Source: an uncultured Actinomycetes bacterium (lineage in GTDB: Bacteria; Actinomycetota; Thermoleophilia; RBG-16-64-13). Taken from it: a DNA stretch of 64,000 nucleotides. The position numbers and the translations under genes are program-made. Location of the stretch: positions 1-64,000 of the forward strand of contig CAIQPS010000094.1 in the NCBI GenBank assembly GCA_903873715.1. The letters run 5' to 3'. The first letter of the stretch is position 1; each line of letters starts with the position of its first letter. Of the stretch, positions 1 to 64,000 are shown piece by piece. The notes below the pieces were generated by a model. That model was not told the DNA's origin. It was given only the letters and a program-made list of their open reading frames with translations, and made no database searches.

Positions 1-336
1 AAGGGCCAGACGTGTCTGCAGACGGCGTGCGCCAAGTGCGAAGAGGCCTGTCCCGAGGGCGCCATCGAACGGCTCGCCATCGAGGTGACGGTGCCCGGTT
101 CGGACCCGGTCGCGGGATACGTGCTCAAGGTCAACGAAGCCCTGTGCACCAACTGCGGCGCCTGCTACGAGGCTTGCCCGTACGACATGATCCACGAGCA
201 CCCGGACCGCCCCGTGGCCTTCAAGTGCGACCTCTGCGACGGCGCGCCGCAATGCGTCACGTTCTGCCAGAACCCGCACGTGCTCGCCATCTCGCTGAAG
301 ACCAGCAAGATCGAGAAGTCGGCCGCGGTGGTCTGA
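1..336 (+). CDS. 4Fe-4S ferredoxin-type electron-transfer subunit (5' end outside window)
   Basis: The frame is open from the first base, so the N-terminus lies upstream. The visible 111 codons hold three cysteine clusters: CLQTACAKCEEACP at the very start, CTNCGACYEACP (codons 49-60) and CDLCDGAPQCVTFC (about codons 76-89). This is the pattern of HycB/CooF/AorB-like polyferredoxins carrying several 4Fe-4S clusters. Such proteins shuttle electrons for molybdenum/tungsten oxidoreductases or hydrogenases. A MoaD-like gene follows after 11 bases, which in known genomes often means an aldehyde:ferredoxin oxidoreductase lies upstream; that gene is not in the window, so the partner is inferred. Confidence 0.85.
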   Translation, partial: KGQTCLQTACAKCEEACPEGAIERLAIEVTVPGSDPVAGYVLKVNEALCTNCGACYEACPYDMIHEHPDRPVAFKCDLCDGAPQCVTFCQNPHVLAISLKTSKIEKSAAVV

Positions 337-347
337 GGGGAGCCGGC

Positions 348-617
348 GTGGCGACGGCGGTGATGAAGCTGCCTCCGGGCATCTCCGGCAAGGACGGTCC
401 CCGCACGATGCAGTGCGAGGGCCGGGACGTCGCCGAGGCTCTCGCCGATTGTGTCGCCAGGGAGCCCCGCTTCAAGGAACGGATCTTCCGCGAGGACGGC
501 TCCGTGTGGGTGGGCATCTTCGTCAACGGGCGCAACGTGCGTCAGTTGGGCGGGATGCAGACCCTGTTGGCCGATGGCGACGAGATCCGTCTGCTGCCGC
601 CCATCGCCGGCGGGTAG
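348..617 (+). CDS. MoaD/ThiS-family sulfur-carrier-like protein
   Basis: An 89-residue protein beginning at GTG 348, eleven bases after the ferredoxin stop. It ends in Pro-Pro-Ile-Ala-Gly-Gly, the di-glycine tail that is adenylated and thiocarboxylated in MoaD/ThiS proteins, and has the expected beta-grasp pattern (GIFVNGRNVRQL, then LADGDEIRLLPPIAGG). MoaD proteins donate sulfur for molybdopterin; dedicated copies sit beside tungsten/molybdenum aldehyde oxidoreductases. The adjacent ferredoxin supports that role here. Since a PaaK-like adenylating enzyme lies three genes downstream, a non-molybdopterin carrier role is also possible, but this is speculation. Confidence 0.8.
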   Translation: MATAVMKLPPGISGKDGPRTMQCEGRDVAEALADCVAREPRFKERIFREDGSVWVGIFVNGRNVRQLGGMQTLLADGDEIRLLPPIAGG

Positions 618-658
618 CCTGCCGGTGCGCCCGGCCGCGGTGCCTGACTGACGCCGAG

Positions 659-1480
659 ATGGACTGCGACCTCTACCAGCAGCCGGCCTTCCGCAGGGCG
701 GCCGGAGACGGCTTCCGCCCTGGTGGCCTTGCCCTCACCGATGAACTCGCCGCCGCCTGTGGCCTGCGGCCGGGCGAGCGGGTCCTCGACCTGGCCTGCG
801 GGGCCGGAGTCACGGCGGCACACCTGAGGGACTCTTACGGCGCGGTCGTCACCGGTGTCGACGCGTCGCCGGCGTTCCTCGAAGAGGCGCGCCTGCGCGA
901 CCCCGGCATCGAGTGGGTCCTCGGCTCCGCCGCCACCCTGCCGTTCGCGGCCGCTTCGTTCGATGCTGTCTTCGCGGAGTGTTTCCTATCGTCCCTTGCG
1001 GACCCTGCCCCGGTGCTCCGTGAGGTCCGCCGGGTCCTGCGCCCCGGCGGCCGCCTTGCGGTGACCGACATGTACCTCCGGGGACCGGGAGCCGCAGCGC
1101 CCGGCGCGGCGGCCCCAGAGGGCGCGGCCGCCCCAAGCGCCGCCGCCCCGCATCCCTCCACGTGTCTCACGGGCGCTCGAGGCAAGGAAGCCACCCTGGC
1201 CGCCTACGAGACGGCCGGCCTGCGGCCGCTCGTCTGGCGCGACCGCTCCGACACGCTGAAGGTGCTGCTTGCCTCCCTCATCATGGAATACGGCTCTGCG
1301 GCCGCGTTCTGGGAGGCGGCGGCCGGTGGGGGCGCGGGCTGCGCCGGCGCTCCGCCCGGCATGGCGGCTCCGGCGGCGCCCTCTCACAGTGGGCCCGCTG
1401 CCGCCGGCGCGGCGCTCGGGGCCGCCCGGCCGGGCTACTATCTCCTGGTCGCTGAAGCCGTGGAGGTCGGGAGTGTCTGA
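659..1480 (+). CDS. class I SAM-dependent methyltransferase (AOR-cluster type)
   Basis: A 273-residue protein starting at ATG 659. Motif I is VLDLACGAG (residues 42-50), the acidic ribose-binding region is VTGVDAS, and the post-motif LRPGG lies near 127-131, all standard for class I (Methyltransf_11) enzymes. Two Ala/Pro/Gly-rich stretches (about residues 143-165 and 225-255) interrupt the fold and look like loop expansions. The stop overlaps the next gene's start by 8 bases, so the two are translationally coupled. Methyltransferase, radical SAM protein and AMP ligase together resemble the cluster around DVU_1551-1558 of Desulfovibrio vulgaris, also next to an aldehyde oxidoreductase; this comparison is from memory. 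Substrate unknown. Confidence 0.75.
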   Translation: MDCDLYQQPAFRRAAGDGFRPGGLALTDELAAACGLRPGERVLDLACGAGVTAAHLRDSYGAVVTGVDASPAFLEEARLRDPGIEWVLGSAATLPFAAASFDAVFAECFLSSLADPAPVLREVRRVLRPGGRLAVTDMYLRGPGAAAPGAAAPEGAAAPSAAAPHPSTCLTGARGKEATLAAYETAGLRPLVWRDRSDTLKVLLASLIMEYGSAAAFWEAAAGGGAGCAGAPPGMAAPAAPSHSGPAAAGAALGAARPGYYLLVAEAVEVGSV

Positions 1481-2831
1481 GTTCATCCGTGCCACCGGGA
1501 GCCTGTGCCCAACGTGCCTCGAGCGCGTGCCTGCGCGGCTGGTGGCCGAAGGGGAGGACGTGACCCTCGAAGGCGAGTGCCTCAACCACGGTCCCTGGCG
1601 GACCACGGTCTGGTCGGGACCGCCCTCGTTCCGCTCGTGGTGCGGTGACGAGCCGGCGCCCGCGGCCCGGCAGGTCTGCACGGCGGTGGTCGAGGTCACG
1701 CGCGCCTGCGACTTGGGCTGCCCGGTCTGCTTCGCGGAGTCACCGGGGGAGCCGGCGGACGGAGCGGCCGCCGACCCGGCGGTGGCAGGGCTCGCCGAAC
1801 GCTTCCGCCGCCTGTTCGCCTCCGAAGGCCAGGTGAACGTACAGCTTTCCGGGGGTGAACCGACCACCCGGGACGATCTCCCCGAGATAGTCGCCGCCGC
1901 ATGTGCGGCCGGCTTCAGCTTCGTGCAACTCAACACGAACGGTCTGCGCATCGCGGCCGAGGGCGGCTACGCCGAGGCTCTCCGCGACGCGGGTCTGGCG
2001 TCGGTGTTCCTCCAGTTCGACGGTCTCTCCGACGATTCGTACGCAGCCATACGCGGGCGTCCGCTGCTGGCAGAGAAGCTCCGCGCGGTCGAGCGCTGCG
2101 CCGAAGCGGGCCTCGCCGTGGTGCTGGTACCGACGGTGGTACCCGGCGTCAACGACTCCGAACTCGGCGCCCTCGTGGACTTCGCCGCGTCGCGGCCTGG
2201 AGTCGTGCGGGGCCTTCACCTCCAGCCCATAAGCTACTTCGGACGGTACCCGGGCGGCGCGGCGGATGCCGCCGGCGCCATCCCCGCCTCGCCGCCACAC
2301 CTGACCCTTCCGGATCTGCTCCGCGCGCTCGAAGACCAGACCGGTGGCGCGGTCCGCGCCGCGGACTTCTCGGGGAGTTGCTGCGAACACGTCCGCTGTT
2401 CGTTCAGGGCCCGCTACTGGGTGCGGGATGGGGGGACAATCATGCCGCTGCGGGCCGCCTCGTCCTGTTGCGGATCCGACGCGGCCCCGAGCGTCCCCGC
2501 GGGCGAAGCGCCGCGCCGGGCCGTGGCCGCCACCTCCCGGCAGTGGAGCCGGCGGGACCGGCCGCCCGCGCCGGCCTGCGCGTGCTCGGGGGAGGGCGCC
2601 GCGCCGCCTGCGGTCCCCGACGGGCTCACCCGGTTCCTCGAGGACGCCGACCGCATCCTCGCCATCTCCGGGATGCTGTTCCAGGATGCCTGGAGCATCG
2701 ACATGGAGCGCATCGACCGCTGCTGTGTGCAGGTGGTGACCGAGCCGGGCGACCACAGCCCGGACGGCCTCGTGCCCTTCTGTCTGTGGAACCTGACCAG
2801 CGCGACCGGCGAGCGGCTGTACCCGCGATGA
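1473..2831 (+). CDS. radical SAM protein, Tes/MJ0619-like
   Basis: A 452-residue protein read from GTG 1473, inside the end of the methyltransferase gene. An N-terminal cysteine-rich segment (LCPTC at 11-15, then CLNHG at 36-40) precedes the radical SAM triad CDLGCPVC (Cys79, Cys83, Cys86) and the SAM-binding LSGGEPTTRDD. The C-terminus carries CC and PFCLWNLTSA. This layout (zinc-ribbon-like head, radical SAM barrel, Cys-rich tail) is that of the MJ0619/Tes family, which includes the tetraether lipid synthase and pterin C-methylase-like proteins. Residues about 330-385 are an Ala/Gly/Pro/Cys-rich insertion. Its stop overlaps the ligase start as ATGA. Function here is unknown; it probably acts on the same compound as its two partners. 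Confidence 0.8.
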   Translation: MSEFIRATGSLCPTCLERVPARLVAEGEDVTLEGECLNHGPWRTTVWSGPPSFRSWCGDEPAPAARQVCTAVVEVTRACDLGCPVCFAESPGEPADGAAADPAVAGLAERFRRLFASEGQVNVQLSGGEPTTRDDLPEIVAAACAAGFSFVQLNTNGLRIAAEGGYAEALRDAGLASVFLQFDGLSDDSYAAIRGRPLLAEKLRAVERCAEAGLAVVLVPTVVPGVNDSELGALVDFAASRPGVVRGLHLQPISYFGRYPGGAADAAGAIPASPPHLTLPDLLRALEDQTGGAVRAADFSGSCCEHVRCSFRARYWVRDGGTIMPLRAASSCCGSDAAPSVPAGEAPRRAVAATSRQWSRRDRPPAPACACSGEGAAPPAVPDGLTRFLEDADRILAISGMLFQDAWSIDMERIDRCCVQVVTEPGDHSPDGLVPFCLWNLTSATGERLYPR

Positions 2832-4195
2832 GTCCCCGCGGCGACCCCTCGGTCCCCATCAGCCCGCTCGAGGAGTGGACTGCCCGGCGCCTGGGGGTCG
2901 ACCGGCTCACGCGCGAAGAGGTAGGGCGCTGGCAACTCGAGCGGCTGCGCGAGGTCGTCGGATGGGCGCGCGAGCGCAGCCCGTACTACCGCCGGCTCTA
3001 CGAGTCTCTGCCGGACGGTGCCCCCGCCGGCTTCGATCGGATCGCCTTGCTGCCGCTGCTGGACAACTCCGTGGTCCGCGAACGCGGGCAGGAGTTGGTG
3101 TGCGTCTCCCTGAGCGACATCTCCCGGGTGGTGACGATGCCCACCTCGGGGAGCACCGGGGCTCCCAAGCGGCTGTACTTCACCACCGACGACCTGAGGC
3201 TCACCGCCGACCACTTCCGCCACGGCATGCGCGCCCTGGTGGGCCCGGGAGACCGGCTGGTGGTCCTGATGCCCGGTCAGACGCCGGGGAGCGTAGGCGC
3301 CCTGCTGCGTGACGGCCTCGGCCAGGACGGCGTCGACGTCCACTCCTACGGTTTCGTGGACGACTGCGCCGACGTGGCGGCCTGCATCGTCGGGTTCGAG
3401 GCCACCGCCCTGGTGGGGGTACCCGGCCAGGTGGTGCGGCTGGCCCGCTCCGCCGCGGGCAGGCGCGCGGGGAAGGGCCGTATCAGGAACGTGTTGCTCT
3501 CCGGCGACCACGTCACTCCGGCCATGCGCGCCGCCATCGAGGATGCGTGGGACTGCCGGGTGTTCGAGCACTACGGGTCCACCGAGATAGGCCTGGGCGG
3601 CGCGGTTCAATGCCGCGCCCACGCCGGGCTGCACGTCCGCGAGGCCGACCTCCTCTTCGAGGTGGTCGACCCGGTGACAGGCCGCCCGCTCCCCGACGGC
3701 TCCGAGGGAGAGCTCGTGGTCACCACCCTCACCCGCCGTGGCATGCCGATGATCCGCCTGCGCACCGGCGACCTCGTCCGCATGGCGGCCGAGCCCTGTC
3801 CCTGCGGCAGCGTGCTGCGCAGCATAGGGACGGTGGTGGGGCGGATGGGAGAACGCCTACCCTTGAAGGGCGGCGGCACTCCGACCGTGGCCGATCTAGA
3901 CGAGGCGGTCTTCGGGGTGGATGCCGTGATGGGGTTCGTCGCGACGCTCGAAGCCGATGCGGACGACCCGGCTGCGGCGCCCGGCGCGGGCGATCGCCTC
4001 ACGGTCAAGGTCGAGCTGCGGTCGGAAGAGCCGGTGCCGGCGCGAGAGGCCGCAGCGGCGGACGTGGCCGGAAGGGTCGCAACCATCCCGGCGGTGCGGT
4101 CGTCAGGGCTGCAGGTGAGGGTGGAGGAGTCCGCCGAAGCCGCCGATGTGGCCCCATCCGCCAAACAGCGCATCGTCGACAGGCGAGGGACCTAG
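2828..4195 (+). CDS. PaaK-like AMP-dependent CoA ligase/adenylating enzyme
   Basis: A 455-residue member of the ANL superfamily, starting at an ATGA overlap with the radical SAM gene. The P-loop TSGSTGAPK spans residues 106-114, HYGSTEIG (about 246-253) is the A5 motif, and RTGD is the A7 motif. Length and the N-terminal SPYYRRLYE segment fit the phenylacetate-CoA ligase (PaaK) group. A cysteine pair (EPCPCGS) after the A7 motif, common in this subgroup, suggests metal binding. It may activate a carboxylate for CoA or protein attachment in the pathway of the preceding genes. The C-terminal domain has a short Ala-rich insert. The acid activated cannot be told from sequence. Confidence 0.8.
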   Translation: MSPRGDPSVPISPLEEWTARRLGVDRLTREEVGRWQLERLREVVGWARERSPYYRRLYESLPDGAPAGFDRIALLPLLDNSVVRERGQELVCVSLSDISRVVTMPTSGSTGAPKRLYFTTDDLRLTADHFRHGMRALVGPGDRLVVLMPGQTPGSVGALLRDGLGQDGVDVHSYGFVDDCADVAACIVGFEATALVGVPGQVVRLARSAAGRRAGKGRIRNVLLSGDHVTPAMRAAIEDAWDCRVFEHYGSTEIGLGGAVQCRAHAGLHVREADLLFEVVDPVTGRPLPDGSEGELVVTTLTRRGMPMIRLRTGDLVRMAAEPCPCGSVLRSIGTVVGRMGERLPLKGGGTPTVADLDEAVFGVDAVMGFVATLEADADDPAAAPGAGDRLTVKVELRSEEPVPAREAAAADVAGRVATIPAVRSSGLQVRVEESAEAADVAPSAKQRIVDRRGT

Positions 4196-4235
4196 AGGTC
4201 GTCACACCTGTCCCGCGGGCATACGACTGGTACCG

Positions 4236-4266
4236 GATCCGATACCCCCGGCACCAGATCCGATAC
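4236..4266. repeat. two direct copies of GATCCGATAC
   Basis: GATCCGATAC occurs at 4236-4245 and again at 4257-4266, a start-to-start distance of 21 bp (two helical turns). It lies just after the ligase stop and upstream of the convergent typA end. Spacing on one DNA face would suit a regulator, but there is no downstream start codon in either direction nearby, so it may be a passive duplication. Confidence 0.4.
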
Positions 4267-4355
4267 GGTCCATATGTCGGCGCGAGAACTGCGACACACT
4301 TCGAATGGCGGCCTCCGGCAGGGCGTCACGCTCCGCTCCGCGCCTCTGCGGTCCA

Positions 4356-4402
4356 GCGACCGCGCGACTCCGCGACCGCGCGACTCCGCGCCCGCGCGCC
4401 CC
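4356..4402. repeat. 16-bp tandem repeat, about 2.9 copies
   Basis: Unit GCGACCGCGCGACTCC is present exactly at 4356-4371 and 4372-4387, followed by a degenerate third copy to 4402. It fills the gap between the convergent ligase and typA genes and ends five bases before the typA stop. It is likely a slippage product; GC-rich pairing could also help terminate transcripts. Confidence 0.7.
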
Positions 4403-4406
4403 GGCC

Positions 4407-6317
4407 CTAGACCGACCGGCTGGCCTTCTTGCGCTCCTCGTTGTCGAGGATCGCCTTGCGCACCCGCACCGTCTTCGGCGTCACTTCCACGAGTTCGTCG
4501 GCCGCGATCCACTCGAGGGCCTGGTCCAGGGTCATCTCCCGCGGCACCTTGAGGCCCACATCGACCTCTTTGGTCTCGGACCGGTAGTTGCCCAGCTTCT
4601 TGGTCTTGGTGGGGTTGCAGGCCATGTCGCCCGCGCGGGAATGCTCGCCCACGATCATCCCGGCGTAGACCGGGTCCATCGGCGAGACGAACAGGGTGCC
4701 GCGCTGCTGCAGGTTCTCCAGGGAGTACCCGGTGGCCGGGCCGGTGTCCATGCTCACGAGCGATCCGCGGTCGCGGTGGGTGACCTCACCCCGCCACGGC
4801 TCGTAACCCGTGAAGCGGGAGGCCATGATACCCAGCCCCCGCGTGTCGGTGAGGAAGTCGCTGCGGTAGCCTATGAGGCCCCGCGTGGGGATGTTGAACT
4901 CCAGACGGACGATCCCCGTGCCGGCGTCGTGCATCGCGGTGATCTCGCCCTTGCGCTGGGCGAGCTTCTCGATGACGATGCCCTGATACTCGTTGGGCAC
5001 GTCGACGGTGAGCTGCTCCATCGGCTCCAGGATGTGGCCCTTGGCATCGGTGTGGGTGATGACCTCTGGCCGCGACACGCACAGTTCCATGCCCTCGCGC
5101 CGCATCTCCTCGATGAGGATGCCCAGGTGCAGTTCGCCGCGCCCCGACACCTTGACGCCGTCGGGCCGGCCAAGGTCTTCCACACGCAGCGCGACGTTCA
5201 CCCTCAGTTCGCGGTCGAGACGGTCCTTGATCTGGCGCAGGGTGGCCGCGTTGCCGTCCCGGCCGGAGAACGGGCCGTTGTTGGTGAGGAAGAACATGGA
5301 CACGGTCGGCTCTTCGATCTCGAGCGGCGGCAGCGCCGGGTCGGCGAGGTCGGGAGCGGACAGCGTGTCGCCGATGGTGACGTCGAACGGCCCGTTGAGC
5401 CAGACGATGTCGCCGGCCTGGACCTCGTCCACCTCTTCGCGCTCGAGCCCGCGGGTGACCCACAGGTGGGCGGTCCGCACCGACTCGGTGCCCGTCACCG
5501 ACCAATCGCCGGCGTCGCCGTCGGCGTCATGGTCCAGGCTGTTCCAGACCGTGGAGGTGCGGACCAGCTCCTCGCCCCTGCGATGCGTCCCCTCCAGCAC
5601 CCGGCCGCAGCCGATGCGGCCCAGGTAGTCGCTCCAGGCGAGCGTGGAGACCTGCATGCGGAACGGCGCGTCCAGCTTGGCCTTCGGCGGCGGCACCTCG
5701 GCGATGATGGTCTCGAAGAGGGCGTCCATGCCCTCGTGTTCGTCGGTATCGGGATCGCGGACGATCCAGCCCTCGAGGGCGGAGCCGTACACCACGGCGA
5801 AATCGGCCTGGTCATCGGTGGCGCCGAGCTCGAGGAAGAGGTCGAAGGTCTTGTCGAGGGCGCCGTGCGGGTCGGCGTGGGGGCGGTCCACCTTGTTGAC
5901 CACCACGATCGGCCGCAGGCCAAGGCGCAGCGCCCGCATGAGCACGTAGCGGGTCTGGGGCATGGGACCCTCGTTGGCGTCCACGAGGAGCAGCACGGAG
6001 TCGACCATCGACAGGACGCGCTCCACCTCGCCGGAGAAGTCGGCGTGTCCGGGCGTGTCCACGATGTTGATGAGGTAGCCGCCCCACTCGACCGTGCAGT
6101 GCTTGGAGCGGATGGTGATGCCCCGCTCGCGCTCCAGGTCGTTCGAGTCCATGACCCGCTCCTCGACGCGCTGATGGTCGCGGAACACGCGGGCGGCGCG
6201 GAAGATCGAGTCGATCAGCGTCGTCTTGCCGTGATCGATGTGGGCGATGATGGCGACGTTGCGGATCCTCTGCGCGCCTTCGGCGGCAACGTTCTCCGGT
6301 TTATGGCCAGGGTGCAT
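4407..6317 (-). CDS. typA: ribosome-associated translational GTPase TypA/BipA
   Basis: A 636-residue protein; the usual length of TypA/BipA is about 600-640. GTPase motifs are complete: [10 protein letters not shown] (residues 25-34), RGIT (65-68), DTPGH (87-91) and NKVD (141-144). They are followed by EF-G-like domains II, III and V and the TypA-specific C-terminal domain ([16 protein letters not shown]). TypA binds the ribosome under stress and helps 50S assembly and low-temperature growth. It is a single-gene unit transcribed away from the TetR gene, with a TATAAT box about 90 bases upstream of the start (6406-6411). Identification is secure. Confidence 0.97.
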
Positions 6318-6405
6318 GAAGCAGAGGACTCCTTGGTGTCATTTCGAGGACCTACCACCCCTCATAGGGGCGCTCACCGAGGGGCGGCGCCGGCAAGGGC
6401 ACGAG

Positions 6406-6411
6406 ATTATA
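6406..6411 (-). promoter_or_regulatory. -10 box TATAAT of typA
   Basis: On the minus strand these six bases read TATAAT, a perfect -10 box, placing a start point near 6399 and an 80-base leader before the typA start. No convincing -35 box is present 16-18 bp further upstream. Confidence 0.6.
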
Positions 6412-6503
6412 CCTTCTTGGAAACCCTCTTGGCCGCTTCATGCGGATAGTGAGCGCTTACTCGCTCTTGCGCCCGCGCGCTTTCGGTGCTTCAATGGAAC
6501 GAC

Positions 6504-6517
6504 ATTCTATTTAGAAT
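6504..6517. promoter_or_regulatory. palindromic operator ATTCTA-TT-TAGAAT overlapping a -10 box
   Basis: ATTCTA (6504-6509) and TAGAAT (6512-6517) form a perfect inverted repeat. TAGAAT also fits a -10 box (TTCAAT at 6490-6495 with a 16-bp spacer), 24 bases before the TetR start. A dimeric TetR protein binding here would block its own promoter. A related sequence recurs after the tetR gene at 7205. Confidence 0.55.
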
Positions 6518-6540
6518 GACCTCAGGGGGATCGGGGAGAA

Positions 6541-7203
6541 GTGAGCAGGCCTTCCTTGGCCTTCAAGCCGCCCAGGCAGCGGCGCAGCCACGAGACACTC
6601 GAGCGCGTCCTCGACGCGGCCGAGTCCCTCATCCGCGAGCGCGGCTTCGAGAGCATGACCATCGCAGAGGTCGTCCAGCTCTCCGGGTCGTCCGTCGGCA
6701 GCATCTACGCGCGGTTCAACAACAAGATCGGCCTGCTGCAGGCGGTCCAGGTCCGCTACCACGCTCGCGTTCAAAACGCCATTTTTGCTGCATTCAGCGG
6801 TGATCATGGCAAGGATGAGTCTCTCGATGAGGCGGTGGCCCGAATCGTGCGCGAGATGTCCCGGCACGTGCTCAGCGATCCCCAGTTGTTCCGCGCATTC
6901 GTGGTCCAGGCGGTCTTCGACCCCGGGGTACGGGCGCGCGGCGAGCGGGTCAACGCCGAGCGGCGCGACAAGGTGACAGAGATCCTGCTGACGCATCGGG
7001 ACGAGATCAGGCATCCCGACCCCGAGAAAGCCGCCCGCTGGGTGTACTCCATGCTCATGGCCGCCCTTCGGGAGCGGGTCACCTACGGGGAGCGGGGTGA
7101 ACTGTCCGGAGAGTTCTCCGACGAGGAGATCGTAACGGAAATGACCCGCGTAGCGGCAAGTTATCTGACGATGGCGCCGAGTGCGCCGGATGTCGGTGAC
7201 TAA
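6541..7203 (+). CDS. TetR/AcrR-family transcriptional regulator
   Basis: A 220-residue regulator starting at GTG 6541. Helix-turn-helix: TLERVLDAAESLIRERGF at 19-36, then TIAEVVQLSGSSVGSIYARF at 40-59, a clear TetR_N domain. The rest is a helical ligand-binding domain of unrecognised subtype. It lies between typA (divergent) and a solute-binding lipoprotein plus amidohydrolase (same strand). Operator-like sequences precede it and sit between it and the lipoprotein gene. I infer that it represses itself and the two downstream genes, with the imported compound or a derivative as ligand. Confidence 0.9.
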   Translation: MSRPSLAFKPPRQRRSHETLERVLDAAESLIRERGFESMTIAEVVQLSGSSVGSIYARFNNKIGLLQAVQVRYHARVQNAIFAAFSGDHGKDESLDEAVARIVREMSRHVLSDPQLFRAFVVQAVFDPGVRARGERVNAERRDKVTEILLTHRDEIRHPDPEKAARWVYSMLMAALRERVTYGERGELSGEFSDEEIVTEMTRVAASYLTMAPSAPDVGD

Positions 7204-7204
7204 T

Positions 7205-7223
7205 AGAACAGCATTTTAGTTCT
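7205..7223. promoter_or_regulatory. inverted repeat AGAAC-N9-GTTCT, possible TetR site
   Basis: AGAAC (7205-7209) and GTTCT (7219-7223) flank a 9-bp A/T-rich centre, two bases after the tetR stop and about 80 bases before the lipoprotein start. The stretch GAACAGCATTTTA resembles GAACGACATTCTA beside the 6504 palindrome, suggesting the same regulator reads both. Confidence 0.4.
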
Positions 7224-7304
7224 GATTTTACCGGGAGGTGAGCGAGGACAGGGGATTCGTGGAGAAGTCGAGTCACGGTGTTTCTAAAGAGAGGGGTCGA
7301 ATCA

Positions 7305-8750
7305 ATGGAAGAGCGCACTGTAAGCCGTAGGGAATTCCTGAAGTATGCTGGGATCACCGGCGCCACTATCGGCGCAGCCGGTGGCCTGGGCGGTCTGCTT
7401 GCCGCCTGCGGAGGAACGGAAGAGACCACCACGACCGCTGCCGCCCCGGCGACTACCGCCACGACCGCGGCTGCGGCCAGCACCGACACCACGGCCGCTC
7501 CGGCCGAGACCACCACGACCGCGGCTTCTGTCGAGATGGGCCGCGAGATCAAGATCGGCGCAGTCTCCCCGATCACCGGCGGTCTGGCCTCGTTCGGGGG
7601 CCCGGACAAGTGGATCGTCAGCTACGTGGCCAAAGCCATCGGCGACGGCGTCGTCTGCGGCGACGGCAAGAAGCACCCCGTCACCATCGTCCAGTTGGAC
7701 AGCCAGTCCAGCCCGAACCGCGTGGCGGAAGTCACCCAGGACCTGATCTTCAACCAGAAGGTCGACATGATGGTGGCCTCGTCCAGCCCGGACACGGTCA
7801 ACCCGGCCGCCGACCAGTGCGAAGCCAACGGCATCCCGTTCCTGGCGAACTTCGTGCCGTGGCAGCCGTTCTACATGGGCCGCGGTGCCACCCCCGACAA
7901 GCCCTTCAAGTGGACCTACATGTACCACTTCGGTGTCGAGGACGCAGCGGACTGCCGTCTCAAGATGTGGGACCAGATCCAGACCAACAAGACCGTCGCC
8001 TACCTGTTCCCGAACGACGCGGACGGCCAGGCCTGGTTCAACCCGGAAAAAGGCCTCGAGCCCTTCCTGGTCAAGGGTGGATACAAGACCGGCGCCAAAC
8101 CGGACATGTACCAGCCGCCGTCGGAAGACTTCACCCAGCAGATCTCCCTGTTCAAGAAGACGGGCTGCGAAGTCTTCACCGGTAACCAGACTCCTCCGGA
8201 CTTCACCAACTTCTGGAAACAGGCTCTGCAGCAGGGCTTCAAGCCGAAGATCGCCAGCATGAGCAAGGCGACCCTGTTCCATCAGACCATCGAGGCTCTG
8301 GGCGACATCGCCATCGGCCTGTCCGACCACATGGTGTGGCACCCGAAATTCCCGTACAAGAGCTACCTCACCGGCCAGACCTGCGAGGAATACGCGGCGC
8401 AGTGGTCGCAGGAATCCGGCAAGCAGTGGACCCAGCCGCTCGGCCAGCTCGGCAAATATGAGTGGGCTGTCGACGTCCTCAAGCGCACCAAGGACATCGA
8501 GAACAAAGAGACCTACGTCGACGCCATCGTGAACACCAAGTTCGAAGGCATCAACGGCCCGGTGGACTACACCCTGCCCGCGAAACTCGGCACCTCCAAG
8601 CCGGTCCCGAACGTGTTCAAGATCAAGATCGCCGGTGGCCAGTGGGGCAAATCCGAAGATCCGAAGTACAAGTACGACATCTTCATCATCTACGGCCAGG
8701 ACCCGAACATGCCGGTCCAGACGAAGTTCCAGCCCATCACCTACGCCTAA
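7305..8750 (+). CDS. ABC transporter substrate-binding lipoprotein, Leu/Ile/Val-binding (PBP type 1) family
   Basis: A 481-residue protein. ATG 7305 is chosen over an in-frame start at 7278 because GAGAGGGG lies 9 bases upstream. The N-terminus has a twin-arginine motif SRREFLKYAG (7-16) and a lipobox LLAAC with lipidated Cys35, so a folded protein is probably exported by Tat and anchored in the membrane. A Thr/Ala-rich linker (about 36-76) leads to a LivJ-like domain (IKIGAVSPITGGLASFGG). No permease or ATPase genes accompany it; it must use a transporter encoded elsewhere. The neighbouring amidohydrolase hints at an aromatic or carboxylate ligand, which is inference. Confidence 0.88.
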   Translation: MEERTVSRREFLKYAGITGATIGAAGGLGGLLAACGGTEETTTTAAAPATTATTAAAASTDTTAAPAETTTTAASVEMGREIKIGAVSPITGGLASFGGPDKWIVSYVAKAIGDGVVCGDGKKHPVTIVQLDSQSSPNRVAEVTQDLIFNQKVDMMVASSSPDTVNPAADQCEANGIPFLANFVPWQPFYMGRGATPDKPFKWTYMYHFGVEDAADCRLKMWDQIQTNKTVAYLFPNDADGQAWFNPEKGLEPFLVKGGYKTGAKPDMYQPPSEDFTQQISLFKKTGCEVFTGNQTPPDFTNFWKQALQQGFKPKIASMSKATLFHQTIEALGDIAIGLSDHMVWHPKFPYKSYLTGQTCEEYAAQWSQESGKQWTQPLGQLGKYEWAVDVLKRTKDIENKETYVDAIVNTKFEGINGPVDYTLPAKLGTSKPVPNVFKIKIAGGQWGKSEDPKYKYDIFIIYGQDPNMPVQTKFQPITYA

Positions 8751-8794
8751 CGGCACGGTGAGTTCGAAACGAACCGGATGACTGAATGAGTGCG

Positions 8795-8821
8795 GGGGGC
8801 GGCCCACACCGGGCCGCCCCC
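8795..8821 (+). terminator. hairpin after the binding-protein gene
   Basis: GGGGGCGGCCC (8795-8805) pairs with GGGCCGCCCCC (8811-8821) over a 5-base loop: a perfect 11-bp GC stem 45 bases after the stop. There is no T-run, so it may act as an mRNA 3' stabiliser or attenuator, lowering expression of the amidohydrolase relative to the binding protein. Confidence 0.65.
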
Positions 8822-8843
8822 ATCCTTGAAAGTGAGTCTGCGC

Positions 8844-9854
8844 GTGAAGACGATCGATCTAGAGAACCATTTCCTCACCCCCACCTGGCAGCAGGCGCTC
8901 GCCGCCAACACGAGCGGGTATCCGCGCGTCGGCGAACGCGGCCTGGGGTTCACCGAGGAAGCCTGGATGCCTCTCGGGGCTACCGGGGTCGATAAGAAGC
9001 TGCCCGACATGGGTGAGTACCGCCTCAGCTTGATGGACGAGGCGGGCGTCGATTTCGCCGTCTTGTCGCTCACGTCGCCAGGCGCGGAGCAGTTCGAGGT
9101 CGAGGTGGGCAAGAAGGTGGCGCGCGACGCCAACGACGTACTCGCCGCCGTGACGAAGAAGTACCCCGACCGCATCGGGGGGTTCGCCTCGCTGGCGCCC
9201 AAGGACCCCGAGTGGTCTGCCGCCGAGCTAGAGCGTTGCGTCAAAGAACTGGGCTTCAAAGGGTGGAACACCCACTCCAACTTCGGCGATTCCTACCTGG
9301 ACGATCCCAAGTACTGGCCGATCCTGGCCATGGCGGAGAAGCTCGACGTCCCCATCTACCTGCATCCGGCCGTCTCCATGATCAAGGAACTCAACGAGTT
9401 CGGGATCGTGCTCGGCGGACCGACGATGGGCTTCGGTGTGGACGTCACGTACTGCTTCATGCGGATGATCGTGCGCGGGGTCTTCGACGAATATCCCAAC
9501 CTCAAGATCGTCATGGGCCATCTCGGCGAAGCCCTGCCGTTCCTTCTCGACCGCGTCGACCGTGCCTGGATGCAGTTGCACGAGAAACCGAATCCTGGGA
9601 TGGGCCCGGGCTCCAAGGAGCGCGCGGGCTACTACCTCAGGAAGAACCTGTGGGTCACCACGAGCGGCAACTATCTGCCGGCGGCGCTGTACTGCACCCG
9701 TGACTCGCTGGGCATGGACAAGATCCTGCTCGGCACCGACTTCCCGTACGAGAGCATGAAGGACTGCATGGACTACCTGCGCAGCCTGCCGCTCACCACC
9801 GAGGAAGCGTACGCACTGTACGAAGGCAACGCGAAGGCCCTGTTAAAGATTTGA
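8844..9854 (+). CDS. amidohydrolase-2 family protein, gamma-resorcylate/2,3-dihydroxybenzoate decarboxylase-like
   Basis: A 336-residue TIM-barrel metalloenzyme. GTG 8844 gives the family-typical start V-K-T-I-D-L-E-N-H-F; GTG 8832 is an in-frame alternative. Candidate metal ligands are Glu7 and His9 (ExH in place of HxH), His174 in YLHPAV and Asp299 in GTDFPYE, with His226 in MGHLGEALPF near the active site. This set matches gamma-resorcylate decarboxylase (Glu8, His10, His164, Asp287), so non-oxidative decarboxylation of a hydroxybenzoate-like acid is the best guess. Hydratases/hydrolases of the ACMSD group are alternatives. It lies 93 bases after the binding-protein gene. Confidence 0.75.
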   Translation: MKTIDLENHFLTPTWQQALAANTSGYPRVGERGLGFTEEAWMPLGATGVDKKLPDMGEYRLSLMDEAGVDFAVLSLTSPGAEQFEVEVGKKVARDANDVLAAVTKKYPDRIGGFASLAPKDPEWSAAELERCVKELGFKGWNTHSNFGDSYLDDPKYWPILAMAEKLDVPIYLHPAVSMIKELNEFGIVLGGPTMGFGVDVTYCFMRMIVRGVFDEYPNLKIVMGHLGEALPFLLDRVDRAWMQLHEKPNPGMGPGSKERAGYYLRKNLWVTTSGNYLPAALYCTRDSLGMDKILLGTDFPYESMKDCMDYLRSLPLTTEEAYALYEGNAKALLKI

Positions 9855-9922
9855 CGGCTGCAGATGTGACGGAGCGGCGGTCTGCCGCGACGCACGTCTG
9901 ATCTCTCAGAAGCCTGCGGGGC

Positions 9923-10007
9923 GGCGCGGAGGGACCCGGAACCCTTCCGCGCCGTACCCGGGGTCGATACTCCTCCCGTTGTGGCGCCGCCTCCCCCCGG
10001 CGGCGCC
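9923..10007. terminator. two hairpins between convergent genes
   Basis: GGCGCGGAGGG (9923-9933) pairs with CCCTTCCGCGCC (9942-9953) with one bulge. GGCGCCGCC (9983-9991) pairs perfectly with GGCGGCGCC (9999-10007). They separate the amidohydrolase (plus) from the aminotransferase (minus), and the second can serve both strands. Neither has a strong T-tract. Confidence 0.5.
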
Positions 10008-10009
10008 GC

Positions 10010-11362
10010 TCAACGTGAGCTCAAGAACTGATCCAGCGCCGCCAACCCGGCGGCGAGATCCTCTCTACCCAGCCCCAGCCGGAAGAGCGAATCGCCGTAG
10101 CCGTACACGGTGGAGGGCAGGAGCAGCGCTCCGGTCCCTTCGAGGACGGCCGCGCAGAAAGCTTCGGCGCCGCCCGCCCGCCCGGCCGCTCGGTCATCCG
10201 CCGCCTCGGGCTGCCCGCCCGGTCCGTCATCGAGCAGCCGCGGGAAGCACACGGTGCCGGCCTGCGGCGGCACCCACCTGAACGTGTCGCGGTGCCGCTC
10301 GAAGAACTCGCCTGCGATCCCGGCGTTCCGCGCGATCCGCGCCCGGTTGGCGGCCAGGATGGGCTCCGGCGAGCGCAGGGCCATGAGAGCCAGAACCTCG
10401 CTGGGTCCCGCCGAGCAGATGGTGGTGTAGTCCTTGAGGGCTTTCATCCTCTCGAGGAGAGCCGCATCCCGGGTGGCCACCCACCCTATCCGCAGCCCGG
10501 CCAGTCCGTACGCCTTCGACATCCCCGACAGGGAGAGCGCGCGCTCGTACAGGTCGACGGCTGCAGGCAGCCGCGACTCGGCGTCCGGCTCCAGCAGCCG
10601 GTACATCTCGTCGGAGAAGAGCCAGGCGCCGCTCCGGGCGACCGCTCCGACCATGCGCGCGAAGTCTGCCGCCGCCGGCAGGGCGCCGGTGGGATTGTGC
10701 GGGAAGTTCCAGACGACCAGCTTGGTGGTGGGCCGCAGCAGCGCTTCCAGGTGCGCGGGGTCGAACCGCCAGCCGGGGGCCCCCGCCGCACCGCCGCCGC
10801 GTTGAGCGCCGCCCTGAACGGCGCTCGGCGCCTCGCCGGGTCCAGGCGCGCCGCCTGCCGCGTCCACCGCGCCGGCGCCCACGGTCTCGACCGGCTCCCA
10901 GAGGTCCACCTCGCACCCGATGCTCCGCGCCAGTTCGTAGAGCGACTGGTACCCCGGGAAGGTGCAGACCACGTGGTCGCCCGGGGAGAGCAGGGCGTGC
11001 ATCGCCAGGAATATCAGTTCCTCGGGGGCGGCGGTCAGGACCTGGTCCGCGGTCGGCGGGCCGGCCGTGCCGGCGGCCGCGCCGCCGCTTGGCCCCGCGT
11101 TCCCGCCGGGCGCTGCGGCGCCTGCCCCGGCTCCGCCAGGCCCTCCATACGTCGCCGCGATCGCCTCCCGCAACTCGGGCAGGCCCTGCGACTCGGTGTA
11201 GCCCAGGGTGAGCGTCTCCCAGCGGCGGCGCAGGTCGGGGTCGGCGCCGGCGACCAGTCCGGCCATCCCAGGGCCCTGGCAGTCGGAGGCCGACAGCAGA
11301 TAGCGGGCCGAGAACTCGTGCCGGGCGAAGAAGCGCTCGAGCGCAAAGGGCGCTGGATACAT
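10010..11362 (-). CDS. PLP-dependent aminotransferase class I/II
   Basis: A 450-residue fold-type I enzyme; the start M-Y-P-A-P-F is at 11362. Key motifs are NFPHNPTGALP (substrate/PLP-binding Asn), FSDEMYRLL (Asp contacting the pyridine nitrogen) and the lysine motif SGMSKAYGLAGLRIGW (Schiff-base Lys). Two Ala/Gly-rich insertions (GGPGGAGAGAAAPGG and the stretch around VGAGAVDAAGGAPGP) make it longer than the usual 370-400 residues. It is divergent from an MFS carrier, sharing a 72-base promoter region, which suggests the carrier moves the amino acid or keto acid involved. Substrate unknown. Confidence 0.85.
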   Translation of the reverse strand: MYPAPFALERFFARHEFSARYLLSASDCQGPGMAGLVAGADPDLRRRWETLTLGYTESQGLPELREAIAATYGGPGGAGAGAAAPGGNAGPSGGAAAGTAGPPTADQVLTAAPEELIFLAMHALLSPGDHVVCTFPGYQSLYELARSIGCEVDLWEPVETVGAGAVDAAGGAPGPGEAPSAVQGGAQRGGGAAGAPGWRFDPAHLEALLRPTTKLVVWNFPHNPTGALPAAADFARMVGAVARSGAWLFSDEMYRLLEPDAESRLPAAVDLYERALSLSGMSKAYGLAGLRIGWVATRDAALLERMKALKDYTTICSAGPSEVLALMALRSPEPILAANRARIARNAGIAGEFFERHRDTFRWVPPQAGTVCFPRLLDDGPGGQPEAADDRAAGRAGGAEAFCAAVLEGTGALLLPSTVYGYGDSLFRLGLGREDLAAGLAALDQFLSSR

Positions 11363-11417
11363 ATGGGCCTCCGGGGCGGGTAGGGGCGCGCCGACGGTCG
11401 GCAGCCACCGGTCAAAG

Positions 11418-11425
11418 ATTGTACT
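11418..11425. promoter_or_regulatory. overlapping divergent -10 boxes
   Basis: ATTGTACT reads TACAAT on the minus strand (aminotransferase) and TGTACT on the plus strand. The plus box is 9 bases before the MFS ATG at 11435, so that mRNA would be nearly leaderless; the minus mRNA would have a leader of about 50 bases. Confidence 0.45.
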
Positions 11426-11434
11426 CTCGTCGGT

Positions 11435-12679
11435 ATGTCTGCCAGAGAGTCCAAGGGGCCCGCCGCCGAGCGGGCCGGCCGCCCGCGGCGCCCCCATCCG
11501 GGCGGCGGGTCGCGCTCTGCGGCCGTCATCTATCCCAGCCAGGTGTTCGTCGGGGCGATGCTCATCACGCTGGGCCCCCTGCTGGACCCCATCCTGCGAG
11601 ACCTGCGTCTGCCTCTCACCGATGGCGGGTTGCTGTCCTTCGGGTTCTTCCTCGGCAGGTTGTTCGGGGTACTGCTCGTGAACTTCGGGCTCGCCCGGGT
11701 GCCGGTGAAGACCATCATGGTCGCGTGCGCATCGCTCCTCGCCCTCGGCTCCGTGGGCGCAGCCCTGCTGGGCGTGGGTCTCTGGCCGCTCATGGTGGCT
11801 CTCTTCCTCACCGGGATGGCAGGGGTCATCCCCAACACCCTGTCCGGGGTCTGGGTGGCCGCGCACGTGCGCAAGGGCCTGGAGAAGGCGATGTTGGGCA
11901 TCGGCGCCTACTTCGCGGTGGGGGTGGTGGTCGCCCCTCTGGTCGTCGGGGCCGCGCTCGACCTGGGCGCCACCTGGCGCTGGGTGTTCATCGGGCAGGC
12001 GGCCATCTCGGCGGCCATGGCGGTGGTCCTCTGGCTGCTCCCGATAGCCGACGTCCCGGAGCGCGAGAACCTTCGGGCCCGGCAACTCAAGGCCGTGGCG
12101 TCGTCGCACCCGACGCTGCTGGCCGTCATCATCGCGGCCACCTTCTTCTACGTCTTCATAGAGGGCACGCTCTACGTCTGGCTGGCGAAGCTTCACGTGG
12201 ACGTCTACTCGGCCGGTCACGAGACGGCCGCGCTCAGCGTGACCCTCCTGTGGGCCGGCATAACCGTGGGCCGCTACCTGGCAGGGCCGCTCACCCGGCT
12301 GGCCTCACCGGCCAGGCTGCTCACGATATTCGCGTCGATACTCGCGGTGTTCGTCGTCGGCATCGCCGTGGCGCCGAACCTGGCGGTGTCCGAGGCGTTC
12401 GCGTTCCTGGCCGGGTTCGGGGCGTCGGCCTGCTGGCCGCTGATCTCCTGCTACACGCCGCGCTTCCCGGGTTGGCAGGCGGGGGTCGTGTTCTCGGGGA
12501 TGATGCTGGCCGGCACCGCCGCCAACACGCTCTCGGGGTACGTGTTCGCCCCTACCGTCGCCGCTCTGGGCTATCGCGAGGCCATGGGGATCTGGGTGAT
12601 CCCCGTCCTGCTGCTCATCGCACTGGCGTTCCCGCTGGAAAAGGCGGCCAGGCGGATCGAGCGGGAGCAGGTGGTGTGA
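11435..12679 (+). CDS. MFS transporter, CynX/NNP-like
   Basis: A 414-residue carrier with about 12 hydrophobic segments after a charged N-terminal tail of about 30 residues. Its first segments (MLITLGPLLDPILRDL, then NFGLARVPVK) closely match the MFS at 17447 (VVITLGPVLDPLTKQL, then LLLARVPVK), so the two are paralogues. The loop motif GATWRWVFIGQAAISA marks the MFS central region. It is divergently paired with an aminotransferase. I infer uptake or exchange of a small anion or amino acid; sequence does not show which. Confidence 0.85.
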   Translation: MSARESKGPAAERAGRPRRPHPGGGSRSAAVIYPSQVFVGAMLITLGPLLDPILRDLRLPLTDGGLLSFGFFLGRLFGVLLVNFGLARVPVKTIMVACASLLALGSVGAALLGVGLWPLMVALFLTGMAGVIPNTLSGVWVAAHVRKGLEKAMLGIGAYFAVGVVVAPLVVGAALDLGATWRWVFIGQAAISAAMAVVLWLLPIADVPERENLRARQLKAVASSHPTLLAVIIAATFFYVFIEGTLYVWLAKLHVDVYSAGHETAALSVTLLWAGITVGRYLAGPLTRLASPARLLTIFASILAVFVVGIAVAPNLAVSEAFAFLAGFGASACWPLISCYTPRFPGWQAGVVFSGMMLAGTAANTLSGYVFAPTVAALGYREAMGIWVIPVLLLIALAFPLEKAARRIEREQVV

Positions 12680-12764
12680 CCGGAGCGTGACTCACGGTTG
12701 CGGCCCCCTCCGCCGAGGACTATTGTTGAAGGCGTCCGCAGAGCGATACACACGGGGGTGGGCC

Positions 12765-15700
12765 ATGATGACCGGTCTGGACCACGGCATGCGACTGCAC
12801 GGGCGGGGCGCGATCGTAGCCGCCGCTGCTGCGCTGCTGGTCCTGCTGCTCTTGACCGGCACGGTGGCCGTCGCCGCGCCTGGCGGCTCGCAGGGCTCCT
12901 CCGCTCCCCTGGCCCCCGCATTCGAGGCCGCGCAGAGCGCACCCAACTCGGCCACCACTCCTGACGGACGTCCACTGGGTTTCGTGCAGGGTCCGCAACA
13001 GCTCCCGCACTCGGCGAGCCCCTCGCCGGCGCTGGGGTCTCTCGGTGTCTTCGCTTCGTCGTTCGACCTGCGGACCTCGGGGGAGGTCACCAGCGTCAAG
13101 GACCAGGGCAATACCGGCACATGCTGGGCCTTCGCCACCTTCGGTTCGCTCGAATCCTACCTGCTGCCGGGGCAGAACCTGGACTTCTCCGAGGACCACA
13201 TGGCCCTCACCCACGGCTTCGACTATACGGGCGACATCTACATGCGCGGCGGGAACTACTTCATGTCCACCGCATATCTGGCCCGCTGGAGCGGCCCCAT
13301 CTACGAGTCTGACGACGACGGCTTCGGCAACGGCACCACGCCGGTCTCACCGACCGTCCGCAAGCACGTCCAGAACGTCGACTGGCTGCCGCTCCGCACC
13401 TCGGCCACCGACAACGACGCCATCAAGAGCGCCCTCACGCAGTCGGGAGCTGTGGCCGTGGCCATGAGGTTCGAGGGGAGCAGTTCGGGCTCCCAGTACT
13501 ACAGCGCGGCCAACCATGCGTACTACTTCAACATCCCCTATGACGACTCTGAGTCCACCGACGCGAACCACGGGGTGCTGATCGTGGGGTGGGACGACAG
13601 CTATCCTGCGTCGAACTTCGCCATCAACCCCGGCGCGAACGGCGCGTTCATAGTCAAGAACAGCTGGGGGAGCGGCTGGGGCGACTCCGGCTACTTCTAT
13701 ATTTCGTACTACGACACGATCCTCGGCAGGGTGCTGACGTCCGCGGTGTTCAACAGCGCCGTTTCCACGACCAACTACTCGAAGATCTACCAGTACGATC
13801 CGCTCGGCTGGGTGGACAGCTGGGGGTCCGGCACGAGCGGGACCCCGTGGTGGGGCGCCAACGTGTTCACTGCCACTTCCTCGGCGCCCTTGGCGGCCGT
13901 GGGCCTCTACACGCTTGTCCCCAACTCCACCTACGAAGTCTGGGCCGGGGCGAGCCTGGCGACGATCACCCAGCGCACGACCGGATCGTTCACGTCCAGT
14001 GGGTTCCACACCGTCTCTCTGCCCACGCCGATGGCCTTGACCAACGGGCAGCCGTTCGCGGTGGCGATCAAGATCACCTCCCCGGGTTACGGATGGCCCC
14101 TCGCGACAGAGTCTCCGCTGGCCGGCTACTCGTCGACCGCCACGGCGTCCGCCGGGCAGAGCTACCAAGGTCCCAACGGGACTACCTGGTATGACATGAC
14201 CACCGGATCGTCCAACACCAACGTCTGCCTAAAGGCCTATGCCGCCCCGGTGAGCGCCACCACGGTCACGGCCGTCAGCCCCACCTACGGGTCGACCTCC
14301 GGCGGCACCGCGGTGACCATCACCGGCACCAACCTGACCGGCGCATCGGCGGTCAAGTTCGGCGGCGTAGCCGCGACGAACGTGACGGTCGTCAACTCCA
14401 CCAGGATCACATGCACGTCTCCGGCCCACGCGGGCGGGCAGGTGGATGTCACGGTGACCACACCGCTCGGCACCTCGTCCGCCACGGGCACGGGCAACGA
14501 CTACACCTACGTCGCGTACTACGAACAGACGAGCAGCATGCTCGCCTACGGCGGGTCCTGGGTGGTCGACACCGCCTCCGGCTACAGCGGTGGCAGTCAG
14601 AAGCGCACGTACGGCGGCTGGGTGAGCGGGAAGTTCTACGGCACCGGCATCAAGTTCATCGGCGCGAAGGCGGCCGGATACGGGAAGGTCAATATCTACA
14701 TCGACGGGGTGCTCGACGGCACGTACGACCTGTACAGCGCGACCGCGGTCAACAAGTACGTCATCCGGACGAAGACCGGTCTCACCAAGGCCACCCACAC
14801 CTTCCGGCTCGAGTCGACCGGGCAGAAGAACGCCTCCTCGGCAGGGACGACCGTCAGCATCGACGCCGTGCAGGTGTGGGGCACACTGTCCTCCACCACG
14901 GCCGTCCAGCGCTCCCAGGAGACGAACTCGTATCTCGCATACATCGGCGGCAGCTCGTGGAGCTCGCAGTCATCCAGCAACTACTCCGGCAGCGCCATGA
15001 AGACCCTGGTGTCCACCGGTTCGGTCACCGCCAAGTTCAGCGGGACGGCGGTGGCCCTCATCGGCACGAAGGGCCCAGCTTTCGGCAAGGTCAAGGTGAC
15101 GCTCGACAATGCGCTGATCGGCTACTACGACGAGTACCGCAGCGCCCCGGCCTACCAGCAGATGATCTTCATGAAGACCGGTCTCTCGAATGCTTCCCAC
15201 ACGCTCAAGCTCGAGTTCGCCAACCAGATGAACGCGAACGCCACAAGCCCCAAGATCAATATCGACGCCCTCGACGTGGAGGGCACTCTGACCTCAGCGG
15301 CTGTCGTGAGCGTGTTCTTCACCGACGGCTTCGAGAGCGGCCTCGGCAAGTGGACGGTGCCCACCGCCTCCCCGAGTTGGGCGGTCACCACATACCGGCA
15401 TTCGGGCACCTCCGGTACCCATAGCGCCTACTGCATCGGGAGCAGTATCGCCGCTCCGGGCCCCTATCCGGACGACGTCTACTCCAAGATGTACACGCCG
15501 ACCGCGATCGACCTCACCTCCACCACCGTGGCCTTCCTGGACTTCGACATGTGGCTCGATTCGGAGTACGGGTATGACACCCTCGCCTACCTCGTCTCCA
15601 CGGACGGCATCAACTTCTACGGCGATGGGTGGTGGGGATACAGCAGCGGCTGGGTGCATCAGAGCATCGACCTGAAGGCCGTGGCCGACGGCGCCGGAGG

Positions 15701-15911
15701 GACGCGGAACGTGACGGGCCGGCCGATCTGGGTGATGTTCATGTTCGAGAGCGACTACCTCAACCTCGAATCGTACGAGGGCGCCTACGTCGACAACGTG
15801 CGGGTCGCCAAGACCGCGACCACCCTGGCCACCGCGCCGGCACTGCAGGGCGGCGCAGCGGGCATTCATAGGACCGGCCCGGTGACCGTCACGCTGAGCG
15901 GCGGGCAATGA
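12765..15911 (+). CDS. large secreted papain-like (C1) cysteine protease with IPT and repeat domains
   Basis: A 1048-residue exported protein; ATG 12765 follows GGGGGTGGG and begins a signal peptide (hydrophobic core AAAAALLVLLLLTGTVAVAA). The peptidase domain (about 85-320) has Gln114 in VKDQGNTGTCWAFA, catalytic Cys120, His269 in NHGVLIVGWDD and Asn299 in VKNSWGSGWGDSGYF, the full papain set. It is followed by a linking beta domain, an IPT/TIG domain (about 500-581), two homologous repeats of about 125 residues (584-708 and 714-842, each starting with a SYLAY/SMLAY-type motif) and a C-terminal jelly-roll-like domain beginning FFTDGFESGLGKW. There is no sortase signal or S-layer motif. Likely a cell-surface or extracellular scavenging protease. 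Confidence 0.9.
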   Translation: MMTGLDHGMRLHGRGAIVAAAAALLVLLLLTGTVAVAAPGGSQGSSAPLAPAFEAAQSAPNSATTPDGRPLGFVQGPQQLPHSASPSPALGSLGVFASSFDLRTSGEVTSVKDQGNTGTCWAFATFGSLESYLLPGQNLDFSEDHMALTHGFDYTGDIYMRGGNYFMSTAYLARWSGPIYESDDDGFGNGTTPVSPTVRKHVQNVDWLPLRTSATDNDAIKSALTQSGAVAVAMRFEGSSSGSQYYSAANHAYYFNIPYDDSESTDANHGVLIVGWDDSYPASNFAINPGANGAFIVKNSWGSGWGDSGYFYISYYDTILGRVLTSAVFNSAVSTTNYSKIYQYDPLGWVDSWGSGTSGTPWWGANVFTATSSAPLAAVGLYTLVPNSTYEVWAGASLATITQRTTGSFTSSGFHTVSLPTPMALTNGQPFAVAIKITSPGYGWPLATESPLAGYSSTATASAGQSYQGPNGTTWYDMTTGSSNTNVCLKAYAAPVSATTVTAVSPTYGSTSGGTAVTITGTNLTGASAVKFGGVAATNVTVVNSTRITCTSPAHAGGQVDVTVTTPLGTSSATGTGNDYTYVAYYEQTSSMLAYGGSWVVDTASGYSGGSQKRTYGGWVSGKFYGTGIKFIGAKAAGYGKVNIYIDGVLDGTYDLYSATAVNKYVIRTKTGLTKATHTFRLESTGQKNASSAGTTVSIDAVQVWGTLSSTTAVQRSQETNSYLAYIGGSSWSSQSSSNYSGSAMKTLVSTGSVTAKFSGTAVALIGTKGPAFGKVKVTLDNALIGYYDEYRSAPAYQQMIFMKTGLSNASHTLKLEFANQMNANATSPKINIDALDVEGTLTSAAVVSVFFTDGFESGLGKWTVPTASPSWAVTTYRHSGTSGTHSAYCIGSSIAAPGPYPDDVYSKMYTPTAIDLTSTTVAFLDFDMWLDSEYGYDTLAYLVSTDGINFYGDGWWGYSSGWVHQSIDLKAVADGAGGTRNVTGRPIWVMFMFESDYLNLESYEGAYVDNVRVAKTATTLATAPALQGGAAGIHRTGPVTVTLSGGQ

Positions 15912-15959
15912 CGGAGCGACGCCCGGACCGTCCGGGCAGCAGGTGAGAGTGATGTGAAA

Positions 15960-15985
15960 AGGGGCGGCTTCGGCCGCCCCTCTCA
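15960..15985. terminator. Rho-independent terminator with TTCG loop
   Basis: AGGGGCGGC (15960-15968), tetraloop TTCG, GCCGCCCCT (15973-15981), preceded by AAAA and followed by CTCATTCT. It ends the protease transcript and, with AAAA on the other side, can act on the convergent MFS gene as well. Confidence 0.85.
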
Positions 15986-16030
15986 TTCTGCCGGCCGCGC
16001 CCGTCCCGCGCCGGCCGCACGCCGGGTGGG

Positions 16031-17422
16031 TCAGTGGCCCTCCGGCTCGCCGGTGCCGGCGCGCGGCCCCACCAGCGCCCCCGCCATCCCGACGATGCAG
16101 AGCACCGTGAAGATGGCGAACGTGATGCGGATCGCGGTCAGCAGGCTGTGCAGGTCCTGCGTGGTTATCTCGTGCGGTCCCACGACGACCGCCAGCACGA
16201 GGGTCGCCAGACCGATGCTGATGCTCTGTCCGGTGAGCCGCGTCGTCCCGATGGCCGCCGAGGCCAGGCCCGTGTCCCGCCGGGGCACGCTGGCCAGGAT
16301 GGAGTGGACGATGGGCGTCGCGAAGAACCCGAAGCCGAGGCCGAGCACCGCGAGGGTGGTGATGATGTACCAGTACGGCGAATGCGGCCCCAGGAAGACG
16401 AAGGCCGCCAGCCCCAGCACGCAGACCCCCATGCCCGCTGTGGCCACGTAGCGGGCCGGGAGCCGGTCGGTGAGGCGGCCGGAGAACGGCGAGACGACGG
16501 TCTGAGCCACCGCCGCCGTGATGAGCACGAAGGCCGCATGCTCGGGGCTGAGGCCCATGTTGAAGCGCAGGTAGAGGCTCATCAGGAAGGTCATGGCGTA
16601 GGTGGCCGCGTAGTTGATGAACGAGGCCATGCTCGAGAAGGCGAACACCCGGTTGTACCGGAACAGATCGACACCGAGGACGGGTTCGGCGGTCTTGGTC
16701 TCCATCCACAGGAACCCCGCCAGCCCCACCACGCCGGCCACGATCATCGCCCATCCGGTCACCGTGGGCAGCAGCGAGAACCCGACCAGCATCACCGAGA
16801 GCGACACCGCCCAGGCGACCGACCCGCGGACGTCGAACGACGCCTTCCTCGGCTCCTTCCAGTCGGTGCCGGTGAGGCGCCACGCGGTGAGGACGATGTC
16901 GATGACCCCGATGATCCCCACCAGGACGAAGATGTAGCGCCACCCGAAGGCGCTCGTGATGAGCCCGCCGAGCACCGGTCCCAGCGTGAGCCCCAGGTAG
17001 ACGCCGGCCACCTGCATGCCCAGCGCCTTGCCCCGTTCCTCGGCGGGGTAGGCGAGGCTCACCATCGCGGTGGTGCACGAGAACAGGGCAGCGGTGGCGA
17101 AGCCCTGGAGCAGCCGCAGGGCTATCAGCACCGGGGCCGAGGGAGCCAGCGCCGCGGCGAGCACGAACAGGGAGAACGTCGAGATGCCGATGAGGAACAC
17201 CCGCTTGCGCCCGCTGAAGTCGGCGATGCGCCCCACGGGCATGAGCAGTGCCGCCGCCCCCAGGATGTAGGCGAGCTGCACCCACCCGAGCGTGACGGCG
17301 TTGAAGCCCAGTTGGTCCTGGATCTCGGGTAGTGCGACGTTCAGCGCCGATGCCATGAAGGTGCTCAGGAACCCGGCCGTGGTCACGACCAGGAGCACCA
17401 GTCTCTGCTTTGACCGTTCCAT
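16031..17422 (-). CDS. MFS multidrug efflux transporter (EmrB/QacA-like)
   Basis: A 463-residue carrier starting at ATG 17422 with GGAG four bases upstream. About 13-14 hydrophobic segments, motif A GRIADFSGRKRVFL and motif C GVYLGLTLGPVLGG are typical of the drug/H+ antiporter DHA2 group. It probably expels toxic hydrophobic compounds. It is divergent from another MFS gene, with only 24 bases between the starts. Confidence 0.88.
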   Translation of the reverse strand: MERSKQRLVLLVVTTAGFLSTFMASALNVALPEIQDQLGFNAVTLGWVQLAYILGAAALLMPVGRIADFSGRKRVFLIGISTFSLFVLAAALAPSAPVLIALRLLQGFATAALFSCTTAMVSLAYPAEERGKALGMQVAGVYLGLTLGPVLGGLITSAFGWRYIFVLVGIIGVIDIVLTAWRLTGTDWKEPRKASFDVRGSVAWAVSLSVMLVGFSLLPTVTGWAMIVAGVVGLAGFLWMETKTAEPVLGVDLFRYNRVFAFSSMASFINYAATYAMTFLMSLYLRFNMGLSPEHAAFVLITAAVAQTVVSPFSGRLTDRLPARYVATAGMGVCVLGLAAFVFLGPHSPYWYIITTLAVLGLGFGFFATPIVHSILASVPRRDTGLASAAIGTTRLTGQSISIGLATLVLAVVVGPHEITTQDLHSLLTAIRITFAIFTVLCIVGMAGALVGPRAGTGEPEGH

Positions 17423-17434
17423 GAGGCTCCAGCG

Positions 17435-17441
17435 TATACTA
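17435..17441. promoter_or_regulatory. shared symmetrical -10 box TATACTA
   Basis: TATACTA reads TATACT on plus and TAGTAT on minus. The plus GTG start follows after 6 bases, so that mRNA should be leaderless; TTGACC at 17410-17415 is a possible -35 box with a long 19-bp spacer. The minus transcript would start inside the short 13-base gap and still carry GGAG. Confidence 0.55.
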
Positions 17442-17446
17442 AACCG

Positions 17447-18685
17447 GTGCACCACGATACCTCCAAGACAAGTCTGGCCTCGTACCTGCCTCTGTACGCC
17501 ACCCTGTTCATGGTGGGCGTCGTGGTCATCACCCTGGGGCCGGTCCTCGACCCGCTCACCAAGCAACTCGGCATCCCGCTGCAGCAGGCCGGGCTCATCT
17601 CGGTGGCGTTCGCCGTCGGGATGCTCGTCGGGGTGACGGCTCTCAACCTTCTCCTGGCCCGCGTGCCGGTCAAGTGGGCGCTCATCGGGGCCACGTGGCT
17701 GCAGGCGGTCGCTCTGGCCGTATCCGCGACCCTCACCCGGGGGCTCGCCTCCATGTTCGTCTCGTACTTCTTCGTAGGGCTCGGGTGCGTGATCCTCAAC
17801 AGTCTGCCCAGCATGTGGGTGGGCTCGCACGTGAAGGTGGACACGCACCGGACGATGGTCATCGTGCTGCTGTTCTTCGCCATCGGGATGACCGTGGCGC
17901 CCATCTTCATCGGCATCGCCCTCGGGCTGGGCGCCACCTGGCGCTGGGTCTACGGGGCGGAGGCGGTCCTCTCGGCGGTGCTGGCCCTCTTCCTCACCTG
18001 GCGGCCGGTCAGCGACATCCCTGGGCGGAAGAACCTCACCTGGGGCAGGTTGCGTGAGGTGGTCGGCTTCAGCCCCGCGCTCTTCTGGGCGGTGGTGGCG
18101 GCGTCCATCTTCTACATCGGGTCGGAGTTCATCTTCAACGTGTGGCTGCCCAAGTTCGCCATCGACACGTTCGACGTCAGCAAGACCACGGCCAGCATCG
18201 CGGTGGCGCTGTTCTGGCTGGGGCTCATCTTCGGGCGGCTGATAGTGGCCCGGCTCACCAAGCGCTTCGCCGCTTCCCGCATCCTGATGGGAGGGATGGC
18301 CGTGATGGCCGTCTTCGCGGGTGGGGTGGCCCTTTCGACATCCATCGCCTTGGTCATGGTCCTGGCGTTCATCGCCGGACTGGGCGCCGCGGCGGGCTTC
18401 CCGCTCATCATGGGCTTTGCCGGCAAGTTCCCGGCGTGGCATGCGGGAGTGGTGGTGTCGGCAGTGGTGTTCGCAGGCGCCGTAGGACGGATCGTCTTCC
18501 CCTACCTGGTCGGGCCCATCGCCCATTCGGCGGGGTTCCGCATAGCCATGGGTCTCGCGTTCATCCTCGCCGCCGCCGGGGCGGTGCTCGCGTTCTTCCT
18601 GCACGGGATATCTGGAGAAGGGGCAGCCGGAGAGGCGGTGGCGGAACATGCCGCTGCTATGCCGGCCGCCTCAGAAGAGGGCTGA
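17447..18685 (+). CDS. MFS transporter, CynX/NNP-like, paralogue of the 11435 gene
   Basis: A 412-residue carrier with about 12 hydrophobic segments, starting at GTG 17447; no ribosome binding site can fit, because the -10 box lies 6 bases upstream, so translation is presumably leaderless. N-terminal half VVITLGPVLDPLTKQLGIPL and LARVPVKWALIG align with the carrier at 11435, as does GATWRWVYGAEAVLSA. It is followed after about 110 bases by an aminotransferase and then another MFS gene. Probably a carrier for the substrate or product of that aminotransferase. Confidence 0.85.
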   Translation: MHHDTSKTSLASYLPLYATLFMVGVVVITLGPVLDPLTKQLGIPLQQAGLISVAFAVGMLVGVTALNLLLARVPVKWALIGATWLQAVALAVSATLTRGLASMFVSYFFVGLGCVILNSLPSMWVGSHVKVDTHRTMVIVLLFFAIGMTVAPIFIGIALGLGATWRWVYGAEAVLSAVLALFLTWRPVSDIPGRKNLTWGRLREVVGFSPALFWAVVAASIFYIGSEFIFNVWLPKFAIDTFDVSKTTASIAVALFWLGLIFGRLIVARLTKRFAASRILMGGMAVMAVFAGGVALSTSIALVMVLAFIAGLGAAAGFPLIMGFAGKFPAWHAGVVVSAVVFAGAVGRIVFPYLVGPIAHSAGFRIAMGLAFILAAAGAVLAFFLHGISGEGAAGEAVAEHAAAMPAASEEG

Positions 18686-18750
18686 GGCGGCCGGGTGAAT
18701 CGGAGCCTCGTTCGGCGCGGCCGCACGGCGGCCGGCCGAGTTTAGTCCTG

Positions 18751-18756
18751 TATACT
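18751..18756 (+). promoter_or_regulatory. -10 box TATACT of the aminotransferase
   Basis: TATACT preceded by CCTG lies 40 bases upstream of the ATG at 18796, giving a leader of about 33 bases that includes the AGGGA ribosome binding site. The upstream -35 area is GC-rich with no good match. Confidence 0.5.
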
Positions 18757-18795
18757 CCACTATTCCGTTTTCGGAAGAACAGCGAGGGATGAGTG

Positions 18796-20103
18796 ATGAG
18801 GGCCAACCTTGTAAGCCCGTCATCTTCACAGTTGTCGTACGCCATCCGCGAGATCGTCGCGTTCGGTGAGGTCGTCCGCCGCCACGGCGTGGATGTCACC
18901 TGGGAGAACATCGGAGACCCCATAGCCAAGGGCGAGAAGGTCGTCCCCTGGATCCGCGACATCGTGCACGAGGTCGTCGAGCTCGAGGACTCCTGGGGCT
19001 ACTGCCCCACCGAGGGCTTCATGGCCGCCCGCGAGGCGCTGGCCGAGCATGTCAACAACCGGTCTGGCGCCCGGGTGGAACCCAAGGACATCATCTTCTT
19101 CAACGGCGTCGCGGATGCGGTGGCCAAGGTCTACGGCTTCCTGAGCGCCCACGCTCGGGTGATCGGCCCGTCGCCGGCGTACAGCACTCATTCCTCGGCC
19201 GAGTCGGCGCACTGCGCCCTGCCGCACATCACCTACGACCTCGACCCCGAGAACGGCTGGATGCCCGACATCGCCGACCTGCGGCGCAAGATCGAGAGCT
19301 ATCCGTCCATCGCCGGGATCCTGATCATCAACCCCAACAACCCCACCGGCGCCGTCTACCCGCCCGAGATCCTCGAGCAGATCGTGGCGCTGGCCCGGGA
19401 GTTCGGGCTGTTCATCATCGCGGACGAGATCTACATCCACATGGTTTTCCCGGGCTGCAACACGGTGCATCTCTCCGAGATAGCCACCGATGTGCCGGCC
19501 CTGGTCATGCGCGGCATCTCCAAGGAACTGCCCTGGCCGGGGTCGCGCTGCGGCTGGCTGGAAGTGCTCAACCGCGACTGCGACCAGAACTTCTCAGCCT
19601 ACGTGGACACAGTCGTGGCGGCCAAGCGCCTCGAGGTGTGCTCCACCAGCGGCCCGCAGCTGACCGTGCCCCGTATCTTCGGCGACCCGCGCTACAGCGG
19701 CCACCTGGAGCAGCGCGCGGCCATGTTCGCCGCCCGTGGGGAGGAGGCCTATCAGGCACTGAGCGCGGTCCCGGGTCTCAAGATCAACCGGGCCCAGGGC
19801 GCCTTCTACATGACGGCCGTGTTCGAGCCGGGCGTGCTGGACGGCGTCAACCGGCTGCCCGTCGCGAACCCGGAACTGAGCGACATCGTGGAGCGGCAGT
19901 GCGTGGGCGCGGCCCTCGACTACCGCTTCGTCTACCACCTGCTGGCCTCCACCGGCATCTGCGTGGTGCCGCTGAGCGGCTTCTGCTCGCCGCACCCGGG
20001 CTTCCGCTTCACCCTGCTGGAGACGGACGACGAGAAGCGGCGGTGGATCTTCAAGACGATGGCCGAGGCGGTCACGGCCTACATCGAGAGCGGCTCCAAG
20101 TAG
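18796..20103 (+). CDS. PLP-dependent aminotransferase class I/II
   Basis: A 435-residue enzyme; ATG 18796 is preferred over GTG 18793 because AGGGA lies 8 bases upstream. Motifs are NPNNPTGAVYP (PLP/substrate-binding Asn), IADEIYIHM, and the Schiff-base lysine in RGISKELPWPGSRCGW (Lys243). The N-terminal WGYCPTEGFMAAREALAEHV segment is typical of alanine/aspartate-type aminotransferases. No low-complexity insert. It sits between two MFS carriers on the same strand (17447 and 20168), which suggests linked amino- or keto-acid transport. Confidence 0.9.
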   Translation: MRANLVSPSSSQLSYAIREIVAFGEVVRRHGVDVTWENIGDPIAKGEKVVPWIRDIVHEVVELEDSWGYCPTEGFMAAREALAEHVNNRSGARVEPKDIIFFNGVADAVAKVYGFLSAHARVIGPSPAYSTHSSAESAHCALPHITYDLDPENGWMPDIADLRRKIESYPSIAGILIINPNNPTGAVYPPEILEQIVALAREFGLFIIADEIYIHMVFPGCNTVHLSEIATDVPALVMRGISKELPWPGSRCGWLEVLNRDCDQNFSAYVDTVVAAKRLEVCSTSGPQLTVPRIFGDPRYSGHLEQRAAMFAARGEEAYQALSAVPGLKINRAQGAFYMTAVFEPGVLDGVNRLPVANPELSDIVERQCVGAALDYRFVYHLLASTGICVVPLSGFCSPHPGFRFTLLETDDEKRRWIFKTMAEAVTAYIESGSK

Positions 20104-20167
20104 ACGGACGGGCCCGGCGGCGCGGCGCAGCCGGGCGGCCATGAGTCTCCGGCCGGCGGGGTGCGGC

Positions 20168-21400
20168 ATGAGGGTCTCTGATAGACCGGACTACAAGTAC
20201 GCGGTGCTGGTGACGGCCGTCCTGGTCGTCTTCGGCGCGCTCGGCCTGTCGCAGTTCAGCTATCCGGCCATCCTGCCGGCCATGCAGGCAGGGCTGCACA
20301 TCGACAACTCGCTCGCGGGGCTCATCGCCACGGCGAACCTGGCCGGCTACCTCATGATGGCCCTCGCGGCCGGCCCTCTGGCGTCGCGCTTCGGGCCCCG
20401 GGCGATCATCACGCTGGGGCTGCTCCTTGCCGCTTGCGGGATGGTGGTGACCGGTGTGGCGGACGGGTTCGCCGTCGCGGCCGCCGGGCGGTTCGTCACC
20501 GGGGTGGGGAGCGCGCTGGCCAGCGTGACGGCCCATCTGTTGCCCACCTACTGGTTCTCGGCGGAGCGGCGTGGGCTGGCCACCGGGGCGCTGCCTCTGG
20601 GTGCGTCGCTGGGGCTGGTGCTGTCCGGTCCGCTGGTACCGCGCCTGGTGGCGAGCTACGGCGCTTCGGGGTGGCGGCTGGCGTGGTTCGTCCTGGCGGG
20701 GATCAGCGCACTCTTCGCCGTCCTCGCCTTCGCGGTGGTGCGCAAGCGGGGGCCGTCGCTCCAGCGGCATCTGGCGGCGGCGAAGACCGCGGCGCAGCGC
20801 GCCGCCGATCGTCGGGCGATCTACCTGTCACCCCGCATCTGGCATCTCAACGCTGTGTACTTCGCGTTCGGCTTCGCCTACACGACCTTCATGACCTTCT
20901 TCACCAAGCGGCTCATCGCGGATGGCGGATATTCGGCGGCGGGAGCTGGCCGGCTCTTCATGGTGATGGGCCTGGTGAGCATCGTGTGCGGCGTCCTGTG
21001 GGGCTCGATATCCGACCGGGTGGGGCGCCGGCGGGCCCTCATCATGATCTTCGGCCTGCAGACGGTGGCCTATCTGCTGTTCGGACTGTGGGCGGCGCCG
21101 GCGGGCTTCACGCTGTCGGCGGTGCTGTTCGGGCTGACCGCCTGGGCGACGCCGGCCATCATGGCGACCATCGCCGGCGAGATCGTCGGGACCACGCTGG
21201 CTCCGGTGGCCTTCGGCTTCCTGACCGCGTTCCAGGGTCTGGGGCAGGCGACCGGCCCGTTCGTCGCAGGCAGTCTGGCCGATGGGCTGTCCTCGTTCAG
21301 GGTGTCGTACCTGGTGGTGGCGGTGATGGTGTTCCTGGCGCTGGTGGGGGCCACGTTGCTGCCACGGCGGAGGCCCGGCCCGGCCGCGACCGGACGGTAG
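20168..21400 (+). CDS. MFS transporter
   Basis: A 410-residue carrier with about 12 hydrophobic segments and the motif A-like loop GSISDRVGRRRALIM between segments 8 and 9. ATG 20168 is chosen; ATG 20141 is an in-frame alternative that would add nine non-hydrophobic residues. The N-terminal SQFSYPAILPAMQAGLHIDN is typical of the YbfB/CynX-like MFS group. It is 64 bases after the aminotransferase and probably cotranscribed. It is not close to the 11435/17447 pair. Confidence 0.85.
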   Translation: MRVSDRPDYKYAVLVTAVLVVFGALGLSQFSYPAILPAMQAGLHIDNSLAGLIATANLAGYLMMALAAGPLASRFGPRAIITLGLLLAACGMVVTGVADGFAVAAAGRFVTGVGSALASVTAHLLPTYWFSAERRGLATGALPLGASLGLVLSGPLVPRLVASYGASGWRLAWFVLAGISALFAVLAFAVVRKRGPSLQRHLAAAKTAAQRAADRRAIYLSPRIWHLNAVYFAFGFAYTTFMTFFTKRLIADGGYSAAGAGRLFMVMGLVSIVCGVLWGSISDRVGRRRALIMIFGLQTVAYLLFGLWAAPAGFTLSAVLFGLTAWATPAIMATIAGEIVGTTLAPVAFGFLTAFQGLGQATGPFVAGSLADGLSSFRVSYLVVAVMVFLALVGATLLPRRRPGPAATGR

Positions 21401-21445
21401 CGCCGGCCCCTGGGCGCGTGGCTGCGGCGCCGCCGGGTGGCCTGC

Positions 21446-22336
21446 TCAGTAGCGGTAGAGCGCGTCACACTCCTCGCGCAGCACGCCGCCCACCACGTCC
21501 ACCACCCGCGGCGACTTCTCCGCCATCTCCTTGGCGCTCACCAGGATGCGGCTGCGGCCCATGGCCGCCGTGTCCGCGATGGACGAGCCGTACATGATGG
21601 TCGTGATGCCCGCCCAGACCGCCAGACCGCTGCACATCGGACAGGGCTCGCACGTGGACACGAGCAGGGCGCCGGTGAGGTCGGGGCTGCCCCATTCCTG
21701 GATGGCCGCGAGGATGGCCGAGTGTTCGGCGTGCAGGCTGGGGTCGCCTGCGGTCATGCCGGTGTCGTGCGCCCGGGAAAGCTCCCGGCCGCCCATGAGC
21801 ACCACCGCCCCGTAACCCTTGTTGCCCTCCGCTTTCGCCACCCGGGCCTCGGCGATGGCTGCGCGCATCGCCCCCTCCACGTCCACCCGCACGATCGTCT
21901 CCCGGCAGTGCGGACCATGCGGCCGGATCGCCTCGTAATCGCGGACGAAGCGCAGCCGCGGGTCTAGGCGGCTGAGGAAGGTCTGCACCGGCCGCTCGGA
22001 GACCGCCCGGCACACCTCCCGGGTGTCCAGCCCCAGGATGCGGCAGGCATCCAGCGTGGGGCACGGGTTCGCGGACAGCCAGACGATGCGGTCCTCGCCC
22101 TCTTCCACTACCTGCAACTGCTCGGGCGTGCGGCCCATGTAGTCGTAGAAGAACAGCTCGAAGGCCTGGCGCGGCGAGACCGGGGTGACCGGCAGCGCGT
22201 CGCCCTTGCGCGGCAGGTGGCCATGGGCGGTCAACCAGGCGAGGCGCCTCTCGTTCCGCCGCTGCTCGACCGGGCCGTAGTCGCCGGTCCGCAGATCGGC
22301 GATCTCGCGCTCCAGGGCTTCTTCGAAGGGGCTCAT
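21446..22336 (-). CDS. fusion: amino-thiazoline-hydrolase-like domain + cytidine/guanine deaminase-fold domain
   Basis: A 296-residue protein. Residues about 85-145 (SANPCPTLDACRILGLDTREVCR and DPRLRFVRDYEAIRPHGPHC, read in two parts) resemble the L-2-amino-thiazoline-4-carboxylic acid hydrolase family. Residues 150-296 are a zinc deaminase domain: HAE (His202, Glu204) and PCPMC (Cys232, Cys235) provide ligands and proton donor. The start overlaps the stop of the upstream VOC gene as ATGA, so both are coupled. The fusion suggests sequential hydrolysis and deamination of a nitrogen heterocycle; no substrate can be named. Confidence 0.75.
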   Translation of the reverse strand: MSPFEEALEREIADLRTGDYGPVEQRRNERRLAWLTAHGHLPRKGDALPVTPVSPRQAFELFFYDYMGRTPEQLQVVEEGEDRIVWLSANPCPTLDACRILGLDTREVCRAVSERPVQTFLSRLDPRLRFVRDYEAIRPHGPHCRETIVRVDVEGAMRAAIAEARVAKAEGNKGYGAVVLMGGRELSRAHDTGMTAGDPSLHAEHSAILAAIQEWGSPDLTGALLVSTCEPCPMCSGLAVWAGITTIMYGSSIADTAAMGRSRILVSAKEMAEKSPRVVDVVGGVLREECDALYRY

Positions 22337-22842
22337 GGTCCGGCCTTCCCGGCCGCCGGGGCTTCGCCCGCGGCTGCCGTCTCGTCGACGCTCTCCACCA
22401 GCTCGACGCAGATCCCGTCGGGATCGCGGAAGTAGCACCAGCGCCATACCGGGCGGCCGGGGTCGCGGACGGTCCTCACCGACGTGTGGAAGCGGACCCC
22501 CGCTGCCTGCAGGCGGCGGTACTCGCGCTCGATGTCCCGGGTCAGGATGGCCAGGTGGCCGGAGCCGGCCACAGATGGGTCGCCATGATAGGGCCGCGAC
22601 GCCGGGTCGACGTACTGGATGAACTCCACGCGCAGGCCGCCCAGCGCCATGTCGGCGATGAGGAGCTCGGCGGCGGCTTCCTCTTCAGGCGCAGCCGTGC
22701 CGAACAACGCCGTTCCCAGGTCGGCGCTCCGCCGGTGCTTGCGGCCCACCACGTCCATCCCCAGGACGTCCCGGTAGAACGCCACGGTCCGTTCCAGGTC
22801 GGTGACGGTGTAGCTCACATGGTGGACGCCGAGTATCGCCAC
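22333..22842 (-). CDS. VOC (glyoxalase/methylmalonyl-CoA epimerase-like) protein
   Basis: A 169-residue single-domain VOC protein with the two-half pattern: ILGVHHVSYTVTDLERTVAFY at the start (metal-binding His), GHLAILT in the middle, and WCYFRDPDGICVELVE at the end (metal-binding Glu). GGAGG lies upstream of the ATG. It is 40-50% similar by eye to the VOC protein at 48323, so the two are paralogues. It is translationally coupled to the deaminase fusion, which suggests a common pathway. Reaction type (isomerase, lyase or dioxygenase) is not decidable. Confidence 0.82.
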   Translation of the reverse strand: MAILGVHHVSYTVTDLERTVAFYRDVLGMDVVGRKHRRSADLGTALFGTAAPEEEAAAELLIADMALGGLRVEFIQYVDPASRPYHGDPSVAGSGHLAILTRDIEREYRRLQAAGVRFHTSVRTVRDPGRPVWRWCYFRDPDGICVELVESVDETAAAGEAPAAGKAGP

Positions 22843-22890
22843 GCGACGGACCTCCGGATAGGGACTGCGGACCTGATTCTACCGCTCGTC

Positions 22891-23286
22891 TCAGCGTATG
22901 CCGGAGTCGTAGTCCACTTTCAGCGAGGTGACGAGGCCGGGTGAGACGCCGAACTCCTGGGGTGCCGGCGCGCTCAGATTGCTGCCCACCTGCGGTACCA
23001 GCCTGTAGCGCCCGGACGGCAGCTCCACCTTGAAGTAGCCGTTGGCGTCCGAGGTCACGATGGTCACCGTCTTCCCGTCCGCCGCCCGCTCGATCTTGAG
23101 GGTGGCCGAGTAGGGTCTGTCGTTGACGACCCCGGGCTGCTCCACCGGCGACACCGGCCCTATGCGGACGTCGCCCTGCACCCAGCCGGGCGGCGCCGGT
23201 GCCTCGCCACAGCCCAGCAGCGCGGCACTCAGCAGCGCGAGTGCTGCGAGAGCCATCCCCACACATGCCGATCGAAGAGACTTCAT
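22891..23286 (-). CDS. lipoprotein with carboxypeptidase-regulatory-like/CnaB-type domain
   Basis: A 131-residue protein with signal peptide MKSLRSACVGMALAALALLS and lipobox LLGC. The mature part (TSDANGYFKVELPSGRYRLVP) is a transthyretin-like beta-sandwich of the kind used for surface binding. GGGGGGAAG precedes the start. It is divergent from the DUF1295 gene. No enzyme residues are seen; probably a small surface or periplasmic-side protein. Confidence 0.7.
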   Translation of the reverse strand: MKSLRSACVGMALAALALLSAALLGCGEAPAPPGWVQGDVRIGPVSPVEQPGVVNDRPYSATLKIERAADGKTVTIVTSDANGYFKVELPSGRYRLVPQVGSNLSAPAPQEFGVSPGLVTSLKVDYDSGIR

Positions 23287-23326
23287 GCTCTATCTTCCCC
23301 CCGTCTTGCCGGGTATCCTGGCCCGG

Positions 23327-24235
23327 ATGAACGATAGCATCCGTAAGAACAGAGCCGCCGGTGTGGCCATCAGCGTCTCGGCCTACGTGGTCGCCCTGGT
23401 CGTCGCCGTCCTCGCGGTCCGGGCCACCGGACTGTCCGGCGCGCTCGTCCAGACCGCCCTCGGGACCCTCGTGGCCACCGTAGTCATCTTCGTCTTCTCG
23501 GTGGCGCTCGACAACTCCAGCATGTACGACCCGTATTGGAGCGTGCAGCCGGTGGCCATCGCCGGATACTACGTCTGGACCGGCTGGGGCGCCGTCGGCG
23601 GCCGCCTCATCCTGGTGACCGTCCTCATGGTGCTCTACTCCGTCCGCCTGACCGGCAACTTCTACCGCGACTGGCCGGGCCTCTCCAAGGAGGATTTCCG
23701 CTACGTCGGCTTCCGTCGCAGTTCAGGACGGTTCTACTGGCCGGTGAGTTTCCTGGGGATCCACCTGTTCCCGACCATCATGGTGTTCCTCGGCTGCCTG
23801 CCGGTGTACGCGGTGTCCCGCGAGGGCGGGGATGGGTTGGGCTGGCTCGACGCTCTCGGCGCCATCGTGGTGATGGGAGCCGTGGTCCTGGCCTTCGTCG
23901 CCGACGAGCAGATGCGGGCGTTCCGCGACGTGCCGGCCAACCGGGGCCGCTCCATCCGCAGCGGTCTATGGGCGTACAGCCGCCATCCCAACTATCTCGG
24001 CGAGATCTCCACCTGGTGGGGGCTCTGGCTGATCGCGCTGGCGGCTTCGCCCGGCTACTGGTGGACCGTCGCCGGCGCTGCCGCGATAACGGTGATGTTC
24101 GTGTTCATCAGCGTCCCGATGATGGAGAAGCGGGCCCTCGCCACGAGGGAGGGCTATGCCGAGTACCGGGCCCGGACACCGATGCTCCTGCCCCGGCTGC
24201 GCAGCAAGTCTGAGGCAGCCGGCGCCGCGGACTGA
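23327..24235 (+). CDS. DUF1295 / steroid 5-alpha-reductase-like membrane protein
   Basis: A 302-residue protein with about seven hydrophobic segments. The middle (SVRLTGNFYRDWPGL) and the C-terminal part (GLWAYSRHPNYLGEISTWWG, then GYAEYRARTPMLLP) are diagnostic of DUF1295 proteins, distant relatives of steroid reductases and isoprenylcysteine methyltransferases. TATCCT lies 7 bases before ATG 23327, suggesting leaderless expression; an in-frame ATG at 23285 is an alternative. Some relatives act in lipid metabolism; a lipid-linked reduction is a reasonable guess. Confidence 0.82.
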   Translation: MNDSIRKNRAAGVAISVSAYVVALVVAVLAVRATGLSGALVQTALGTLVATVVIFVFSVALDNSSMYDPYWSVQPVAIAGYYVWTGWGAVGGRLILVTVLMVLYSVRLTGNFYRDWPGLSKEDFRYVGFRRSSGRFYWPVSFLGIHLFPTIMVFLGCLPVYAVSREGGDGLGWLDALGAIVVMGAVVLAFVADEQMRAFRDVPANRGRSIRSGLWAYSRHPNYLGEISTWWGLWLIALAASPGYWWTVAGAAAITVMFVFISVPMMEKRALATREGYAEYRARTPMLLPRLRSKSEAAGAAD

Positions 24236-24299
24236 CGCGCGGTGCGAGGCGGCGGCCCGCCTTCGCGTAGACGCATCCCGGGCCCAGCGGGGCCGCGGG

Positions 24300-24758
24300 C
24301 TACTTCTTCTCCCAGTCCTCTCCCACCTCGACCGTCGTCGCGTGCAGCGACTTGTTGATGTCGCGCACGAAGAAGAGCAGAGAGGCGATGAGGCACAGCA
24401 TGCTTATGATGAAGAACGCCACCACCAGCCAGGCGATGGCGACGTGGAACAGCGCGGTGATGAACAGGGTGATGACCACGAGTGCGTCGAACAGCACGCA
24501 GATGCCGGCCAGGAGGATGGCCATCCGGATGAGCCGAGCCCTGTCCCCGAGGATCTTCAACTGGGTGTGAGCGGCCGCCTCCGCCTGCCCCTCCGCCGTC
24601 CGTGCCTGGTGGGCGAGCAGCCGGGACCGGTCGACCACGCGGCCCAGCCGGTTGGTCATGGTGAGGAGCAGAAGCCCGACCCCGGATATCACTACCACCG
24701 GGCCGACGGCGCTCTGCAGCGCGGGGAGCAGCTGGGATGTCTCCAGAGTGTCGAGCAT
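24300..24758 (-). CDS. DUF2721 membrane protein
   Basis: A 152-residue protein; ATG 24758 is preferred to GTG 24764 because GGTGGAG sits just upstream. Three hydrophobic segments surround the family signature TNRLGRVVDRSR (near residue 35), which identifies DUF2721. The preceding gene's stop overlaps the ribosome binding region, so the two genes are coupled. Function of the family is unknown. Confidence 0.8.
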   Translation of the reverse strand: MLDTLETSQLLPALQSAVGPVVVISGVGLLLLTMTNRLGRVVDRSRLLAHQARTAEGQAEAAAHTQLKILGDRARLIRMAILLAGICVLFDALVVITLFITALFHVAIAWLVVAFFIISMLCLIASLLFFVRDINKSLHATTVEVGEDWEKK

Positions 24759-24760
24759 GT

Positions 24761-25279
24761 TCACTCCACCAGGTCGAGGGCCTTTTTAACCCAGTAGTCC
24801 GTGGTCGAGGCCGCCCATTCCCGCACCTGGGTGACGGTGAGGCCGGTCTGCTGCGGCGCCGGCCGCGACTCGACCTGCATGCCGGGGTGGAGGGCCCACC
24901 AGTAGGCGGCCGAGCCGTCCACGGCCGGGTCCCAGTCGCCGCTGAGCTGGGCCGCCCACGCCTCGCGCTGGGCCCTCATGGCGTCCACCGCGTTCCCGAC
25001 GATGAGCTGCAGGCGGGTCTCCGCCGGGTTGGTTATGGCCATGTTGTTGACCTCGGACATGGCGACGGTGAGGGTCTTGCCGAACGCGTCGTAGGCCGCC
25101 TCTCCACTGCCGGTAGCCGCCGCCTGGGCCTCGGCCAGGGCGGCCACGGTGACCGTACCGCCCTTGCCTGGGTCGATGATCCCCGCCTCCTTCTGGTAGC
25201 TCGACATGACGAGCGTGACCACGGCGATCAGGATGATCACCACGGGGAGCAGGATCCAGCCTAGACGCTTCTTTTGCAT
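24761..25279 (-). CDS. hypothetical membrane-anchored extracytoplasmic protein
   Basis: A 172-residue protein with an N-terminal basic stretch (MQKKR) and one hydrophobic helix (WILLPVVIILIAVVTLVM), then a soluble region rich in Ala and Trp. No family recognised. A LemA-like helical arrangement is possible but not shown. It overlaps the ribosome binding site of the DUF2721 gene and is divergent from the 25300 gene. A TATTAT box 8 bases upstream implies a leaderless message. Confidence 0.6.
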   Translation of the reverse strand: MQKKRLGWILLPVVIILIAVVTLVMSSYQKEAGIIDPGKGGTVTVAALAEAQAAATGSGEAAYDAFGKTLTVAMSEVNNMAITNPAETRLQLIVGNAVDAMRAQREAWAAQLSGDWDPAVDGSAAYWWALHPGMQVESRPAPQQTGLTVTQVREWAASTTDYWVKKALDLVE

Positions 25280-25286
25280 ACGGTGC

Positions 25287-25293
25287 GATAATA
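25287..25293. promoter_or_regulatory. overlapping divergent -10 boxes GATAATA
   Basis: Plus strand GATAAT (25287-25292) is 7 bases before ATG 25300; minus strand TATTAT (25293-25288) is 8 bases before ATG 25279. Only 20 bases separate the two start codons, with no room for ribosome binding sites, so both mRNAs should be leaderless. Confidence 0.6.
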
Positions 25294-25299
25294 GCCCTT

Positions 25300-25956
25300 A
25301 TGAGCGATTGGGAACTGGAATCTCCCGCAAATCAGGCTTCTTCGGAGCAGCGGTCCGCCGGGCGCACCGGCGGCGGTCCGGGGGCGCGGCGTACAGCGGG
25401 CTCCCCGCCGCCCGCGAGCCCGGGCGCTACCGCGCCTCAGACGCCGTCTCCCGCCCGAAAGCGGAAGCCGTTCCCCTTCGCCTGGCTGGGCATAGCGGCC
25501 ATCGCGCTCCTCATCGGCCTGATGGCAGGGTTCTTCATCGGCCGGTCGCAGTCTTCGGAATCCACCACCGCGCTGCTCAGCGCGAACGCCCGCATGGCCG
25601 AACTACAGTCCGCCCTCACGCGTTCGGAAGACCGCAACGAGGCCTACTACCGGCAGATATCCGGCCTCAAGACCGAATTGGAGCAGGCCACGGCCTCCAC
25701 CTCCACCACCATCGGCCCGAGCGGTCACCGCGACAGCTACTCGGACGGCGTCTATCTGGTGGGCAAGGACATCCCCGCCGGCACCTACAAGGGCGTGGTC
25801 AACGGCGCTCTCGGCTATTGGGCGCGGCTCAAGGGGACCGACGGCTCGATCTCGTCGATCATCGAGAACGCCATCCCCAAGGGCCCGTTCGTCCTCACCC
25901 TCGCCTCGGCCGACATGGCCGTCGAACTGCGCGGGGTCACGCTCACCCCGCAATGA
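25300..25956 (+). CDS. hypothetical single-pass membrane protein with C-terminal beta domain
   Basis: A 218-residue protein: a Pro/Ala/Gly-rich cytoplasmic N-terminus (about 1-55), one membrane helix (FAWLGIAAIALLIGLMAGFF), a coiled-coil-like stretch (about 90-130) and a C-terminal domain beginning DGVYLVGKDIPAGTYKGVV. The G-x-Y-x-V-G-x-D-I-P-A-G-T-Y signature occurs in many actinobacterial lipoproteins and membrane proteins of unknown function. It is divergent from the 24761 gene, and co-regulation through the shared -10 region suggests they work together at the envelope. Confidence 0.7.
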   Translation: MSDWELESPANQASSEQRSAGRTGGGPGARRTAGSPPPASPGATAPQTPSPARKRKPFPFAWLGIAAIALLIGLMAGFFIGRSQSSESTTALLSANARMAELQSALTRSEDRNEAYYRQISGLKTELEQATASTSTTIGPSGHRDSYSDGVYLVGKDIPAGTYKGVVNGALGYWARLKGTDGSISSIIENAIPKGPFVLTLASADMAVELRGVTLTPQ

Positions 25957-25991
25957 CCCGCGCGCCCGGCCGCTGAGCAGCCGAGCCGGGG

Positions 25992-26351
25992 CTAGCGGCA
26001 GAAGCCTATCGTCGCGGCGTAGAACTTGGCGCCGAGCCCGCCCAGCAACTCTTTGACTTCCGCGTTCGGGTCGCCGAGCACGATCATCTCCTGCAGGGGC
26101 GAGATCGCCAGCATGTCGTGCAGCTTGGGGCCCAGGCCCTTGAAGTGCAGCAGGAAGTCCTCGGAGCTGCCGTAGTACTCGTTGAGATAGCAGCTGGTAC
26201 CGGCCTCGTCGACGAACCACTCGTAGCCCAGCGTGGTGGGCTCGTTCTCTTCCACGCCGCAGGTGAGCGCTTCGGCCAACTTCTTGAACTCGTCGAGCTT
26301 GCCCGGCATGATGCCCTGGCGGACGATCAGACGTATCGAACCAGCTGCCAT
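25992..26351 (-). CDS. antibiotic biosynthesis monooxygenase (ABM)-like / quinol monooxygenase-like protein
   Basis: A 119-residue ferredoxin-like-fold protein: IRLIVRQGIMPGKLDEFKKL, then TLGYEWFVDEAG and YYGSSEDFLLHF, the usual ABM-domain progression. Members are small dimers that act as cofactor-free monooxygenases, isomerases or heme-degrading enzymes. No heme ligand is evident. It is a single-gene unit convergent with 25300. Role unknown. Confidence 0.7.
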   Translation of the reverse strand: MAAGSIRLIVRQGIMPGKLDEFKKLAEALTCGVEENEPTTLGYEWFVDEAGTSCYLNEYYGSSEDFLLHFKGLGPKLHDMLAISPLQEMIVLGDPNAEVKELLGGLGAKFYAATIGFCR

Positions 26352-26515
26352 CGGATGTCTCCTTCAGGTGTGTGGGACACGGCCGGCCAGCGCCGCTCGA
26401 AGCGGGCGGCCGGGGCTCTCCATGCTAGCAGCGTGGTGCGCCGGGGTCGAGAGGGGGTACACTTGCCGCGTGAATGGGCACGGTGGCCTGGGGTGAACGG
26501 AGCAGGGAGGACGGA

Positions 26516-27454
26516 GTGGCCGAGCTTATCGACATCGCGATCGTGGGCGGGGGACCGGCGGGTCTGACCGCGGCTATCTACGGCGCGAGGGCGAAGATGA
26601 ACACCGCCGTCTTCGAGACGGCCTTCCCCGGAGGCCAGATCGTCTCCGCTTCGTGGGTCGAGAACTATCCCGGCTTCCCGGATGGGGTGAGCGGCGCCGA
26701 TCTCGGCGACCTCTTCGCCAAGCAGGCCGAGAACGCCGGAGCCGTGTTCCACAACCTCTCCCCGGTCGAAGCCATCCGCCGGGAGGGCGACCACTTCGTG
26801 CTCACCGTCGGCAAGGACGAAGTCCCGTCCCGCGTGGTCATCCTGGCCACCGGCGCCATCCCGAAGAAGCTGGGCATCCCCGGCGAGGCCGATTTCACCG
26901 GCCGCGGAGTGTCCTGGTGCGCCACCTGCGACGGCCCGCTCTATCGCGGCAAGACCGTTGCGGTCATCGGCGGCGGTGACTCCGCCACCCAGGAAGCCCT
27001 CTATCTCACCAAGATCGCGGACCAGGTGCACCTCATCCACCGCCGGGAGGAGCTGCGGGCCACCCAGTGTCTGCAGGACGAGTGCTTCTTCCACCCGCAG
27101 ATAGAGATGCACCTCAACTACAACATCCTCGAGATCACCGGCGAGAACGGCAAGGTCGCGGGCGTGCGCCTGCGTTCCAAGGCCGACGATACCGAGAAGC
27201 TCATCCCGGTCGACGGCGTGTTCGAGTTCGTCGGGGTGGATGCCAAGAGCGAGCTTGTCAAAGACCTCTGCGACCTGGACGCGGCCGGCTTCGTGAAGGT
27301 CGACCTGAACGGCGCCACGTCGTGCCCCGGCCTCTATGCCGCCGGTGACGTCACCATATACGAGCTCAAACAGGTGGTCACCGCCTGCGCCCGCGGGGCG
27401 TTCGCGGCGTTCCATGCGGCCCACTGGCTGGAGACGCGCGGGCGCGGAGCCTGA
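26516..27454 (+). CDS. trxB: thioredoxin reductase (NADPH/ferredoxin type)
   Basis: A 312-residue flavoprotein. GTG 26516 is chosen because GGGAGG lies 5 bases upstream; the ATG at 26474 has none. FAD-binding GGGPAGLTAAIYGARA at the N-terminus, redox pair Cys135 and Cys138 in WCATCDG, NAD(P)-binding GGGDSATQEAL, and the closing YAAGDVT motif are all present. It reduces thioredoxin. No thioredoxin gene is adjacent. The start is far enough downstream of a TACACT box (26459-26464) to allow a normal leader. Confidence 0.93.
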   Translation: MAELIDIAIVGGGPAGLTAAIYGARAKMNTAVFETAFPGGQIVSASWVENYPGFPDGVSGADLGDLFAKQAENAGAVFHNLSPVEAIRREGDHFVLTVGKDEVPSRVVILATGAIPKKLGIPGEADFTGRGVSWCATCDGPLYRGKTVAVIGGGDSATQEALYLTKIADQVHLIHRREELRATQCLQDECFFHPQIEMHLNYNILEITGENGKVAGVRLRSKADDTEKLIPVDGVFEFVGVDAKSELVKDLCDLDAAGFVKVDLNGATSCPGLYAAGDVTIYELKQVVTACARGAFAAFHAAHWLETRGRGA

Positions 27455-27553
27455 GCCACCCGGCCCGAGCGGCCGGTATAGCGGGACCTCCGGCGCCACC
27501 GGGCGGCGAAGCACATCCGACGGCGAAACGCGGCCGACGGCGCCGCTGCTACG

Positions 27554-28954
27554 CTACTTCGATCGCCCGCGGAGTTCCTCGGCGCACAGCTCGCTGATGT
27601 TCTTCACCTTGGCGGTGCTGCCCGCGCGCTTGAGGCCGTACGACAGCTGCATCATGCATGACGGGCACTCGGTGGCCACGACTGTGGCGCCGGTGTCCTG
27701 GATGAAGCCGGTCTTCCGGTCGATGATGGCTCCGGACGTCTCCGGGTGCAGTATGCCGTAGGTGCCGGCGGCGCCGCAGCACGAATCCGACTCCATGGCT
27801 TCGCGGAACTCGTAGCCGTCGAGCGAGCGCAGGATCTGCCGGGGCTGGGCGGTGACGTTCTGATAGCGTTTGCCCAGGTGGCAGGACTCGTGGTAGGTGA
27901 CGATGATCTTGGTGCCGGGGGCGCCGATGCCGCCCGCCGCTTCGCTGCCGGTTGCCGCCGCGCCGGCCGACAGCCCACCGGTCTCCTGGACGAACTCGCT
28001 GAAGCTGCGCATCTTGGCTTTGAGGGCTTCGGCGCGGGCGAGCCACTCGGGATCGTCGGCCAGAAGTTCCGCGTATTCCTTGAGATGTCCCGAGCAACTC
28101 CCGCACTCCGACACGATGGCGGTGAAGCGGTCGACGTCGCCGATGCGGCGCAGATTCTCCCGGGCGAGTTCTTTCGCGGCTTCGACGTCGCCGTACCCAT
28201 AGGCGGCCAGGCCGCAGCAGCAGTTGTCGAGGGGCGCCACCCTGTTGCCGAGCGCCTCGAGGACGTCGAGCGTGGCGATGCCCACCTCGGGCAGCACGTA
28301 GTTGTAGCCGCAGGAGATCCAGTAGCCCACGAGCGGGGCGTCCGCGGCGGGGGCCGTGCCTGCAGCGGCCTTGCCCCGCTTCTTGATGCGCGAGGTCAGC
28401 AGCGCTCCGGGCGTCCCCCCGCCCAGTTCCATGGCCCGCTGGATCTTCGGGTTGATCATCCCGATGACGCCGGTACGGCGCAGCAGGTCGGGGATGCCGG
28501 TGCGGCGCAGTGCCCAGACGGTCCGCACCAGTCCGCGCATGAGCCTGGGACGGGGGAGCAGGTGATGGAACACCGCCCGCTGGATCATCCCTCTGCCGAA
28601 GCGGCCGGCGTACGCATGGCGGTACGACACCACCACTTTGTCGGTCTTCACCGCGGAGAAGCAGGCTTCGGTGCAGGCCCGGCAGAGCAGGCAGTTGTCG
28701 AAGGCGTCCTTGGTGTCGGGCTCCAGTTCGGTGCGGTCCTCCAGCATGTTGCGGAAGAGGGCCACCTTGCCCCGGGCCACGTTGGCCTCCCGCCCGGTCG
28801 CCCGGAAGATGGGGCACACCGGCTGGCAGAAGCCGCACTTGCCGCAGGTGATGACGTGGTCGTAGAGGGCCTGGAACTCCTCGGGCGCCGCGTTCTTGGT
28901 GGCGCCGCCCGCAACGGCCGGACCGCCCGCGCCGCGCTCGGTCACGGTGCTCAT
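27554..28954 (-). CDS. glcF: glycolate oxidase iron-sulfur subunit
   Basis: A 466-residue protein with two N-terminal 4Fe-4S motifs (Cys37, 40, 43, 47 and Cys88, 91, 94, 98) and two C-terminal cysteine-rich CCG domains (NCCCGLAAYG; ESCHLGKRYQNV then DSCCGAAGTYG). This is the GlcF/LutA/HdrD layout. It passes electrons from the flavin subunits to quinone or another acceptor. ATG 28954 overlaps the GlcE stop (TGATG), and GGGAGG precedes it. An Ala/Gly-rich insert lies near residue 305. Confidence 0.88.
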   Translation of the reverse strand: MSTVTERGAGGPAVAGGATKNAAPEEFQALYDHVITCGKCGFCQPVCPIFRATGREANVARGKVALFRNMLEDRTELEPDTKDAFDNCLLCRACTEACFSAVKTDKVVVSYRHAYAGRFGRGMIQRAVFHHLLPRPRLMRGLVRTVWALRRTGIPDLLRRTGVIGMINPKIQRAMELGGGTPGALLTSRIKKRGKAAAGTAPAADAPLVGYWISCGYNYVLPEVGIATLDVLEALGNRVAPLDNCCCGLAAYGYGDVEAAKELARENLRRIGDVDRFTAIVSECGSCSGHLKEYAELLADDPEWLARAEALKAKMRSFSEFVQETGGLSAGAAATGSEAAGGIGAPGTKIIVTYHESCHLGKRYQNVTAQPRQILRSLDGYEFREAMESDSCCGAAGTYGILHPETSGAIIDRKTGFIQDTGATVVATECPSCMMQLSYGLKRAGSTAKVKNISELCAEELRGRSK

Positions 28955-30234
28955 CAGATCCCTCCCACGAAGCGGCCGGGTGCCAGTATCCCGTTGGGGT
29001 CGAACCGCTCCTTGATGCGTCTCATGATGGCCACGGCCCCGCCGGCGTCGCCCCAGGCGTCGTAGCCCTCGGGGAGCAGGGCCGCCCCGCCGGTCACGAA
29101 CAGCGAGCCGCCCATGTCCACGGCCTGCGCACGCAGGTGAGCCGGGCAGGCGCCGAAGCGCGCCGCGCCGCCGTCTGCGCCGGCCGCGGCATTCGTGCCC
29201 TCGCCACGCAGTGTCAGATCCACTCGCCCGCGGGCCGCCCCGGCCCGGTAGCCGAGGGTCAGCCCGTTCGCGGCGGCATAGGTCTGAGCGGCGGCCAGGA
29301 CGTCGATGGTGCGGCTGATGGGGACGCTCGCGCGGAGCGCCAAGGTGCCGCCGCTTGCTGCGGCGCCGTCCGCCAGGTGTCCGTACATCGCCGAGGCTTC
29401 CTCTTCGTGCAGGACGCGGGGTGCGGCACCGGGAACGGTCTCCGTCACCTCCCGCACGGAGCGGTCGACGGCAGCGCGGTGTCCGCCGAACCCGGCCAAG
29501 AGTACCGGGGCGCCGGCTGGGCCTGCGCCGGCCGCGTCGCCGCCAGGCAGCGCATCCGCCGACACCACTTCGAGGGCCAGTGGCTGCAGATAGGAGCCGA
29601 GCACCCCGGCGGTGACCCGCTTCGCGTCGTCCAATGAAGCCAGCGGCAGGATCAGCAGCGCCTGCGAGTCGTAGCGCGGGAGCAGCCGGAACGTGACCTC
29701 GGTGATGGCGCCCAGGGCGCCGAACGAGCCCACGAAGAGCTTGGTCATGTCGTAGCCGGTGACGTTCTTCATCGTCCGGCCTCCGAACTTGACGGCGCTG
29801 CCGTCGGCCAGAAGGGCCCGCACGCCGAGGACCACGTCCCGCAGCCCACCGTATCCGGCGGCGCGCGGGCCGTTGTCGCCGGCCGCCACGACCCCGCCGA
29901 TGGTGGCCTCTCCGGGCTGCCCCGGGTCGATGGGCAGTATCCTCCCGACCGCTTCAGCCTGAGCGCGCGCTTCCGCGACGGTGGTCCCGGCCATGGCGGA
30001 CAGGGTGAGGTTGTCCGGGTCGACGTCGGTGCAGCCGGACAGCGCACCGGTGCGCACGAGCAGGTCCAGGTGGGCCGGGGCCGCGCCCCAGTCCTGCTTG
30101 GTCAGCCCGCCCGCGAGGTAGCAGACGTCGCCGTCGGCGTTCGCCTTCGCCAGGATGTCGGACAGGTCGGCCTCGCCGGCCGGCCGCAGTTCGTCCCTCG
30201 GGGCCAGTCCGCGGATCTCCGTGGTACTAGACAC
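28954..30234 (-). CDS. glcE: glycolate oxidase FAD-binding subunit GlcE
   Basis: A 426-residue FAD-binding (FAD_binding_4/PCMH type) protein: VCYLAGGLTKQDWG, then GATIGGVVAAGDNGPRAAG (diphosphate-binding loop) and GGRTMKNVTGYDMTKLFVGS. It is slightly larger than E. coli GlcE because of Ala/Gly insertions near residues 240 and 350. It lies between glcD (8-base overlap) and glcF (2-base overlap) in one operon. Confidence 0.88.
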   Translation of the reverse strand: MSSTTEIRGLAPRDELRPAGEADLSDILAKANADGDVCYLAGGLTKQDWGAAPAHLDLLVRTGALSGCTDVDPDNLTLSAMAGTTVAEARAQAEAVGRILPIDPGQPGEATIGGVVAAGDNGPRAAGYGGLRDVVLGVRALLADGSAVKFGGRTMKNVTGYDMTKLFVGSFGALGAITEVTFRLLPRYDSQALLILPLASLDDAKRVTAGVLGSYLQPLALEVVSADALPGGDAAGAGPAGAPVLLAGFGGHRAAVDRSVREVTETVPGAAPRVLHEEEASAMYGHLADGAAASGGTLALRASVPISRTIDVLAAAQTYAAANGLTLGYRAGAARGRVDLTLRGEGTNAAAGADGGAARFGACPAHLRAQAVDMGGSLFVTGGAALLPEGYDAWGDAGGAVAIMRRIKERFDPNGILAPGRFVGGI

Positions 30235-31723
30235 CAGCCGTCACCTCCACGTGGTCATCACTGGGCGCGCCCGCGACCGCCTGGGCCCCGCCGTCCGCCG
30301 GTGCCGTGCCGGCTGCGTGGCCGCCCGCCCGCAGTGCTTTGCCCGGGTTCGCCCAGCCCCTCGGGTCGAAGGCCTCTTTGACGAAGCCCTGCGCCCGCAG
30401 ATCGTCGTCGGTGAACACCAGCGGTAGCGCATCGAGCTTCTCGATGCCAATGCCGTGCTCCCCGCTCACCGTCCCGCCGAGGTCGGCGCAGACCTTGAGG
30501 ACTTCCATCCCCGCGGCCATGACCTTCTCCCGGTCCGCCGGGTCGCGGCTATCGAAGAGTAACAGGGGGTGCAGGTTGCCGTCGCCGGCGTGGAACACGC
30601 TCGCGATGGGCAGGTCGTATCTCCGGCCGATGTCGGCCACCCTGCGGAGGGCTTCGGGGAGCTTGGTGCGCGGCACCGTGCCGTCGGCCACCATGTAGTT
30701 CGGCGCCAGGCGGGACAGGGCCCCGAACGCTCCTTTTCGCCCCCGCCAGAGCGCTTGGCGCTCCTCCTCGTCCTTGGCGATCCGCACCTCGCGCACCCCG
30801 CTCGCTTTGCAGATGGCGGTGATGGCCTCGGCCATCTCCTCCATGCCGTCGCGGAGGCCGTCCAGTTCTATGAGCAACACTGCCGCCGCGTCCCGGGGGA
30901 AGCCGCAGGCCATGCTGTCCTCGATGGCGTTGATGGTCTTGTTGTCCACCATCTCCAGAGTGGCCGGCACCAGTCCCGCCGCCACGATGGCCGAGACCAC
31001 GTTACCCCCGTCCTCGAGGGAATCGCACACTGCGAGCAGGGTCTTGACCGCCTCCGGCTTGCGCAGGATGCGAAGGATGGCGGTGGTCGCTATCCCCAGG
31101 GTCCCTTCGCTGCCGACGAACGCGCCGGTGAGGTCCAGGCCGAGAACATCGGCATCCTTACCCCCCAACCAGACGGTCTCGCCGCCGGCGAGCACCACCT
31201 CCAACCCGAGCACGTGATTGGACGTGACCCCGTATTTGAAGCAGTGCGGCCCGCCCGCGTTCTCGGCGATGTTGCCGCCCAGGGAGCAGGCCTTCTGGCT
31301 GGCCGGATCGGGCGCGTAGTAGTAGCCGAGGGGGGAGAGGATCGTGGAGATGTCGAGGTTGAAGATGCCCACCTGCACTGTCATGCGCTGGTTCGGGATG
31401 TCGATGTCGAGCACCTTGTTCATACGGCCCATCTCGAGCACCACGGCGCCGTCCAGGGCCAGCGAGCCGCCGCTCAGATTGGTGCCGCACCCCCGGGGGA
31501 CGAACGGGACCCGCTCTTCGGCCAGGATCCCGAGCACTGCGGATACCTGGGCCGTCGTTTCCACGAACACCACCGCCCGGGGCATCGCCCGCTCAAGGTA
31601 GGCGTCGTATTCGTAGGTCTGGAGTTGGACGGGCCGGTCGAGCACGTTCTTCGCCCCGACGACCCCTCGCAGCCTCTCCCCTAGTGGTGTGGTCAACGCA
31701 GAAACCCCCGCTCGTTGCCGCAA
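30227..31723 (-). CDS. glcD: glycolate oxidase subunit GlcD
   Basis: A 498-residue FAD-linked oxidase: PFVPRGCGTNLSGGS and SQKACSLGGNIAENAGGPHC form the PCMH FAD site, and HAGDGNLHPLLLFD with SGEHGIGIEKL is the FAD-oxidase C-terminal (VAO) catalytic region. It oxidises glycolate (or D-lactate/2-hydroxyacids) to the keto acid; with GlcE and GlcF it forms the membrane-associated complex. TTG 31723 is taken as start because GCGGAG lies 8 bases upstream; TTG 31696 is an alternative. It is divergent from a glyoxylate aminotransferase, which supports glycolate as substrate. Confidence 0.9.
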   Translation of the reverse strand: MRQRAGVSALTTPLGERLRGVVGAKNVLDRPVQLQTYEYDAYLERAMPRAVVFVETTAQVSAVLGILAEERVPFVPRGCGTNLSGGSLALDGAVVLEMGRMNKVLDIDIPNQRMTVQVGIFNLDISTILSPLGYYYAPDPASQKACSLGGNIAENAGGPHCFKYGVTSNHVLGLEVVLAGGETVWLGGKDADVLGLDLTGAFVGSEGTLGIATTAILRILRKPEAVKTLLAVCDSLEDGGNVVSAIVAAGLVPATLEMVDNKTINAIEDSMACGFPRDAAAVLLIELDGLRDGMEEMAEAITAICKASGVREVRIAKDEEERQALWRGRKGAFGALSRLAPNYMVADGTVPRTKLPEALRRVADIGRRYDLPIASVFHAGDGNLHPLLLFDSRDPADREKVMAAGMEVLKVCADLGGTVSGEHGIGIEKLDALPLVFTDDDLRAQGFVKEAFDPRGWANPGKALRAGGHAAGTAPADGGAQAVAGAPSDDHVEVTAGV

Positions 31724-31739
31724 TGGCGTCTCCGCCTGC

Positions 31740-31746
31740 TATCTTA
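31740..31746. promoter_or_regulatory. shared symmetrical -10 box TATCTTA
   Basis: Reads TATCTT on plus (leader of about 43 bases to ATG 31795) and TAAGAT on minus (17 bases before TTG 31723). It sits in the 71-base gap between glcD and the aminotransferase, so glycolate oxidation and glyoxylate transamination are probably switched together. Confidence 0.5.
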
Positions 31747-31794
31747 CCGTAGTGCGTACTCACCGGCGCTCGCCGGCCGTCAGGAGGCCTTGAA

Positions 31795-32988
31795 ATGCCA
31801 GGACCAGACATCAGCAGCTACCGCGACCTCGACCCCGTCACCCGCATCCTCATGGGGCCCGGTCCCAGCGACGTTCCGCCCCGTGTGCTGCGGGCTATGG
31901 CCGCTCCGACGCTCGGTCATCTGGATCCTGATTTCCTCACCATCATGTCGGAGACGCAGCAGTTGCTCCGCGACGTCATGCAGACCGAGAACGCGCTGAC
32001 CATCCCCGTGTCCGGCACCGGCAGCTCCGGTATGGAGGCCTGCTTCGTCAACCTCGTCGAGCCGGGCGACCAGGTGGCCGTCGTGGTGAACGGGGTCTTC
32101 GGCACCCGCATGGTGGACTGCGCCGGGCGCCTCGGGGCCGACATCATCCAGATCGACGCCGACTGGGGCCGTGCCGTTCAGCCCGAGGCGGTGGAAGCGG
32201 CCCTCAAGGGCAAGCAGCCCAAGCTCTTCGCCGTCGTCCACGCCGAGACGTCCACCGGGGTCCGGCAGCCGCTCGCCGACATCGTCAAGATCGTCAAGGA
32301 TTCCGGCGCCCTCATGATGCTCGACTGCGTCACCTCCCTGGGCGGCGTGGAGGTCAAGCTGGACGCCTGGGGCATCGACGCGGCCTTCAGCGGCACGCAG
32401 AAATGCCTGTCCTGCCCGCCCGGGTTGGCGCCGCTGTCGTTCAACGAGAAGGCCGTCGCCAAGCTCAACGCGCGCTCGAGCAAGGTGCCGTCGTGGTACC
32501 TCGACCTCACCATGGTCGGCGACTATTGGGGGTCGGCGCGCAAGTACCACCACACTGCGCCCATCAACATGATCTATGCGCTCCGCGAGTCGCTGCGCAT
32601 CATCCTCGAAGAGGGGCTGGAAGGCCGGTTCGCCCGTCACCAGCGCAACAGCGAGGCACTCATAGCCGGTCTCGAGACCATGGGCATGAAGATGCTCGTT
32701 CCCGCCGAGGAGCGGCTGGCCAGCCTGAACACGGTGCTCATCCCCGAAGGCGCGGACGACGTGGCCACCCGCAAGGCGCTGCTCAAGCAGTACGGCTTGG
32801 AGATCGGCGCCGGGCTGGGTCCGCTGGCCGGCAAGATGTGGCGGGTGGGCCTGCAGGGCCATTCCTCCTCGGAGCGCAACGTGCTGCTCTTCCTGACGGC
32901 GCTCGAGTCGGTGCTGTCGGCGCAGGGCGTCAAGGTGCAGCCGGGTGGGGCGGCCGCGGCCGAGGCGGTGTTCGCGAAGGCGAGGTAG
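31795..32988 (+). CDS. alanine/serine-glyoxylate aminotransferase family protein
   Basis: A 397-residue class V aminotransferase: [16 protein letters not shown] at the N-terminus, [12 protein letters not shown], and the PLP lysine in [14 protein letters not shown] (Lys203). This is the pattern of alanine- or serine-glyoxylate (and ureidoglycine-glyoxylate) aminotransferases. It would convert the glyoxylate made by the divergent GlcDEF complex to glycine using alanine or serine as donor. The amino donor cannot be set from sequence. Next gene follows after 85 bases. Confidence 0.9.
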
Positions 32989-33073
32989 GCGGCACCGGGC
33001 GCGGAAGGCGCAGCAAGCCGGCCGCAGCCGGGCGGCGGCGCCCAGACCGGCGGCCCGCTGAAAAGGAGGGACC

Positions 33074-33832
33074 GTGTTCCAGGTACGAGCGACGGTCGTC
33101 GGCTTCTTGGGGGACCTCTCCGTCTACCCCTGCCATTTCGGAAGCCAGGTGGGCGACCAGGTGGTCTTCGACGGGGCAGAGCTGCACGGCCGCTTCTGCC
33201 CTGCCGTCTGGGCTGTCGTCGTCCCCAAGATGATGACCATGCACGCCGCCGGTCCCCGGTACGTCGAGCCTGCCTCCTACTACCCGTTCTGGTATGCGGC
33301 CAACAGTGTGGTCGACCCGGGCTGTGCGCCGCGTGACGGCCAAGGGCTCCGCAACGTGCTCGAGAGCATCGAGCCCCCGCCGTTCGACATGGCCCGCTTG
33401 CAGCCGCCGGGCGCGTTCCGGTGGCCGCCGAGCGACAAGCCGGGCATAGCGGCGGCACCCACGATCATCTGCCCCGATTCGCGATCGTCGATGGTCCTCG
33501 CCCTCGAGGCTTTCGACCTGAGCGAGAAAGGCTTCGACACGCCGTATTTCCGGCGGCAGATGGCCATCCTGGCGAAGCTGGCCAGGAGCGGGCCGGTGCA
33601 GGCAGAGGCGATCATCGGGCTGTTCACGCGGCAAGAGGCCGAGGAGATCTATCCCCCGCTCTCGCCTGTCATGGTCGCGATGCTCGTGGAGGAGTTGCAG
33701 CTGCTGGACTATGTGGGGAAGCCCGGCGCCGACGGCCTGTCGGCGATCACCCCTGCGGGTGAGGCGAAGCTCGGGTCCTTCAAGGCCGGGCTGCCGCCCG
33801 ATCACCTCAGGGCGTTCGAGGACTATACGTAG
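33074..33832 (+). CDS. TIGR04076-like protein with C-terminal extension
   Basis: A 252-residue protein starting at GTG 33074 (AAAAGGAGGG upstream). The N-terminal 90 residues (VRATVVGFLGDLSVYPCHFG, then GDQVVFDG and GRFCPAVWAVV) match the TIGR04076 family of small cysteine-containing proteins. The C-terminal half (about 135-252) has a winged-helix-like pattern (PLSPVMVAMLVEELQLLDYV) of unknown role. The last 26 bases overlap the convergent RlmA-like gene. Function unknown. Confidence 0.65.
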   Translation: MFQVRATVVGFLGDLSVYPCHFGSQVGDQVVFDGAELHGRFCPAVWAVVVPKMMTMHAAGPRYVEPASYYPFWYAANSVVDPGCAPRDGQGLRNVLESIEPPPFDMARLQPPGAFRWPPSDKPGIAAAPTIICPDSRSSMVLALEAFDLSEKGFDTPYFRRQMAILAKLARSGPVQAEAIIGLFTRQEAEEIYPPLSPVMVAMLVEELQLLDYVGKPGADGLSAITPAGEAKLGSFKAGLPPDHLRAFEDYT

Positions 33833-34697
33833 CCACCGTCACCGAGAGGGTGGCGGTGAGCGGCCCGCCGAGCGCGGCCAGCCGGGTCCGGAGCTCGTCG
33901 GCGCTCAGGTGTCGGGCGCTCGGTCCCATCTCGACCACGGCTGCCGCCTCCGCCGCGCCGAGTAGCAGCAGCTCTTCATATCCCTCGCTCGACACCGGTG
34001 CGAAATCCGCGCCCAGAGCCTGCTCCAGCCTCTCGGCCTTTCGCTCGTCGACGGTCACGAGGCCCAGGGCGGCGACGAGTTCGCGGAGATGGCCGGCGGT
34101 AGGCGTCACGACCAGCAGCCGGCCATCGGGCCGCAGGATGCGCCGGAACTCGGCGGGATTGCGCGGCGCGAACACGTCCAGCACCAGATCGGCGGCCCCA
34201 TCGGTGATGGGTAGGGCCTTCCATGCGTCGCACACCACCGCGGCCATCCGTTCGTGGGCGCGCGCCGCGCGGCGCGCCGCGAACTTGGATATGTCGAGCG
34301 CCAACCCCACTGCGCCCGGGAGATGGTCCAGCACCCCGGCCAGGTAGTAGCCCGTGCCGGCGCCCACCTCCACGATGCAGCCACCGGCCGCGTCGCTACC
34401 GCCTGCGCCCGCGCCCGAGCCGCCGCCCGCTTCAGCCACCGCTCTCCCGGCCGCCTCTGCGATGAGTCGCCGCAAACCCGCGAAGTGCCCCGACTCCAGG
34501 AAGCCCTCCCTGGCCGCCACCATATCGGCGGTGTCGGCGGTGCCGGGCCGGGCATCGCCCGGCAGCAGGTTCACGTAGCCCTGGCGGGCGATGTCGTAGC
34601 TGTGCCCGGTCTCGCAGCGCAGAGAGTGGTCGGCGACCGAGAACCCCGTGCCGCACACGGGGCAGCGTAGAAACGAGAGGGCCGCTGCCGGGAACAC
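33807..34697 (-). CDS. RlmA/TlrB-like rRNA (guanine-N1) methyltransferase
   Basis: A 296-residue protein read from GTG 34697. Zinc head: Cys12, Cys15, Cys28 and His32 (RCPVCGTGF, then CETGHSYDIARQGYVNLLPG) is diagnostic of RlmA, which methylates G745/G748 of 23S rRNA; the SAM motif is IVEVGAGTGYY. A Gly/Ser/Ala-rich insert (GGGSGAGAGGSDAAGG) separates the domains. Some relatives (TlrB) give tylosin/mycinamicin resistance. It is 9 bases downstream of the lipid kinase gene and probably cotranscribed; no ribosome binding site is evident. Confidence 0.82.
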   Translation of the reverse strand: MFPAAALSFLRCPVCGTGFSVADHSLRCETGHSYDIARQGYVNLLPGDARPGTADTADMVAAREGFLESGHFAGLRRLIAEAAGRAVAEAGGGSGAGAGGSDAAGGCIVEVGAGTGYYLAGVLDHLPGAVGLALDISKFAARRAARAHERMAAVVCDAWKALPITDGAADLVLDVFAPRNPAEFRRILRPDGRLLVVTPTAGHLRELVAALGLVTVDERKAERLEQALGADFAPVSSEGYEELLLLGAAEAAAVVEMGPSARHLSADELRTRLAALGGPLTATLSVTVATYSPRTP

Positions 34698-34706
34698 GCC
34701 GCGGCC

Positions 34707-35738
34707 TCAGGCGCGGAAGCGTAGGCGCCGGCGCTCCACGCTGACCTTCAACGGCAGGGTGCCGAGCGCATCGCCGTCGACGTCGAGATAGAGCCGGCGC
34801 TCCGCCTCGGGGTCTCCCATCCGCAGTTCTAGAGCCGAGCAGGAGAAATGGTTCACGCTGGGGATGTCGAGATGCTTGCCCTCGTACACGCTCTTGATGT
34901 TGCGCAGCAGGTAGGGCTTGGTGGGGGAGGCGACGGTGACCACTTCGAGCCGCCCGTCGTCAGGCTCCGCCATCGGCGCGACGTCCATGCCGCCGCCGAA
35001 CCACCGCCCGTTGCAGACCGCGAAGAGGTACGCGGGGATGACTTCCTCGCGGGTCTCGCCGTCCGACAGGATCCGCGCGGTCACCGGCTGCTGGGTGCTT
35101 ACCGCTGCGGCGCGCAGCGCCGCCATGTGGTATCCGATGCGGCCCGGCACGAAGGAGGGAGTCGACTCGATGTAGCGATCCACGAGCCCGCCCAGACCGG
35201 CCGAGATCACGTTGATGACGTAGCGGCTCACCGGCTGCCCGTCGTTGCCTCGGAACTCCGCCCGGATGACGTCGAGAAGCCGCTCCCTGCCGGAGGCCAT
35301 GGTCTCCAGCGACGCCTCTATGCCGGTGCCGATCCCCAGGGTCCGGCGGAAGTCACCGCCTGTCCCTATGCTCACCAGGCCGACGGCGGGCCCTGCCGGC
35401 GCCGGCTCCTCGGAAGACGTCGCTTCTCCGTCCGCGGCCAGGCCGCCCGGCCGCTCCGCGCCGCCCGTTCCCGTCTCGGCCGTCCGGGCCTCATCCTCCG
35501 CCCGCAGCACGCCGTTCACGACCTCGCTGAGGGTCCCGTCGCCGCCCACCGCTACAATGAGAGGGTGCCCGGCGGCCGCGCCCGCGTGGGCCAGATCCTC
35601 GGCGTGACCGCGGCGCTCCGTGTAGACCACGGCCACTTCCCCGAAGAGGTGGCCCACCCTCGCCAGGAGCTTGGCGATCTCGTCGGCGGCCTTGCTGGTG
35701 CCGCATTTCGGGTTTATCACGAAGAGTGGAGGCTGCAT
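34707..35738 (-). CDS. diacylglycerol kinase-family lipid kinase (YegS/DgkB-like)
   Basis: A 343-residue protein with the catalytic-domain signature VAVGGDGTLSEVVNGV (GGDGT at residues 65-69) and a second glycine-rich loop GLVSIGTGGDFRRTLG. It is similar to DgkB/YegS kinases that phosphorylate diacylglycerol or sphingoid-like lipids. An acidic/Ala-Gly insert lies at about 83-113. Its ATG shares three bases with the ATG of the divergent GNAT gene (CATG at 35736-35739). Confidence 0.88.
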   Translation of the reverse strand: MQPPLFVINPKCGTSKAADEIAKLLARVGHLFGEVAVVYTERRGHAEDLAHAGAAAGHPLIVAVGGDGTLSEVVNGVLRAEDEARTAETGTGGAERPGGLAADGEATSSEEPAPAGPAVGLVSIGTGGDFRRTLGIGTGIEASLETMASGRERLLDVIRAEFRGNDGQPVSRYVINVISAGLGGLVDRYIESTPSFVPGRIGYHMAALRAAAVSTQQPVTARILSDGETREEVIPAYLFAVCNGRWFGGGMDVAPMAEPDDGRLEVVTVASPTKPYLLRNIKSVYEGKHLDIPSVNHFSCSALELRMGDPEAERRLYLDVDGDALGTLPLKVSVERRRLRFRA

Positions 35739-36729
35739 GTCCTCAGGCTATCAAGCTTTCGAAGGAGTGAGTTGGCGCCCGCTTCAGGCCGCCGATCTTC
35801 ACGGCGTGTTCGAGATAGAGGCCGCCAGCGAGGCCTTCGACGACGGCGCGGTGGAGGTCTCGGAGTCCGACCTGCAGGGCGACTGGGACCGTCCCGACTT
35901 CGACCCGGAGCGCATGAGCCTGGGTGGTCTCGTCGACGGACGCTTGGTGGCCTACGTGCAGGTGTTCCAGGGCCGGGCGGAGGGTGCGGTACATCCCGAC
36001 TACCGTGGCCGCGGCCTCGGCGAGCACCTCGCCCGCTGGACCTGGGAGGTGGCCCGCTCCGAAGGCCGGGAACGTGTCGGCCAGACGATCTCCGACAACG
36101 AGCGGTCGGCTGCGACCCTGTTCGGATCCCTCGGCTACGAGCGGGGCCACACTGCCTGGATACTCCGCCGCGACATCTCCGCGCCTCTGCCGGCCCCGGT
36201 CTTGCCTGCCGGCTACCGTTTCCGCGAGTACGTTCCCGGCGCCGACGACCGCTCCGTATACGACCTCATCGACCGCGCCTTCAGCGAGTGGCGCAACGCC
36301 GACAGCGAGCCCATGGGCTTCGAGAACTGGTTGTCGTGCACGCTGCGCGACGTCCGGGCCGACTTCGTCGTCTTGTTGGAGTACGAGCCGCCGGCCGTCG
36401 GCGGTGCGGCGGGCGGTGCTGCCCAGCGGGCCCCGGCCTCGGGTGCCTCTGTGCCGGCGCCCGGTGCCCACCTCGTCGGCACCCTCGTGGGCCACGACTA
36501 CGACGAAGAGGACGAAGGCTGGATAGAGCAGGTGGCCGTGCAGCGCGACCACCGGGGCAAGGGTCTGGGCGGAGCACTGCTGGCCGAGAGTTTCCGCCGT
36601 TTCCGGGAAGCCGGGCGCGGGGTGGGCGGCGTCTCCACCGATTCGCGTACGGGCGCCCTCGGCCTCTACGAGCATGCGGGCATGAAGGTGGTGCGCAGCT
36701 ACACCAGGTGGGTCAAGACGGGGCTGTGA
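35737..36729 (+). CDS. tandem GNAT acetyltransferase
   Basis: A 330-residue protein with two GNAT domains: the first has VHPDYRGRGLGEHLA (acetyl-CoA loop, about 85-100), the second VQRDHRGKGLGGALLAESF with the end motif LYEHAGMKVVRSY. Between them is a Gly/Ala-rich linker. Two-domain GNATs include mycothiol synthase (about 300 residues), but the similarity is only architectural. ATG 35737 follows GTGGAGG. Acceptor unknown. Confidence 0.8.
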   Translation: MSSGYQAFEGVSWRPLQAADLHGVFEIEAASEAFDDGAVEVSESDLQGDWDRPDFDPERMSLGGLVDGRLVAYVQVFQGRAEGAVHPDYRGRGLGEHLARWTWEVARSEGRERVGQTISDNERSAATLFGSLGYERGHTAWILRRDISAPLPAPVLPAGYRFREYVPGADDRSVYDLIDRAFSEWRNADSEPMGFENWLSCTLRDVRADFVVLLEYEPPAVGGAAGGAAQRAPASGASVPAPGAHLVGTLVGHDYDEEDEGWIEQVAVQRDHRGKGLGGALLAESFRRFREAGRGVGGVSTDSRTGALGLYEHAGMKVVRSYTRWVKTGL

Positions 36730-36840
36730 TCGGGGCAGCGGCGCCGGTCGCGAGGTCGCTCCGGCGTCTCATCGCGCAGCCGAGCGGCCGCCGCGCGCAG
36801 GTCCGGCGCCCGGTCGGGCCGCGGCGCGCCCAACGCCGCG

Positions 36841-38142
36841 TCAGCTCTTGGCTGCCTCCAGCATCAACATCAGCGGGAGCCTCTGGGCCCACGGCCCGTT
36901 CCAGTGCTCCATGATCATGCGGAGGGTGGCCAGTTCCACTGTCTGGGCCGCGATGATCGGCACCGACCCGATGGTGGTCTCGTCCTGCAGGAGCTCAAGT
37001 TCTCCCAGCAGCTGGCCGGCAGCGACCGGCAACTTCACCTTCTTGGCGAGCTTCACCTGGGCCGTCACCTCGCCGTCGCCCAAGAGCCGCCGGGCGAACG
37101 GCGCGGCAGTCACCAGCCTCACCGTGCGGTCCAGGCAGTCGGCCACCGGCAACTCCGCCACGATGGCCCCGCCGTCGACGAGATTCTGCATCCGGCAATG
37201 CTCGAAGCCGTACTCGAGCAGCGCCCGGCTCTCCATCTCCCGGGTGTCCTGGTCTTTGGCGCCGAGCACGACGCTGATGAGGGTCAGCCCGTCCTTGGTC
37301 GCCGAAGCCACGAGGCAGTAGCCCGCCCAGGGGGTGGAGCCTGTCTTGATGCCGTTGACCCAGTCGTAGTCCTGAAGCAGTTCGTTGCTGTTCTTGATGA
37401 CCCGATCGCGCACGCCGCCCACCGTCTTCGCGCCCAGGGTGAACTCCTTGGTGGAAACGATCTTCCTGAACAGCGGGTCGCGCATGGCCACCGCCGCGAT
37501 CTTCGTCAGGTCGCTCGCCGAGGAGTAATGGTCCTCCACGTGCAGACCCCACGCGTTCTCGAAGTGCGTGTTCTTGAGGCCCATCTCCTGGGCGCGCTCG
37601 TTCATCTTGGCCACGAACGCCTTCACGCTGCCCGCCTCGGCCACCGCCAGGGTGATGGCGGCGTCGTTGGCGCTGGGCACGAGCAGCATGTAGAGGAGCT
37701 CCTCGACGGTGAACGACTCGCCCCGCTGCAGCCCCAGGGCCGACCCGGACGTGCCCACGGCCGCGGCCGGCACTTTGATCACTTTGTCGAGCGGGAGGGA
37801 TTCGAGGATGAGGATGGCCGTCATCATCTTGGTGGTGGAGGCCATCTCCAACCGCTTGTCCGCGTTGCGGCTGTAGAGCACGGCCCCCGTCTCCATGTCG
37901 ACGACGATGGCCGCCTTGGAGGTCACCCGCGGAGTGATGTCCTGGCCGGGGTCGGCGGCGGGCTTGATGACCACCGGCTCGGAGATGTCGGTGAACATCA
38001 CCTGGTCCGACGCCCAGGAAGCGTAGGCAGGGCCGGGCATGAGGACGAGGAGCGCCGCGGCGATGACCGCGGCGAGCACCACCAGGGCCGGCCAGACCTG
38101 ATGCCTCGGCAGGCTCGTGGTTGTGCCTCCCCTCGTCCTCAC
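36841..38142 (-). CDS. D-alanyl-D-alanine carboxypeptidase (PBP5/6, DacF-like)
   Basis: A 433-residue serine peptidase of family S11; signal helix VLAAVIAAALLVLMPGPAYA. Active-site motifs are S-T-T-K (Ser102, Lys105), SAN (157-159) and KTG (266-268). The C-terminal beta domain (EVTAQVKLAKKVKLPVAAG) fits PBP5 family enzymes. It trims pentapeptides in peptidoglycan. GTG 38142 is 15 bases after the cyclophilin stop, so the two genes form one operon. Confidence 0.9.
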   Translation of the reverse strand: MRTRGGTTTSLPRHQVWPALVVLAAVIAAALLVLMPGPAYASWASDQVMFTDISEPVVIKPAADPGQDITPRVTSKAAIVVDMETGAVLYSRNADKRLEMASTTKMMTAILILESLPLDKVIKVPAAAVGTSGSALGLQRGESFTVEELLYMLLVPSANDAAITLAVAEAGSVKAFVAKMNERAQEMGLKNTHFENAWGLHVEDHYSSASDLTKIAAVAMRDPLFRKIVSTKEFTLGAKTVGGVRDRVIKNSNELLQDYDWVNGIKTGSTPWAGYCLVASATKDGLTLISVVLGAKDQDTREMESRALLEYGFEHCRMQNLVDGGAIVAELPVADCLDRTVRLVTAAPFARRLLGDGEVTAQVKLAKKVKLPVAAGQLLGELELLQDETTIGSVPIIAAQTVELATLRMIMEHWNGPWAQRLPLMLMLEAAKS

Positions 38143-38156
38143 GGCACGGCCTTCGG

Positions 38157-38672
38157 TTACTCCTCGGTGGACGCCTTCGTGATGACGATGGCTTTGACCG
38201 GCACGTCGCGGTGCGGCCCGTGGGACCCGGTCTGCGCCTGGGCGATGGTGTCGACCACGCCCATGCCATCGGTGACCTTGCCGAACACGGCGTAGCCCCA
38301 ACCCTGCGGGTTCTTGGCGGTGTGGTCGAGGAAGTCGTTGTCCTTCAGGTTGATGAAGAACTGGGCGGTCGCGCTGTTCGGGTCCATGGTGCGGGCCATG
38401 GCGATGGTGCCGCGCAGGTTCTTGAGGCCGTTGTCGGCTTCGTTCTGGATGGGGGCGCCCGTGGACTTCTGGTCCATGTCGGCGGTGAAACCGCCACCCT
38501 GGATCATGAAGTTGGGGATGACCCGGTGGAAGATGGTGCCGTCGAAGTGGCCCGAGGTGACGTAGGAGATGAAGTTCTCCACCGTCGCGGGAGCTTTGGC
38601 TTTGTCGAGTTCGATGGTGATCTTGCCGTACGTCGTATCCAAGACCACGCTGGGGTTCGTCTGTTCCGCCAT
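38157..38672 (-). CDS. ppiB: cyclophilin-type peptidyl-prolyl cis-trans isomerase
   Basis: A 171-residue cytoplasmic cyclophilin without signal peptide. Catalytic motif [14 protein letters not shown] (Arg) and [13 protein letters not shown] are intact, and [17 protein letters not shown] is the usual C-terminal part. It speeds proline isomerisation during protein folding. It is upstream of and likely cotranscribed with the D,D-carboxypeptidase gene. Confidence 0.93.
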
Positions 38673-38734
38673 CGTCGATCGCCTTTCTGATTTAGTGCGG
38701 GAGCGGGTCTATATTCGCACATACCCGGGCAGCA

Positions 38735-38762
38735 GAAAGGGCAGGAGAGTCCCGGCCCTTTC
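38735..38762 (-). terminator. weak hairpin after the beta-helix lipoprotein gene
   Basis: GAAAGGGC (38735-38742) pairs with GCCCTTTC (38755-38762) over a 12-base loop, 25 bases beyond the lipoprotein stop and upstream of the cyclophilin gene. There is no T-run. Confidence 0.45.
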
Positions 38763-38786
38763 CCGTGTTCGGTCCGCGTCAGTGGC

Positions 38787-40265
38787 TCATGCGGCCGGTC
38801 GCAGGGTCCCACCTCCTGTGAGCGTGTAGGTCTGGCCTCCGAGTGCGCTGTTCGCCGAATCGGTCGCGTCGTAGTAGACGGTGTGGCCGTTGCCGGTGAT
38901 GTTGGCGATGGTCGTGCCTGAGATCCCGCCGGTCAGCGTGATGCTGGTGAGGTAGGAGTCGGCAGTGACGTTCCAGGTGCTGCTCGCGTCGAGGGTGAGG
39001 GTGGCTGCCTTGGCCGCCTTGTCGGCGTTGATGCTGCCGGACAGGGACGAGCCGTTCTGGAGAGTGACGTTCGCGCTGCTGATGCTGTCGGCCACCACAT
39101 TGCCGGTGAGGGCCTGGCCGTCGGCCACCAGGCTCGCGGTGCCGCCGTTGGCGCCGTTGGCGCCCCAGTTGCCGGCCGCGGCCTTGAGCAGGATGCCGGA
39201 GGCCACGTTGACGGTCACGCCTTTGAGGGTGATGTCGGCCGTGGTGTTGGTGACGTAGAAGAGCGGGCCGCCCGCACCCGAGTAGTCGAGCGATCTGCCG
39301 GTCATGGTGAACGTGCCCTGGGAGCCCTCGGCGTCGCCCGACATGCTCTGGTAGATCATGACGCCCCACTTGTCGGCGAAGGTGGAGGAGAGGGTGACAT
39401 CGTTCAGGATGATGCTGTTGGCGCCCTCGATGACCGCCGCTTCGGCGCCGGTGGCCTTGTAGGTGCCGCCGTTCACCGTGATGGTGCCGGTCGAGTACAG
39501 GGCCGGGGAATCCTGGCCGGTGGCCACGGCGCTGCCACCGGTGGCCGTGATTGTGCCGCCGCCGCGGTCGGTGGCGAGAGGGGCGGAGTTCTTGCCGGCC
39601 GTGGTGATGACCACATCGGTGAGGGTGGCGGTGCCGCCCTGGGTGGCCATGACACCGTGCCCTCCGCCGCCCGTCGCGTCGATCGTGACGTTCTTGAGGG
39701 TCACCGAGGAGCCGTCGCCCGTGGCGAACGCACCGTTGGCGCCCGACCCGGTGGTGCTGACGGAGCTGTCGCTGAGGCCGACGGTGCTGCCGTCGGTGGC
39801 GACGACTGCGGCGTTGAGGCCGTAGAAGCTACTGCTGTCGTTACTGGAAGTGTCGCCGCTCGTCTTGATGGTGGCGTTGGCGACGGTCAAGGTGCCGCTG
39901 CCGCTCACCAGGATCGCCGACTGGTCCTGCTCGGTGGCGGTGTAGGTCTGGCCGTCCGCCGTCTTGGTGCCGCCGCTCTGGGTGCATGCGGCGGTGGTGG
40001 GTTTCACGGCGCTGCTGTCGCTGCCGCCAGGGGCCCCACCGGAACTGCTGCCGCTCGGAGGCGCGGCCGGCGCTCCGCTGCTGGATCCACTCGTTGATCC
40101 CGACGTCGTCGCGGCCGCTGCCGCAGTTGTCGCGCTCGTCTGGGCCGTCGCCCCCGCGCTTGCCGCTCCCGTGGTGCCGTTGCCGCAGGCAGCCAACGAG
40201 ATCCCGGCAAGGAGAATGGCAAGGGCGATGGCCAGCGCGAAGATGATCTTCCTCCGTCTGCTCAC
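38787..40265 (-). CDS. lipoprotein with Ser/Thr-rich linker and right-handed beta-helix domain
   Basis: A 492-residue protein; GTG 40265 with AAGGAG 9 bases upstream. Signal peptide with SRRRK, hydrophobic core and lipobox LAAC (Cys27). Residues about 30-100 are Ala/Ser/Gly/Thr-rich. The rest has repeating short hydrophobic-polar strands (for example LTVANATIKTSGD, VTLKNVTIDATGGG, ITVNGGTYKATG), the rhythm of a right-handed parallel beta-helix as in adhesins and polysaccharide lyases. No lyase active site is clear. Probably a surface adhesin. Three regularly spaced repeats lie upstream (40355-40376). Confidence 0.78.
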   Translation of the reverse strand: MSRRRKIIFALAIALAILLAGISLAACGNGTTGAASAGATAQTSATTAAAAATTSGSTSGSSSGAPAAPPSGSSSGGAPGGSDSSAVKPTTAACTQSGGTKTADGQTYTATEQDQSAILVSGSGTLTVANATIKTSGDTSSNDSSSFYGLNAAVVATDGSTVGLSDSSVSTTGSGANGAFATGDGSSVTLKNVTIDATGGGGHGVMATQGGTATLTDVVITTAGKNSAPLATDRGGGTITATGGSAVATGQDSPALYSTGTITVNGGTYKATGAEAAVIEGANSIILNDVTLSSTFADKWGVMIYQSMSGDAEGSQGTFTMTGRSLDYSGAGGPLFYVTNTTADITLKGVTVNVASGILLKAAAGNWGANGANGGTASLVADGQALTGNVVADSISSANVTLQNGSSLSGSINADKAAKAATLTLDASSTWNVTADSYLTSITLTGGISGTTIANITGNGHTVYYDATDSANSALGGQTYTLTGGGTLRPAA

Positions 40266-40354
40266 CTCGTCATCTCCTTTCCCTGTCCGTGGCGCCCGGC
40301 GGGCGCCTTGCCCTTCGAACATATCCCCGGGGTGATAAGGAGAGGGTAAATCGC

Positions 40355-40376
40355 ACTAACGGCTAAACCTACTAAC
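40355..40376 (-). promoter_or_regulatory. three tandem GTTAGT-like boxes with 8-bp period
   Basis: On the minus strand GTTAGT (40376-40371), GTTTAG (40368-40363) and GTTAGT (40360-40355) are spaced exactly 8 bp apart, about 90-110 bases upstream of the lipoprotein start. The regular spacing suggests cooperative binding of a response-regulator-type activator. Confidence 0.4.
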
Positions 40377-40417
40377 CATTCGGTAGGCGGCAACGGCCTC
40401 GGTTCCGCTTAGGCGAT

Positions 40418-40439
40418 CACACGCTGGTTGAAGCGTGTG
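40418..40439. promoter_or_regulatory. inverted repeat CACACGCT-N6-AGCGTGTG
   Basis: Perfect 8-bp arms (40418-40425 and 40432-40439) around GGTTGA. It lies mid-gap, about 265 bases before the SDR gene. It can be an operator or a hairpin. Confidence 0.4.
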
Positions 40440-40660
40440 CGAAAGCCCGGCGGCGGCCGCTTTTCGCCCACAGCACAATACAGCGCTGCTGCTGGAGGCG
40501 CGCTGGGAAAGTGAGAACGTCATATCACCTCTGAAATAGTTCGTTTTTGCTGGGTGGAATTGCGATACAGCCAGTCCGGACAAAGCCGGAAGAACGAAGA
40601 AAGACCGCGTCGATTCGGACGGTCCACGCTTAAGTTACGCGATTCTTCTAGGGACAGAAA

Positions 40661-40679
40661 TGTGATATTAGTTAACTAG
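40661..40679 (+). promoter_or_regulatory. operator-like element TGTGATATTAGTTAACTAG
   Basis: It contains the perfect 10-bp palindrome TAGTTAACTA (40669-40678). Its first 12 bases recur exactly upstream of the VOC/flavin-reductase transcript (48888-48899, minus strand), and CTAGTTAA recurs before the SDR at 49218. It is 26 bases before GTG 40705, so it overlaps the expected promoter. Confidence 0.5.
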
Positions 40680-40704
40680 CGATCGAGCGGAAAGGGGTAT
40701 TGGG

Positions 40705-41499
40705 GTGGGCCAGCAACAGATGTCTCTCTCAGCGTTGGGAAGGCTCTTCGATCTCAGTGGCAAGGTCGCTGTCATCAGCGGTTCGAGCGGGGCGTTTGGC
40801 AACGCCATCGCTAGAGGACTGGCTGCCCATGGAGCCGACGTGGCGCTGTTGGACCGTGTCGGTCCGGTCTCCGCGACAGTGGGCGAGATCGAGTCGCTCG
40901 GCCGCCGGGCCTTGGCGCTCACCTGCGACGTCACCGACGAGCAGAGCGTGGAGGCCGCCATGGATGCGGTTGCCAAGGACTTGGGCAAGATCGACGCCTT
41001 GTTCGCGGTGGCAGGCATCGCGGTGCGCCGGGCCTCGGAAGAACTATCGCTCCCCGATTGGCAGAGGGTCATGGATGTGAATGTGAAAGGTACCTGGCTT
41101 TGCTGCACCGCTGCGGGGAGGCACATGATCCGCCAGGGCCATGGCGGAAAGATAGTGACGATCGGGTCGGTGCGCGGCTTTCTGGGCCACCCGGCAGGGT
41201 ATGGGGCCTACGGTACGTCCAAAGGCGCCGTACATCTTTTGACTAAGCAACTCGCTACGGAATGGGCGAAGTACGGGATCAACGTGAATTCCATCGCGCC
41301 CTCCGTCTTCTACACCACGCTCAACACGCCCATCATGGAGAACCAGGAACTGAGCGATCTTTTCCTCTCGAGGATCCCGATGCACCGTTTCGGCCAGCCG
41401 GACGAACTCGTCGGCGCCTCGGTGTTTCTGGCTTCGCCAGCCTCAGACTACGTCACCGGTCTGATTCTGTCCGTCGACGGTGGCGCGGTCGCCGGGTAG
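40705..41499 (+). CDS. short-chain dehydrogenase/reductase (SDR)
   Basis: A 264-residue classical SDR: nucleotide-binding SGSSGAFGNAIARG near residue 26, NxxG region replaced by AVAGIAV, active-site Ser in TIGSVRG, and Tyr169/Lys173 in YGTSK. The C-terminus ends LILSVDGGAVAG as usual. It resembles gluconate 5-dehydrogenase and related polyol/keto-sugar reductases. GTG 40705 follows AAAGGGG by 8 bases. It is the first gene of the island, 60 bases before an MDR dehydrogenase. Confidence 0.88.
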   Translation: MGQQQMSLSALGRLFDLSGKVAVISGSSGAFGNAIARGLAAHGADVALLDRVGPVSATVGEIESLGRRALALTCDVTDEQSVEAAMDAVAKDLGKIDALFAVAGIAVRRASEELSLPDWQRVMDVNVKGTWLCCTAAGRHMIRQGHGGKIVTIGSVRGFLGHPAGYGAYGTSKGAVHLLTKQLATEWAKYGINVNSIAPSVFYTTLNTPIMENQELSDLFLSRIPMHRFGQPDELVGASVFLASPASDYVTGLILSVDGGAVAG

Positions 41500-41559
41500 T
41501 CGTCCCATGTCCGTCGTCAGCATCGTTTTGACACTTCTTGCGCCTACGGAGGTGCGCGG

Positions 41560-42693
41560 ATGAGAGCCATCAGGCTACATGGCAGAGGCGATATCCGTTT
41601 GGAGGATGTCCCGGCCCCTGGCAGCCTCGGGCCGCGGGACGTTCTTATCAAGCCCCGGTTCTGCGGTATTTGCGGGACCGACCTTCACGAGTACGTGGAG
41701 GGGGCGCGCGTAGTGCCGAGCAAGCCCCATCCCATGACCGGCGCGATGCTTCCCCAGATCCTGGGTCACGAGTTGAGTGCCGATGTCGTGGAGGTCGGCA
41801 CGGATGTCGTCAACACCAAGCCGGGCGATCGCATAGCAGTGATGCCCGAGATCTCCTGCGGCCGCTGCTACTACTGCCAGCGCGGCTGGAATCATCTGTG
41901 CACTCTCCATGCGTGCGTCGGTCTCAGTTGGGCGTGGGGAGGCTTTTCGGAATATGCGGTCGTACCCGACTACAGCGCGGTTGTGCTGCCAGACGCAGTC
42001 TCGTACGAACAGGGAGCACTTCTCGAACCCACCGCCGTCGCCGCGTACGCAGTGGAACGGGGCCACCTTCAAGGAGGGGGGTCGATCCTCATCGCCGGTG
42101 CGGGCCCCATCGGCATCCTTGCCGCGCTCTACGCTCGGGCGATCGGGGCGGGTGCGGTCTACATCACGGAGACCAACGTGAAGCGCCTCGATCTGGCACG
42201 GTCTCTGGGCGTGTCCGAGGTTTTCAACCCAGCGGCCCCTGAGCGGGCCGCCGCCCGGAAACAGGGGAGAGACACGGCCACCGGCGTGTTCGACCCGTCG
42301 AAGAGTTGGGTGGTGGACGCACTTCGCGAGCGCACCGGAGGGGTCGGGGTCGATGTGGCTGTCGACTGTACGGGGAACGAGTTCGGGTTGAACACATGCA
42401 TCAACGCAGTCAGGAGTCGCGGGACGGTCGTCGAGTCGGCGCTGCACGTTCAGTCGCCTACCGTGGACATGTATGCGCTCGGTCTGAAGGACGCGAGCCT
42501 CGAAGCCACTTGGTGCTTCAACGTCTACGACTTCCCCAGGTACGCCTCTCTCATCGCGGCAGGCCGGCTACCGGTGGAGAAGGCGATCAGCGCGAAGATC
42601 CCGCTGGAGGACGTGGACGAAAAGGGTTTCAAGGTGCTCACCGACCCGAGCGGCGGCGCGACCAAGATCCTGGTGTACCCGGAGGCACACTAG
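41560..42693 (+). CDS. zinc-dependent MDR dehydrogenase, butanediol/sorbitol dehydrogenase-like
   Basis: A 377-residue medium-chain dehydrogenase. Catalytic zinc ligands are Cys38 (FCGICGTD), His70-Glu71 (GHE); structural zinc is Cys100, 103, 106 and 114 (CGRCYYCQRGWNHLC). The NAD-binding loop is AGAGPIG. The long insert near residues 215-245 and the N-terminal IRLEDVPAP are like (R,R)-butanediol dehydrogenases. It would oxidise a secondary alcohol. GGAGG precedes the ATG. It is cotranscribed with the SDR before it and the permease after it. Confidence 0.88.
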   Translation: MRAIRLHGRGDIRLEDVPAPGSLGPRDVLIKPRFCGICGTDLHEYVEGARVVPSKPHPMTGAMLPQILGHELSADVVEVGTDVVNTKPGDRIAVMPEISCGRCYYCQRGWNHLCTLHACVGLSWAWGGFSEYAVVPDYSAVVLPDAVSYEQGALLEPTAVAAYAVERGHLQGGGSILIAGAGPIGILAALYARAIGAGAVYITETNVKRLDLARSLGVSEVFNPAAPERAAARKQGRDTATGVFDPSKSWVVDALRERTGGVGVDVAVDCTGNEFGLNTCINAVRSRGTVVESALHVQSPTVDMYALGLKDASLEATWCFNVYDFPRYASLIAAGRLPVEKAISAKIPLEDVDEKGFKVLTDPSGGATKILVYPEAH

Positions 42694-42701
42694 ACCCGGC
42701 G

Positions 42702-43634
42702 ATGCAGTTCGGCACTGACACCCGGGCGGGCGGTCCACGTTCTCGTCTGCGCATCTCAGCCGGTAGTCTGGCCTTGGTGGTTCTCCCTCTCGTCTGGGCG
42801 TACGGCTGGACCGCGGCGAAGATAGGCGTGGCGTCGGCGGAACCCTTCATGGTGGGTGCACTACGCAATCTGGGGGCTGCGGTCGTCATCCTCGCCGTCG
42901 CCGCCTTCGCCCGGCGACCTCTTCGTCCGAGACCATTGGGCTGGCTGATCCTGCTTGGAGTCCTCCAGACCAGCGGGATGGTCGGTCTGTCAATGTGGGC
43001 TCTGCAACAAGGAGGCGCGGGTAAGGTCTCCGTACTCGCCTACACGATGCCGTTCTGGCTGCTGCTGCTCGCCGCGGTGTTCCTAGGCGAACGCATCCAC
43101 GGTGTGCAGTGGGCCGCAGTGGTGTGTGCGCTGGCCGGACTCGTGGCGATCATCGCGCCGTGGCGTCTCGCTGGGGTCGGCGGCAGTCTTCTCGCCGTGG
43201 GAAGCGGCTTGTTCTGGGCTGCCGGAGCGGTGGTGGTTAAAGTCATACGGAGCCGCTACGAGTGCGATCTTCTGGCGCTTACCGGCTGGCAGATGCTGTT
43301 CGGTGTGATTCCGCTGGCCCTCGTGGCTGCTCTGACCTTCCGTGAGGCTCCCCACTGGAACGGCTCGTTCATAGCCGCGTTGGGCTATCTCGTGGTGTTC
43401 TCCGAGGCGCTCGGTTGGTGCCTGTGGGTGTACGTGCTGAGGAAGATGCCTGCTTCCACGGCGGGTATAACGGTGCTCGCCACGCCGGTCATCGCGATAC
43501 TAATGTCCTGGGCACAACTGGGGGAGCGGCCGGGCGGGATGGAGGCGGTGGGGATGGCGCTGGTGGTGGTGGCGCTCTTCCTCATAACGGTCGGCGCCGT
43601 TATTGCGAGAAGAAGCGATAAAGGCGTGGGCTGA
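42702..43634 (+). CDS. EamA/DMT-family transporter
   Basis: A 310-residue protein with 10 hydrophobic segments in two homologous halves (EamA repeats): LVVLPLVWAYGWTAAKIGVA in the first and GSGLFWAAGAVVVKVIRSRY in the second. DMT carriers export or import small metabolites and amino acids. It starts 9 bases after the MDR stop. It may expel an intermediate or take in a product of the island; direction is unknown. Confidence 0.85.
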   Translation: MQFGTDTRAGGPRSRLRISAGSLALVVLPLVWAYGWTAAKIGVASAEPFMVGALRNLGAAVVILAVAAFARRPLRPRPLGWLILLGVLQTSGMVGLSMWALQQGGAGKVSVLAYTMPFWLLLLAAVFLGERIHGVQWAAVVCALAGLVAIIAPWRLAGVGGSLLAVGSGLFWAAGAVVVKVIRSRYECDLLALTGWQMLFGVIPLALVAALTFREAPHWNGSFIAALGYLVVFSEALGWCLWVYVLRKMPASTAGITVLATPVIAILMSWAQLGERPGGMEAVGMALVVVALFLITVGAVIARRSDKGVG

Positions 43635-43637
43635 GAC

Positions 43638-44216
43638 CTATCTCGAGGGAACTCCCTCGGGATCGGACGTCGGATAGCCGATGGCAGAAACTCGAGACGC
43701 CACACTCTCCATCCGCAGCCGGCGTTTGGACAAGCGCAGGGCCAACTCGTCTGCGAGAGACCCTGCCCAAGCCATTTCCTTGTCTCGGAGGCTAGCCAGG
43801 TACCGGCCGGTGGCCTCGAGGTCGGCGAGGAACCGAGCGCGGACGTCACCGGGCTCGAAGCCGAGGTCTACTGCATACGTGAAGACCCAACGGTCACCCT
43901 TGATGGCGAGTGGCACGTCGAACTCCGCCGAGGGAAGATAATTGACAAGGAATCCAGCGGGCATGACGGTCTTGACGTGGAACATGAGTTCCACTCGCGG
44001 GTTGACGGCCGACGCGATCTCGAGATGGTCGAGCCAGATGCACTCTTCGCACAACTGCGGTACCCCGACGCGGCGTCCAGTCACCAGCGAGACCGCCTGG
44101 GCCTGGAGGTCGGCGTCCGGGTGGGGGTCCACCTCGAACTGGTCCGCTTCCGCCCTGGCATCGTCCGCGGATCGGGCAAGCAAACCATCCAGCATGACGT
44201 TGTTGAATGTCAGCAT
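43638..44216 (-). CDS. hypothetical protein, conserved-looking, no family recognised
   Basis: A 192-residue soluble protein; GGAGG lies 7 bases upstream of ATG 44216. It has two cysteines in LCEECIWLDHLEI, the segment VELMFHVKTVMPAGFLVNYL and an acidic C-terminal helix region. Codon use matches neighbours. It is divergent from the MBL-fold pseudoenzyme and convergent with the transporter (3-base gap). The shared -10 box suggests it works with the 44300 product. No function is assigned. Confidence 0.6.
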   Translation of the reverse strand: MLTFNNVMLDGLLARSADDARAEADQFEVDPHPDADLQAQAVSLVTGRRVGVPQLCEECIWLDHLEIASAVNPRVELMFHVKTVMPAGFLVNYLPSAEFDVPLAIKGDRWVFTYAVDLGFEPGDVRARFLADLEATGRYLASLRDKEMAWAGSLADELALRLSKRRLRMESVASRVSAIGYPTSDPEGVPSR

Positions 44217-44260
44217 CTCGTGTCCTCCGAACTGTGGTGCGAAGCGAGCATCGCGGTGAC

Positions 44261-44267
44261 TATGATA
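44261..44267. promoter_or_regulatory. shared symmetrical -10 box TATGATA
   Basis: Reads TATGAT on plus (33 bases before TTG 44300) and TATCAT on minus (45 bases before ATG 44216). The 83-base gap has no other good -10 box, so this is likely to serve both genes. Confidence 0.5.
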
Positions 44268-44299
44268 GATTGCCGGCCGACAGATAGGGTGGGTCCCCG

Positions 44300-45118
44300 T
44301 TGAAACGCAGTCTCTTCAAAGCTCCAGCCCCCCGCTTTCACTCCTGGCCCCAGGTCCTTGCCGAACCCGCGTATTGGCGCGCTGACGAGTTCATGGTCGC
44401 CAGCACCGCGCTTGAGCACGCGGCCGCATACCTGCTTCGGCGGTATGTGTCGCGGTCGCCCGCTGGGGCGGATGACACTGCGGGTCTTGGCCGCCACATC
44501 ATCATGACCGGCGCAGTCGCCGGTCGCTCTATGCAGCAGGCGGCGCACTCCCGGAACGGCGCTCCGCCGAAGTCGGGTCAGGCAAGCATCGACTCGTCTG
44601 CCGTCGACTCGGTGCTCTTCACGCATATGCATGCCCCGCAGGTCTCCGCTCTTCGCGGGACCGAACGCAGCATGCTGTGCTTGTCCGGCAACGCAGAGCG
44701 GCCATCGGGCGGATTCCGGTCCTTCCCATTCGATCCCCTGTCCTTCGCGGCCCGCCTCGAGGAGTTCGATTTCGAGCGAGCCCCGGAGATGGCGCCACTC
44801 GGCCCGTGCATCGACGTCCTGGGTGACGGGAGCCTCTGGGCCATCTCCACCCCAGGCCCGACGATCGGATGTGTGTCGTACCTGGTGCTGACCGTGGGCG
44901 GTCCCCTTCTTGTCGCCGGTCTTCTCGCCGAGGCTCTCAGGTCCGGCGAGCCCGCTGTGGCCGGGCGTCACAAAGAGTTGGGCCGTTTTAGCCTCCAGCG
45001 CCTGCGCGCGTTTCTCGACTTCTATCCCGCCGTCCGCGTAGCACCTGGGACCGGCTACGAGAGCCCGACTTCGAGGATGGTGGATGGCGAGGAAGTCACC
45101 CAGGGTCTGTTCGAGTAG
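44300..45118 (+). CDS. metallo-beta-lactamase-fold protein lacking most metal ligands (probable pseudoenzyme)
   Basis: A 272-residue protein read from TTG 44300 (GGGTGGG upstream). The order of motifs is that of MBL hydrolases: VDSVLFTHMHAPQVSALRG stands where VLLTHxHxDHVGGLR is normal, and LGDGSLWAISTPGPTIGCVS plus YLVLTVGGPLLVAGL stand where DG..V..TPGHTPGHVS..GPLLLTGD is normal. HxHxDH has become HMHAPQ, GHT is GPT, the next His is Cys, and the bridging Asp is Leu. Only the first HxH remains. The frame is intact and the rest looks conserved, so this appears to be a non-catalytic or altered member, possibly a binding or regulatory protein. The fold call is by eye. Confidence 0.65.
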   Translation: MKRSLFKAPAPRFHSWPQVLAEPAYWRADEFMVASTALEHAAAYLLRRYVSRSPAGADDTAGLGRHIIMTGAVAGRSMQQAAHSRNGAPPKSGQASIDSSAVDSVLFTHMHAPQVSALRGTERSMLCLSGNAERPSGGFRSFPFDPLSFAARLEEFDFERAPEMAPLGPCIDVLGDGSLWAISTPGPTIGCVSYLVLTVGGPLLVAGLLAEALRSGEPAVAGRHKELGRFSLQRLRAFLDFYPAVRVAPGTGYESPTSRMVDGEEVTQGLFE

Positions 45119-45150
45119 CGGACCGGGAGGCAGGTCTGCGGGATCCGTGG

Positions 45151-46215
45151 TCAGAAAACCACCATGACCTTTACCGCCTCGGCCTTATGCGAAACGGCGA
45201 TGTCTACCGCTCCATGAAGGTCCGCGAACGGCACGCGATGCGAGATGAGAGTGGTGAAATCGGCCGTTCTGCGCGCACGGTCCATGAACCGGATCGTGCG
45301 CGGGGTGAAGTCCGAGACGCCGCCCTGTCCGTAGATCGACATACCTCTCCAAAGGGTCTTGCCGATCTCCACCGGCACTTTGTGGCCCACCGTGTGCCCT
45401 ATCAGCCGGACTCGGCACTGGAAGCCGGCGACATCGAAGACCGAGGCGACCGCACCATCGTTCCCCGATGCCTCCACCACCAGGCTGGGACCTCTTCCCG
45501 CAACACACACCTGGGCGATCTGCGGGGCCAACTCCCCGGCCGGTGGTGGTGTCAGGGTGACATCGGCTCCCAACCGCGTAGCGAGGGCCAGCCGGTTGGG
45601 CAGCGGATCGACCACCACCACTCGAGCTCCAGCCGTCTTGCAGGTAATCAGCGCGCTCAGCCCGATGGGGCCCGCGCCGAAGATCACCACGTCATCGCTC
45701 GCGTCCACCCAGCCACCGGGCCCCCATATACCGTAGTAGCCGACGCCGAACGGCTCCACCAAAGCACCTTCTTCGGCCGTCCAATCATCTGGGAGCCTGT
45801 GCAAGTAGCTGTCTTCGATAACCAGATACTCGCCCCACGCTCCGGGGGAATCCGGCCGGAAACCGGCCTCCCGCATGTTCAGGCAGGCCGCGGGCATCAG
45901 GCCCTGCTTGCAGTTGGCGCATCTGAAGCATTTGAGGACGCAGTCTCCGGTCACCTTGTCGCCGACGGCGAATCCGGAGACCATATCTCCCAGCGCGGCA
46001 ACCTGACCGGCCCATTCGTGTCCGGGGGTGTAGGGAGCGAGGTCGTATCGCCCTTCCTTGGATTCGCCCTCGAAGCATTCGACGTCCGACCCGCAGATGC
46101 CGGCCGCCTGAACACGAACGAGCACCTGGCCCGGCCCCGGGTCGGGGATGGCCAGGTGCTCGATTCTCAAGTCGTGCGGACCATGCAGGAACGCGACTTG
46201 TTGTGTTCGGGGCAT
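45151..46215 (-). CDS. zinc-dependent MDR dehydrogenase (L-iditol/threonine dehydrogenase-like)
   Basis: A 354-residue enzyme. Catalytic zinc: Cys41 (GICGSD) and His in YTPGHEWAG; structural zinc: CFRCANCKQGLMPAAC. NAD site IFGAGPIGLSA with acidic Asp in VVVVDPL, indicating NAD rather than NADP. The C-terminus (FADLHGAVDIAVSHKAEAVK) matches the sorbitol-dehydrogenase group. It lies 7 bases after the flavin reductase gene in one minus-strand operon (VOC, flavin reductase, MDR). Substrate unknown. Confidence 0.88.
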   Translation of the reverse strand: MPRTQQVAFLHGPHDLRIEHLAIPDPGPGQVLVRVQAAGICGSDVECFEGESKEGRYDLAPYTPGHEWAGQVAALGDMVSGFAVGDKVTGDCVLKCFRCANCKQGLMPAACLNMREAGFRPDSPGAWGEYLVIEDSYLHRLPDDWTAEEGALVEPFGVGYYGIWGPGGWVDASDDVVIFGAGPIGLSALITCKTAGARVVVVDPLPNRLALATRLGADVTLTPPPAGELAPQIAQVCVAGRGPSLVVEASGNDGAVASVFDVAGFQCRVRLIGHTVGHKVPVEIGKTLWRGMSIYGQGGVSDFTPRTIRFMDRARRTADFTTLISHRVPFADLHGAVDIAVSHKAEAVKVMVVF

Positions 46216-46222
46216 CGTGCTG

Positions 46223-48277
46223 TCAGACCTTGCAGGCGGTCTCCCGCGCTTCGGTCAGCGCGTTGATTATCAGCGACGAATCCACACCGTTGCCGCAACC
46301 GATGCTGTAGACCTCGGGGACGTCCCCGTCTATCTCGTGCTTGAGCCGGTCGTTCGCGCCCGGAGGAAGCAGGACCATGACAGTGTCGGCCGCTAGGGCG
46401 CGCTTCGTGCCGTCTTTCAACGTGATGTCGACGCCGCTGTCCGTGATCTTGTCATAGGTGACCCCGGTCAGCACTTCGACGCCCTCCTTGGCCAGCCAGG
46501 GCAGCGTCCGCTTGATGTAACGCGGAGGCATGCGACCGCCAAGACTCTCCGACTCCTCGAGGACCGTCACCGTGCGCCCTCTCTTCTTCAGGAAGACCGC
46601 GCCCTGCAACCCTTCGATCTGGCCGCCGATGATCACCACCCGCTTGCCGACGCCCGGCAGGGCTATGTTCGAGAGCTTGCCGACGGCATTGGCACCCAGC
46701 ATGCGAAGTGGCCGCTCAGCGGTCCGGGCCAGGCTCGCGACTCCTTCGACGTTCCGGTTCAAGATGCCCGGTATGTCCTCGGGCAGCACGTAGTTGCCGC
46801 CCACTGCCAGTATCACCACGTCAGGTTTGTTCGCCAGCACCACGTGCTTGTCGGCTTCCACGCCTGTCTTGATGGTTATGGGCAGACGCTGGACCTGACG
46901 CGACAGGTAGTCGATGACCGTGGTGACGTCGTCGAAGTCGGTCCCCTTCAGCATCGCGGCAAGGTGCAACTTGCCTCCCAGGTGGCCACTCCTCTCTAGG
47001 AGAATCACGTCATGACCACGAAGGGCGGCCACGCGGGCAGCTTCCATGCCAGCCGGCCCTGCCCCGACCACCAGGACCTTCTTCTTCGTGGGAGCGGGGG
47101 TGATAGCCAGTTCTTTTTCACGGCCAAGAGCCGGGTTCACGCGGCAGCGGCGAGGCCCGTCTTGCGGGTCTTCGCAGGTGGCGCAGCGGCAGCACCTGAC
47201 GATGTCTTCCCTGTTCCCCGCCAGCACCTTGTTGGGCAACTCGTGGTCGGCCCACAAGCCTCGGCCGAGCAGGATCAGATCGGCCTTGCCATCCTTCAGG
47301 ATCTCCTCACCCAAGTCCTCATCCAGGCGGCCGACAGCGATGACTGGGATGCCGACCGACTTCTTGACGGTCGCGGCACTCGGCACCAGGAGACCCGTCT
47401 TGAACTGCTTCACGTACGGTTTCATGAAATCGTCCGGTTCCGGATACGGCCAGTAATCCGGGACGTACTGGAATGGGGCCTTGCCGTACCCATACCCCGC
47501 CAGGCTGATGTAGTGGGCTCCGGCGCGCTCGAACCACGTCCCGGCCTCGGCGGCCTCCGCCGGCGTCATGGCTTTCGGATGGCCGAACTCCTGCCCGTTG
47601 ATCCGCACTCCGATGACGAAGTCCTCGCCGCACCGCTCTTTGATCCCCGCGATGATCTCCCGGTGCAAACGGGTGCGGTTCTCCATGCTTTGCGGCCCGT
47701 ACTGGTCGGTACGATAGTTCCACGCCCTGCTGAGGAAGCTCATCAAGAAATAGCCGTTCGCCGAGTGGCACTCGATGCCGTCGAAACCGCATTTCTTCGC
47801 ACGCACCGCGGCCTCGATGTAGTCGGCCTTCATGGCTTCGATCTCCTCGGTGGTCACGCCGTGCGTGGGAGCGAGATAGTCGAGAGGCAACTGGTCGACG
47901 GTCAGCGTCGTAGAGGCGAGAGGGGTGTAGGTCGTTGAGATGGGCGCCGGCCCAGGGTGATGCAGTTGCGCGAGTATGTGGCAGTCGTGTTTGTGCACGG
48001 CCGCGGCCAGTTCGGTCATCCCTGGGATGTGGCGGTCTTGTGAGAGCCCGCCGAAAAGGAAGGGCAGTTCCGGCTCCGCCGGCTGGAACAGGATGGCGCC
48101 GACGAGGATCATGCTCGCCCCGCCCTCCGCGATACCTTCATACAGATCGATCACCCGGTTGGTGATCATTTGCCCCTCGAGCCAGTACTCGCTCGACTGT
48201 GGAGCCTTGACGATGCGGTTCTTCAGCGTCAGGCTTCCGACCTGCAAGGGGGAAAAGAGCCTCTCGTAATTCTTCAA
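46223..48277 (-). CDS. NADH:flavin oxidoreductase/enoate reductase (TMADH/FadH/BaiCD-type)
   Basis: A 684-residue iron-sulfur flavoenzyme of the usual size for the family. N-terminal old-yellow-enzyme barrel (LKNRIVKAPQSSEY at the start, GFDGIECHSANGYFLMSF with active-site His/Asn and Tyr), a cysteine cluster CCRCATC plus a later Cys in RRCRVNP for a 4Fe-4S cluster, then FAD/NAD domains (VLVVGAGPAGMEAARVAALRG and VVIIGGQIEGLQGAVF). Such enzymes reduce conjugated enones or enoyl thioesters, or demethylate amines. In this island, reduction of a ring enone formed by the dehydrogenases is plausible. Confidence 0.9.
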   Translation of the reverse strand: MKNYERLFSPLQVGSLTLKNRIVKAPQSSEYWLEGQMITNRVIDLYEGIAEGGASMILVGAILFQPAEPELPFLFGGLSQDRHIPGMTELAAAVHKHDCHILAQLHHPGPAPISTTYTPLASTTLTVDQLPLDYLAPTHGVTTEEIEAMKADYIEAAVRAKKCGFDGIECHSANGYFLMSFLSRAWNYRTDQYGPQSMENRTRLHREIIAGIKERCGEDFVIGVRINGQEFGHPKAMTPAEAAEAGTWFERAGAHYISLAGYGYGKAPFQYVPDYWPYPEPDDFMKPYVKQFKTGLLVPSAATVKKSVGIPVIAVGRLDEDLGEEILKDGKADLILLGRGLWADHELPNKVLAGNREDIVRCCRCATCEDPQDGPRRCRVNPALGREKELAITPAPTKKKVLVVGAGPAGMEAARVAALRGHDVILLERSGHLGGKLHLAAMLKGTDFDDVTTVIDYLSRQVQRLPITIKTGVEADKHVVLANKPDVVILAVGGNYVLPEDIPGILNRNVEGVASLARTAERPLRMLGANAVGKLSNIALPGVGKRVVIIGGQIEGLQGAVFLKKRGRTVTVLEESESLGGRMPPRYIKRTLPWLAKEGVEVLTGVTYDKITDSGVDITLKDGTKRALAADTVMVLLPPGANDRLKHEIDGDVPEVYSIGCGNGVDSSLIINALTEARETACKV

Positions 48278-48322
48278 CGTGTTCTCCCTCGTGTTGCTAC
48301 CCGTGCCAGTACCAGGTCTCGG

Positions 48323-48784
48323 CTAGCCCTCGGACTCGACCAGCTCCAGGCAGATGCCGTCGGGGTCTCTGAAGTAGCACCATTTCCAGTCGGGCTTCCC
48401 AGTCTCCTTGAAGACATTGATGGGAGAGTGGAACTCGACGCCCAGATCTTCAAGACGCTTGCGTTCTGCCGCCACGTCGTCGACTCTGAGAGCCAGGTGG
48501 GCCGATCCTGCGATCGAGGGGTTCATATGATAGGGCTGGCAGGCCGGGTCCTTGTACTGGATGAACTCGATCCGATTGCCGGCCAGTTCCATCACCGCGA
48601 TCTCGAGTTCCGCATGGGACTGGCTGAGGCCCCACTTCGTTCCGAAGAGCGCGGTGCCCAGTCCGTCGTACTCGTTGCGGCTGCGGGAGCGCAGCGTCAA
48701 CCCGAGCACATCCTTGTAGAAGTGCACGGTGTCCTCGATATCCGTGACCGAGAAGCTCATGTGGTGCGCGCCTAGAATTGACAC
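48323..48784 (-). CDS. VOC (glyoxalase-like) protein
   Basis: A 153-residue VOC protein; GTG 48784 is used because GGGAGA lies 6 bases upstream, though the frame stays open to 48925. Pattern: ILGAHHMSFSVTDIEDTVHFY at the start and KWCYFRDPDGICLELVE at the end carry the His and Glu metal ligands; the middle has GSAHLALRVDD. It is a close paralogue of the VOC protein at 22333. It is first in the VOC/flavin-reductase/MDR operon. Likely an epimerase or isomerase of a pathway intermediate. Confidence 0.82.
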   Translation of the reverse strand: MSILGAHHMSFSVTDIEDTVHFYKDVLGLTLRSRSRNEYDGLGTALFGTKWGLSQSHAELEIAVMELAGNRIEFIQYKDPACQPYHMNPSIAGSAHLALRVDDVAAERKRLEDLGVEFHSPINVFKETGKPDWKWCYFRDPDGICLELVESEG

Positions 48785-48887
48785 TCGATCTCCCTTCTCG
48801 CCGGCGCAGATGTTCGGCGTGTTGATGCCTTGCGCCGGGTCCTCGGGTGTTCTGCCGCCGATTGTTCTTGCTCTGCCCGGTGTTTTA

Positions 48888-48899
48888 CTAATATCACAG
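48888..48899 (-). promoter_or_regulatory. element TGTGATATTAGT upstream of the VOC operon
   Basis: On the minus strand these 12 bases are identical to 40661-40672 before the first SDR gene; the following AAAAC resembles TTAAC there. It is 104 bases upstream of GTG 48784. Confidence 0.5.
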
Positions 48900-48908
48900 C
48901 AATGGCGA

Positions 48909-48928
48909 AGTGTGAATACCCACACTTA
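48909..48928. promoter_or_regulatory. inverted repeat AAGTGTG-N6-CACACTT
   Basis: Perfect 7-bp arms (48909-48915 and 48922-48928) around AATACC, next to the 48888 element. Arms and 20-bp span are right for a dimeric regulator such as the XRE-cupin protein at 55478. Confidence 0.45.
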
Positions 48929-49133
48929 AAGGACGAGAGGCACGTGCGGTAGGCTGACTCGTCTCCGAATCGCCCGACGTCCGGTAGACCCGAAGCGCCT
49001 CTTGCTGCATGAAATTGCTGTAAATCATGGGTTTATTGGCAGCCGCAAACCCGTGGGTCGCGGTAGACATACCAGGGGGAGCCCGTGCCAGGGAGATTGT
49101 TTCCCCAAAGAAAATTCCCGTCTCAGAATTCGC

Positions 49134-49179
49134 AACTAGTTAAACTCCTCTTGACTTTTGTTTAACCCAGCCCTATGGT
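49134..49179 (+). promoter_or_regulatory. promoter TTGACT-N17-TATGGT with upstream palindrome AACTAGTT
   Basis: -35 box TTGACT (49151-49156) and -10 box TATGGT (49174-49179) are 17 bp apart; AACTAGTT (49134-49141) is a perfect palindrome 9 bp before the -35 box. CTAGTTAA is shared with the 40661 element. It drives the SDR at 49218 and probably the ABC genes. Confidence 0.6.
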
Positions 49180-49217
49180 GTCCACGGTGGTGAACACCTG
49201 ACGGAGGGGAATTCCTG

Positions 49218-50018
49218 ATGACCCAAGCGGGTTACAAAGGCTTGAAGGGCAAAGTCTGCGTCGTCACAGGTGCGGCTCAAGGGATCGGTCGGGGGATCGC
49301 CACGCGGCTGGCCCAGGAGGGCTGCTCGGTCATCTTCGCCGATCTCAAGACTGCGGATGTGGAATCCGCCGCTGAAGCCGCTCGGGCTGCTGGAGGCCGG
49401 GCGGCCTCCTTCACCGTCGACGTCACCGAACGCTCGTCCGTGGCAGGCTTGGTGCAGTATGCAGCAGAGACCTTCGGCGCTCTCGACGTCATGTTCAACA
49501 ACGCCGGCATCACCCACGGGTGCGACTTCCTTGATCTTCACGAACGGGATTTCGACCGGGTGATGAGGGTGAACGGCTTAGGAGTGCTCTTCGGCATCCA
49601 GGAAGCCGCCAAACAGATGATCAGCCAAGGGACAGGCGGCAAGATCGTCAACACCAACTCTCAAGCGGGCAAGACGGCGTGGCCAGACTATGCCGGCTAC
49701 TGCGCGAGCAAGTTCGTGGTGAGTTCCTTGACGCAATCGGGTGCCCGAGCACTCGCCAAGCACCGGATAACAGTCAATTCCTTCGCCCCCGGCCTGGCGC
49801 GGACTCCCATTTGGGAAGTGCTCGAGGCCGATGCCATGGCTGCCGGGCAGATCCATGAGCGGGGGGAGATGGTCAAGGAGTTCGAAAAGGGCATCTTGCT
49901 GGGACGCGGTCAAGAGCCAGGGGAGTTCGGGGGCATCGCCTGCTATCTCGCCTCTGAGGATTCCGACTGGATCACGGGGCAGACCATCATGATCGATGGC
50001 GGGATGGTCTTCCTGTAG
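49218..50018 (+). CDS. short-chain dehydrogenase/reductase (SDR)
   Basis: A 266-residue classical SDR: GAAQGIGRGIATRLA (cofactor loop), NNAG in MFNNAGITHG, active Ser in VNTNSQAGK and Tyr161/Lys165 in YCASK. It ends TGQTIMIDGGMVFL. The Asp in IFADLKT suggests NAD preference. It resembles acetoin/butanediol and polyol dehydrogenases. GGAGGGG precedes the ATG. It is the first gene of the transporter operon, about 100 bases before the binding-protein gene. Confidence 0.9.
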   Translation: MTQAGYKGLKGKVCVVTGAAQGIGRGIATRLAQEGCSVIFADLKTADVESAAEAARAAGGRAASFTVDVTERSSVAGLVQYAAETFGALDVMFNNAGITHGCDFLDLHERDFDRVMRVNGLGVLFGIQEAAKQMISQGTGGKIVNTNSQAGKTAWPDYAGYCASKFVVSSLTQSGARALAKHRITVNSFAPGLARTPIWEVLEADAMAAGQIHERGEMVKEFEKGILLGRGQEPGEFGGIACYLASEDSDWITGQTIMIDGGMVFL

Positions 50019-50115
50019 CGGGTGTTTTCGGGTCGATGTGATAAGGGGGTGACTTGCAGCCTGTCAGAGGCGAAGGGTTCAGGGCAACTGAGCGATCAAC
50101 AAGGGAGGGCGAGTT

Positions 50116-51534
50116 GTGAGTGACGAGATCAAGAACGTAAGTCGTCGAGAGTTCCTGAAACTGGCCGGCATCGCCGGTGCCACGCTCGGCGTGGGTGCCG
50201 GAGTCGGTGGTTTCCTTGCTTCGTGCGGCGGCGAGACCACTACGACCACCGGTGCCACCACGGCCACTACCGCGGCTGCCACCAGCAGCACCGCGGGTGT
50301 TGCCACCACGGCCGTGTCGGCCGGCACCGAGACGACCGCTGCTGCCGCGCAGCTGGCCATTCCGCTCGGCTCGGGCCAGCATATGGTCAACATCGCCGAG
50401 ACCGCGGCGAACGACTACTTCAAAGAATGGCAGAGGGGCGCCCAGCAGGCCTGCGACGCTCTCGGCCTGACCCAGGACTATCTGTCCAGCAATATGGACG
50501 CCAACCTTGCTCTGAGCCAGATGGAGACCGCTGGTACTCAGGGCGTCAAGCTGGCTGTCAGCTGCACCCCCGGCCCCGGCCCGCTCCCGCAGGTCGCCGC
50601 CGCTGCCAACAAGTACAAGATCTCCTACTGCAACACCTGGGACTGCCCGGAGTGGGTGCTTCCCCAGGACATGGGCTTCGAGAACGAGAACAGCTACTTC
50701 GTCACCTACTTCTCGCCTCTGGCCTTCAAGATCCATTACCTCAAGACCAAGCTGCTGTTCGACAAGATGGGCGGCGAGGGCGGCCTCGTCCACATCTCTG
50801 GTCTGCCCGGCGGCTCGGCTGACTGGCACCGCACCGTGGCCTGCGACATGGCGCTGAAGGAATATCCCAAGATCAAACTGCTGTACCGGGAGGCGGGTTC
50901 CTGGGTGCGTGACAAGTCCCAGACCGCCATGGAAGCCGCCATCGCCCGCTTCGGCAAGGACATCAAGGGCGTCATCGGCCAGAACGACGACGAAGCGGCC
51001 GGTTGCATCGCAGCCCTCGACGCCGCGAACATGACCGACGTCCCGGTGGTGGGCTCCGACGGTACGTCCGAAGCTCTCAACTTCATCAAGAGCGGTCGCA
51101 TGCTTGCTACCGTGATGGACATCGCCACCTGGCAGGCCGGCTACATGGTCGTCCGCGCCTTCGACCGCGCGAATGGCTGGATGCCGTCCCCGGTGGAGCG
51201 CATCATGAACTCCGAGGGCATCCTCGCCACCACGGACAACGTCCAGCAGATCATGGACAAGTTTATCAACAACAAAGAACCGGCCTTCGACTTCAAACTC
51301 ATGTCTCAGGTGCTCCATCCGGACGATTGGGATGTCCAGAACGGTCTGGTGTGCCTGCGTCCGGATGACTGGTGGGGCCCGGGGCCGGTCGCCAAACCGG
51401 CCGATTGGGACGCCAAACATCCCGAGTACGTGGCCGCAGTCAAAGCCGGCGACTACGACAAGTACGACAAGCTGTACGCGGATCACTACAAGAAAAAGAC
51501 GTACGACGGCATCCCCAAGGCCATCTACGGCTAG
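50116..51534 (+). CDS. sugar-type ABC transporter substrate-binding lipoprotein (RbsB-like)
   Basis: A 472-residue protein starting at GTG 50116 (GGGAGGG upstream). Tat motif SRREFLKLAG (9-18) and lipobox FLASC (Cys37), then a Thr/Ala linker (about 40-80) and a periplasmic-binding type 1 domain of the ribose/galactose group (GVIGQNDDEAAGCIAAL, then VPVVGSDGTSEALNFI). The export signal and linker closely match those of the 7305 protein. It feeds the ATPase and permease genes that follow. Ligand: sugar, polyol or similar. Confidence 0.92.
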   Translation: MSDEIKNVSRREFLKLAGIAGATLGVGAGVGGFLASCGGETTTTTGATTATTAAATSSTAGVATTAVSAGTETTAAAAQLAIPLGSGQHMVNIAETAANDYFKEWQRGAQQACDALGLTQDYLSSNMDANLALSQMETAGTQGVKLAVSCTPGPGPLPQVAAAANKYKISYCNTWDCPEWVLPQDMGFENENSYFVTYFSPLAFKIHYLKTKLLFDKMGGEGGLVHISGLPGGSADWHRTVACDMALKEYPKIKLLYREAGSWVRDKSQTAMEAAIARFGKDIKGVIGQNDDEAAGCIAALDAANMTDVPVVGSDGTSEALNFIKSGRMLATVMDIATWQAGYMVVRAFDRANGWMPSPVERIMNSEGILATTDNVQQIMDKFINNKEPAFDFKLMSQVLHPDDWDVQNGLVCLRPDDWWGPGPVAKPADWDAKHPEYVAAVKAGDYDKYDKLYADHYKKKTYDGIPKAIYG

Positions 51535-51547
51535 AACGCGCCCCGAT

Positions 51548-51580
51548 GGTGCACCCGAGGCCTGGGGCCTCGGGTGCACC
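51548..51580 (+). terminator. perfect 15-bp hairpin between binding-protein and ATPase genes
   Basis: GGTGCACCCGAGGCC (51548-51562) pairs with GGCCTCGGGTGCACC (51566-51580) over TGG. It lies 13 bases after the binding-protein stop. A CTTGTTAG tail is T-poor, so partial termination or protection of the upstream mRNA is likely, which would give more binding protein than ATPase. Confidence 0.75.
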
Positions 51581-51632
51581 GGCTTGTTAGTATGTTGAAA
51601 CGACCGTCCACAAACATGTGCTTCCATCCGAA

Positions 51633-51648
51633 ATCTCCGCTCGGAGAT
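51633..51648. promoter_or_regulatory. palindrome ATCTCCG-CT-CGGAGAT
   Basis: Perfect 7-bp arms with 2-base centre, 37 bases upstream of the ATPase start. It is a candidate operator for internal control, or a small hairpin that influences the GGAGG ribosome binding site downstream. Confidence 0.45.
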
Positions 51649-51685
51649 GTTCTGAGAGCACATATTTCTCGGAGGACCGCCGAAG

Positions 51686-53209
51686 ATGGCTGAGATTCAT
51701 CTGACCGCACGGGGTCTTACCAAGGACTATCCAGGCGTGCGAGCGCTCGATGATGTCAGCATCGACATCTACGAGAACGAAGTCGTCGGACTCATAGGTG
51801 AGAACGGCGCGGGCAAGTCGACGTTCCTCAACGTCGCAAGCGGCATCACGAAGGCCACTCACGGCGAGATGCTGCTACGTGGCCAGCCATTCCAGCCGAT
51901 CGGCTATCACAGTTCGATGCTGCAAGGCGTGGACCGCGTGTTTCAGGAACAGGCCCTCGTCCCGAACCTCAGGGTCTACGAGAACATGTTCCTGTCGCAC
52001 GAGAAGCACTTCAAGAAATGGGGCGTCCTGCTCGACCAGCGGAAGATGGCGGACAGCGCGCGCAAGGAACTGTCGCTGCTCGGCCTGGACATCGATCCCA
52101 CCAGCCTGACCGAGAACTTCAATACCGCCACCCGGCAACTTATCGAGATCGCCCGAGCGTGCACGATGTCCGCCTGGCTGGGCATCGACCGGCCACTGAT
52201 CCTCTTGGACGAGCCGACCGCCTCGCTTCCTGCCGCTGACGTGGACATACTGTTCGACGTCGTCCGCAGGCTCAAACAACGGGCGTCCTTCGTGTTCGTC
52301 TCACACCGCCTGCCCGAGGTCCTGGCTCTGAGCGACCGGATTTATGTGATGAAGGACGGGAGGGTCGTCGCAGAGACGACTCCGGGTGCCGCCTCCGAAG
52401 GCACGCTCCACGCACTGATGGTGGGCCGTGAGCGAGTGGCGGACTACTACAGAGAATCACGACAGACCTGCTCTTTCGGGGATGAGGTCCTACGGGTCGA
52501 AGGGCTTTCGATCTCCGGAGTGTTCTCCGATGTGAGTCTGTCCGTGAGGTCCGGTGAGATCGTGGGTATCGGCGGCGTGCTGGGTTCCGGCAAGACCGAG
52601 GTCGGCCGGGCTATCGCCGGTGTGCTCTCTGGCGCGACGGGCGAGATGACGGTCTGCGGCGACATGCACGTGAGCCGGAGCGTTGCCGATGCCATGGAGC
52701 GGGGCGTCGCCTACATGCCTCCCGAGCGTCACACCGAGGGCGTCATGCTCGGCGAGCCTGTCGATTGGAACATGTCCCTCGCTTGCCTGGCGAAGGGATT
52801 CGGCCGCAACGGCTGGCTGGATGTGGGGCATGAGCGCAAGCAGGTGGAGGAATACATCCACCTGCTGGGCGTGAAGACCCCGAGCCGACGGACCCAACTG
52901 CTCAGCTTGAGCGGCGGCAACCAGCAGAAGGTAGTTCTCGCCAAATGGCTGCTGACCGATCCCAAGGTCTTGATCCTCGACAACCCCACTCATGGGATCG
53001 ACGCCGGCGCCAAAGAGGAGATCTACGAGTTGCTCCGCAACTTGGCCGATCAAGGGGTCGCGATCCTCGTCATCACCGATGACCTGGCCGAACTCATCGG
53101 CCTGAGCGATCGCATCCTGGTCATGAGAGACGGAACGATCACTTGGCAGGGAGACACTCCCTGCGGAGCCAAGCCGTCCGAGAAAAACGTCATTGCGAAC
53201 ATGGTCTAA
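51686..53209 (+). CDS. sugar-type ABC transporter ATP-binding protein (RbsA/MglA-like, two ATPase domains)
   Basis: A 507-residue tandem ATPase. First domain: Walker A GENGAGKS (38-45), Walker B LILLDEPTA; its signature LSxxQRQ is altered to NTATRQLIEIARA. Second domain: P-loop GGVLGSGKTE (usually GxxGAGRTE) and intact signature LSGGNQQKVVLAKW with VLILDNPTHGID. An Asn replaces the usual catalytic Glu of Walker B in domain 2. Degenerate sites are common in this family. It powers uptake with the 53228 permease. Confidence 0.93.
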   Translation: MAEIHLTARGLTKDYPGVRALDDVSIDIYENEVVGLIGENGAGKSTFLNVASGITKATHGEMLLRGQPFQPIGYHSSMLQGVDRVFQEQALVPNLRVYENMFLSHEKHFKKWGVLLDQRKMADSARKELSLLGLDIDPTSLTENFNTATRQLIEIARACTMSAWLGIDRPLILLDEPTASLPAADVDILFDVVRRLKQRASFVFVSHRLPEVLALSDRIYVMKDGRVVAETTPGAASEGTLHALMVGRERVADYYRESRQTCSFGDEVLRVEGLSISGVFSDVSLSVRSGEIVGIGGVLGSGKTEVGRAIAGVLSGATGEMTVCGDMHVSRSVADAMERGVAYMPPERHTEGVMLGEPVDWNMSLACLAKGFGRNGWLDVGHERKQVEEYIHLLGVKTPSRRTQLLSLSGGNQQKVVLAKWLLTDPKVLILDNPTHGIDAGAKEEIYELLRNLADQGVAILVITDDLAELIGLSDRILVMRDGTITWQGDTPCGAKPSEKNVIANMV

Positions 53210-53227
53210 GGCGCCGAGGAGGAAACG

Positions 53228-54223
53228 GTGAGTAGTGAAGTGACGACAACGGCATCAGCCACTGTCGGGTCGACGAAAGCCCGGAGGATCCGGCTCCAGG
53301 GACCTGTGTTGGCTCTGATGTCTCTCGTGCTGCTGTTGATAGTGTTCTCCGCCTTGAACGCCAGGTTCTTCAGCGTGGACAACCTCTACAACATCTTGAG
53401 AGGCACGTCCGTGCTCCTCGTGGCCGCTTCCGGTGCCACGTTCATCATCATGATGGGCAGTATCGACCTGTCTGTCGGCGCGGTGGTGGGCGGGGTCGGC
53501 ATCGTCGCCGGCGTCCTCCTGCGTGACTATGGGACCGGGGCCTGGACGATCCTGATCGTATTGGTCCTTGGATTGATCATCGGCGCCTTCAACGGCTTTC
53601 TCTTCGCCTACATAAAGCTTCCCAGCTTCCTGGTGACACTCGGCTCGCTCAGTATCGTCGTCGGCCTCTCGGACGTGCTGGTGAACGGCGTCCCGGTGCA
53701 AGTCGATCGGCACCAGGCGTTCGTGAAGATCCTCGGAGGGACGATCAACAACTTCCCGATCATCGCCCTCTGGGCCATCTTCGTGGTGATCGTCTGCATA
53801 ATCGTTGCCTTCAGGACCAGGTTCGGCCGCTACATGTTCGCGCTGGGCGGCGGCGAGAGGGTGGCCGCGCTGGCCGGTCTGCCTGTTCGGCGTTACAAGC
53901 TGTACGCCTTCCTGGTGGCCGGCGTACTGGCCGCTTTCGCGGCTTGCCTGCTGACCGCCCGCCTATCCTCGGGCTCGCCGGGCATGGGCGACTCCTATCT
54001 GCTCGACTCGATCGCGGCTGTCGTCATGGGCGGCACGGCTCTGAGCGGCGGCGTCGGCGGCCCGCACCGGACCATCCTGGGGGCGCTCATCATCGGCGTC
54101 CTAAGCAACGGTCTGAACCTGGTCGGCGTGGACCCGTTCTGGCAGATGGTCGTAAAAGGCTTCGTCGTGATCGTTGCGGTCATCATGAGCATCGACCGGT
54201 CGAAGATCCAGATCGTCAAGTAA
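53228..54223 (+). CDS. sugar-type ABC transporter permease (RbsC-like)
   Basis: A 331-residue membrane protein with about nine hydrophobic segments. The EAA-like loop is ALAGLPVRRYKLYAFLVAGV and the C-terminal DSIAAVVMGGTALSGGVGG is typical of RbsC/XylH. GTG 53228 follows AGGAGG. It forms a homodimer channel with the 51686 ATPase. No second permease is present, as normal for this class. Confidence 0.93.
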   Translation: MSSEVTTTASATVGSTKARRIRLQGPVLALMSLVLLLIVFSALNARFFSVDNLYNILRGTSVLLVAASGATFIIMMGSIDLSVGAVVGGVGIVAGVLLRDYGTGAWTILIVLVLGLIIGAFNGFLFAYIKLPSFLVTLGSLSIVVGLSDVLVNGVPVQVDRHQAFVKILGGTINNFPIIALWAIFVVIVCIIVAFRTRFGRYMFALGGGERVAALAGLPVRRYKLYAFLVAGVLAAFAACLLTARLSSGSPGMGDSYLLDSIAAVVMGGTALSGGVGGPHRTILGALIIGVLSNGLNLVGVDPFWQMVVKGFVVIVAVIMSIDRSKIQIVK

Positions 54224-54334
54224 GACCGTCGCTCCACCGGCCGGGCCGGATCAGCGACTTGCTCGAGAGAACACCAGGGGCGGGGGTCCCGCTGCTGGGT
54301 CGCTCCACCCAGACACAGATACTAGGAGGACACC

Positions 54335-55357
54335 TTGAAAGGCTTCGTCATCACCGCCCCGAACGAGTACGCGTACCAGGACTTCCCCGATCCGGTCATC
54401 AGCGACGACGAGGTCCTCATCAAGTCCCGGGCGAGTGGTATCTGCCATTCGGACTACGAACTGATCTCCGGGCAGTACATCATCCCGTTCACGTACCCCG
54501 TGATCCCGGGCCACGAGTGGTCCGGAGAAGTGGTGGACGTAGGCAGGAACGTCACCCGGTTCAAGGCCGGCGACCGGGTCGTGGGCGAGTGCGTCATCGG
54601 TTGCGGAGCGTGCCCCATCTGCCAGAGCGGGAACTTCACCAACTGCCCGACTTCCGATCACTTCGGTTTCACCATCAACGGCGCCCATGCTGAATACCTG
54701 AAAGCGAAGCCTGAGTGGCTGCACAAGCTGCCGGACGCCGTCTCCTACAAGCAAGGAGCGCTCATCGAGCCGTTCAGCGTGGCCTACCACGCGATCGTGG
54801 CCAACGGGGGAACCGACGCCAGCGAGGTCGTGGCTGTTCTGGGCGGCGGCCCCATCGGCCAGGCTGCCGTTGCCGCGGCCAGTGGTATGGGTGCACGGGT
54901 CGTGCTCATCGAGCCGTTGGCCCATCGTCAGGAGATCGGCAAGAAACTGGGCGCGACGACGGTCGTCGACCCGACCTCGGCTGACGCGGTAGAAGTGGTC
55001 AAGGAGATGACCGGAGGCTTCGGTGCTGACCTCGTGATCGAATCGGCCGGTGTAGACGCTTCGCTGGCATCGGCGTTCAACCTGCCTAGGAACAACGGGC
55101 GCATCTCGTTCGTGGGTATCAATATCGGCAAGGTCATCCCGGTGGAACTGGGCAAGATCCAGGCAAGAGGCCTACAGGTCAAGGGGATGGTCGGCTCTCC
55201 ATACGTCTGGGAACGGTGCATCGCTTTCCTCGCGCACAGCGGCAAAGACATCTCTCCGATCGTTACCCACGAGTTCAAGTTGGACGAGGTGGAGGATGCG
55301 TTCACCCTTGCTTCAAAACGTTCCGAGTGCATCAAGGTGATGGTGTTCAACGACTAG
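54335..55357 (+). CDS. zinc-dependent MDR dehydrogenase
   Basis: A 340-residue enzyme starting at TTG 54335 (AGGAGGACACC upstream). Catalytic zinc ligands in SGICHSDYE and PGHEWSGE; structural zinc CGACPICQSGNFTNC. Cofactor loop LGGGPIGQAA with Glu in VLIEPLA. It belongs to the same broad group as the 45151 and 58598 proteins. It lies 111 bases after the permease, in the same transcription direction, so the imported compound may be its substrate. Confidence 0.88.
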   Translation: MKGFVITAPNEYAYQDFPDPVISDDEVLIKSRASGICHSDYELISGQYIIPFTYPVIPGHEWSGEVVDVGRNVTRFKAGDRVVGECVIGCGACPICQSGNFTNCPTSDHFGFTINGAHAEYLKAKPEWLHKLPDAVSYKQGALIEPFSVAYHAIVANGGTDASEVVAVLGGGPIGQAAVAAASGMGARVVLIEPLAHRQEIGKKLGATTVVDPTSADAVEVVKEMTGGFGADLVIESAGVDASLASAFNLPRNNGRISFVGINIGKVIPVELGKIQARGLQVKGMVGSPYVWERCIAFLAHSGKDISPIVTHEFKLDEVEDAFTLASKRSECIKVMVFND

Positions 55358-55407
55358 AGCCGCCTGCGCTTGCTAACGCGCGGCATGGTGAGTGTGTAAA
55401 CTAAAGG

Positions 55408-55436
55408 TTGAAAGCTGAGGCTTGCTCAGGTATGCC
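55408..55436 (+). promoter_or_regulatory. promoter TTGAAA-N17-TATGCC of the XRE-cupin gene
   Basis: TTGAAA (55408-55413) and TATGCC (55431-55436) are 17 bp apart. A start point near 55443 would give a 35-base leader to ATG 55478. The nearby GTAAACT/AAAGG segment is a possible binding site for the regulator itself. Confidence 0.45.
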
Positions 55437-55477
55437 AACGAAGTTTGTGGACTGAGCGATGGGGTGCGCACGAAGAG

Positions 55478-56167
55478 ATGGCTGAAGATCAAGAAATGCC
55501 TGCAGTCGTAGAGCGTCTGACCCAGCTGGGCCTGAAGATCCGCGAGGCTCGCCGCATGCGCGGCCTGACTCTCCAGGAGCTTGCAGGGAAGGTCGGCCTC
55601 ACGGCGAGCCACATCAGCCAGATAGAACGTGGGCTCACGAGCCCGTCTGTGAGTGCGCTCTTGAGCATCGCAGGTGCGCTCGATCTCCCCATGGAGCACT
55701 TTTTCGCCCACGAGCAAGACGCCCCGATGATCGCACGCTCGGTCCTTTCAGCTCACGCGCTCCTCACCAGACAACCGGCCCCTGGCAACGGCTCGCAGGG
55801 TGCCGAGGCCTCGACGCGCTCACGAAGCGGTGAGAAGAGCCCAGTGGTCATCCCCGAGGACCGGGAGACCATCAACATCATCGGCGGCATCCAGTGGCAG
55901 CGGCTGACGCCGACCAACGAGGAGGCAATCGAGTTCCTCGAGTTGCACTACGCGCCGGGTGCGTCGAGCGGGGAACACGCATATGCTCACCGCGGGAGAG
56001 AGTTCGGCCGTGTGCTACAGGGCACGCTGCTCGTCGAGCTCGGTTTCTCTAGGTACACGCTTCACGAAGGCGATGCCATCACCTTCGATTGCAGCATTCC
56101 GCATCGTTTCACCAACATAGGCGACGATCCGTTCATCGGTGTGTGGGTGATCCTCGATCGGCTGTAG
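55478..56167 (+). CDS. XRE-family regulator with C-terminal cupin domain
   Basis: A 229-residue protein from ATG 55478; an in-frame TTG at 55445 would add 11 residues. Helix-turn-helix: IREARRMRGLTLQELAGKVG then TASHISQIERGLTSPSVSAL (about 20-60). A variable linker (about 95-130) leads to a cupin domain (GASSGEHAYAHRGREFGRVL, then GDAITFDCSIPHRF). This is the common SutR/PuuR-like design, where the cupin senses a small metabolite. It sits at the centre of the island and is the best candidate for its regulator. The last codons form part of a long inverted repeat. Confidence 0.9.
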   Translation: MAEDQEMPAVVERLTQLGLKIREARRMRGLTLQELAGKVGLTASHISQIERGLTSPSVSALLSIAGALDLPMEHFFAHEQDAPMIARSVLSAHALLTRQPAPGNGSQGAEASTRSRSGEKSPVVIPEDRETINIIGGIQWQRLTPTNEEAIEFLELHYAPGASSGEHAYAHRGREFGRVLQGTLLVELGFSRYTLHEGDAITFDCSIPHRFTNIGDDPFIGVWVILDRL

Positions 56168-56203
56168 CCCGGGGCCTCACCGGCCCCGAGCTACAGCCGA
56201 TCG
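56155..56203. terminator. 49-base inverted repeat spanning the XRE stop codon
   Basis: CGATCGGCTGTAGC (56155-56168) pairs perfectly with GCTACAGCCGATCG (56190-56203), and CGGGGCC (56170-56176) with GGCCCCG (56182-56188), one mismatch between, loop TCACC: 21 paired bases in all. It covers the TAG stop. No T-run follows. It can stop transcription, stabilise the mRNA end or bind a dimeric protein. Confidence 0.75.
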
Positions 56204-56307
56204 TCATACGTCTCTGACCCGAACTGGGTTCTCTTTCTCCACAATCGTCCTCCGGCGCTTGTAGCTCCTGTGCACGCAACCGTCAGATTGCGCTCCCATG
56301 AGTTTGG

Positions 56308-56350
56308 GTCAGCTGAAATTCATCCTGTCAGTTGAAATGCTAGTTGAATT
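56308..56350 (+). promoter_or_regulatory. three AGTTGAAAT-like repeats upstream of the cupin gene
   Basis: GTCAGCTGAAAT (56308-56319), GTCAGTTGAAAT (56327-56338) and CTAGTTGAATT (56340-56350). The third copy also supplies a -35 box TTGAAT, 17 bp before TAATTT (56367-56372). An A/T-rich region with activator-type repeats before a new transcription unit. Confidence 0.45.
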
Positions 56351-56435
56351 ATTGGTGGCTACGTTGTAATTTGGCATTCGTACCCAGGTAATGCCGATGT
56401 CTCCCGCGATGACGGGGACCGAGGAGGCGATCTGC

Positions 56436-56795
56436 ATGTCAGGCAAGCTCTGCAAAGTCACCAAGGACAGCACGTGGGTGACCGAAGTGCCCAATCACAT
56501 CGCGTACCGCTTGACCCCGATGGTGAGCCCCAAGACCTGCCCTGGCGCGCAGATCGAATTCTATGTAGGGGAGTTCGAACCGGGCAAAGGGGGGGCGATC
56601 CCGCATACCCACGCCAAAGAGGACCATGTCTTCTACGTGCTTTCCGGCCGCGCGACCTCCAAGGTTGGCGACGAGGTCCACATGTGCGAGCCCGGTGACG
56701 CCCTATGGGTCCCGGCGGGCGAGATGCACGACTTCGACGTGGTCGGCGGCGAGACCTTCCGCGTCATCGCCATCTTCTCGCCGCCTCGCGCGTAG
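56436..56795 (+). CDS. cupin-domain protein
   Basis: A 119-residue single-domain cupin. ATG 56436 is preferred since GAGGAGG lies 8 bases upstream; a longer frame to 56391 lacks that. Metal motif: IPHTHAKEDHVFYVLSG (His, His, Glu-like positions) and the second motif PAGEMHDFDVV. Cupins act as isomerases, dioxygenases, decarboxylases or lyases. It begins the last operon of the island (cupin, hydroxyacid dehydrogenase, cyclase, MDR, SnoaL). Role undefined. Confidence 0.82.
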   Translation: MSGKLCKVTKDSTWVTEVPNHIAYRLTPMVSPKTCPGAQIEFYVGEFEPGKGGAIPHTHAKEDHVFYVLSGRATSKVGDEVHMCEPGDALWVPAGEMHDFDVVGGETFRVIAIFSPPRA

Positions 56796-56837
56796 GCCAC
56801 GTATCCCGCATCTCCGGCTGCGAAGGAAAGGATTGAC

Positions 56838-57740
56838 ATGGGAACGGTAGGTTTCGTTGGCGTCGGCAAGATGGGATCGCGGATGGCCAACAGGCTCATC
56901 GACGCCGGACACCAACTCACGGTCTGGAACCGGCAGGACCCGTTCTTCGAGGAGAACGTGAGGCCTCTGGCGGCCAAGGGCGCCACGATCGCGTCGAGCC
57001 CCGCTGAGGCGGCCGACTCGAAAGACATCTGTTTCGTGAACGTCGCCGATGGTCCCAGTCTGAAGGAAGTGTGCCTGGGAGCCGGCGGGATCCTTTCGGC
57101 GGTCACTCTGCCCAAGCTGCTCGTCGACATGGCGACAGTCGGGCCTTGGGAGTCTGAGGAGATCGCGGCCGCGGCGGCTGCCAAGGGTGTGGGGTTCCTG
57201 CGCTCACCCGTGAGCGGTAGCACCGTGCTTGCCGAAGCGGGCAAGCTCACGGTCATCGCGTCGGGCGCGAAGGAAGACTACGATGCGGCGGATCCCTATC
57301 TCGCCTCCATCGGTGAGATCCGGTACTACGTGGGCCCGGGCGAGAACGCCCGCTACCTGAAGCTCATCTTCAATCTGAACATCTTCGCCCAGATGCAGAT
57401 CCTTGCGGAGAGCGCTGTGCTCGGTGAAAAAGGCGGCCTCGACTGGAGCGAGATGTTGGAGGTCATCACCTCGAGCGTAGCGGCTTCTCCGTTCGTCAAG
57501 TACAAGATCCCGCCGATGCAGAAGAGGGACTACAGCCCGGCCTTCACCCTCGGTCTGGCGCGGAAGGATGTCAAGCTCGCTCTCGAGGCCGCACGCCGGG
57601 CAGGCGTCGACATGCCGGTGACAGAGCTGGTGCTGAACCTGCAGGAGCAGGCCATGGACGAGGGCCTCGCCGATCTCGACGTGGCTGCCGTGACTCTTTG
57701 GTACCAGAAGAAGGCGGGGCTCGAGGCTAACGACCAGTAG
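56838..57740 (+). CDS. beta-hydroxyacid dehydrogenase (3-hydroxyisobutyrate dehydrogenase family)
   Basis: A 300-residue enzyme with N-terminal Rossmann GFVGVGKMGSRMANRLIDAG, substrate loop RSPVSGSTVLAEAGKL and the catalytic Lys175 in ARYLKLIFNLN. Length and order fit HIBADH, tartronate semialdehyde reductase and related enzymes. The Asn in TVWNRQ after strand 2 favours NADP. It starts 42 bases after the cupin gene with GGAAAGG upstream. It would interconvert a hydroxyacid and an aldehyde/keto acid late in the pathway. Confidence 0.87.
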   Translation: MGTVGFVGVGKMGSRMANRLIDAGHQLTVWNRQDPFFEENVRPLAAKGATIASSPAEAADSKDICFVNVADGPSLKEVCLGAGGILSAVTLPKLLVDMATVGPWESEEIAAAAAAKGVGFLRSPVSGSTVLAEAGKLTVIASGAKEDYDAADPYLASIGEIRYYVGPGENARYLKLIFNLNIFAQMQILAESAVLGEKGGLDWSEMLEVITSSVAASPFVKYKIPPMQKRDYSPAFTLGLARKDVKLALEAARRAGVDMPVTELVLNLQEQAMDEGLADLDVAAVTLWYQKKAGLEANDQ

Positions 57741-57872
57741 ACGGCGGCCGTATTCGTCTCCTCCTTTTGAGCGCCCCGCCTATGTGGAGGCGGCGTGTGC
57801 TCTCAGTCAGACCCCTCGCCGCCCGTCCCCTTCCGGCGAGGGGTCTTCTCCTTCCACGAGAAAGGCGCGACG

Positions 57873-58574
57873 GTGAAACGACCCAGATTGATCGATCTCA
57901 GCCAGGAGATCTTCGAAGGCGCCCCGGTGTTCTCCGGCCACCCAGAGACCAAGATACGGGTGGCGGATACCTTCGAGCAGACGCGGCTGCGCTATGAAGA
58001 AGGCTACGGGTATGTCACCGAGACCATCGACATGAGTACCCACGGAACCACTCACGTCGACTCGATAAGTCACATCGATCCGTCCCCGGGCGCCTCCACG
58101 ATAGACCGGATCCCGCTTGAATGGTTCTACACGGAGGCCGTCTGCCTCGACATCTCCGGCTCTCCCGCTCGGACCTACTTCACCGTGCCCATGATAGAAG
58201 CAGCTCTGCTCAAGGATGATCTCGACATCCGCCCGGGGGACACGGTGCTGATCAATTCGGGGCATTACGAACGGCGCTGGGGCACGCCCGCGTGGCTCAC
58301 CGATTATCCGGGGCTCACCCGAGAAGCTGCCGAGTTCATCTTCGGCAAGGGCGCGGTGAACATCGGCCAAGATGCTCCGAGCATAGACTGCGTTCTCACC
58401 AGGAGCTTTCCGGCGCATCAGGTCTGCCGCGAGATGCAAAGGATCAACACTGAGAATCTCGCCGATCTGAGGCCGATCACCGGCCGCCGGTTCATATTCT
58501 GCGCGTTCCCGCTCAAGATCCGCGGCGGCAGCGGGTCACCCGTGCGCGCGGTGGCCTTCATCGAGGAAGAGTAG
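57873..58574 (+). CDS. cyclase-family metal-dependent hydrolase (kynurenine formamidase/isatin hydrolase-like)
   Basis: A 233-residue protein from GTG 57873; the longer frame to 57795 adds a non-homologous stretch. The family metal motif HGTTHVDSISHID (His57, His61, Asp63, His67) is intact, followed by GDTVLINSGHYERRWG and the late NIGQDAPSID. Members hydrolyse cyclic amides, lactones, isatin or formylkynurenine. In this island it is the only evident ring-opening hydrolase. It lies about 130 bases after the hydroxyacid dehydrogenase. Confidence 0.87.
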   Translation: MKRPRLIDLSQEIFEGAPVFSGHPETKIRVADTFEQTRLRYEEGYGYVTETIDMSTHGTTHVDSISHIDPSPGASTIDRIPLEWFYTEAVCLDISGSPARTYFTVPMIEAALLKDDLDIRPGDTVLINSGHYERRWGTPAWLTDYPGLTREAAEFIFGKGAVNIGQDAPSIDCVLTRSFPAHQVCREMQRINTENLADLRPITGRRFIFCAFPLKIRGGSGSPVRAVAFIEEE

Positions 58575-58597
58575 ACCCCCTCACCAAGGAGCAGCCG

Positions 58598-59677
58598 ATG
58601 GCTGGACCGGGCACAGAAATGAAAGCTGTCGTGTTGGATGGACCAGGGAGCTTCCAGGCGCGCCCGCTCCCCATCCCGGAGCCGCGCGGCGACGAAGTGC
58701 TTTGCCGGGTGATGTCGGTCGCGATCTGTGGCTCCGACCCGAAGATCGTCAAAGGAGCCACCCGGCCTACATGGCCGCCGTCCTACCCGTTCGTCATCGG
58801 ACACGAGTGGGCCGGCGAGGTGGTCGGTGGCTCGGCCGATCTCGCTGCCAGTCAGGCCGCGAAGTTCCGCCCCGGGACGAGGGTGGCCGGCGAGGCGCAT
58901 AAGGGCTGCGGGTCCTGCGAGAACTGCCTGCGGGGTAGATACAACCTTTGCCTCGACTATGGGAATGAGGCGGCCGGGCACAGGCACTACGGATTCACGT
59001 CTCAGGGCGCGTACGCGGAATACATCGCGGTCTCCATCCAAGCTCTCCATCTCCTTCCTGACGCGATCTCTTTCGACCAGGCCGCGATGCTCGACACTGC
59101 AGGGGTGGCGGTGCATGCGGTCCAGCGGGGCCGCATCGGCATCGGGGACACCGTAGTGGTCGTCGGGGACGGGCCGATCGGGATCCTGACCATGCAGTAC
59201 GCGCGCACTGCGGGAGCCGGCGAGGTCATCGTCGTCGGTTCCGGACCCCGGTTACAGATGGCCCGAGAACTGGGGGCTACCGGCGTCGATTTCACCGACG
59301 TCGGCGGGTCGATCGACCGAGTGGTCACACTCACCGGAGGCATGGGAGCCGACGTGGTGTTCGAGTGCGCGGGTATCCGCTCGTCCTGCGAGCAGTCGGT
59401 GATGATGGTGCGAAAGGGCGGCCGGCTGGTGATGGTTGGCAATCCTATCGAGCCAGCGACGATACCCTGGGGCAAGGTCAGCTTGGACGAGATCGAACTC
59501 ATAGGCTGCCGGGCGAACCCGAATGTCTCCGACCGCGCGCTACGGCTGATCTCGACCGGGGTGATACGCGTGGAGGGCCTCATCACACACAACTTCCCTC
59601 TGGACGACTTCGGCGAGGCGTTGGCCACCTTTGTCGAGCAACGGGACGGGGCCATGAAGGTGGTAGTGAACCCATAG
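58598..59677 (+). CDS. zinc-dependent MDR dehydrogenase
   Basis: A 359-residue enzyme; AAGGAG precedes ATG 58598. Catalytic zinc ligands: Cys and Asp of AICGSDPK, His-Glu of GHEWAGE; structural zinc CGSCENCLRGRYNLC. Cofactor loop VVGDGPIGILT. The segment MKAVVLDGPGSFQARPLP and the C-terminal half are like L-threonine/sorbitol dehydrogenases. Fourth MDR of the island. It is 23 bases downstream of the cyclase gene and 20 bases upstream of the SnoaL-like gene. Confidence 0.88.
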   Translation: MAGPGTEMKAVVLDGPGSFQARPLPIPEPRGDEVLCRVMSVAICGSDPKIVKGATRPTWPPSYPFVIGHEWAGEVVGGSADLAASQAAKFRPGTRVAGEAHKGCGSCENCLRGRYNLCLDYGNEAAGHRHYGFTSQGAYAEYIAVSIQALHLLPDAISFDQAAMLDTAGVAVHAVQRGRIGIGDTVVVVGDGPIGILTMQYARTAGAGEVIVVGSGPRLQMARELGATGVDFTDVGGSIDRVVTLTGGMGADVVFECAGIRSSCEQSVMMVRKGGRLVMVGNPIEPATIPWGKVSLDEIELIGCRANPNVSDRALRLISTGVIRVEGLITHNFPLDDFGEALATFVEQRDGAMKVVVNP

Positions 59678-59697
59678 CGCTCGAGGAGCGGATACCG

Positions 59698-60111
59698 ATG
59701 GGATCGAGTGCAGAGCGACTTGCGATCATGAACGCACTCAGCAGTTACGCGTGGGGCAACGACACGCGGGATCTCGCACTTCTGGCCGATTGCTTCACCG
59801 AGGATGCGATATGCAGCGGGTACGTGGAGGAGCAGTTGTGCTGGGGACCGATCGCTGGCCGTGACAACATCGTCAGAGAACTGTCCGCCCGCGTCCCGGC
59901 CGAAGGGATACGCCGCCACCACATCGGCAGTATCCGCTTCGTCAAGGTCGAGGATGGAGAGGCCCATGTGGTCTCCTACATGGTCGTCACGCACGCACAG
60001 GATGGGAAGGCGACGCTCGAGACGACCGGCTGGTACAAGGACACCCTCATAGGTGAAGGAGACAGTTGGCGCTTCAAGGAGAAGGAGTGGCACATCGACT
60101 GTGCCGTGTGA
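59698..60111 (+). CDS. SnoaL/NTF2-like protein
   Basis: A 137-residue alpha+beta-barrel protein (SnoaL_4 type): IMNALSSYAWGNDTRDLALL at the start with ADCFTEDAICSG, then RRHHIGSIRFVKVEDGEAHV, and DSWRFKEKEWHIDC near the end. The fold includes dehydratases, isomerases and hydroxylation-enzyme small subunits. The HHIG segment may provide a catalytic His. GAGGAG precedes ATG 59698. It ends the island operon and overlaps the convergent TetR remnant by 38 bases. Confidence 0.82.
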   Translation: MGSSAERLAIMNALSSYAWGNDTRDLALLADCFTEDAICSGYVEEQLCWGPIAGRDNIVRELSARVPAEGIRRHHIGSIRFVKVEDGEAHVVSYMVVTHAQDGKATLETTGWYKDTLIGEGDSWRFKEKEWHIDCAV

Positions 60112-60640
60112 CCCCGGCGGGAATCGGGAAGTCTTCAGCTCTCTGAACGCCGGGACCAGGGCCGAACGTCGACCAGAGGGCTTTTCCCATCCCGGAAGCA
60201 AATGGGATCGCTACCGCTGCGGCTGTCGCCTGCACCGGGTCGACGTCCGGGCGCGCCCGTCCCAGCCGTTGCTCGGCCGCGATGTATCTGGCCACCATGG
60301 CCACGGGCTCCGGCCGTTCGAAGCCTGCCTGCGCCTGGTAACCGGCATATCCGTGGAAGCTGCGGCCCGGTTCCGGATCGGCCCATATCGACGCCATCTT
60401 GGATGAGAGGCCGGACTGCATCTGCCCGATGAGCGTGAAGATGTGAGCCGGGTTGTCGCGGAGGGCCAGTTCGGCGCCGATATCCACCACGAGCGAGAAG
60501 AACACCCGGCGGAACAACTCGTACTTGTCCGCGAAATGGCGGTACATCGTGCCCTCGGACAGTCCCGCCCGGCGGGCTATCTCGCGGGTGGTGGCGCGGG
60601 CGAAGCCTCGCTCCGGTACTATTGAAGGCAGGCCGATTGG
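60074..60640 (-). pseudogene. TetR-family regulator, 5'-truncated
   Basis: The frame encodes PERGFARATTREIARRAGLSEG then TMYRHFADKYELF, a clear TetR helix-turn-helix 2/3, and a helical ligand domain ending before the SnoaL overlap. The first helix (normally ILDAALxLFAERGF) is replaced by an unrelated sequence and no ATG, GTG or TTG lies in frame before it; the first Met is inside the DNA-binding domain. The upstream bases instead serve the promoter and start of the divergent membrane-protein gene at 60662. Probably a decayed regulator, unless a rare start codon is used. Confidence 0.65.
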
Positions 60641-60661
60641 ATCCCGTTCGAGGGAGGGGCT

Positions 60662-60958
60662 ATGCGTTACCCGTTCGGCGTCCTCTGGGTGGTGTTCGCA
60701 GTCCTCTGGATCGCCTCGTCCAGCACCCTCGGCCACATCTACGACTGGATCGTGGGGCTGCCGCTCGTCCTTGAGGTAATCTTCTGGATAGTGTTCCTGC
60801 CGTGGGTGGGGTCGCTGTACATCTGGCATTCCGACTTGTCTCTGTGGCTCAGGATCATCCTCATCGCCGTCGTCGCAGTGGCGACCACCGGGGGTGTGGG
60901 GGCCGGCCGGACCGCCAGGCGGCAGTGGCGCGACTACGCGCGGGGGACGCGAGTCTAG
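60662..60958 (+). CDS. small membrane protein, unknown
   Basis: A 98-residue protein with three hydrophobic segments (GVLWVVFAVLWIASS; LPLVLEVIFWIVFLPWVGSL; IILIAVVAVATTGGVGA) and a basic C-terminus. GGGAGGGG precedes ATG 60662; TACTAT at 60617-60622 can be its -10 box. No family recognised. It is followed after 62 bases by a methyltransferase. Confidence 0.7.
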   Translation: MRYPFGVLWVVFAVLWIASSSTLGHIYDWIVGLPLVLEVIFWIVFLPWVGSLYIWHSDLSLWLRIILIAVVAVATTGGVGAGRTARRQWRDYARGTRV

Positions 60959-61020
60959 ATGGTCGCCGGGACGTTGCCCCGGCCGCCAGGTACCGACCAC
61001 CTCCGACCAAGGAGACCGAC

Positions 61021-61803
61021 GTGTCCGAGCACAGGCTGGACCCAGACAAGCTGCCCGATCATGCCGCAGCAAACCGCGACGCCTGGAACTCCGACTCGGA
61101 CACCTACCAGGCCGACCATGGCCCTCAGCTGAAGGCGTCCGGGGGTATGGCGTGGGGTGTATGGCAGATTCCTGAGAAGAGCCTGCAGGTCCTCGGCGAC
61201 GTCAAGGGCAAGGACATCCTGGAGTTCGGCTGCGGCGCCGCCCAGTGGTCCATCGCGCTGGCTCAGGCCGGGGCCCGGCCCGTCGCGCTCGATCTGTCCG
61301 AGAAGCAACTGGAGCATGCCCGCAAGCTGATGATCGACGCCGATGTCGACTTCCCCATCCTGCACGCGAGCGCCGAGATGGTGCCGCTCCCCGATGAAAG
61401 TTTCGACATCGTCTTCTGCGACTACGGCGCCATGACCTTCGCCGACCCGTACGCCACCGTGGCCGAAGCGGCCCGTCTGCTACGGCCGGGCGGCCTGCTC
61501 GCGTTCTGCGGAGCCACTCCCATCATCGAGATGTGCTACGAGGAGGACAGCGAGCATCCGAGCGACCATCTCCGCGAGGACTACTTCGGCATGTGGTCGC
61601 TCCCGTGGGAGGGCTACGTGGAGTTCATGCTGCCCTACGGCGCCTGGATCCGCCTGTTCCGCGCCCACGGCTTCATGATCGACGACCTCATCGAGCTACG
61701 GCCCACTCCCGACGCCGTCAGCAGCTACCGCGACGACGTCGACCGGGAGTGGTACCGGCGTTGGCCGGGCGAGATGATCTGGAAGGTGCGCAAGGAGCAC
61801 TAG
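61021..61803 (+). CDS. class I SAM-dependent methyltransferase
   Basis: A 260-residue protein from GTG 61021 (AAGGAG upstream). Motif I ILEFGCGAAQWSIALA (about 58-73), acidic ALDLSEKQ, motif II-like FDIVFCDYGAM and LLRPGGLLAFCG. It resembles UbiE-like small-molecule methyltransferases. The TAG stop shares bases with the TAG stop of the convergent 61800 gene. Substrate unknown. Confidence 0.88.
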   Translation: MSEHRLDPDKLPDHAAANRDAWNSDSDTYQADHGPQLKASGGMAWGVWQIPEKSLQVLGDVKGKDILEFGCGAAQWSIALAQAGARPVALDLSEKQLEHARKLMIDADVDFPILHASAEMVPLPDESFDIVFCDYGAMTFADPYATVAEAARLLRPGGLLAFCGATPIIEMCYEEDSEHPSDHLREDYFGMWSLPWEGYVEFMLPYGAWIRLFRAHGFMIDDLIELRPTPDAVSSYRDDVDREWYRRWPGEMIWKVRKEH

Positions 61804-63038
61804 TCGCAGGCGGGGTGCTTGCCCTCCAGTTCCGCCACCAGTTCGTCGAGGAACAACCCCACGTCGGTGACGATGCCTATGGTCTGGAAGCTGCCCCTGT
61901 CGGCCAGCTTGGTAACCGCCGCGGGGTTGATGTCCACGCAGACCGTGTGCACTTCGGCGGCGAGCAGGTTGCCCGTGGCGATGGAGTGCAGCATGCTGCA
62001 CAGCATCAGGCAGAGGCCCGCGTCGCGAACGTGCTCGCGCATGGACTGTTGGGCCACCATCGTGTCGGTGATGACGTCCGGCAGCGGGCCGTCGTCGCGG
62101 ATGGAGCCCGCCAGCACGTAGGGGACGTCTTTCTTGACGATGTCGTAGAAGAGGCCCTTGGTCAGCACCCCTTGCTCCACCGCCTGGCGGATGCCTCCGG
62201 CCCGGCGGATCTTGTTGATGGCGCGCAGATGATGTTCGTGCCCGCCCTCCACCGAGTCGCCCTTTTCGAGGTTGATCCCCAGCGAGGTGCCGAAGAAGGC
62301 CGATTCGATGTCGTGGGTGGCCACGGCGTTGCCGCCGAACACCACGTCGATCCAGCCGGCCTTCACCAGCCGCGCGAACGCCGGCGCCGCGCCGGTGTGG
62401 ATGATCGCCGGGCCGAGCACCGCCACGATGCGCTTGCCGGCCGCCCGGTTGTCGCGCATCAGCTTCGCCACCCGGTTGACCACCAGGCGCTTCGGTTTCT
62501 CCGAGGACACCTCGGAGTTCATGAACTCGAACGCTCCCGAGACCCGCTGGTCGCGCCCGAGCGGGATCACCCGGATGCCGCGATGCCCCACGACGATCGG
62601 GTCGCCGGCCTTGACCTGGATGAGCGGGATGGTGCGCGCGGTCCCGGCCGTCGAGTCGAGCAGCACTCCGCAGTCCATCTCCGACCACTGCACCGGGATC
62701 CAGCGCCCGTTGAAGCGGACGAACGTGTCCATGTTGGTGGTGGAGTAGAAGGCCTCGGGGAACACAGCGTCCGCCGGTGCAGGCTCGGTCTGCGCGTCGC
62801 CCTGCTCGAGCAGTTCGGCCCCCCTGCGCTGCACGGCTTTGAGGATCTCGTCGAGCCCGGCTTCATCCGCCGCGGTGACCCGCACGACGGCCAGCGACGG
62901 GTCGTCCTTCTCCACGCCTATCGTGAACTGCAGGATGCGGTATTCGCCGCCCCGCTCAAGGATGTCGTCGAGGACCCGCGGCAGCAGCAGCGAGTCGATG
63001 ATCTGGCCTTCTAGTCTGATGTCCTCGTAGATGCTCAA
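61800..63038 (-). CDS. TIGR00300 family protein (LOR/SDH conserved region; archaeal-type ornithine cyclodeaminase-like)
   Basis: A 412-residue protein from TTG 63038, which overlaps the CDGSH stop (TTGA) with AGGA 8 bases upstream; GTG 63065 is an alternative. Sequence blocks such as LEGQIIDSLLLPRVLD, FGGNAVATHDIESAFFGTSL and CSMLHSIATGNLL are diagnostic of TIGR00300, the LOR/SDH region protein shown in methanogens to have ornithine cyclodeaminase activity and present in cyanobacterial arginine-metabolism enzymes. It may convert ornithine to proline. Coupling to the CDGSH gene is unusual. Confidence 0.85.
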   Translation of the reverse strand: MSIYEDIRLEGQIIDSLLLPRVLDDILERGGEYRILQFTIGVEKDDPSLAVVRVTAADEAGLDEILKAVQRRGAELLEQGDAQTEPAPADAVFPEAFYSTTNMDTFVRFNGRWIPVQWSEMDCGVLLDSTAGTARTIPLIQVKAGDPIVVGHRGIRVIPLGRDQRVSGAFEFMNSEVSSEKPKRLVVNRVAKLMRDNRAAGKRIVAVLGPAIIHTGAAPAFARLVKAGWIDVVFGGNAVATHDIESAFFGTSLGINLEKGDSVEGGHEHHLRAINKIRRAGGIRQAVEQGVLTKGLFYDIVKKDVPYVLAGSIRDDGPLPDVITDTMVAQQSMREHVRDAGLCLMLCSMLHSIATGNLLAAEVHTVCVDINPAAVTKLADRGSFQTIGIVTDVGLFLDELVAELEGKHPACD

Positions 63039-63277
63039 CGGTAGTCCTGATGCTTTCCGTCGCACTGCGGCGCCTTGTCGCTCAACCCGCAGTTGCAGAT
63101 GGACGTGGTGCCGCGTCCCTTCACCTCGAACGCCAACGGCTCGATGCCGGTGCCCTTGTGGGCGCCGTCACAGAACGGGACGTTGGCGGTCTTGCCGCAT
63201 TGGCACCAGTGATAGGTACCCGGCTCCAGCCGGTGCATCGACGGGAACGTCTGGCCCTTCGCATTCTCGAACTTCAT
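63035..63277 (-). CDS. CDGSH-type iron-sulfur protein, two motifs
   Basis: An 80-residue protein from ATG 63277. Two C-x-C-x(n)-CDG-x2-H motifs (CQCGKTANVPFCDGAH and CNCGLSDKAPQCDGKH) each bind a 2Fe-2S cluster with three Cys and one His, as in mitoNEET-related bacterial proteins. Role in redox sensing or cluster transfer. It lies between rubrerythrin (39 bases upstream) and the coupled TIGR00300 gene. Confidence 0.92.
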   Translation of the reverse strand: MKFENAKGQTFPSMHRLEPGTYHWCQCGKTANVPFCDGAHKGTGIEPLAFEVKGRGTTSICNCGLSDKAPQCDGKHQDYR

Positions 63278-63315
63278 AAAGGATCTCCCGGTGTGAGCGG
63301 CGCCGCCGCTTGGCT

Positions 63316-63891
63316 CTAGTACGCTTCTACCCAGAGCTCGTAGTAGGACTGGGCATGTTTGCAGGCCGGGCACACCTTGGGCGCCTCCGGGCCCTCGTGG
63401 ATGTACCCGCAGTTGCGGCAATGCCACTTGACCGTGGTCTCGCGCTTGAACACCCTGCCGGCTTCGACGTTGGCGAGCAGCTTGCGGTAGCGCATCTCGT
63501 GCTGCTCTTCCACCTCGGCGATCTCGGTGAAGGATTCGGCCACCTTGTCGAAGCCCTCCTCCTTCGCGATGGCGGCGAAGCCTGGGTAGAGCGTGCCCCA
63601 TTCCTCCAGTTCGCCGTCGGCGGCGAGGAGCAGGTTGGCGGCCGTGGATGCCGTCACGCCGGCGGGGTAGGTGGCGGTGATCTCCACCGGGCCGCCTTCG
63701 AGATGGTTGAAGAACACCTGGGCGTGTTCCTTCTCGTTGCCCGCCGTCTCCTCGAAGATGGCGGCTATCTGCTCGAAGCCCTCTTTGCGGGCTTTGCTGG
63801 CGAAGAAGGTGTAGCGGTTGCGTGCCTGGCTCTCCCCGGCGAACGCCTTCAGAAGGTTCTGTTCCGTCCTGGATCCCTTGATGCTGCCCAT
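63316..63891 (-). CDS. rbr: rubrerythrin
   Basis: A 191-residue protein; AAAGGAG is 9 bases before ATG 63891. Diiron four-helix bundle with Glu/ExxH motifs (FAGESQARNRYTFFASKA; ETAGNEKEHAQVFF; EVEEQHEMRYRKLL) and a C-terminal rubredoxin domain (WHCRNCGYIHEG, then CPACKHAQSYY). It reduces hydrogen peroxide with electrons from rubredoxin/NADH in anaerobes and microaerophiles. First gene of a minus-strand unit with the CDGSH and TIGR00300 genes. Confidence 0.95.
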   Translation of the reverse strand: MGSIKGSRTEQNLLKAFAGESQARNRYTFFASKARKEGFEQIAAIFEETAGNEKEHAQVFFNHLEGGPVEITATYPAGVTASTAANLLLAADGELEEWGTLYPGFAAIAKEEGFDKVAESFTEIAEVEEQHEMRYRKLLANVEAGRVFKRETTVKWHCRNCGYIHEGPEAPKVCPACKHAQSYYELWVEAY

Positions 63892-64000
63892 GGCCTGAGT
63901 CTCCTTTCCCAAGCGAAGCCTACCCGGCGATGTGTCTGTGCATAAAAGGATGGCATATGCACGGGAGGTTGTCACACCTTTTTGGGCTGCGCCGCCGGCC

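Follow-up and report, generated by a model that had tools for sequence, protein, structure and literature searches.

Among described proteins, the closest to the one analysed here (the query) are N-acyl-homoserine lactonases (AHL lactonases) of the AttM/BlcC and AiiA type (NF045700; PDB 9khq, 9kho, 2a7m; PMC5924552), against which the intact relatives of the query obtain their best scores. AHL lactonases have in common with the query family the layout of an HxHxDH motif, a TPGHxxGH motif, a metal-bridging Asp and a C-terminal GHD motif, and blcABC (attKLM) likewise places a lactonase in a catabolic setting, AttM/BlcC being part of a gamma-butyrolactone catabolic operon (PMC5924552). Metallo-beta-lactamase (MBL)-fold proteins with non-catalytic roles have been described as well: CPSF100 and INTS9 are subunits described as catalytically inactive that accompany an active homologue in a non-catalytic role (PMC4819959), and PqsE of Pseudomonas has a regulatory role separable from catalysis (PMC12077149). 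The query differs from each of these. Unlike AHL lactonases, it is devoid of five of the seven metal ligands and of the LVDTG strand, and it shares only about 30% identity with its nearest intact family members. CPSF100 and INTS9 are subunits conserved in eukaryotes, and the active protein that they accompany is known; the query, a bacterial relative of lactonases, stands alone and has no known partner. PqsE retains catalytic activity, unlike the state that we propose for the query.

The window, by which we mean the whole stretch of 64,000 nucleotides analysed, carries at the predicted position a real open reading frame (ORF) of 272 codons whose frame is intact [Table 1]. Profile comparisons bear out the predicted MBL layout and identify residues ~71-254 of its product, and these only, as homologous to AttM/AiiA-type N-acyl-homoserine-lactonase-like MBL proteins: residues 71-253 score 66 bits against a profile built from 34 relatives, and hhalign matches residues 93-254 to the family profile with a probability of 98.4%. 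The best relative (in genome G359) was found with an E-value of 1.3e-14 and 33% identity. Homologues are present in 84 of the 399 same-class genomes sampled, the window's own genome counted, mostly at 25-35% identity; none was found in 17 other genomes of the query's own family. With the query, searches of Pfam (including PF00753) and NCBIfam and a single-sequence search of the PDB returned no significant match, nor did the query match at the curated NCBIfam cut-off for AHL lactonases; the by-eye MBL reading of the original prediction went beyond what standard libraries detect. The relatives do match Pfam Lactamase_B, and the best NCBIfam match of the intact ones is NF045700 (AttM-type N-acyl-homoserine lactonase), but under its 390-bit cut-off. 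Among structures they come closest to the lactonases 9khq/9kho and AiiA/AiiB, with whose structures their metal motifs align. The query's genome holds 22 Lactamase_B matches; neither the query nor its lactonase family has a close counterpart among the 15 compared as candidate intact paralogues.

Table 1. Features of the MBL-like gene and its surroundings (positions in the window).
Feature	Position	Strand	Remarks
MBL-like ORF	44300..45118	+	272 aa, TTG start, TAG stop
N-terminal ~70 residues, LVDTG strand missing	44300..44509	+	No recognisable family similarity
HMHAPQ, residues 109-114	44624..44641	+	HxHxDH position; two Zn1 His kept, Asp to Pro, His to Gln; from alignment with 86 relatives and AiiA-type mapping
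GPTIGC, residues 186-191	44855..44872	+	GHTxGH position; ligand His to Pro, second-shell His to Cys
Leu208	44921..44923	+	Metal-bridging Asp position; AGDA to AGLL
Thr251	45050..45052	+	C-terminal ligand His position; PGHD to PGTG
Divergent neighbour, 192-aa orphan	43638..44216	-	Good Shine-Dalgarno (GGAGG), normal coding signature
Catabolic island	40705..59677		Dehydrogenases, OYE-type reductase, VOC protein, sugar ABC transporter, cupin regulators

The seven metal-ligand columns are invariant among 78 well-aligned intact relatives, and the 86 aligned relatives all show the full ligand set wherever these columns are aligned, with the exception of three proteins (L007, L025 and L036). Out of the seven ligands of an AHL lactonase (HxHxDH, His, Asp and His), the query keeps two (H109 and H111, in the motif THMHAPQ), the other five being replaced by P113, Q114, P187, L208 and T251, none of which is a His, Asp or Cys. 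All of the substitutions originally predicted (HMHAPQ, GPT, GC and a Leu at the bridging Asp) are present. The statement that nearly all metal ligands are replaced holds to the extent that five of seven are gone, but the Cys column that it invoked is not a ligand column and the replacement of the GHD His by Thr had been overlooked. The former column (H191) holds an invariant His in the family and Cys in the query; in AHL lactonases, this second His of GHTxGH belongs to the second shell and does not bind the metal. An invariant Glu-Trp pair of the family is also deleted. Retained, on the other hand, are the structural residues D172, D176-G177-S178, T184-P185-G186, G190, S231 and P243, together with the framework motifs DGS, TPGxxxG, SLxxLxxF and YPxxxxxPG. 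Compared with the loss of five of seven ligands, two of nine non-ligand invariant residues (one-sided Fisher p 0.07) and 13 of the 34 residues in a broader conserved set (p 0.12) are lost, such that a preferential loss of ligands appears suggestive only and is not significant. Although relatives other than the three exceptions have intact ligands, a local sequencing or assembly error, which the original prediction had also considered, does not explain five separate ligand changes in a protein differing over ~70% of its sequence, and the island lies within one contig between genes of native composition.

On balance, we read the gene as encoding a translated, fast-evolving orphan pseudoenzyme, presumably descended from an AttM/AHL-lactonase-like MBL enzyme. 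With five of seven ligands gone, the dinuclear metal site would be unable to assemble, which should make lactone hydrolysis by the family mechanism impossible; judging from its residues, the protein is probably unable to cut any substrate. The structural framework, and perhaps the pocket as well, would survive.

Searches of ~760 sampled genomes and of plasmids, and a pattern scan covering 85,000 species, revealed no close orthologue of the query; nor did the best hit's own family, a sample of the phylum or another class yield a closer relative. A search for homologues that conserve the substitutions, as originally suggested, gave no such case: none of about 90 relatives shares them, and because no orthologue does so, purifying selection on the query cannot be shown. 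The terminal branch leading to the query measures 6.8 changes per site in the full alignment (median, 0.18) and 7.4 in the aligned core (median, 0.33), and is so long that the protein has no firm place in the tree. The main rival to the pseudoenzyme reading builds on such features. It holds that a lactonase-like gene is under relaxed selection and gradually turning into a pseudogene, its frame being open in part because GC-rich DNA has few stops; we consider it a serious explanation, if an unlikely one. The extreme branch, the orphan status, the weak Shine-Dalgarno sequence preceding the TTG start and a ligand loss not significantly above that of other conserved residues all agree with it, as does the coding signature, which is the weakest among the island genes scored: the codon log-odds of 0.118 compares with 0.212 or more in 15 other island genes (leave-one-out) and lies near that of shadow ORFs (0.10 and below), and the synonymous codon signal wanes toward both ends of the gene. 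Between positions 40000 and 60000, eighteen such shadow ORFs with lengths of 150-558 aa lie across real genes but in a different frame; ORF length alone is thus poor coding evidence in this region, and the open frame of the query, given shadow ORFs of up to 558 aa, is weak evidence. Against relaxation or decay, the GC3 periodicity is kept (0.768, at the level of adjacent island genes), the frame runs uninterrupted through residues 71-253 with indels only in multiples of three, and neither an in-frame stop nor a frameshifted remnant is found. Moreover, when three intact relatives were mutated neutrally in a simulation that ignores frameshifts and indels, the joint probability that at least five ligands are lost and no stop is acquired was at most about 1%. 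The original argument that an intact frame speaks against a decaying gene is therefore weak in view of the shadow ORFs and the intermediate coding score, yet the simulation disfavours simple neutral decay. The low probability of neutral decay combined with the intermediate coding score favours a translated but loosely constrained protein. Alternatively, selection may have ended recently on a query protein that was already divergent, which is possible.

The N-terminal part of the query raises the question of a chimeric ORF, in which an MBL C-terminal fragment would be joined to an unrelated N-terminal stretch, perhaps with no folded MBL domain. No frame of the query contains a recognisable counterpart of the first ~130 residues of the family, LVDTG strand included; its profile match begins at residue 71 (residue 93 with hhalign), residues 1-70 match nothing, and the family N-terminal profile had no match in any of the six frames, the empty six-frame searches also dismissing a frameshifted N-terminus. 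An AlphaFold model computed with three remote relatives from viral contigs yielded no fold (pLDDT 33), but this poor confidence reflects the shallow alignment. Moreover, the 107 aa preceding THxH, although ~30 residues shorter, come close to the about 137 aa of the relatives, and scattered N-terminal residues align with them, making a chimera improbable. Very improbable is a repurposed enzyme in which His 109 and 111 and other residues would hold one metal, or act metal-free, in a new activity: the first two His persist, as do the turns TPGxxxG and DGS, and partial sites exist in the family (L007 and L036 have the Zn1 ligands and neither Zn2 His), but Pro occupies the position of the third Zn1 His and Leu that of the bridging Asp, with no new His, Asp or Cys at these columns, and two His alone make a poor metal site.

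The gene was proposed to share a divergent promoter with its neighbour. The divergent geometry stands, with a gap of 83 bp between the two ORFs, but no sigma70-like match was found. For the neighbour, 99 genomes, plasmids and the 85,000-species pattern scan gave no relative. GC3 values are mostly 0.75-0.86 in the island versus mostly 0.85-0.93 in the genes of both flanks, and a search of 299 same-class genomes at E 1e-60, in which only six candidates per genome were scored, found nothing close to the adjacent ADH, both observations suggesting a horizontal origin of the island. Around the best OYE homologue found (50% identity, in G652) there is no MBL, ADH or orphan gene. As AttM/BlcC sits in a catabolic operon, a lactonase ancestor would by analogy fit an island of this kind. 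The likeliest function of the pseudoenzyme, if any, would be non-catalytic and might be to bind a protein partner or an intermediate, a lactone or a sugar acid, from the pathway of the neighbouring dehydrogenases. Since inactive MBL folds exist and PqsE separates regulation from catalysis, a ligand-binding or scaffold role is conceivable. More specifically, the protein might bind without metal and, within a sugar/lactone catabolic island gained by horizontal transfer, sense or shuttle a lactone intermediate or serve dehydrogenases as a scaffold, but this proposal is doubtful. If expressed and folded, the query would represent a bacterial MBL-fold protein nearly stripped of its metal site within a group of quorum-quenching lactonases, where the inactive MBL folds that we found described in the literature are eukaryotic, and same-class lactonases having lost one or two ligands would add to it a series on metal loss in a metalloenzyme. 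A single orphan sequence cannot yet carry such claims.

The three partly degraded relatives belong to the same lactonase family as the query and share with it ligand loss and branches longer than those of most intact members; unlike the query, each is a full-length and in other respects typical member with no more than one or two ligands lost. L007 (1138-2043, + strand) and L036 (1471-2373, - strand), from different genera of one family, have open frames and have lost the same two Zn2-site His, the last His of HxHxDH being changed to Arg and that of the C-terminal GHD to Leu or Lys, with retention of the Zn1 ligands. This lactonase-like gene is nearly universal in that family (46 of 50 genomes). 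In L025 (1144-2043, + strand), Asp replaces the GHT ligand His, and its genome (G365) also has an intact copy (L045).
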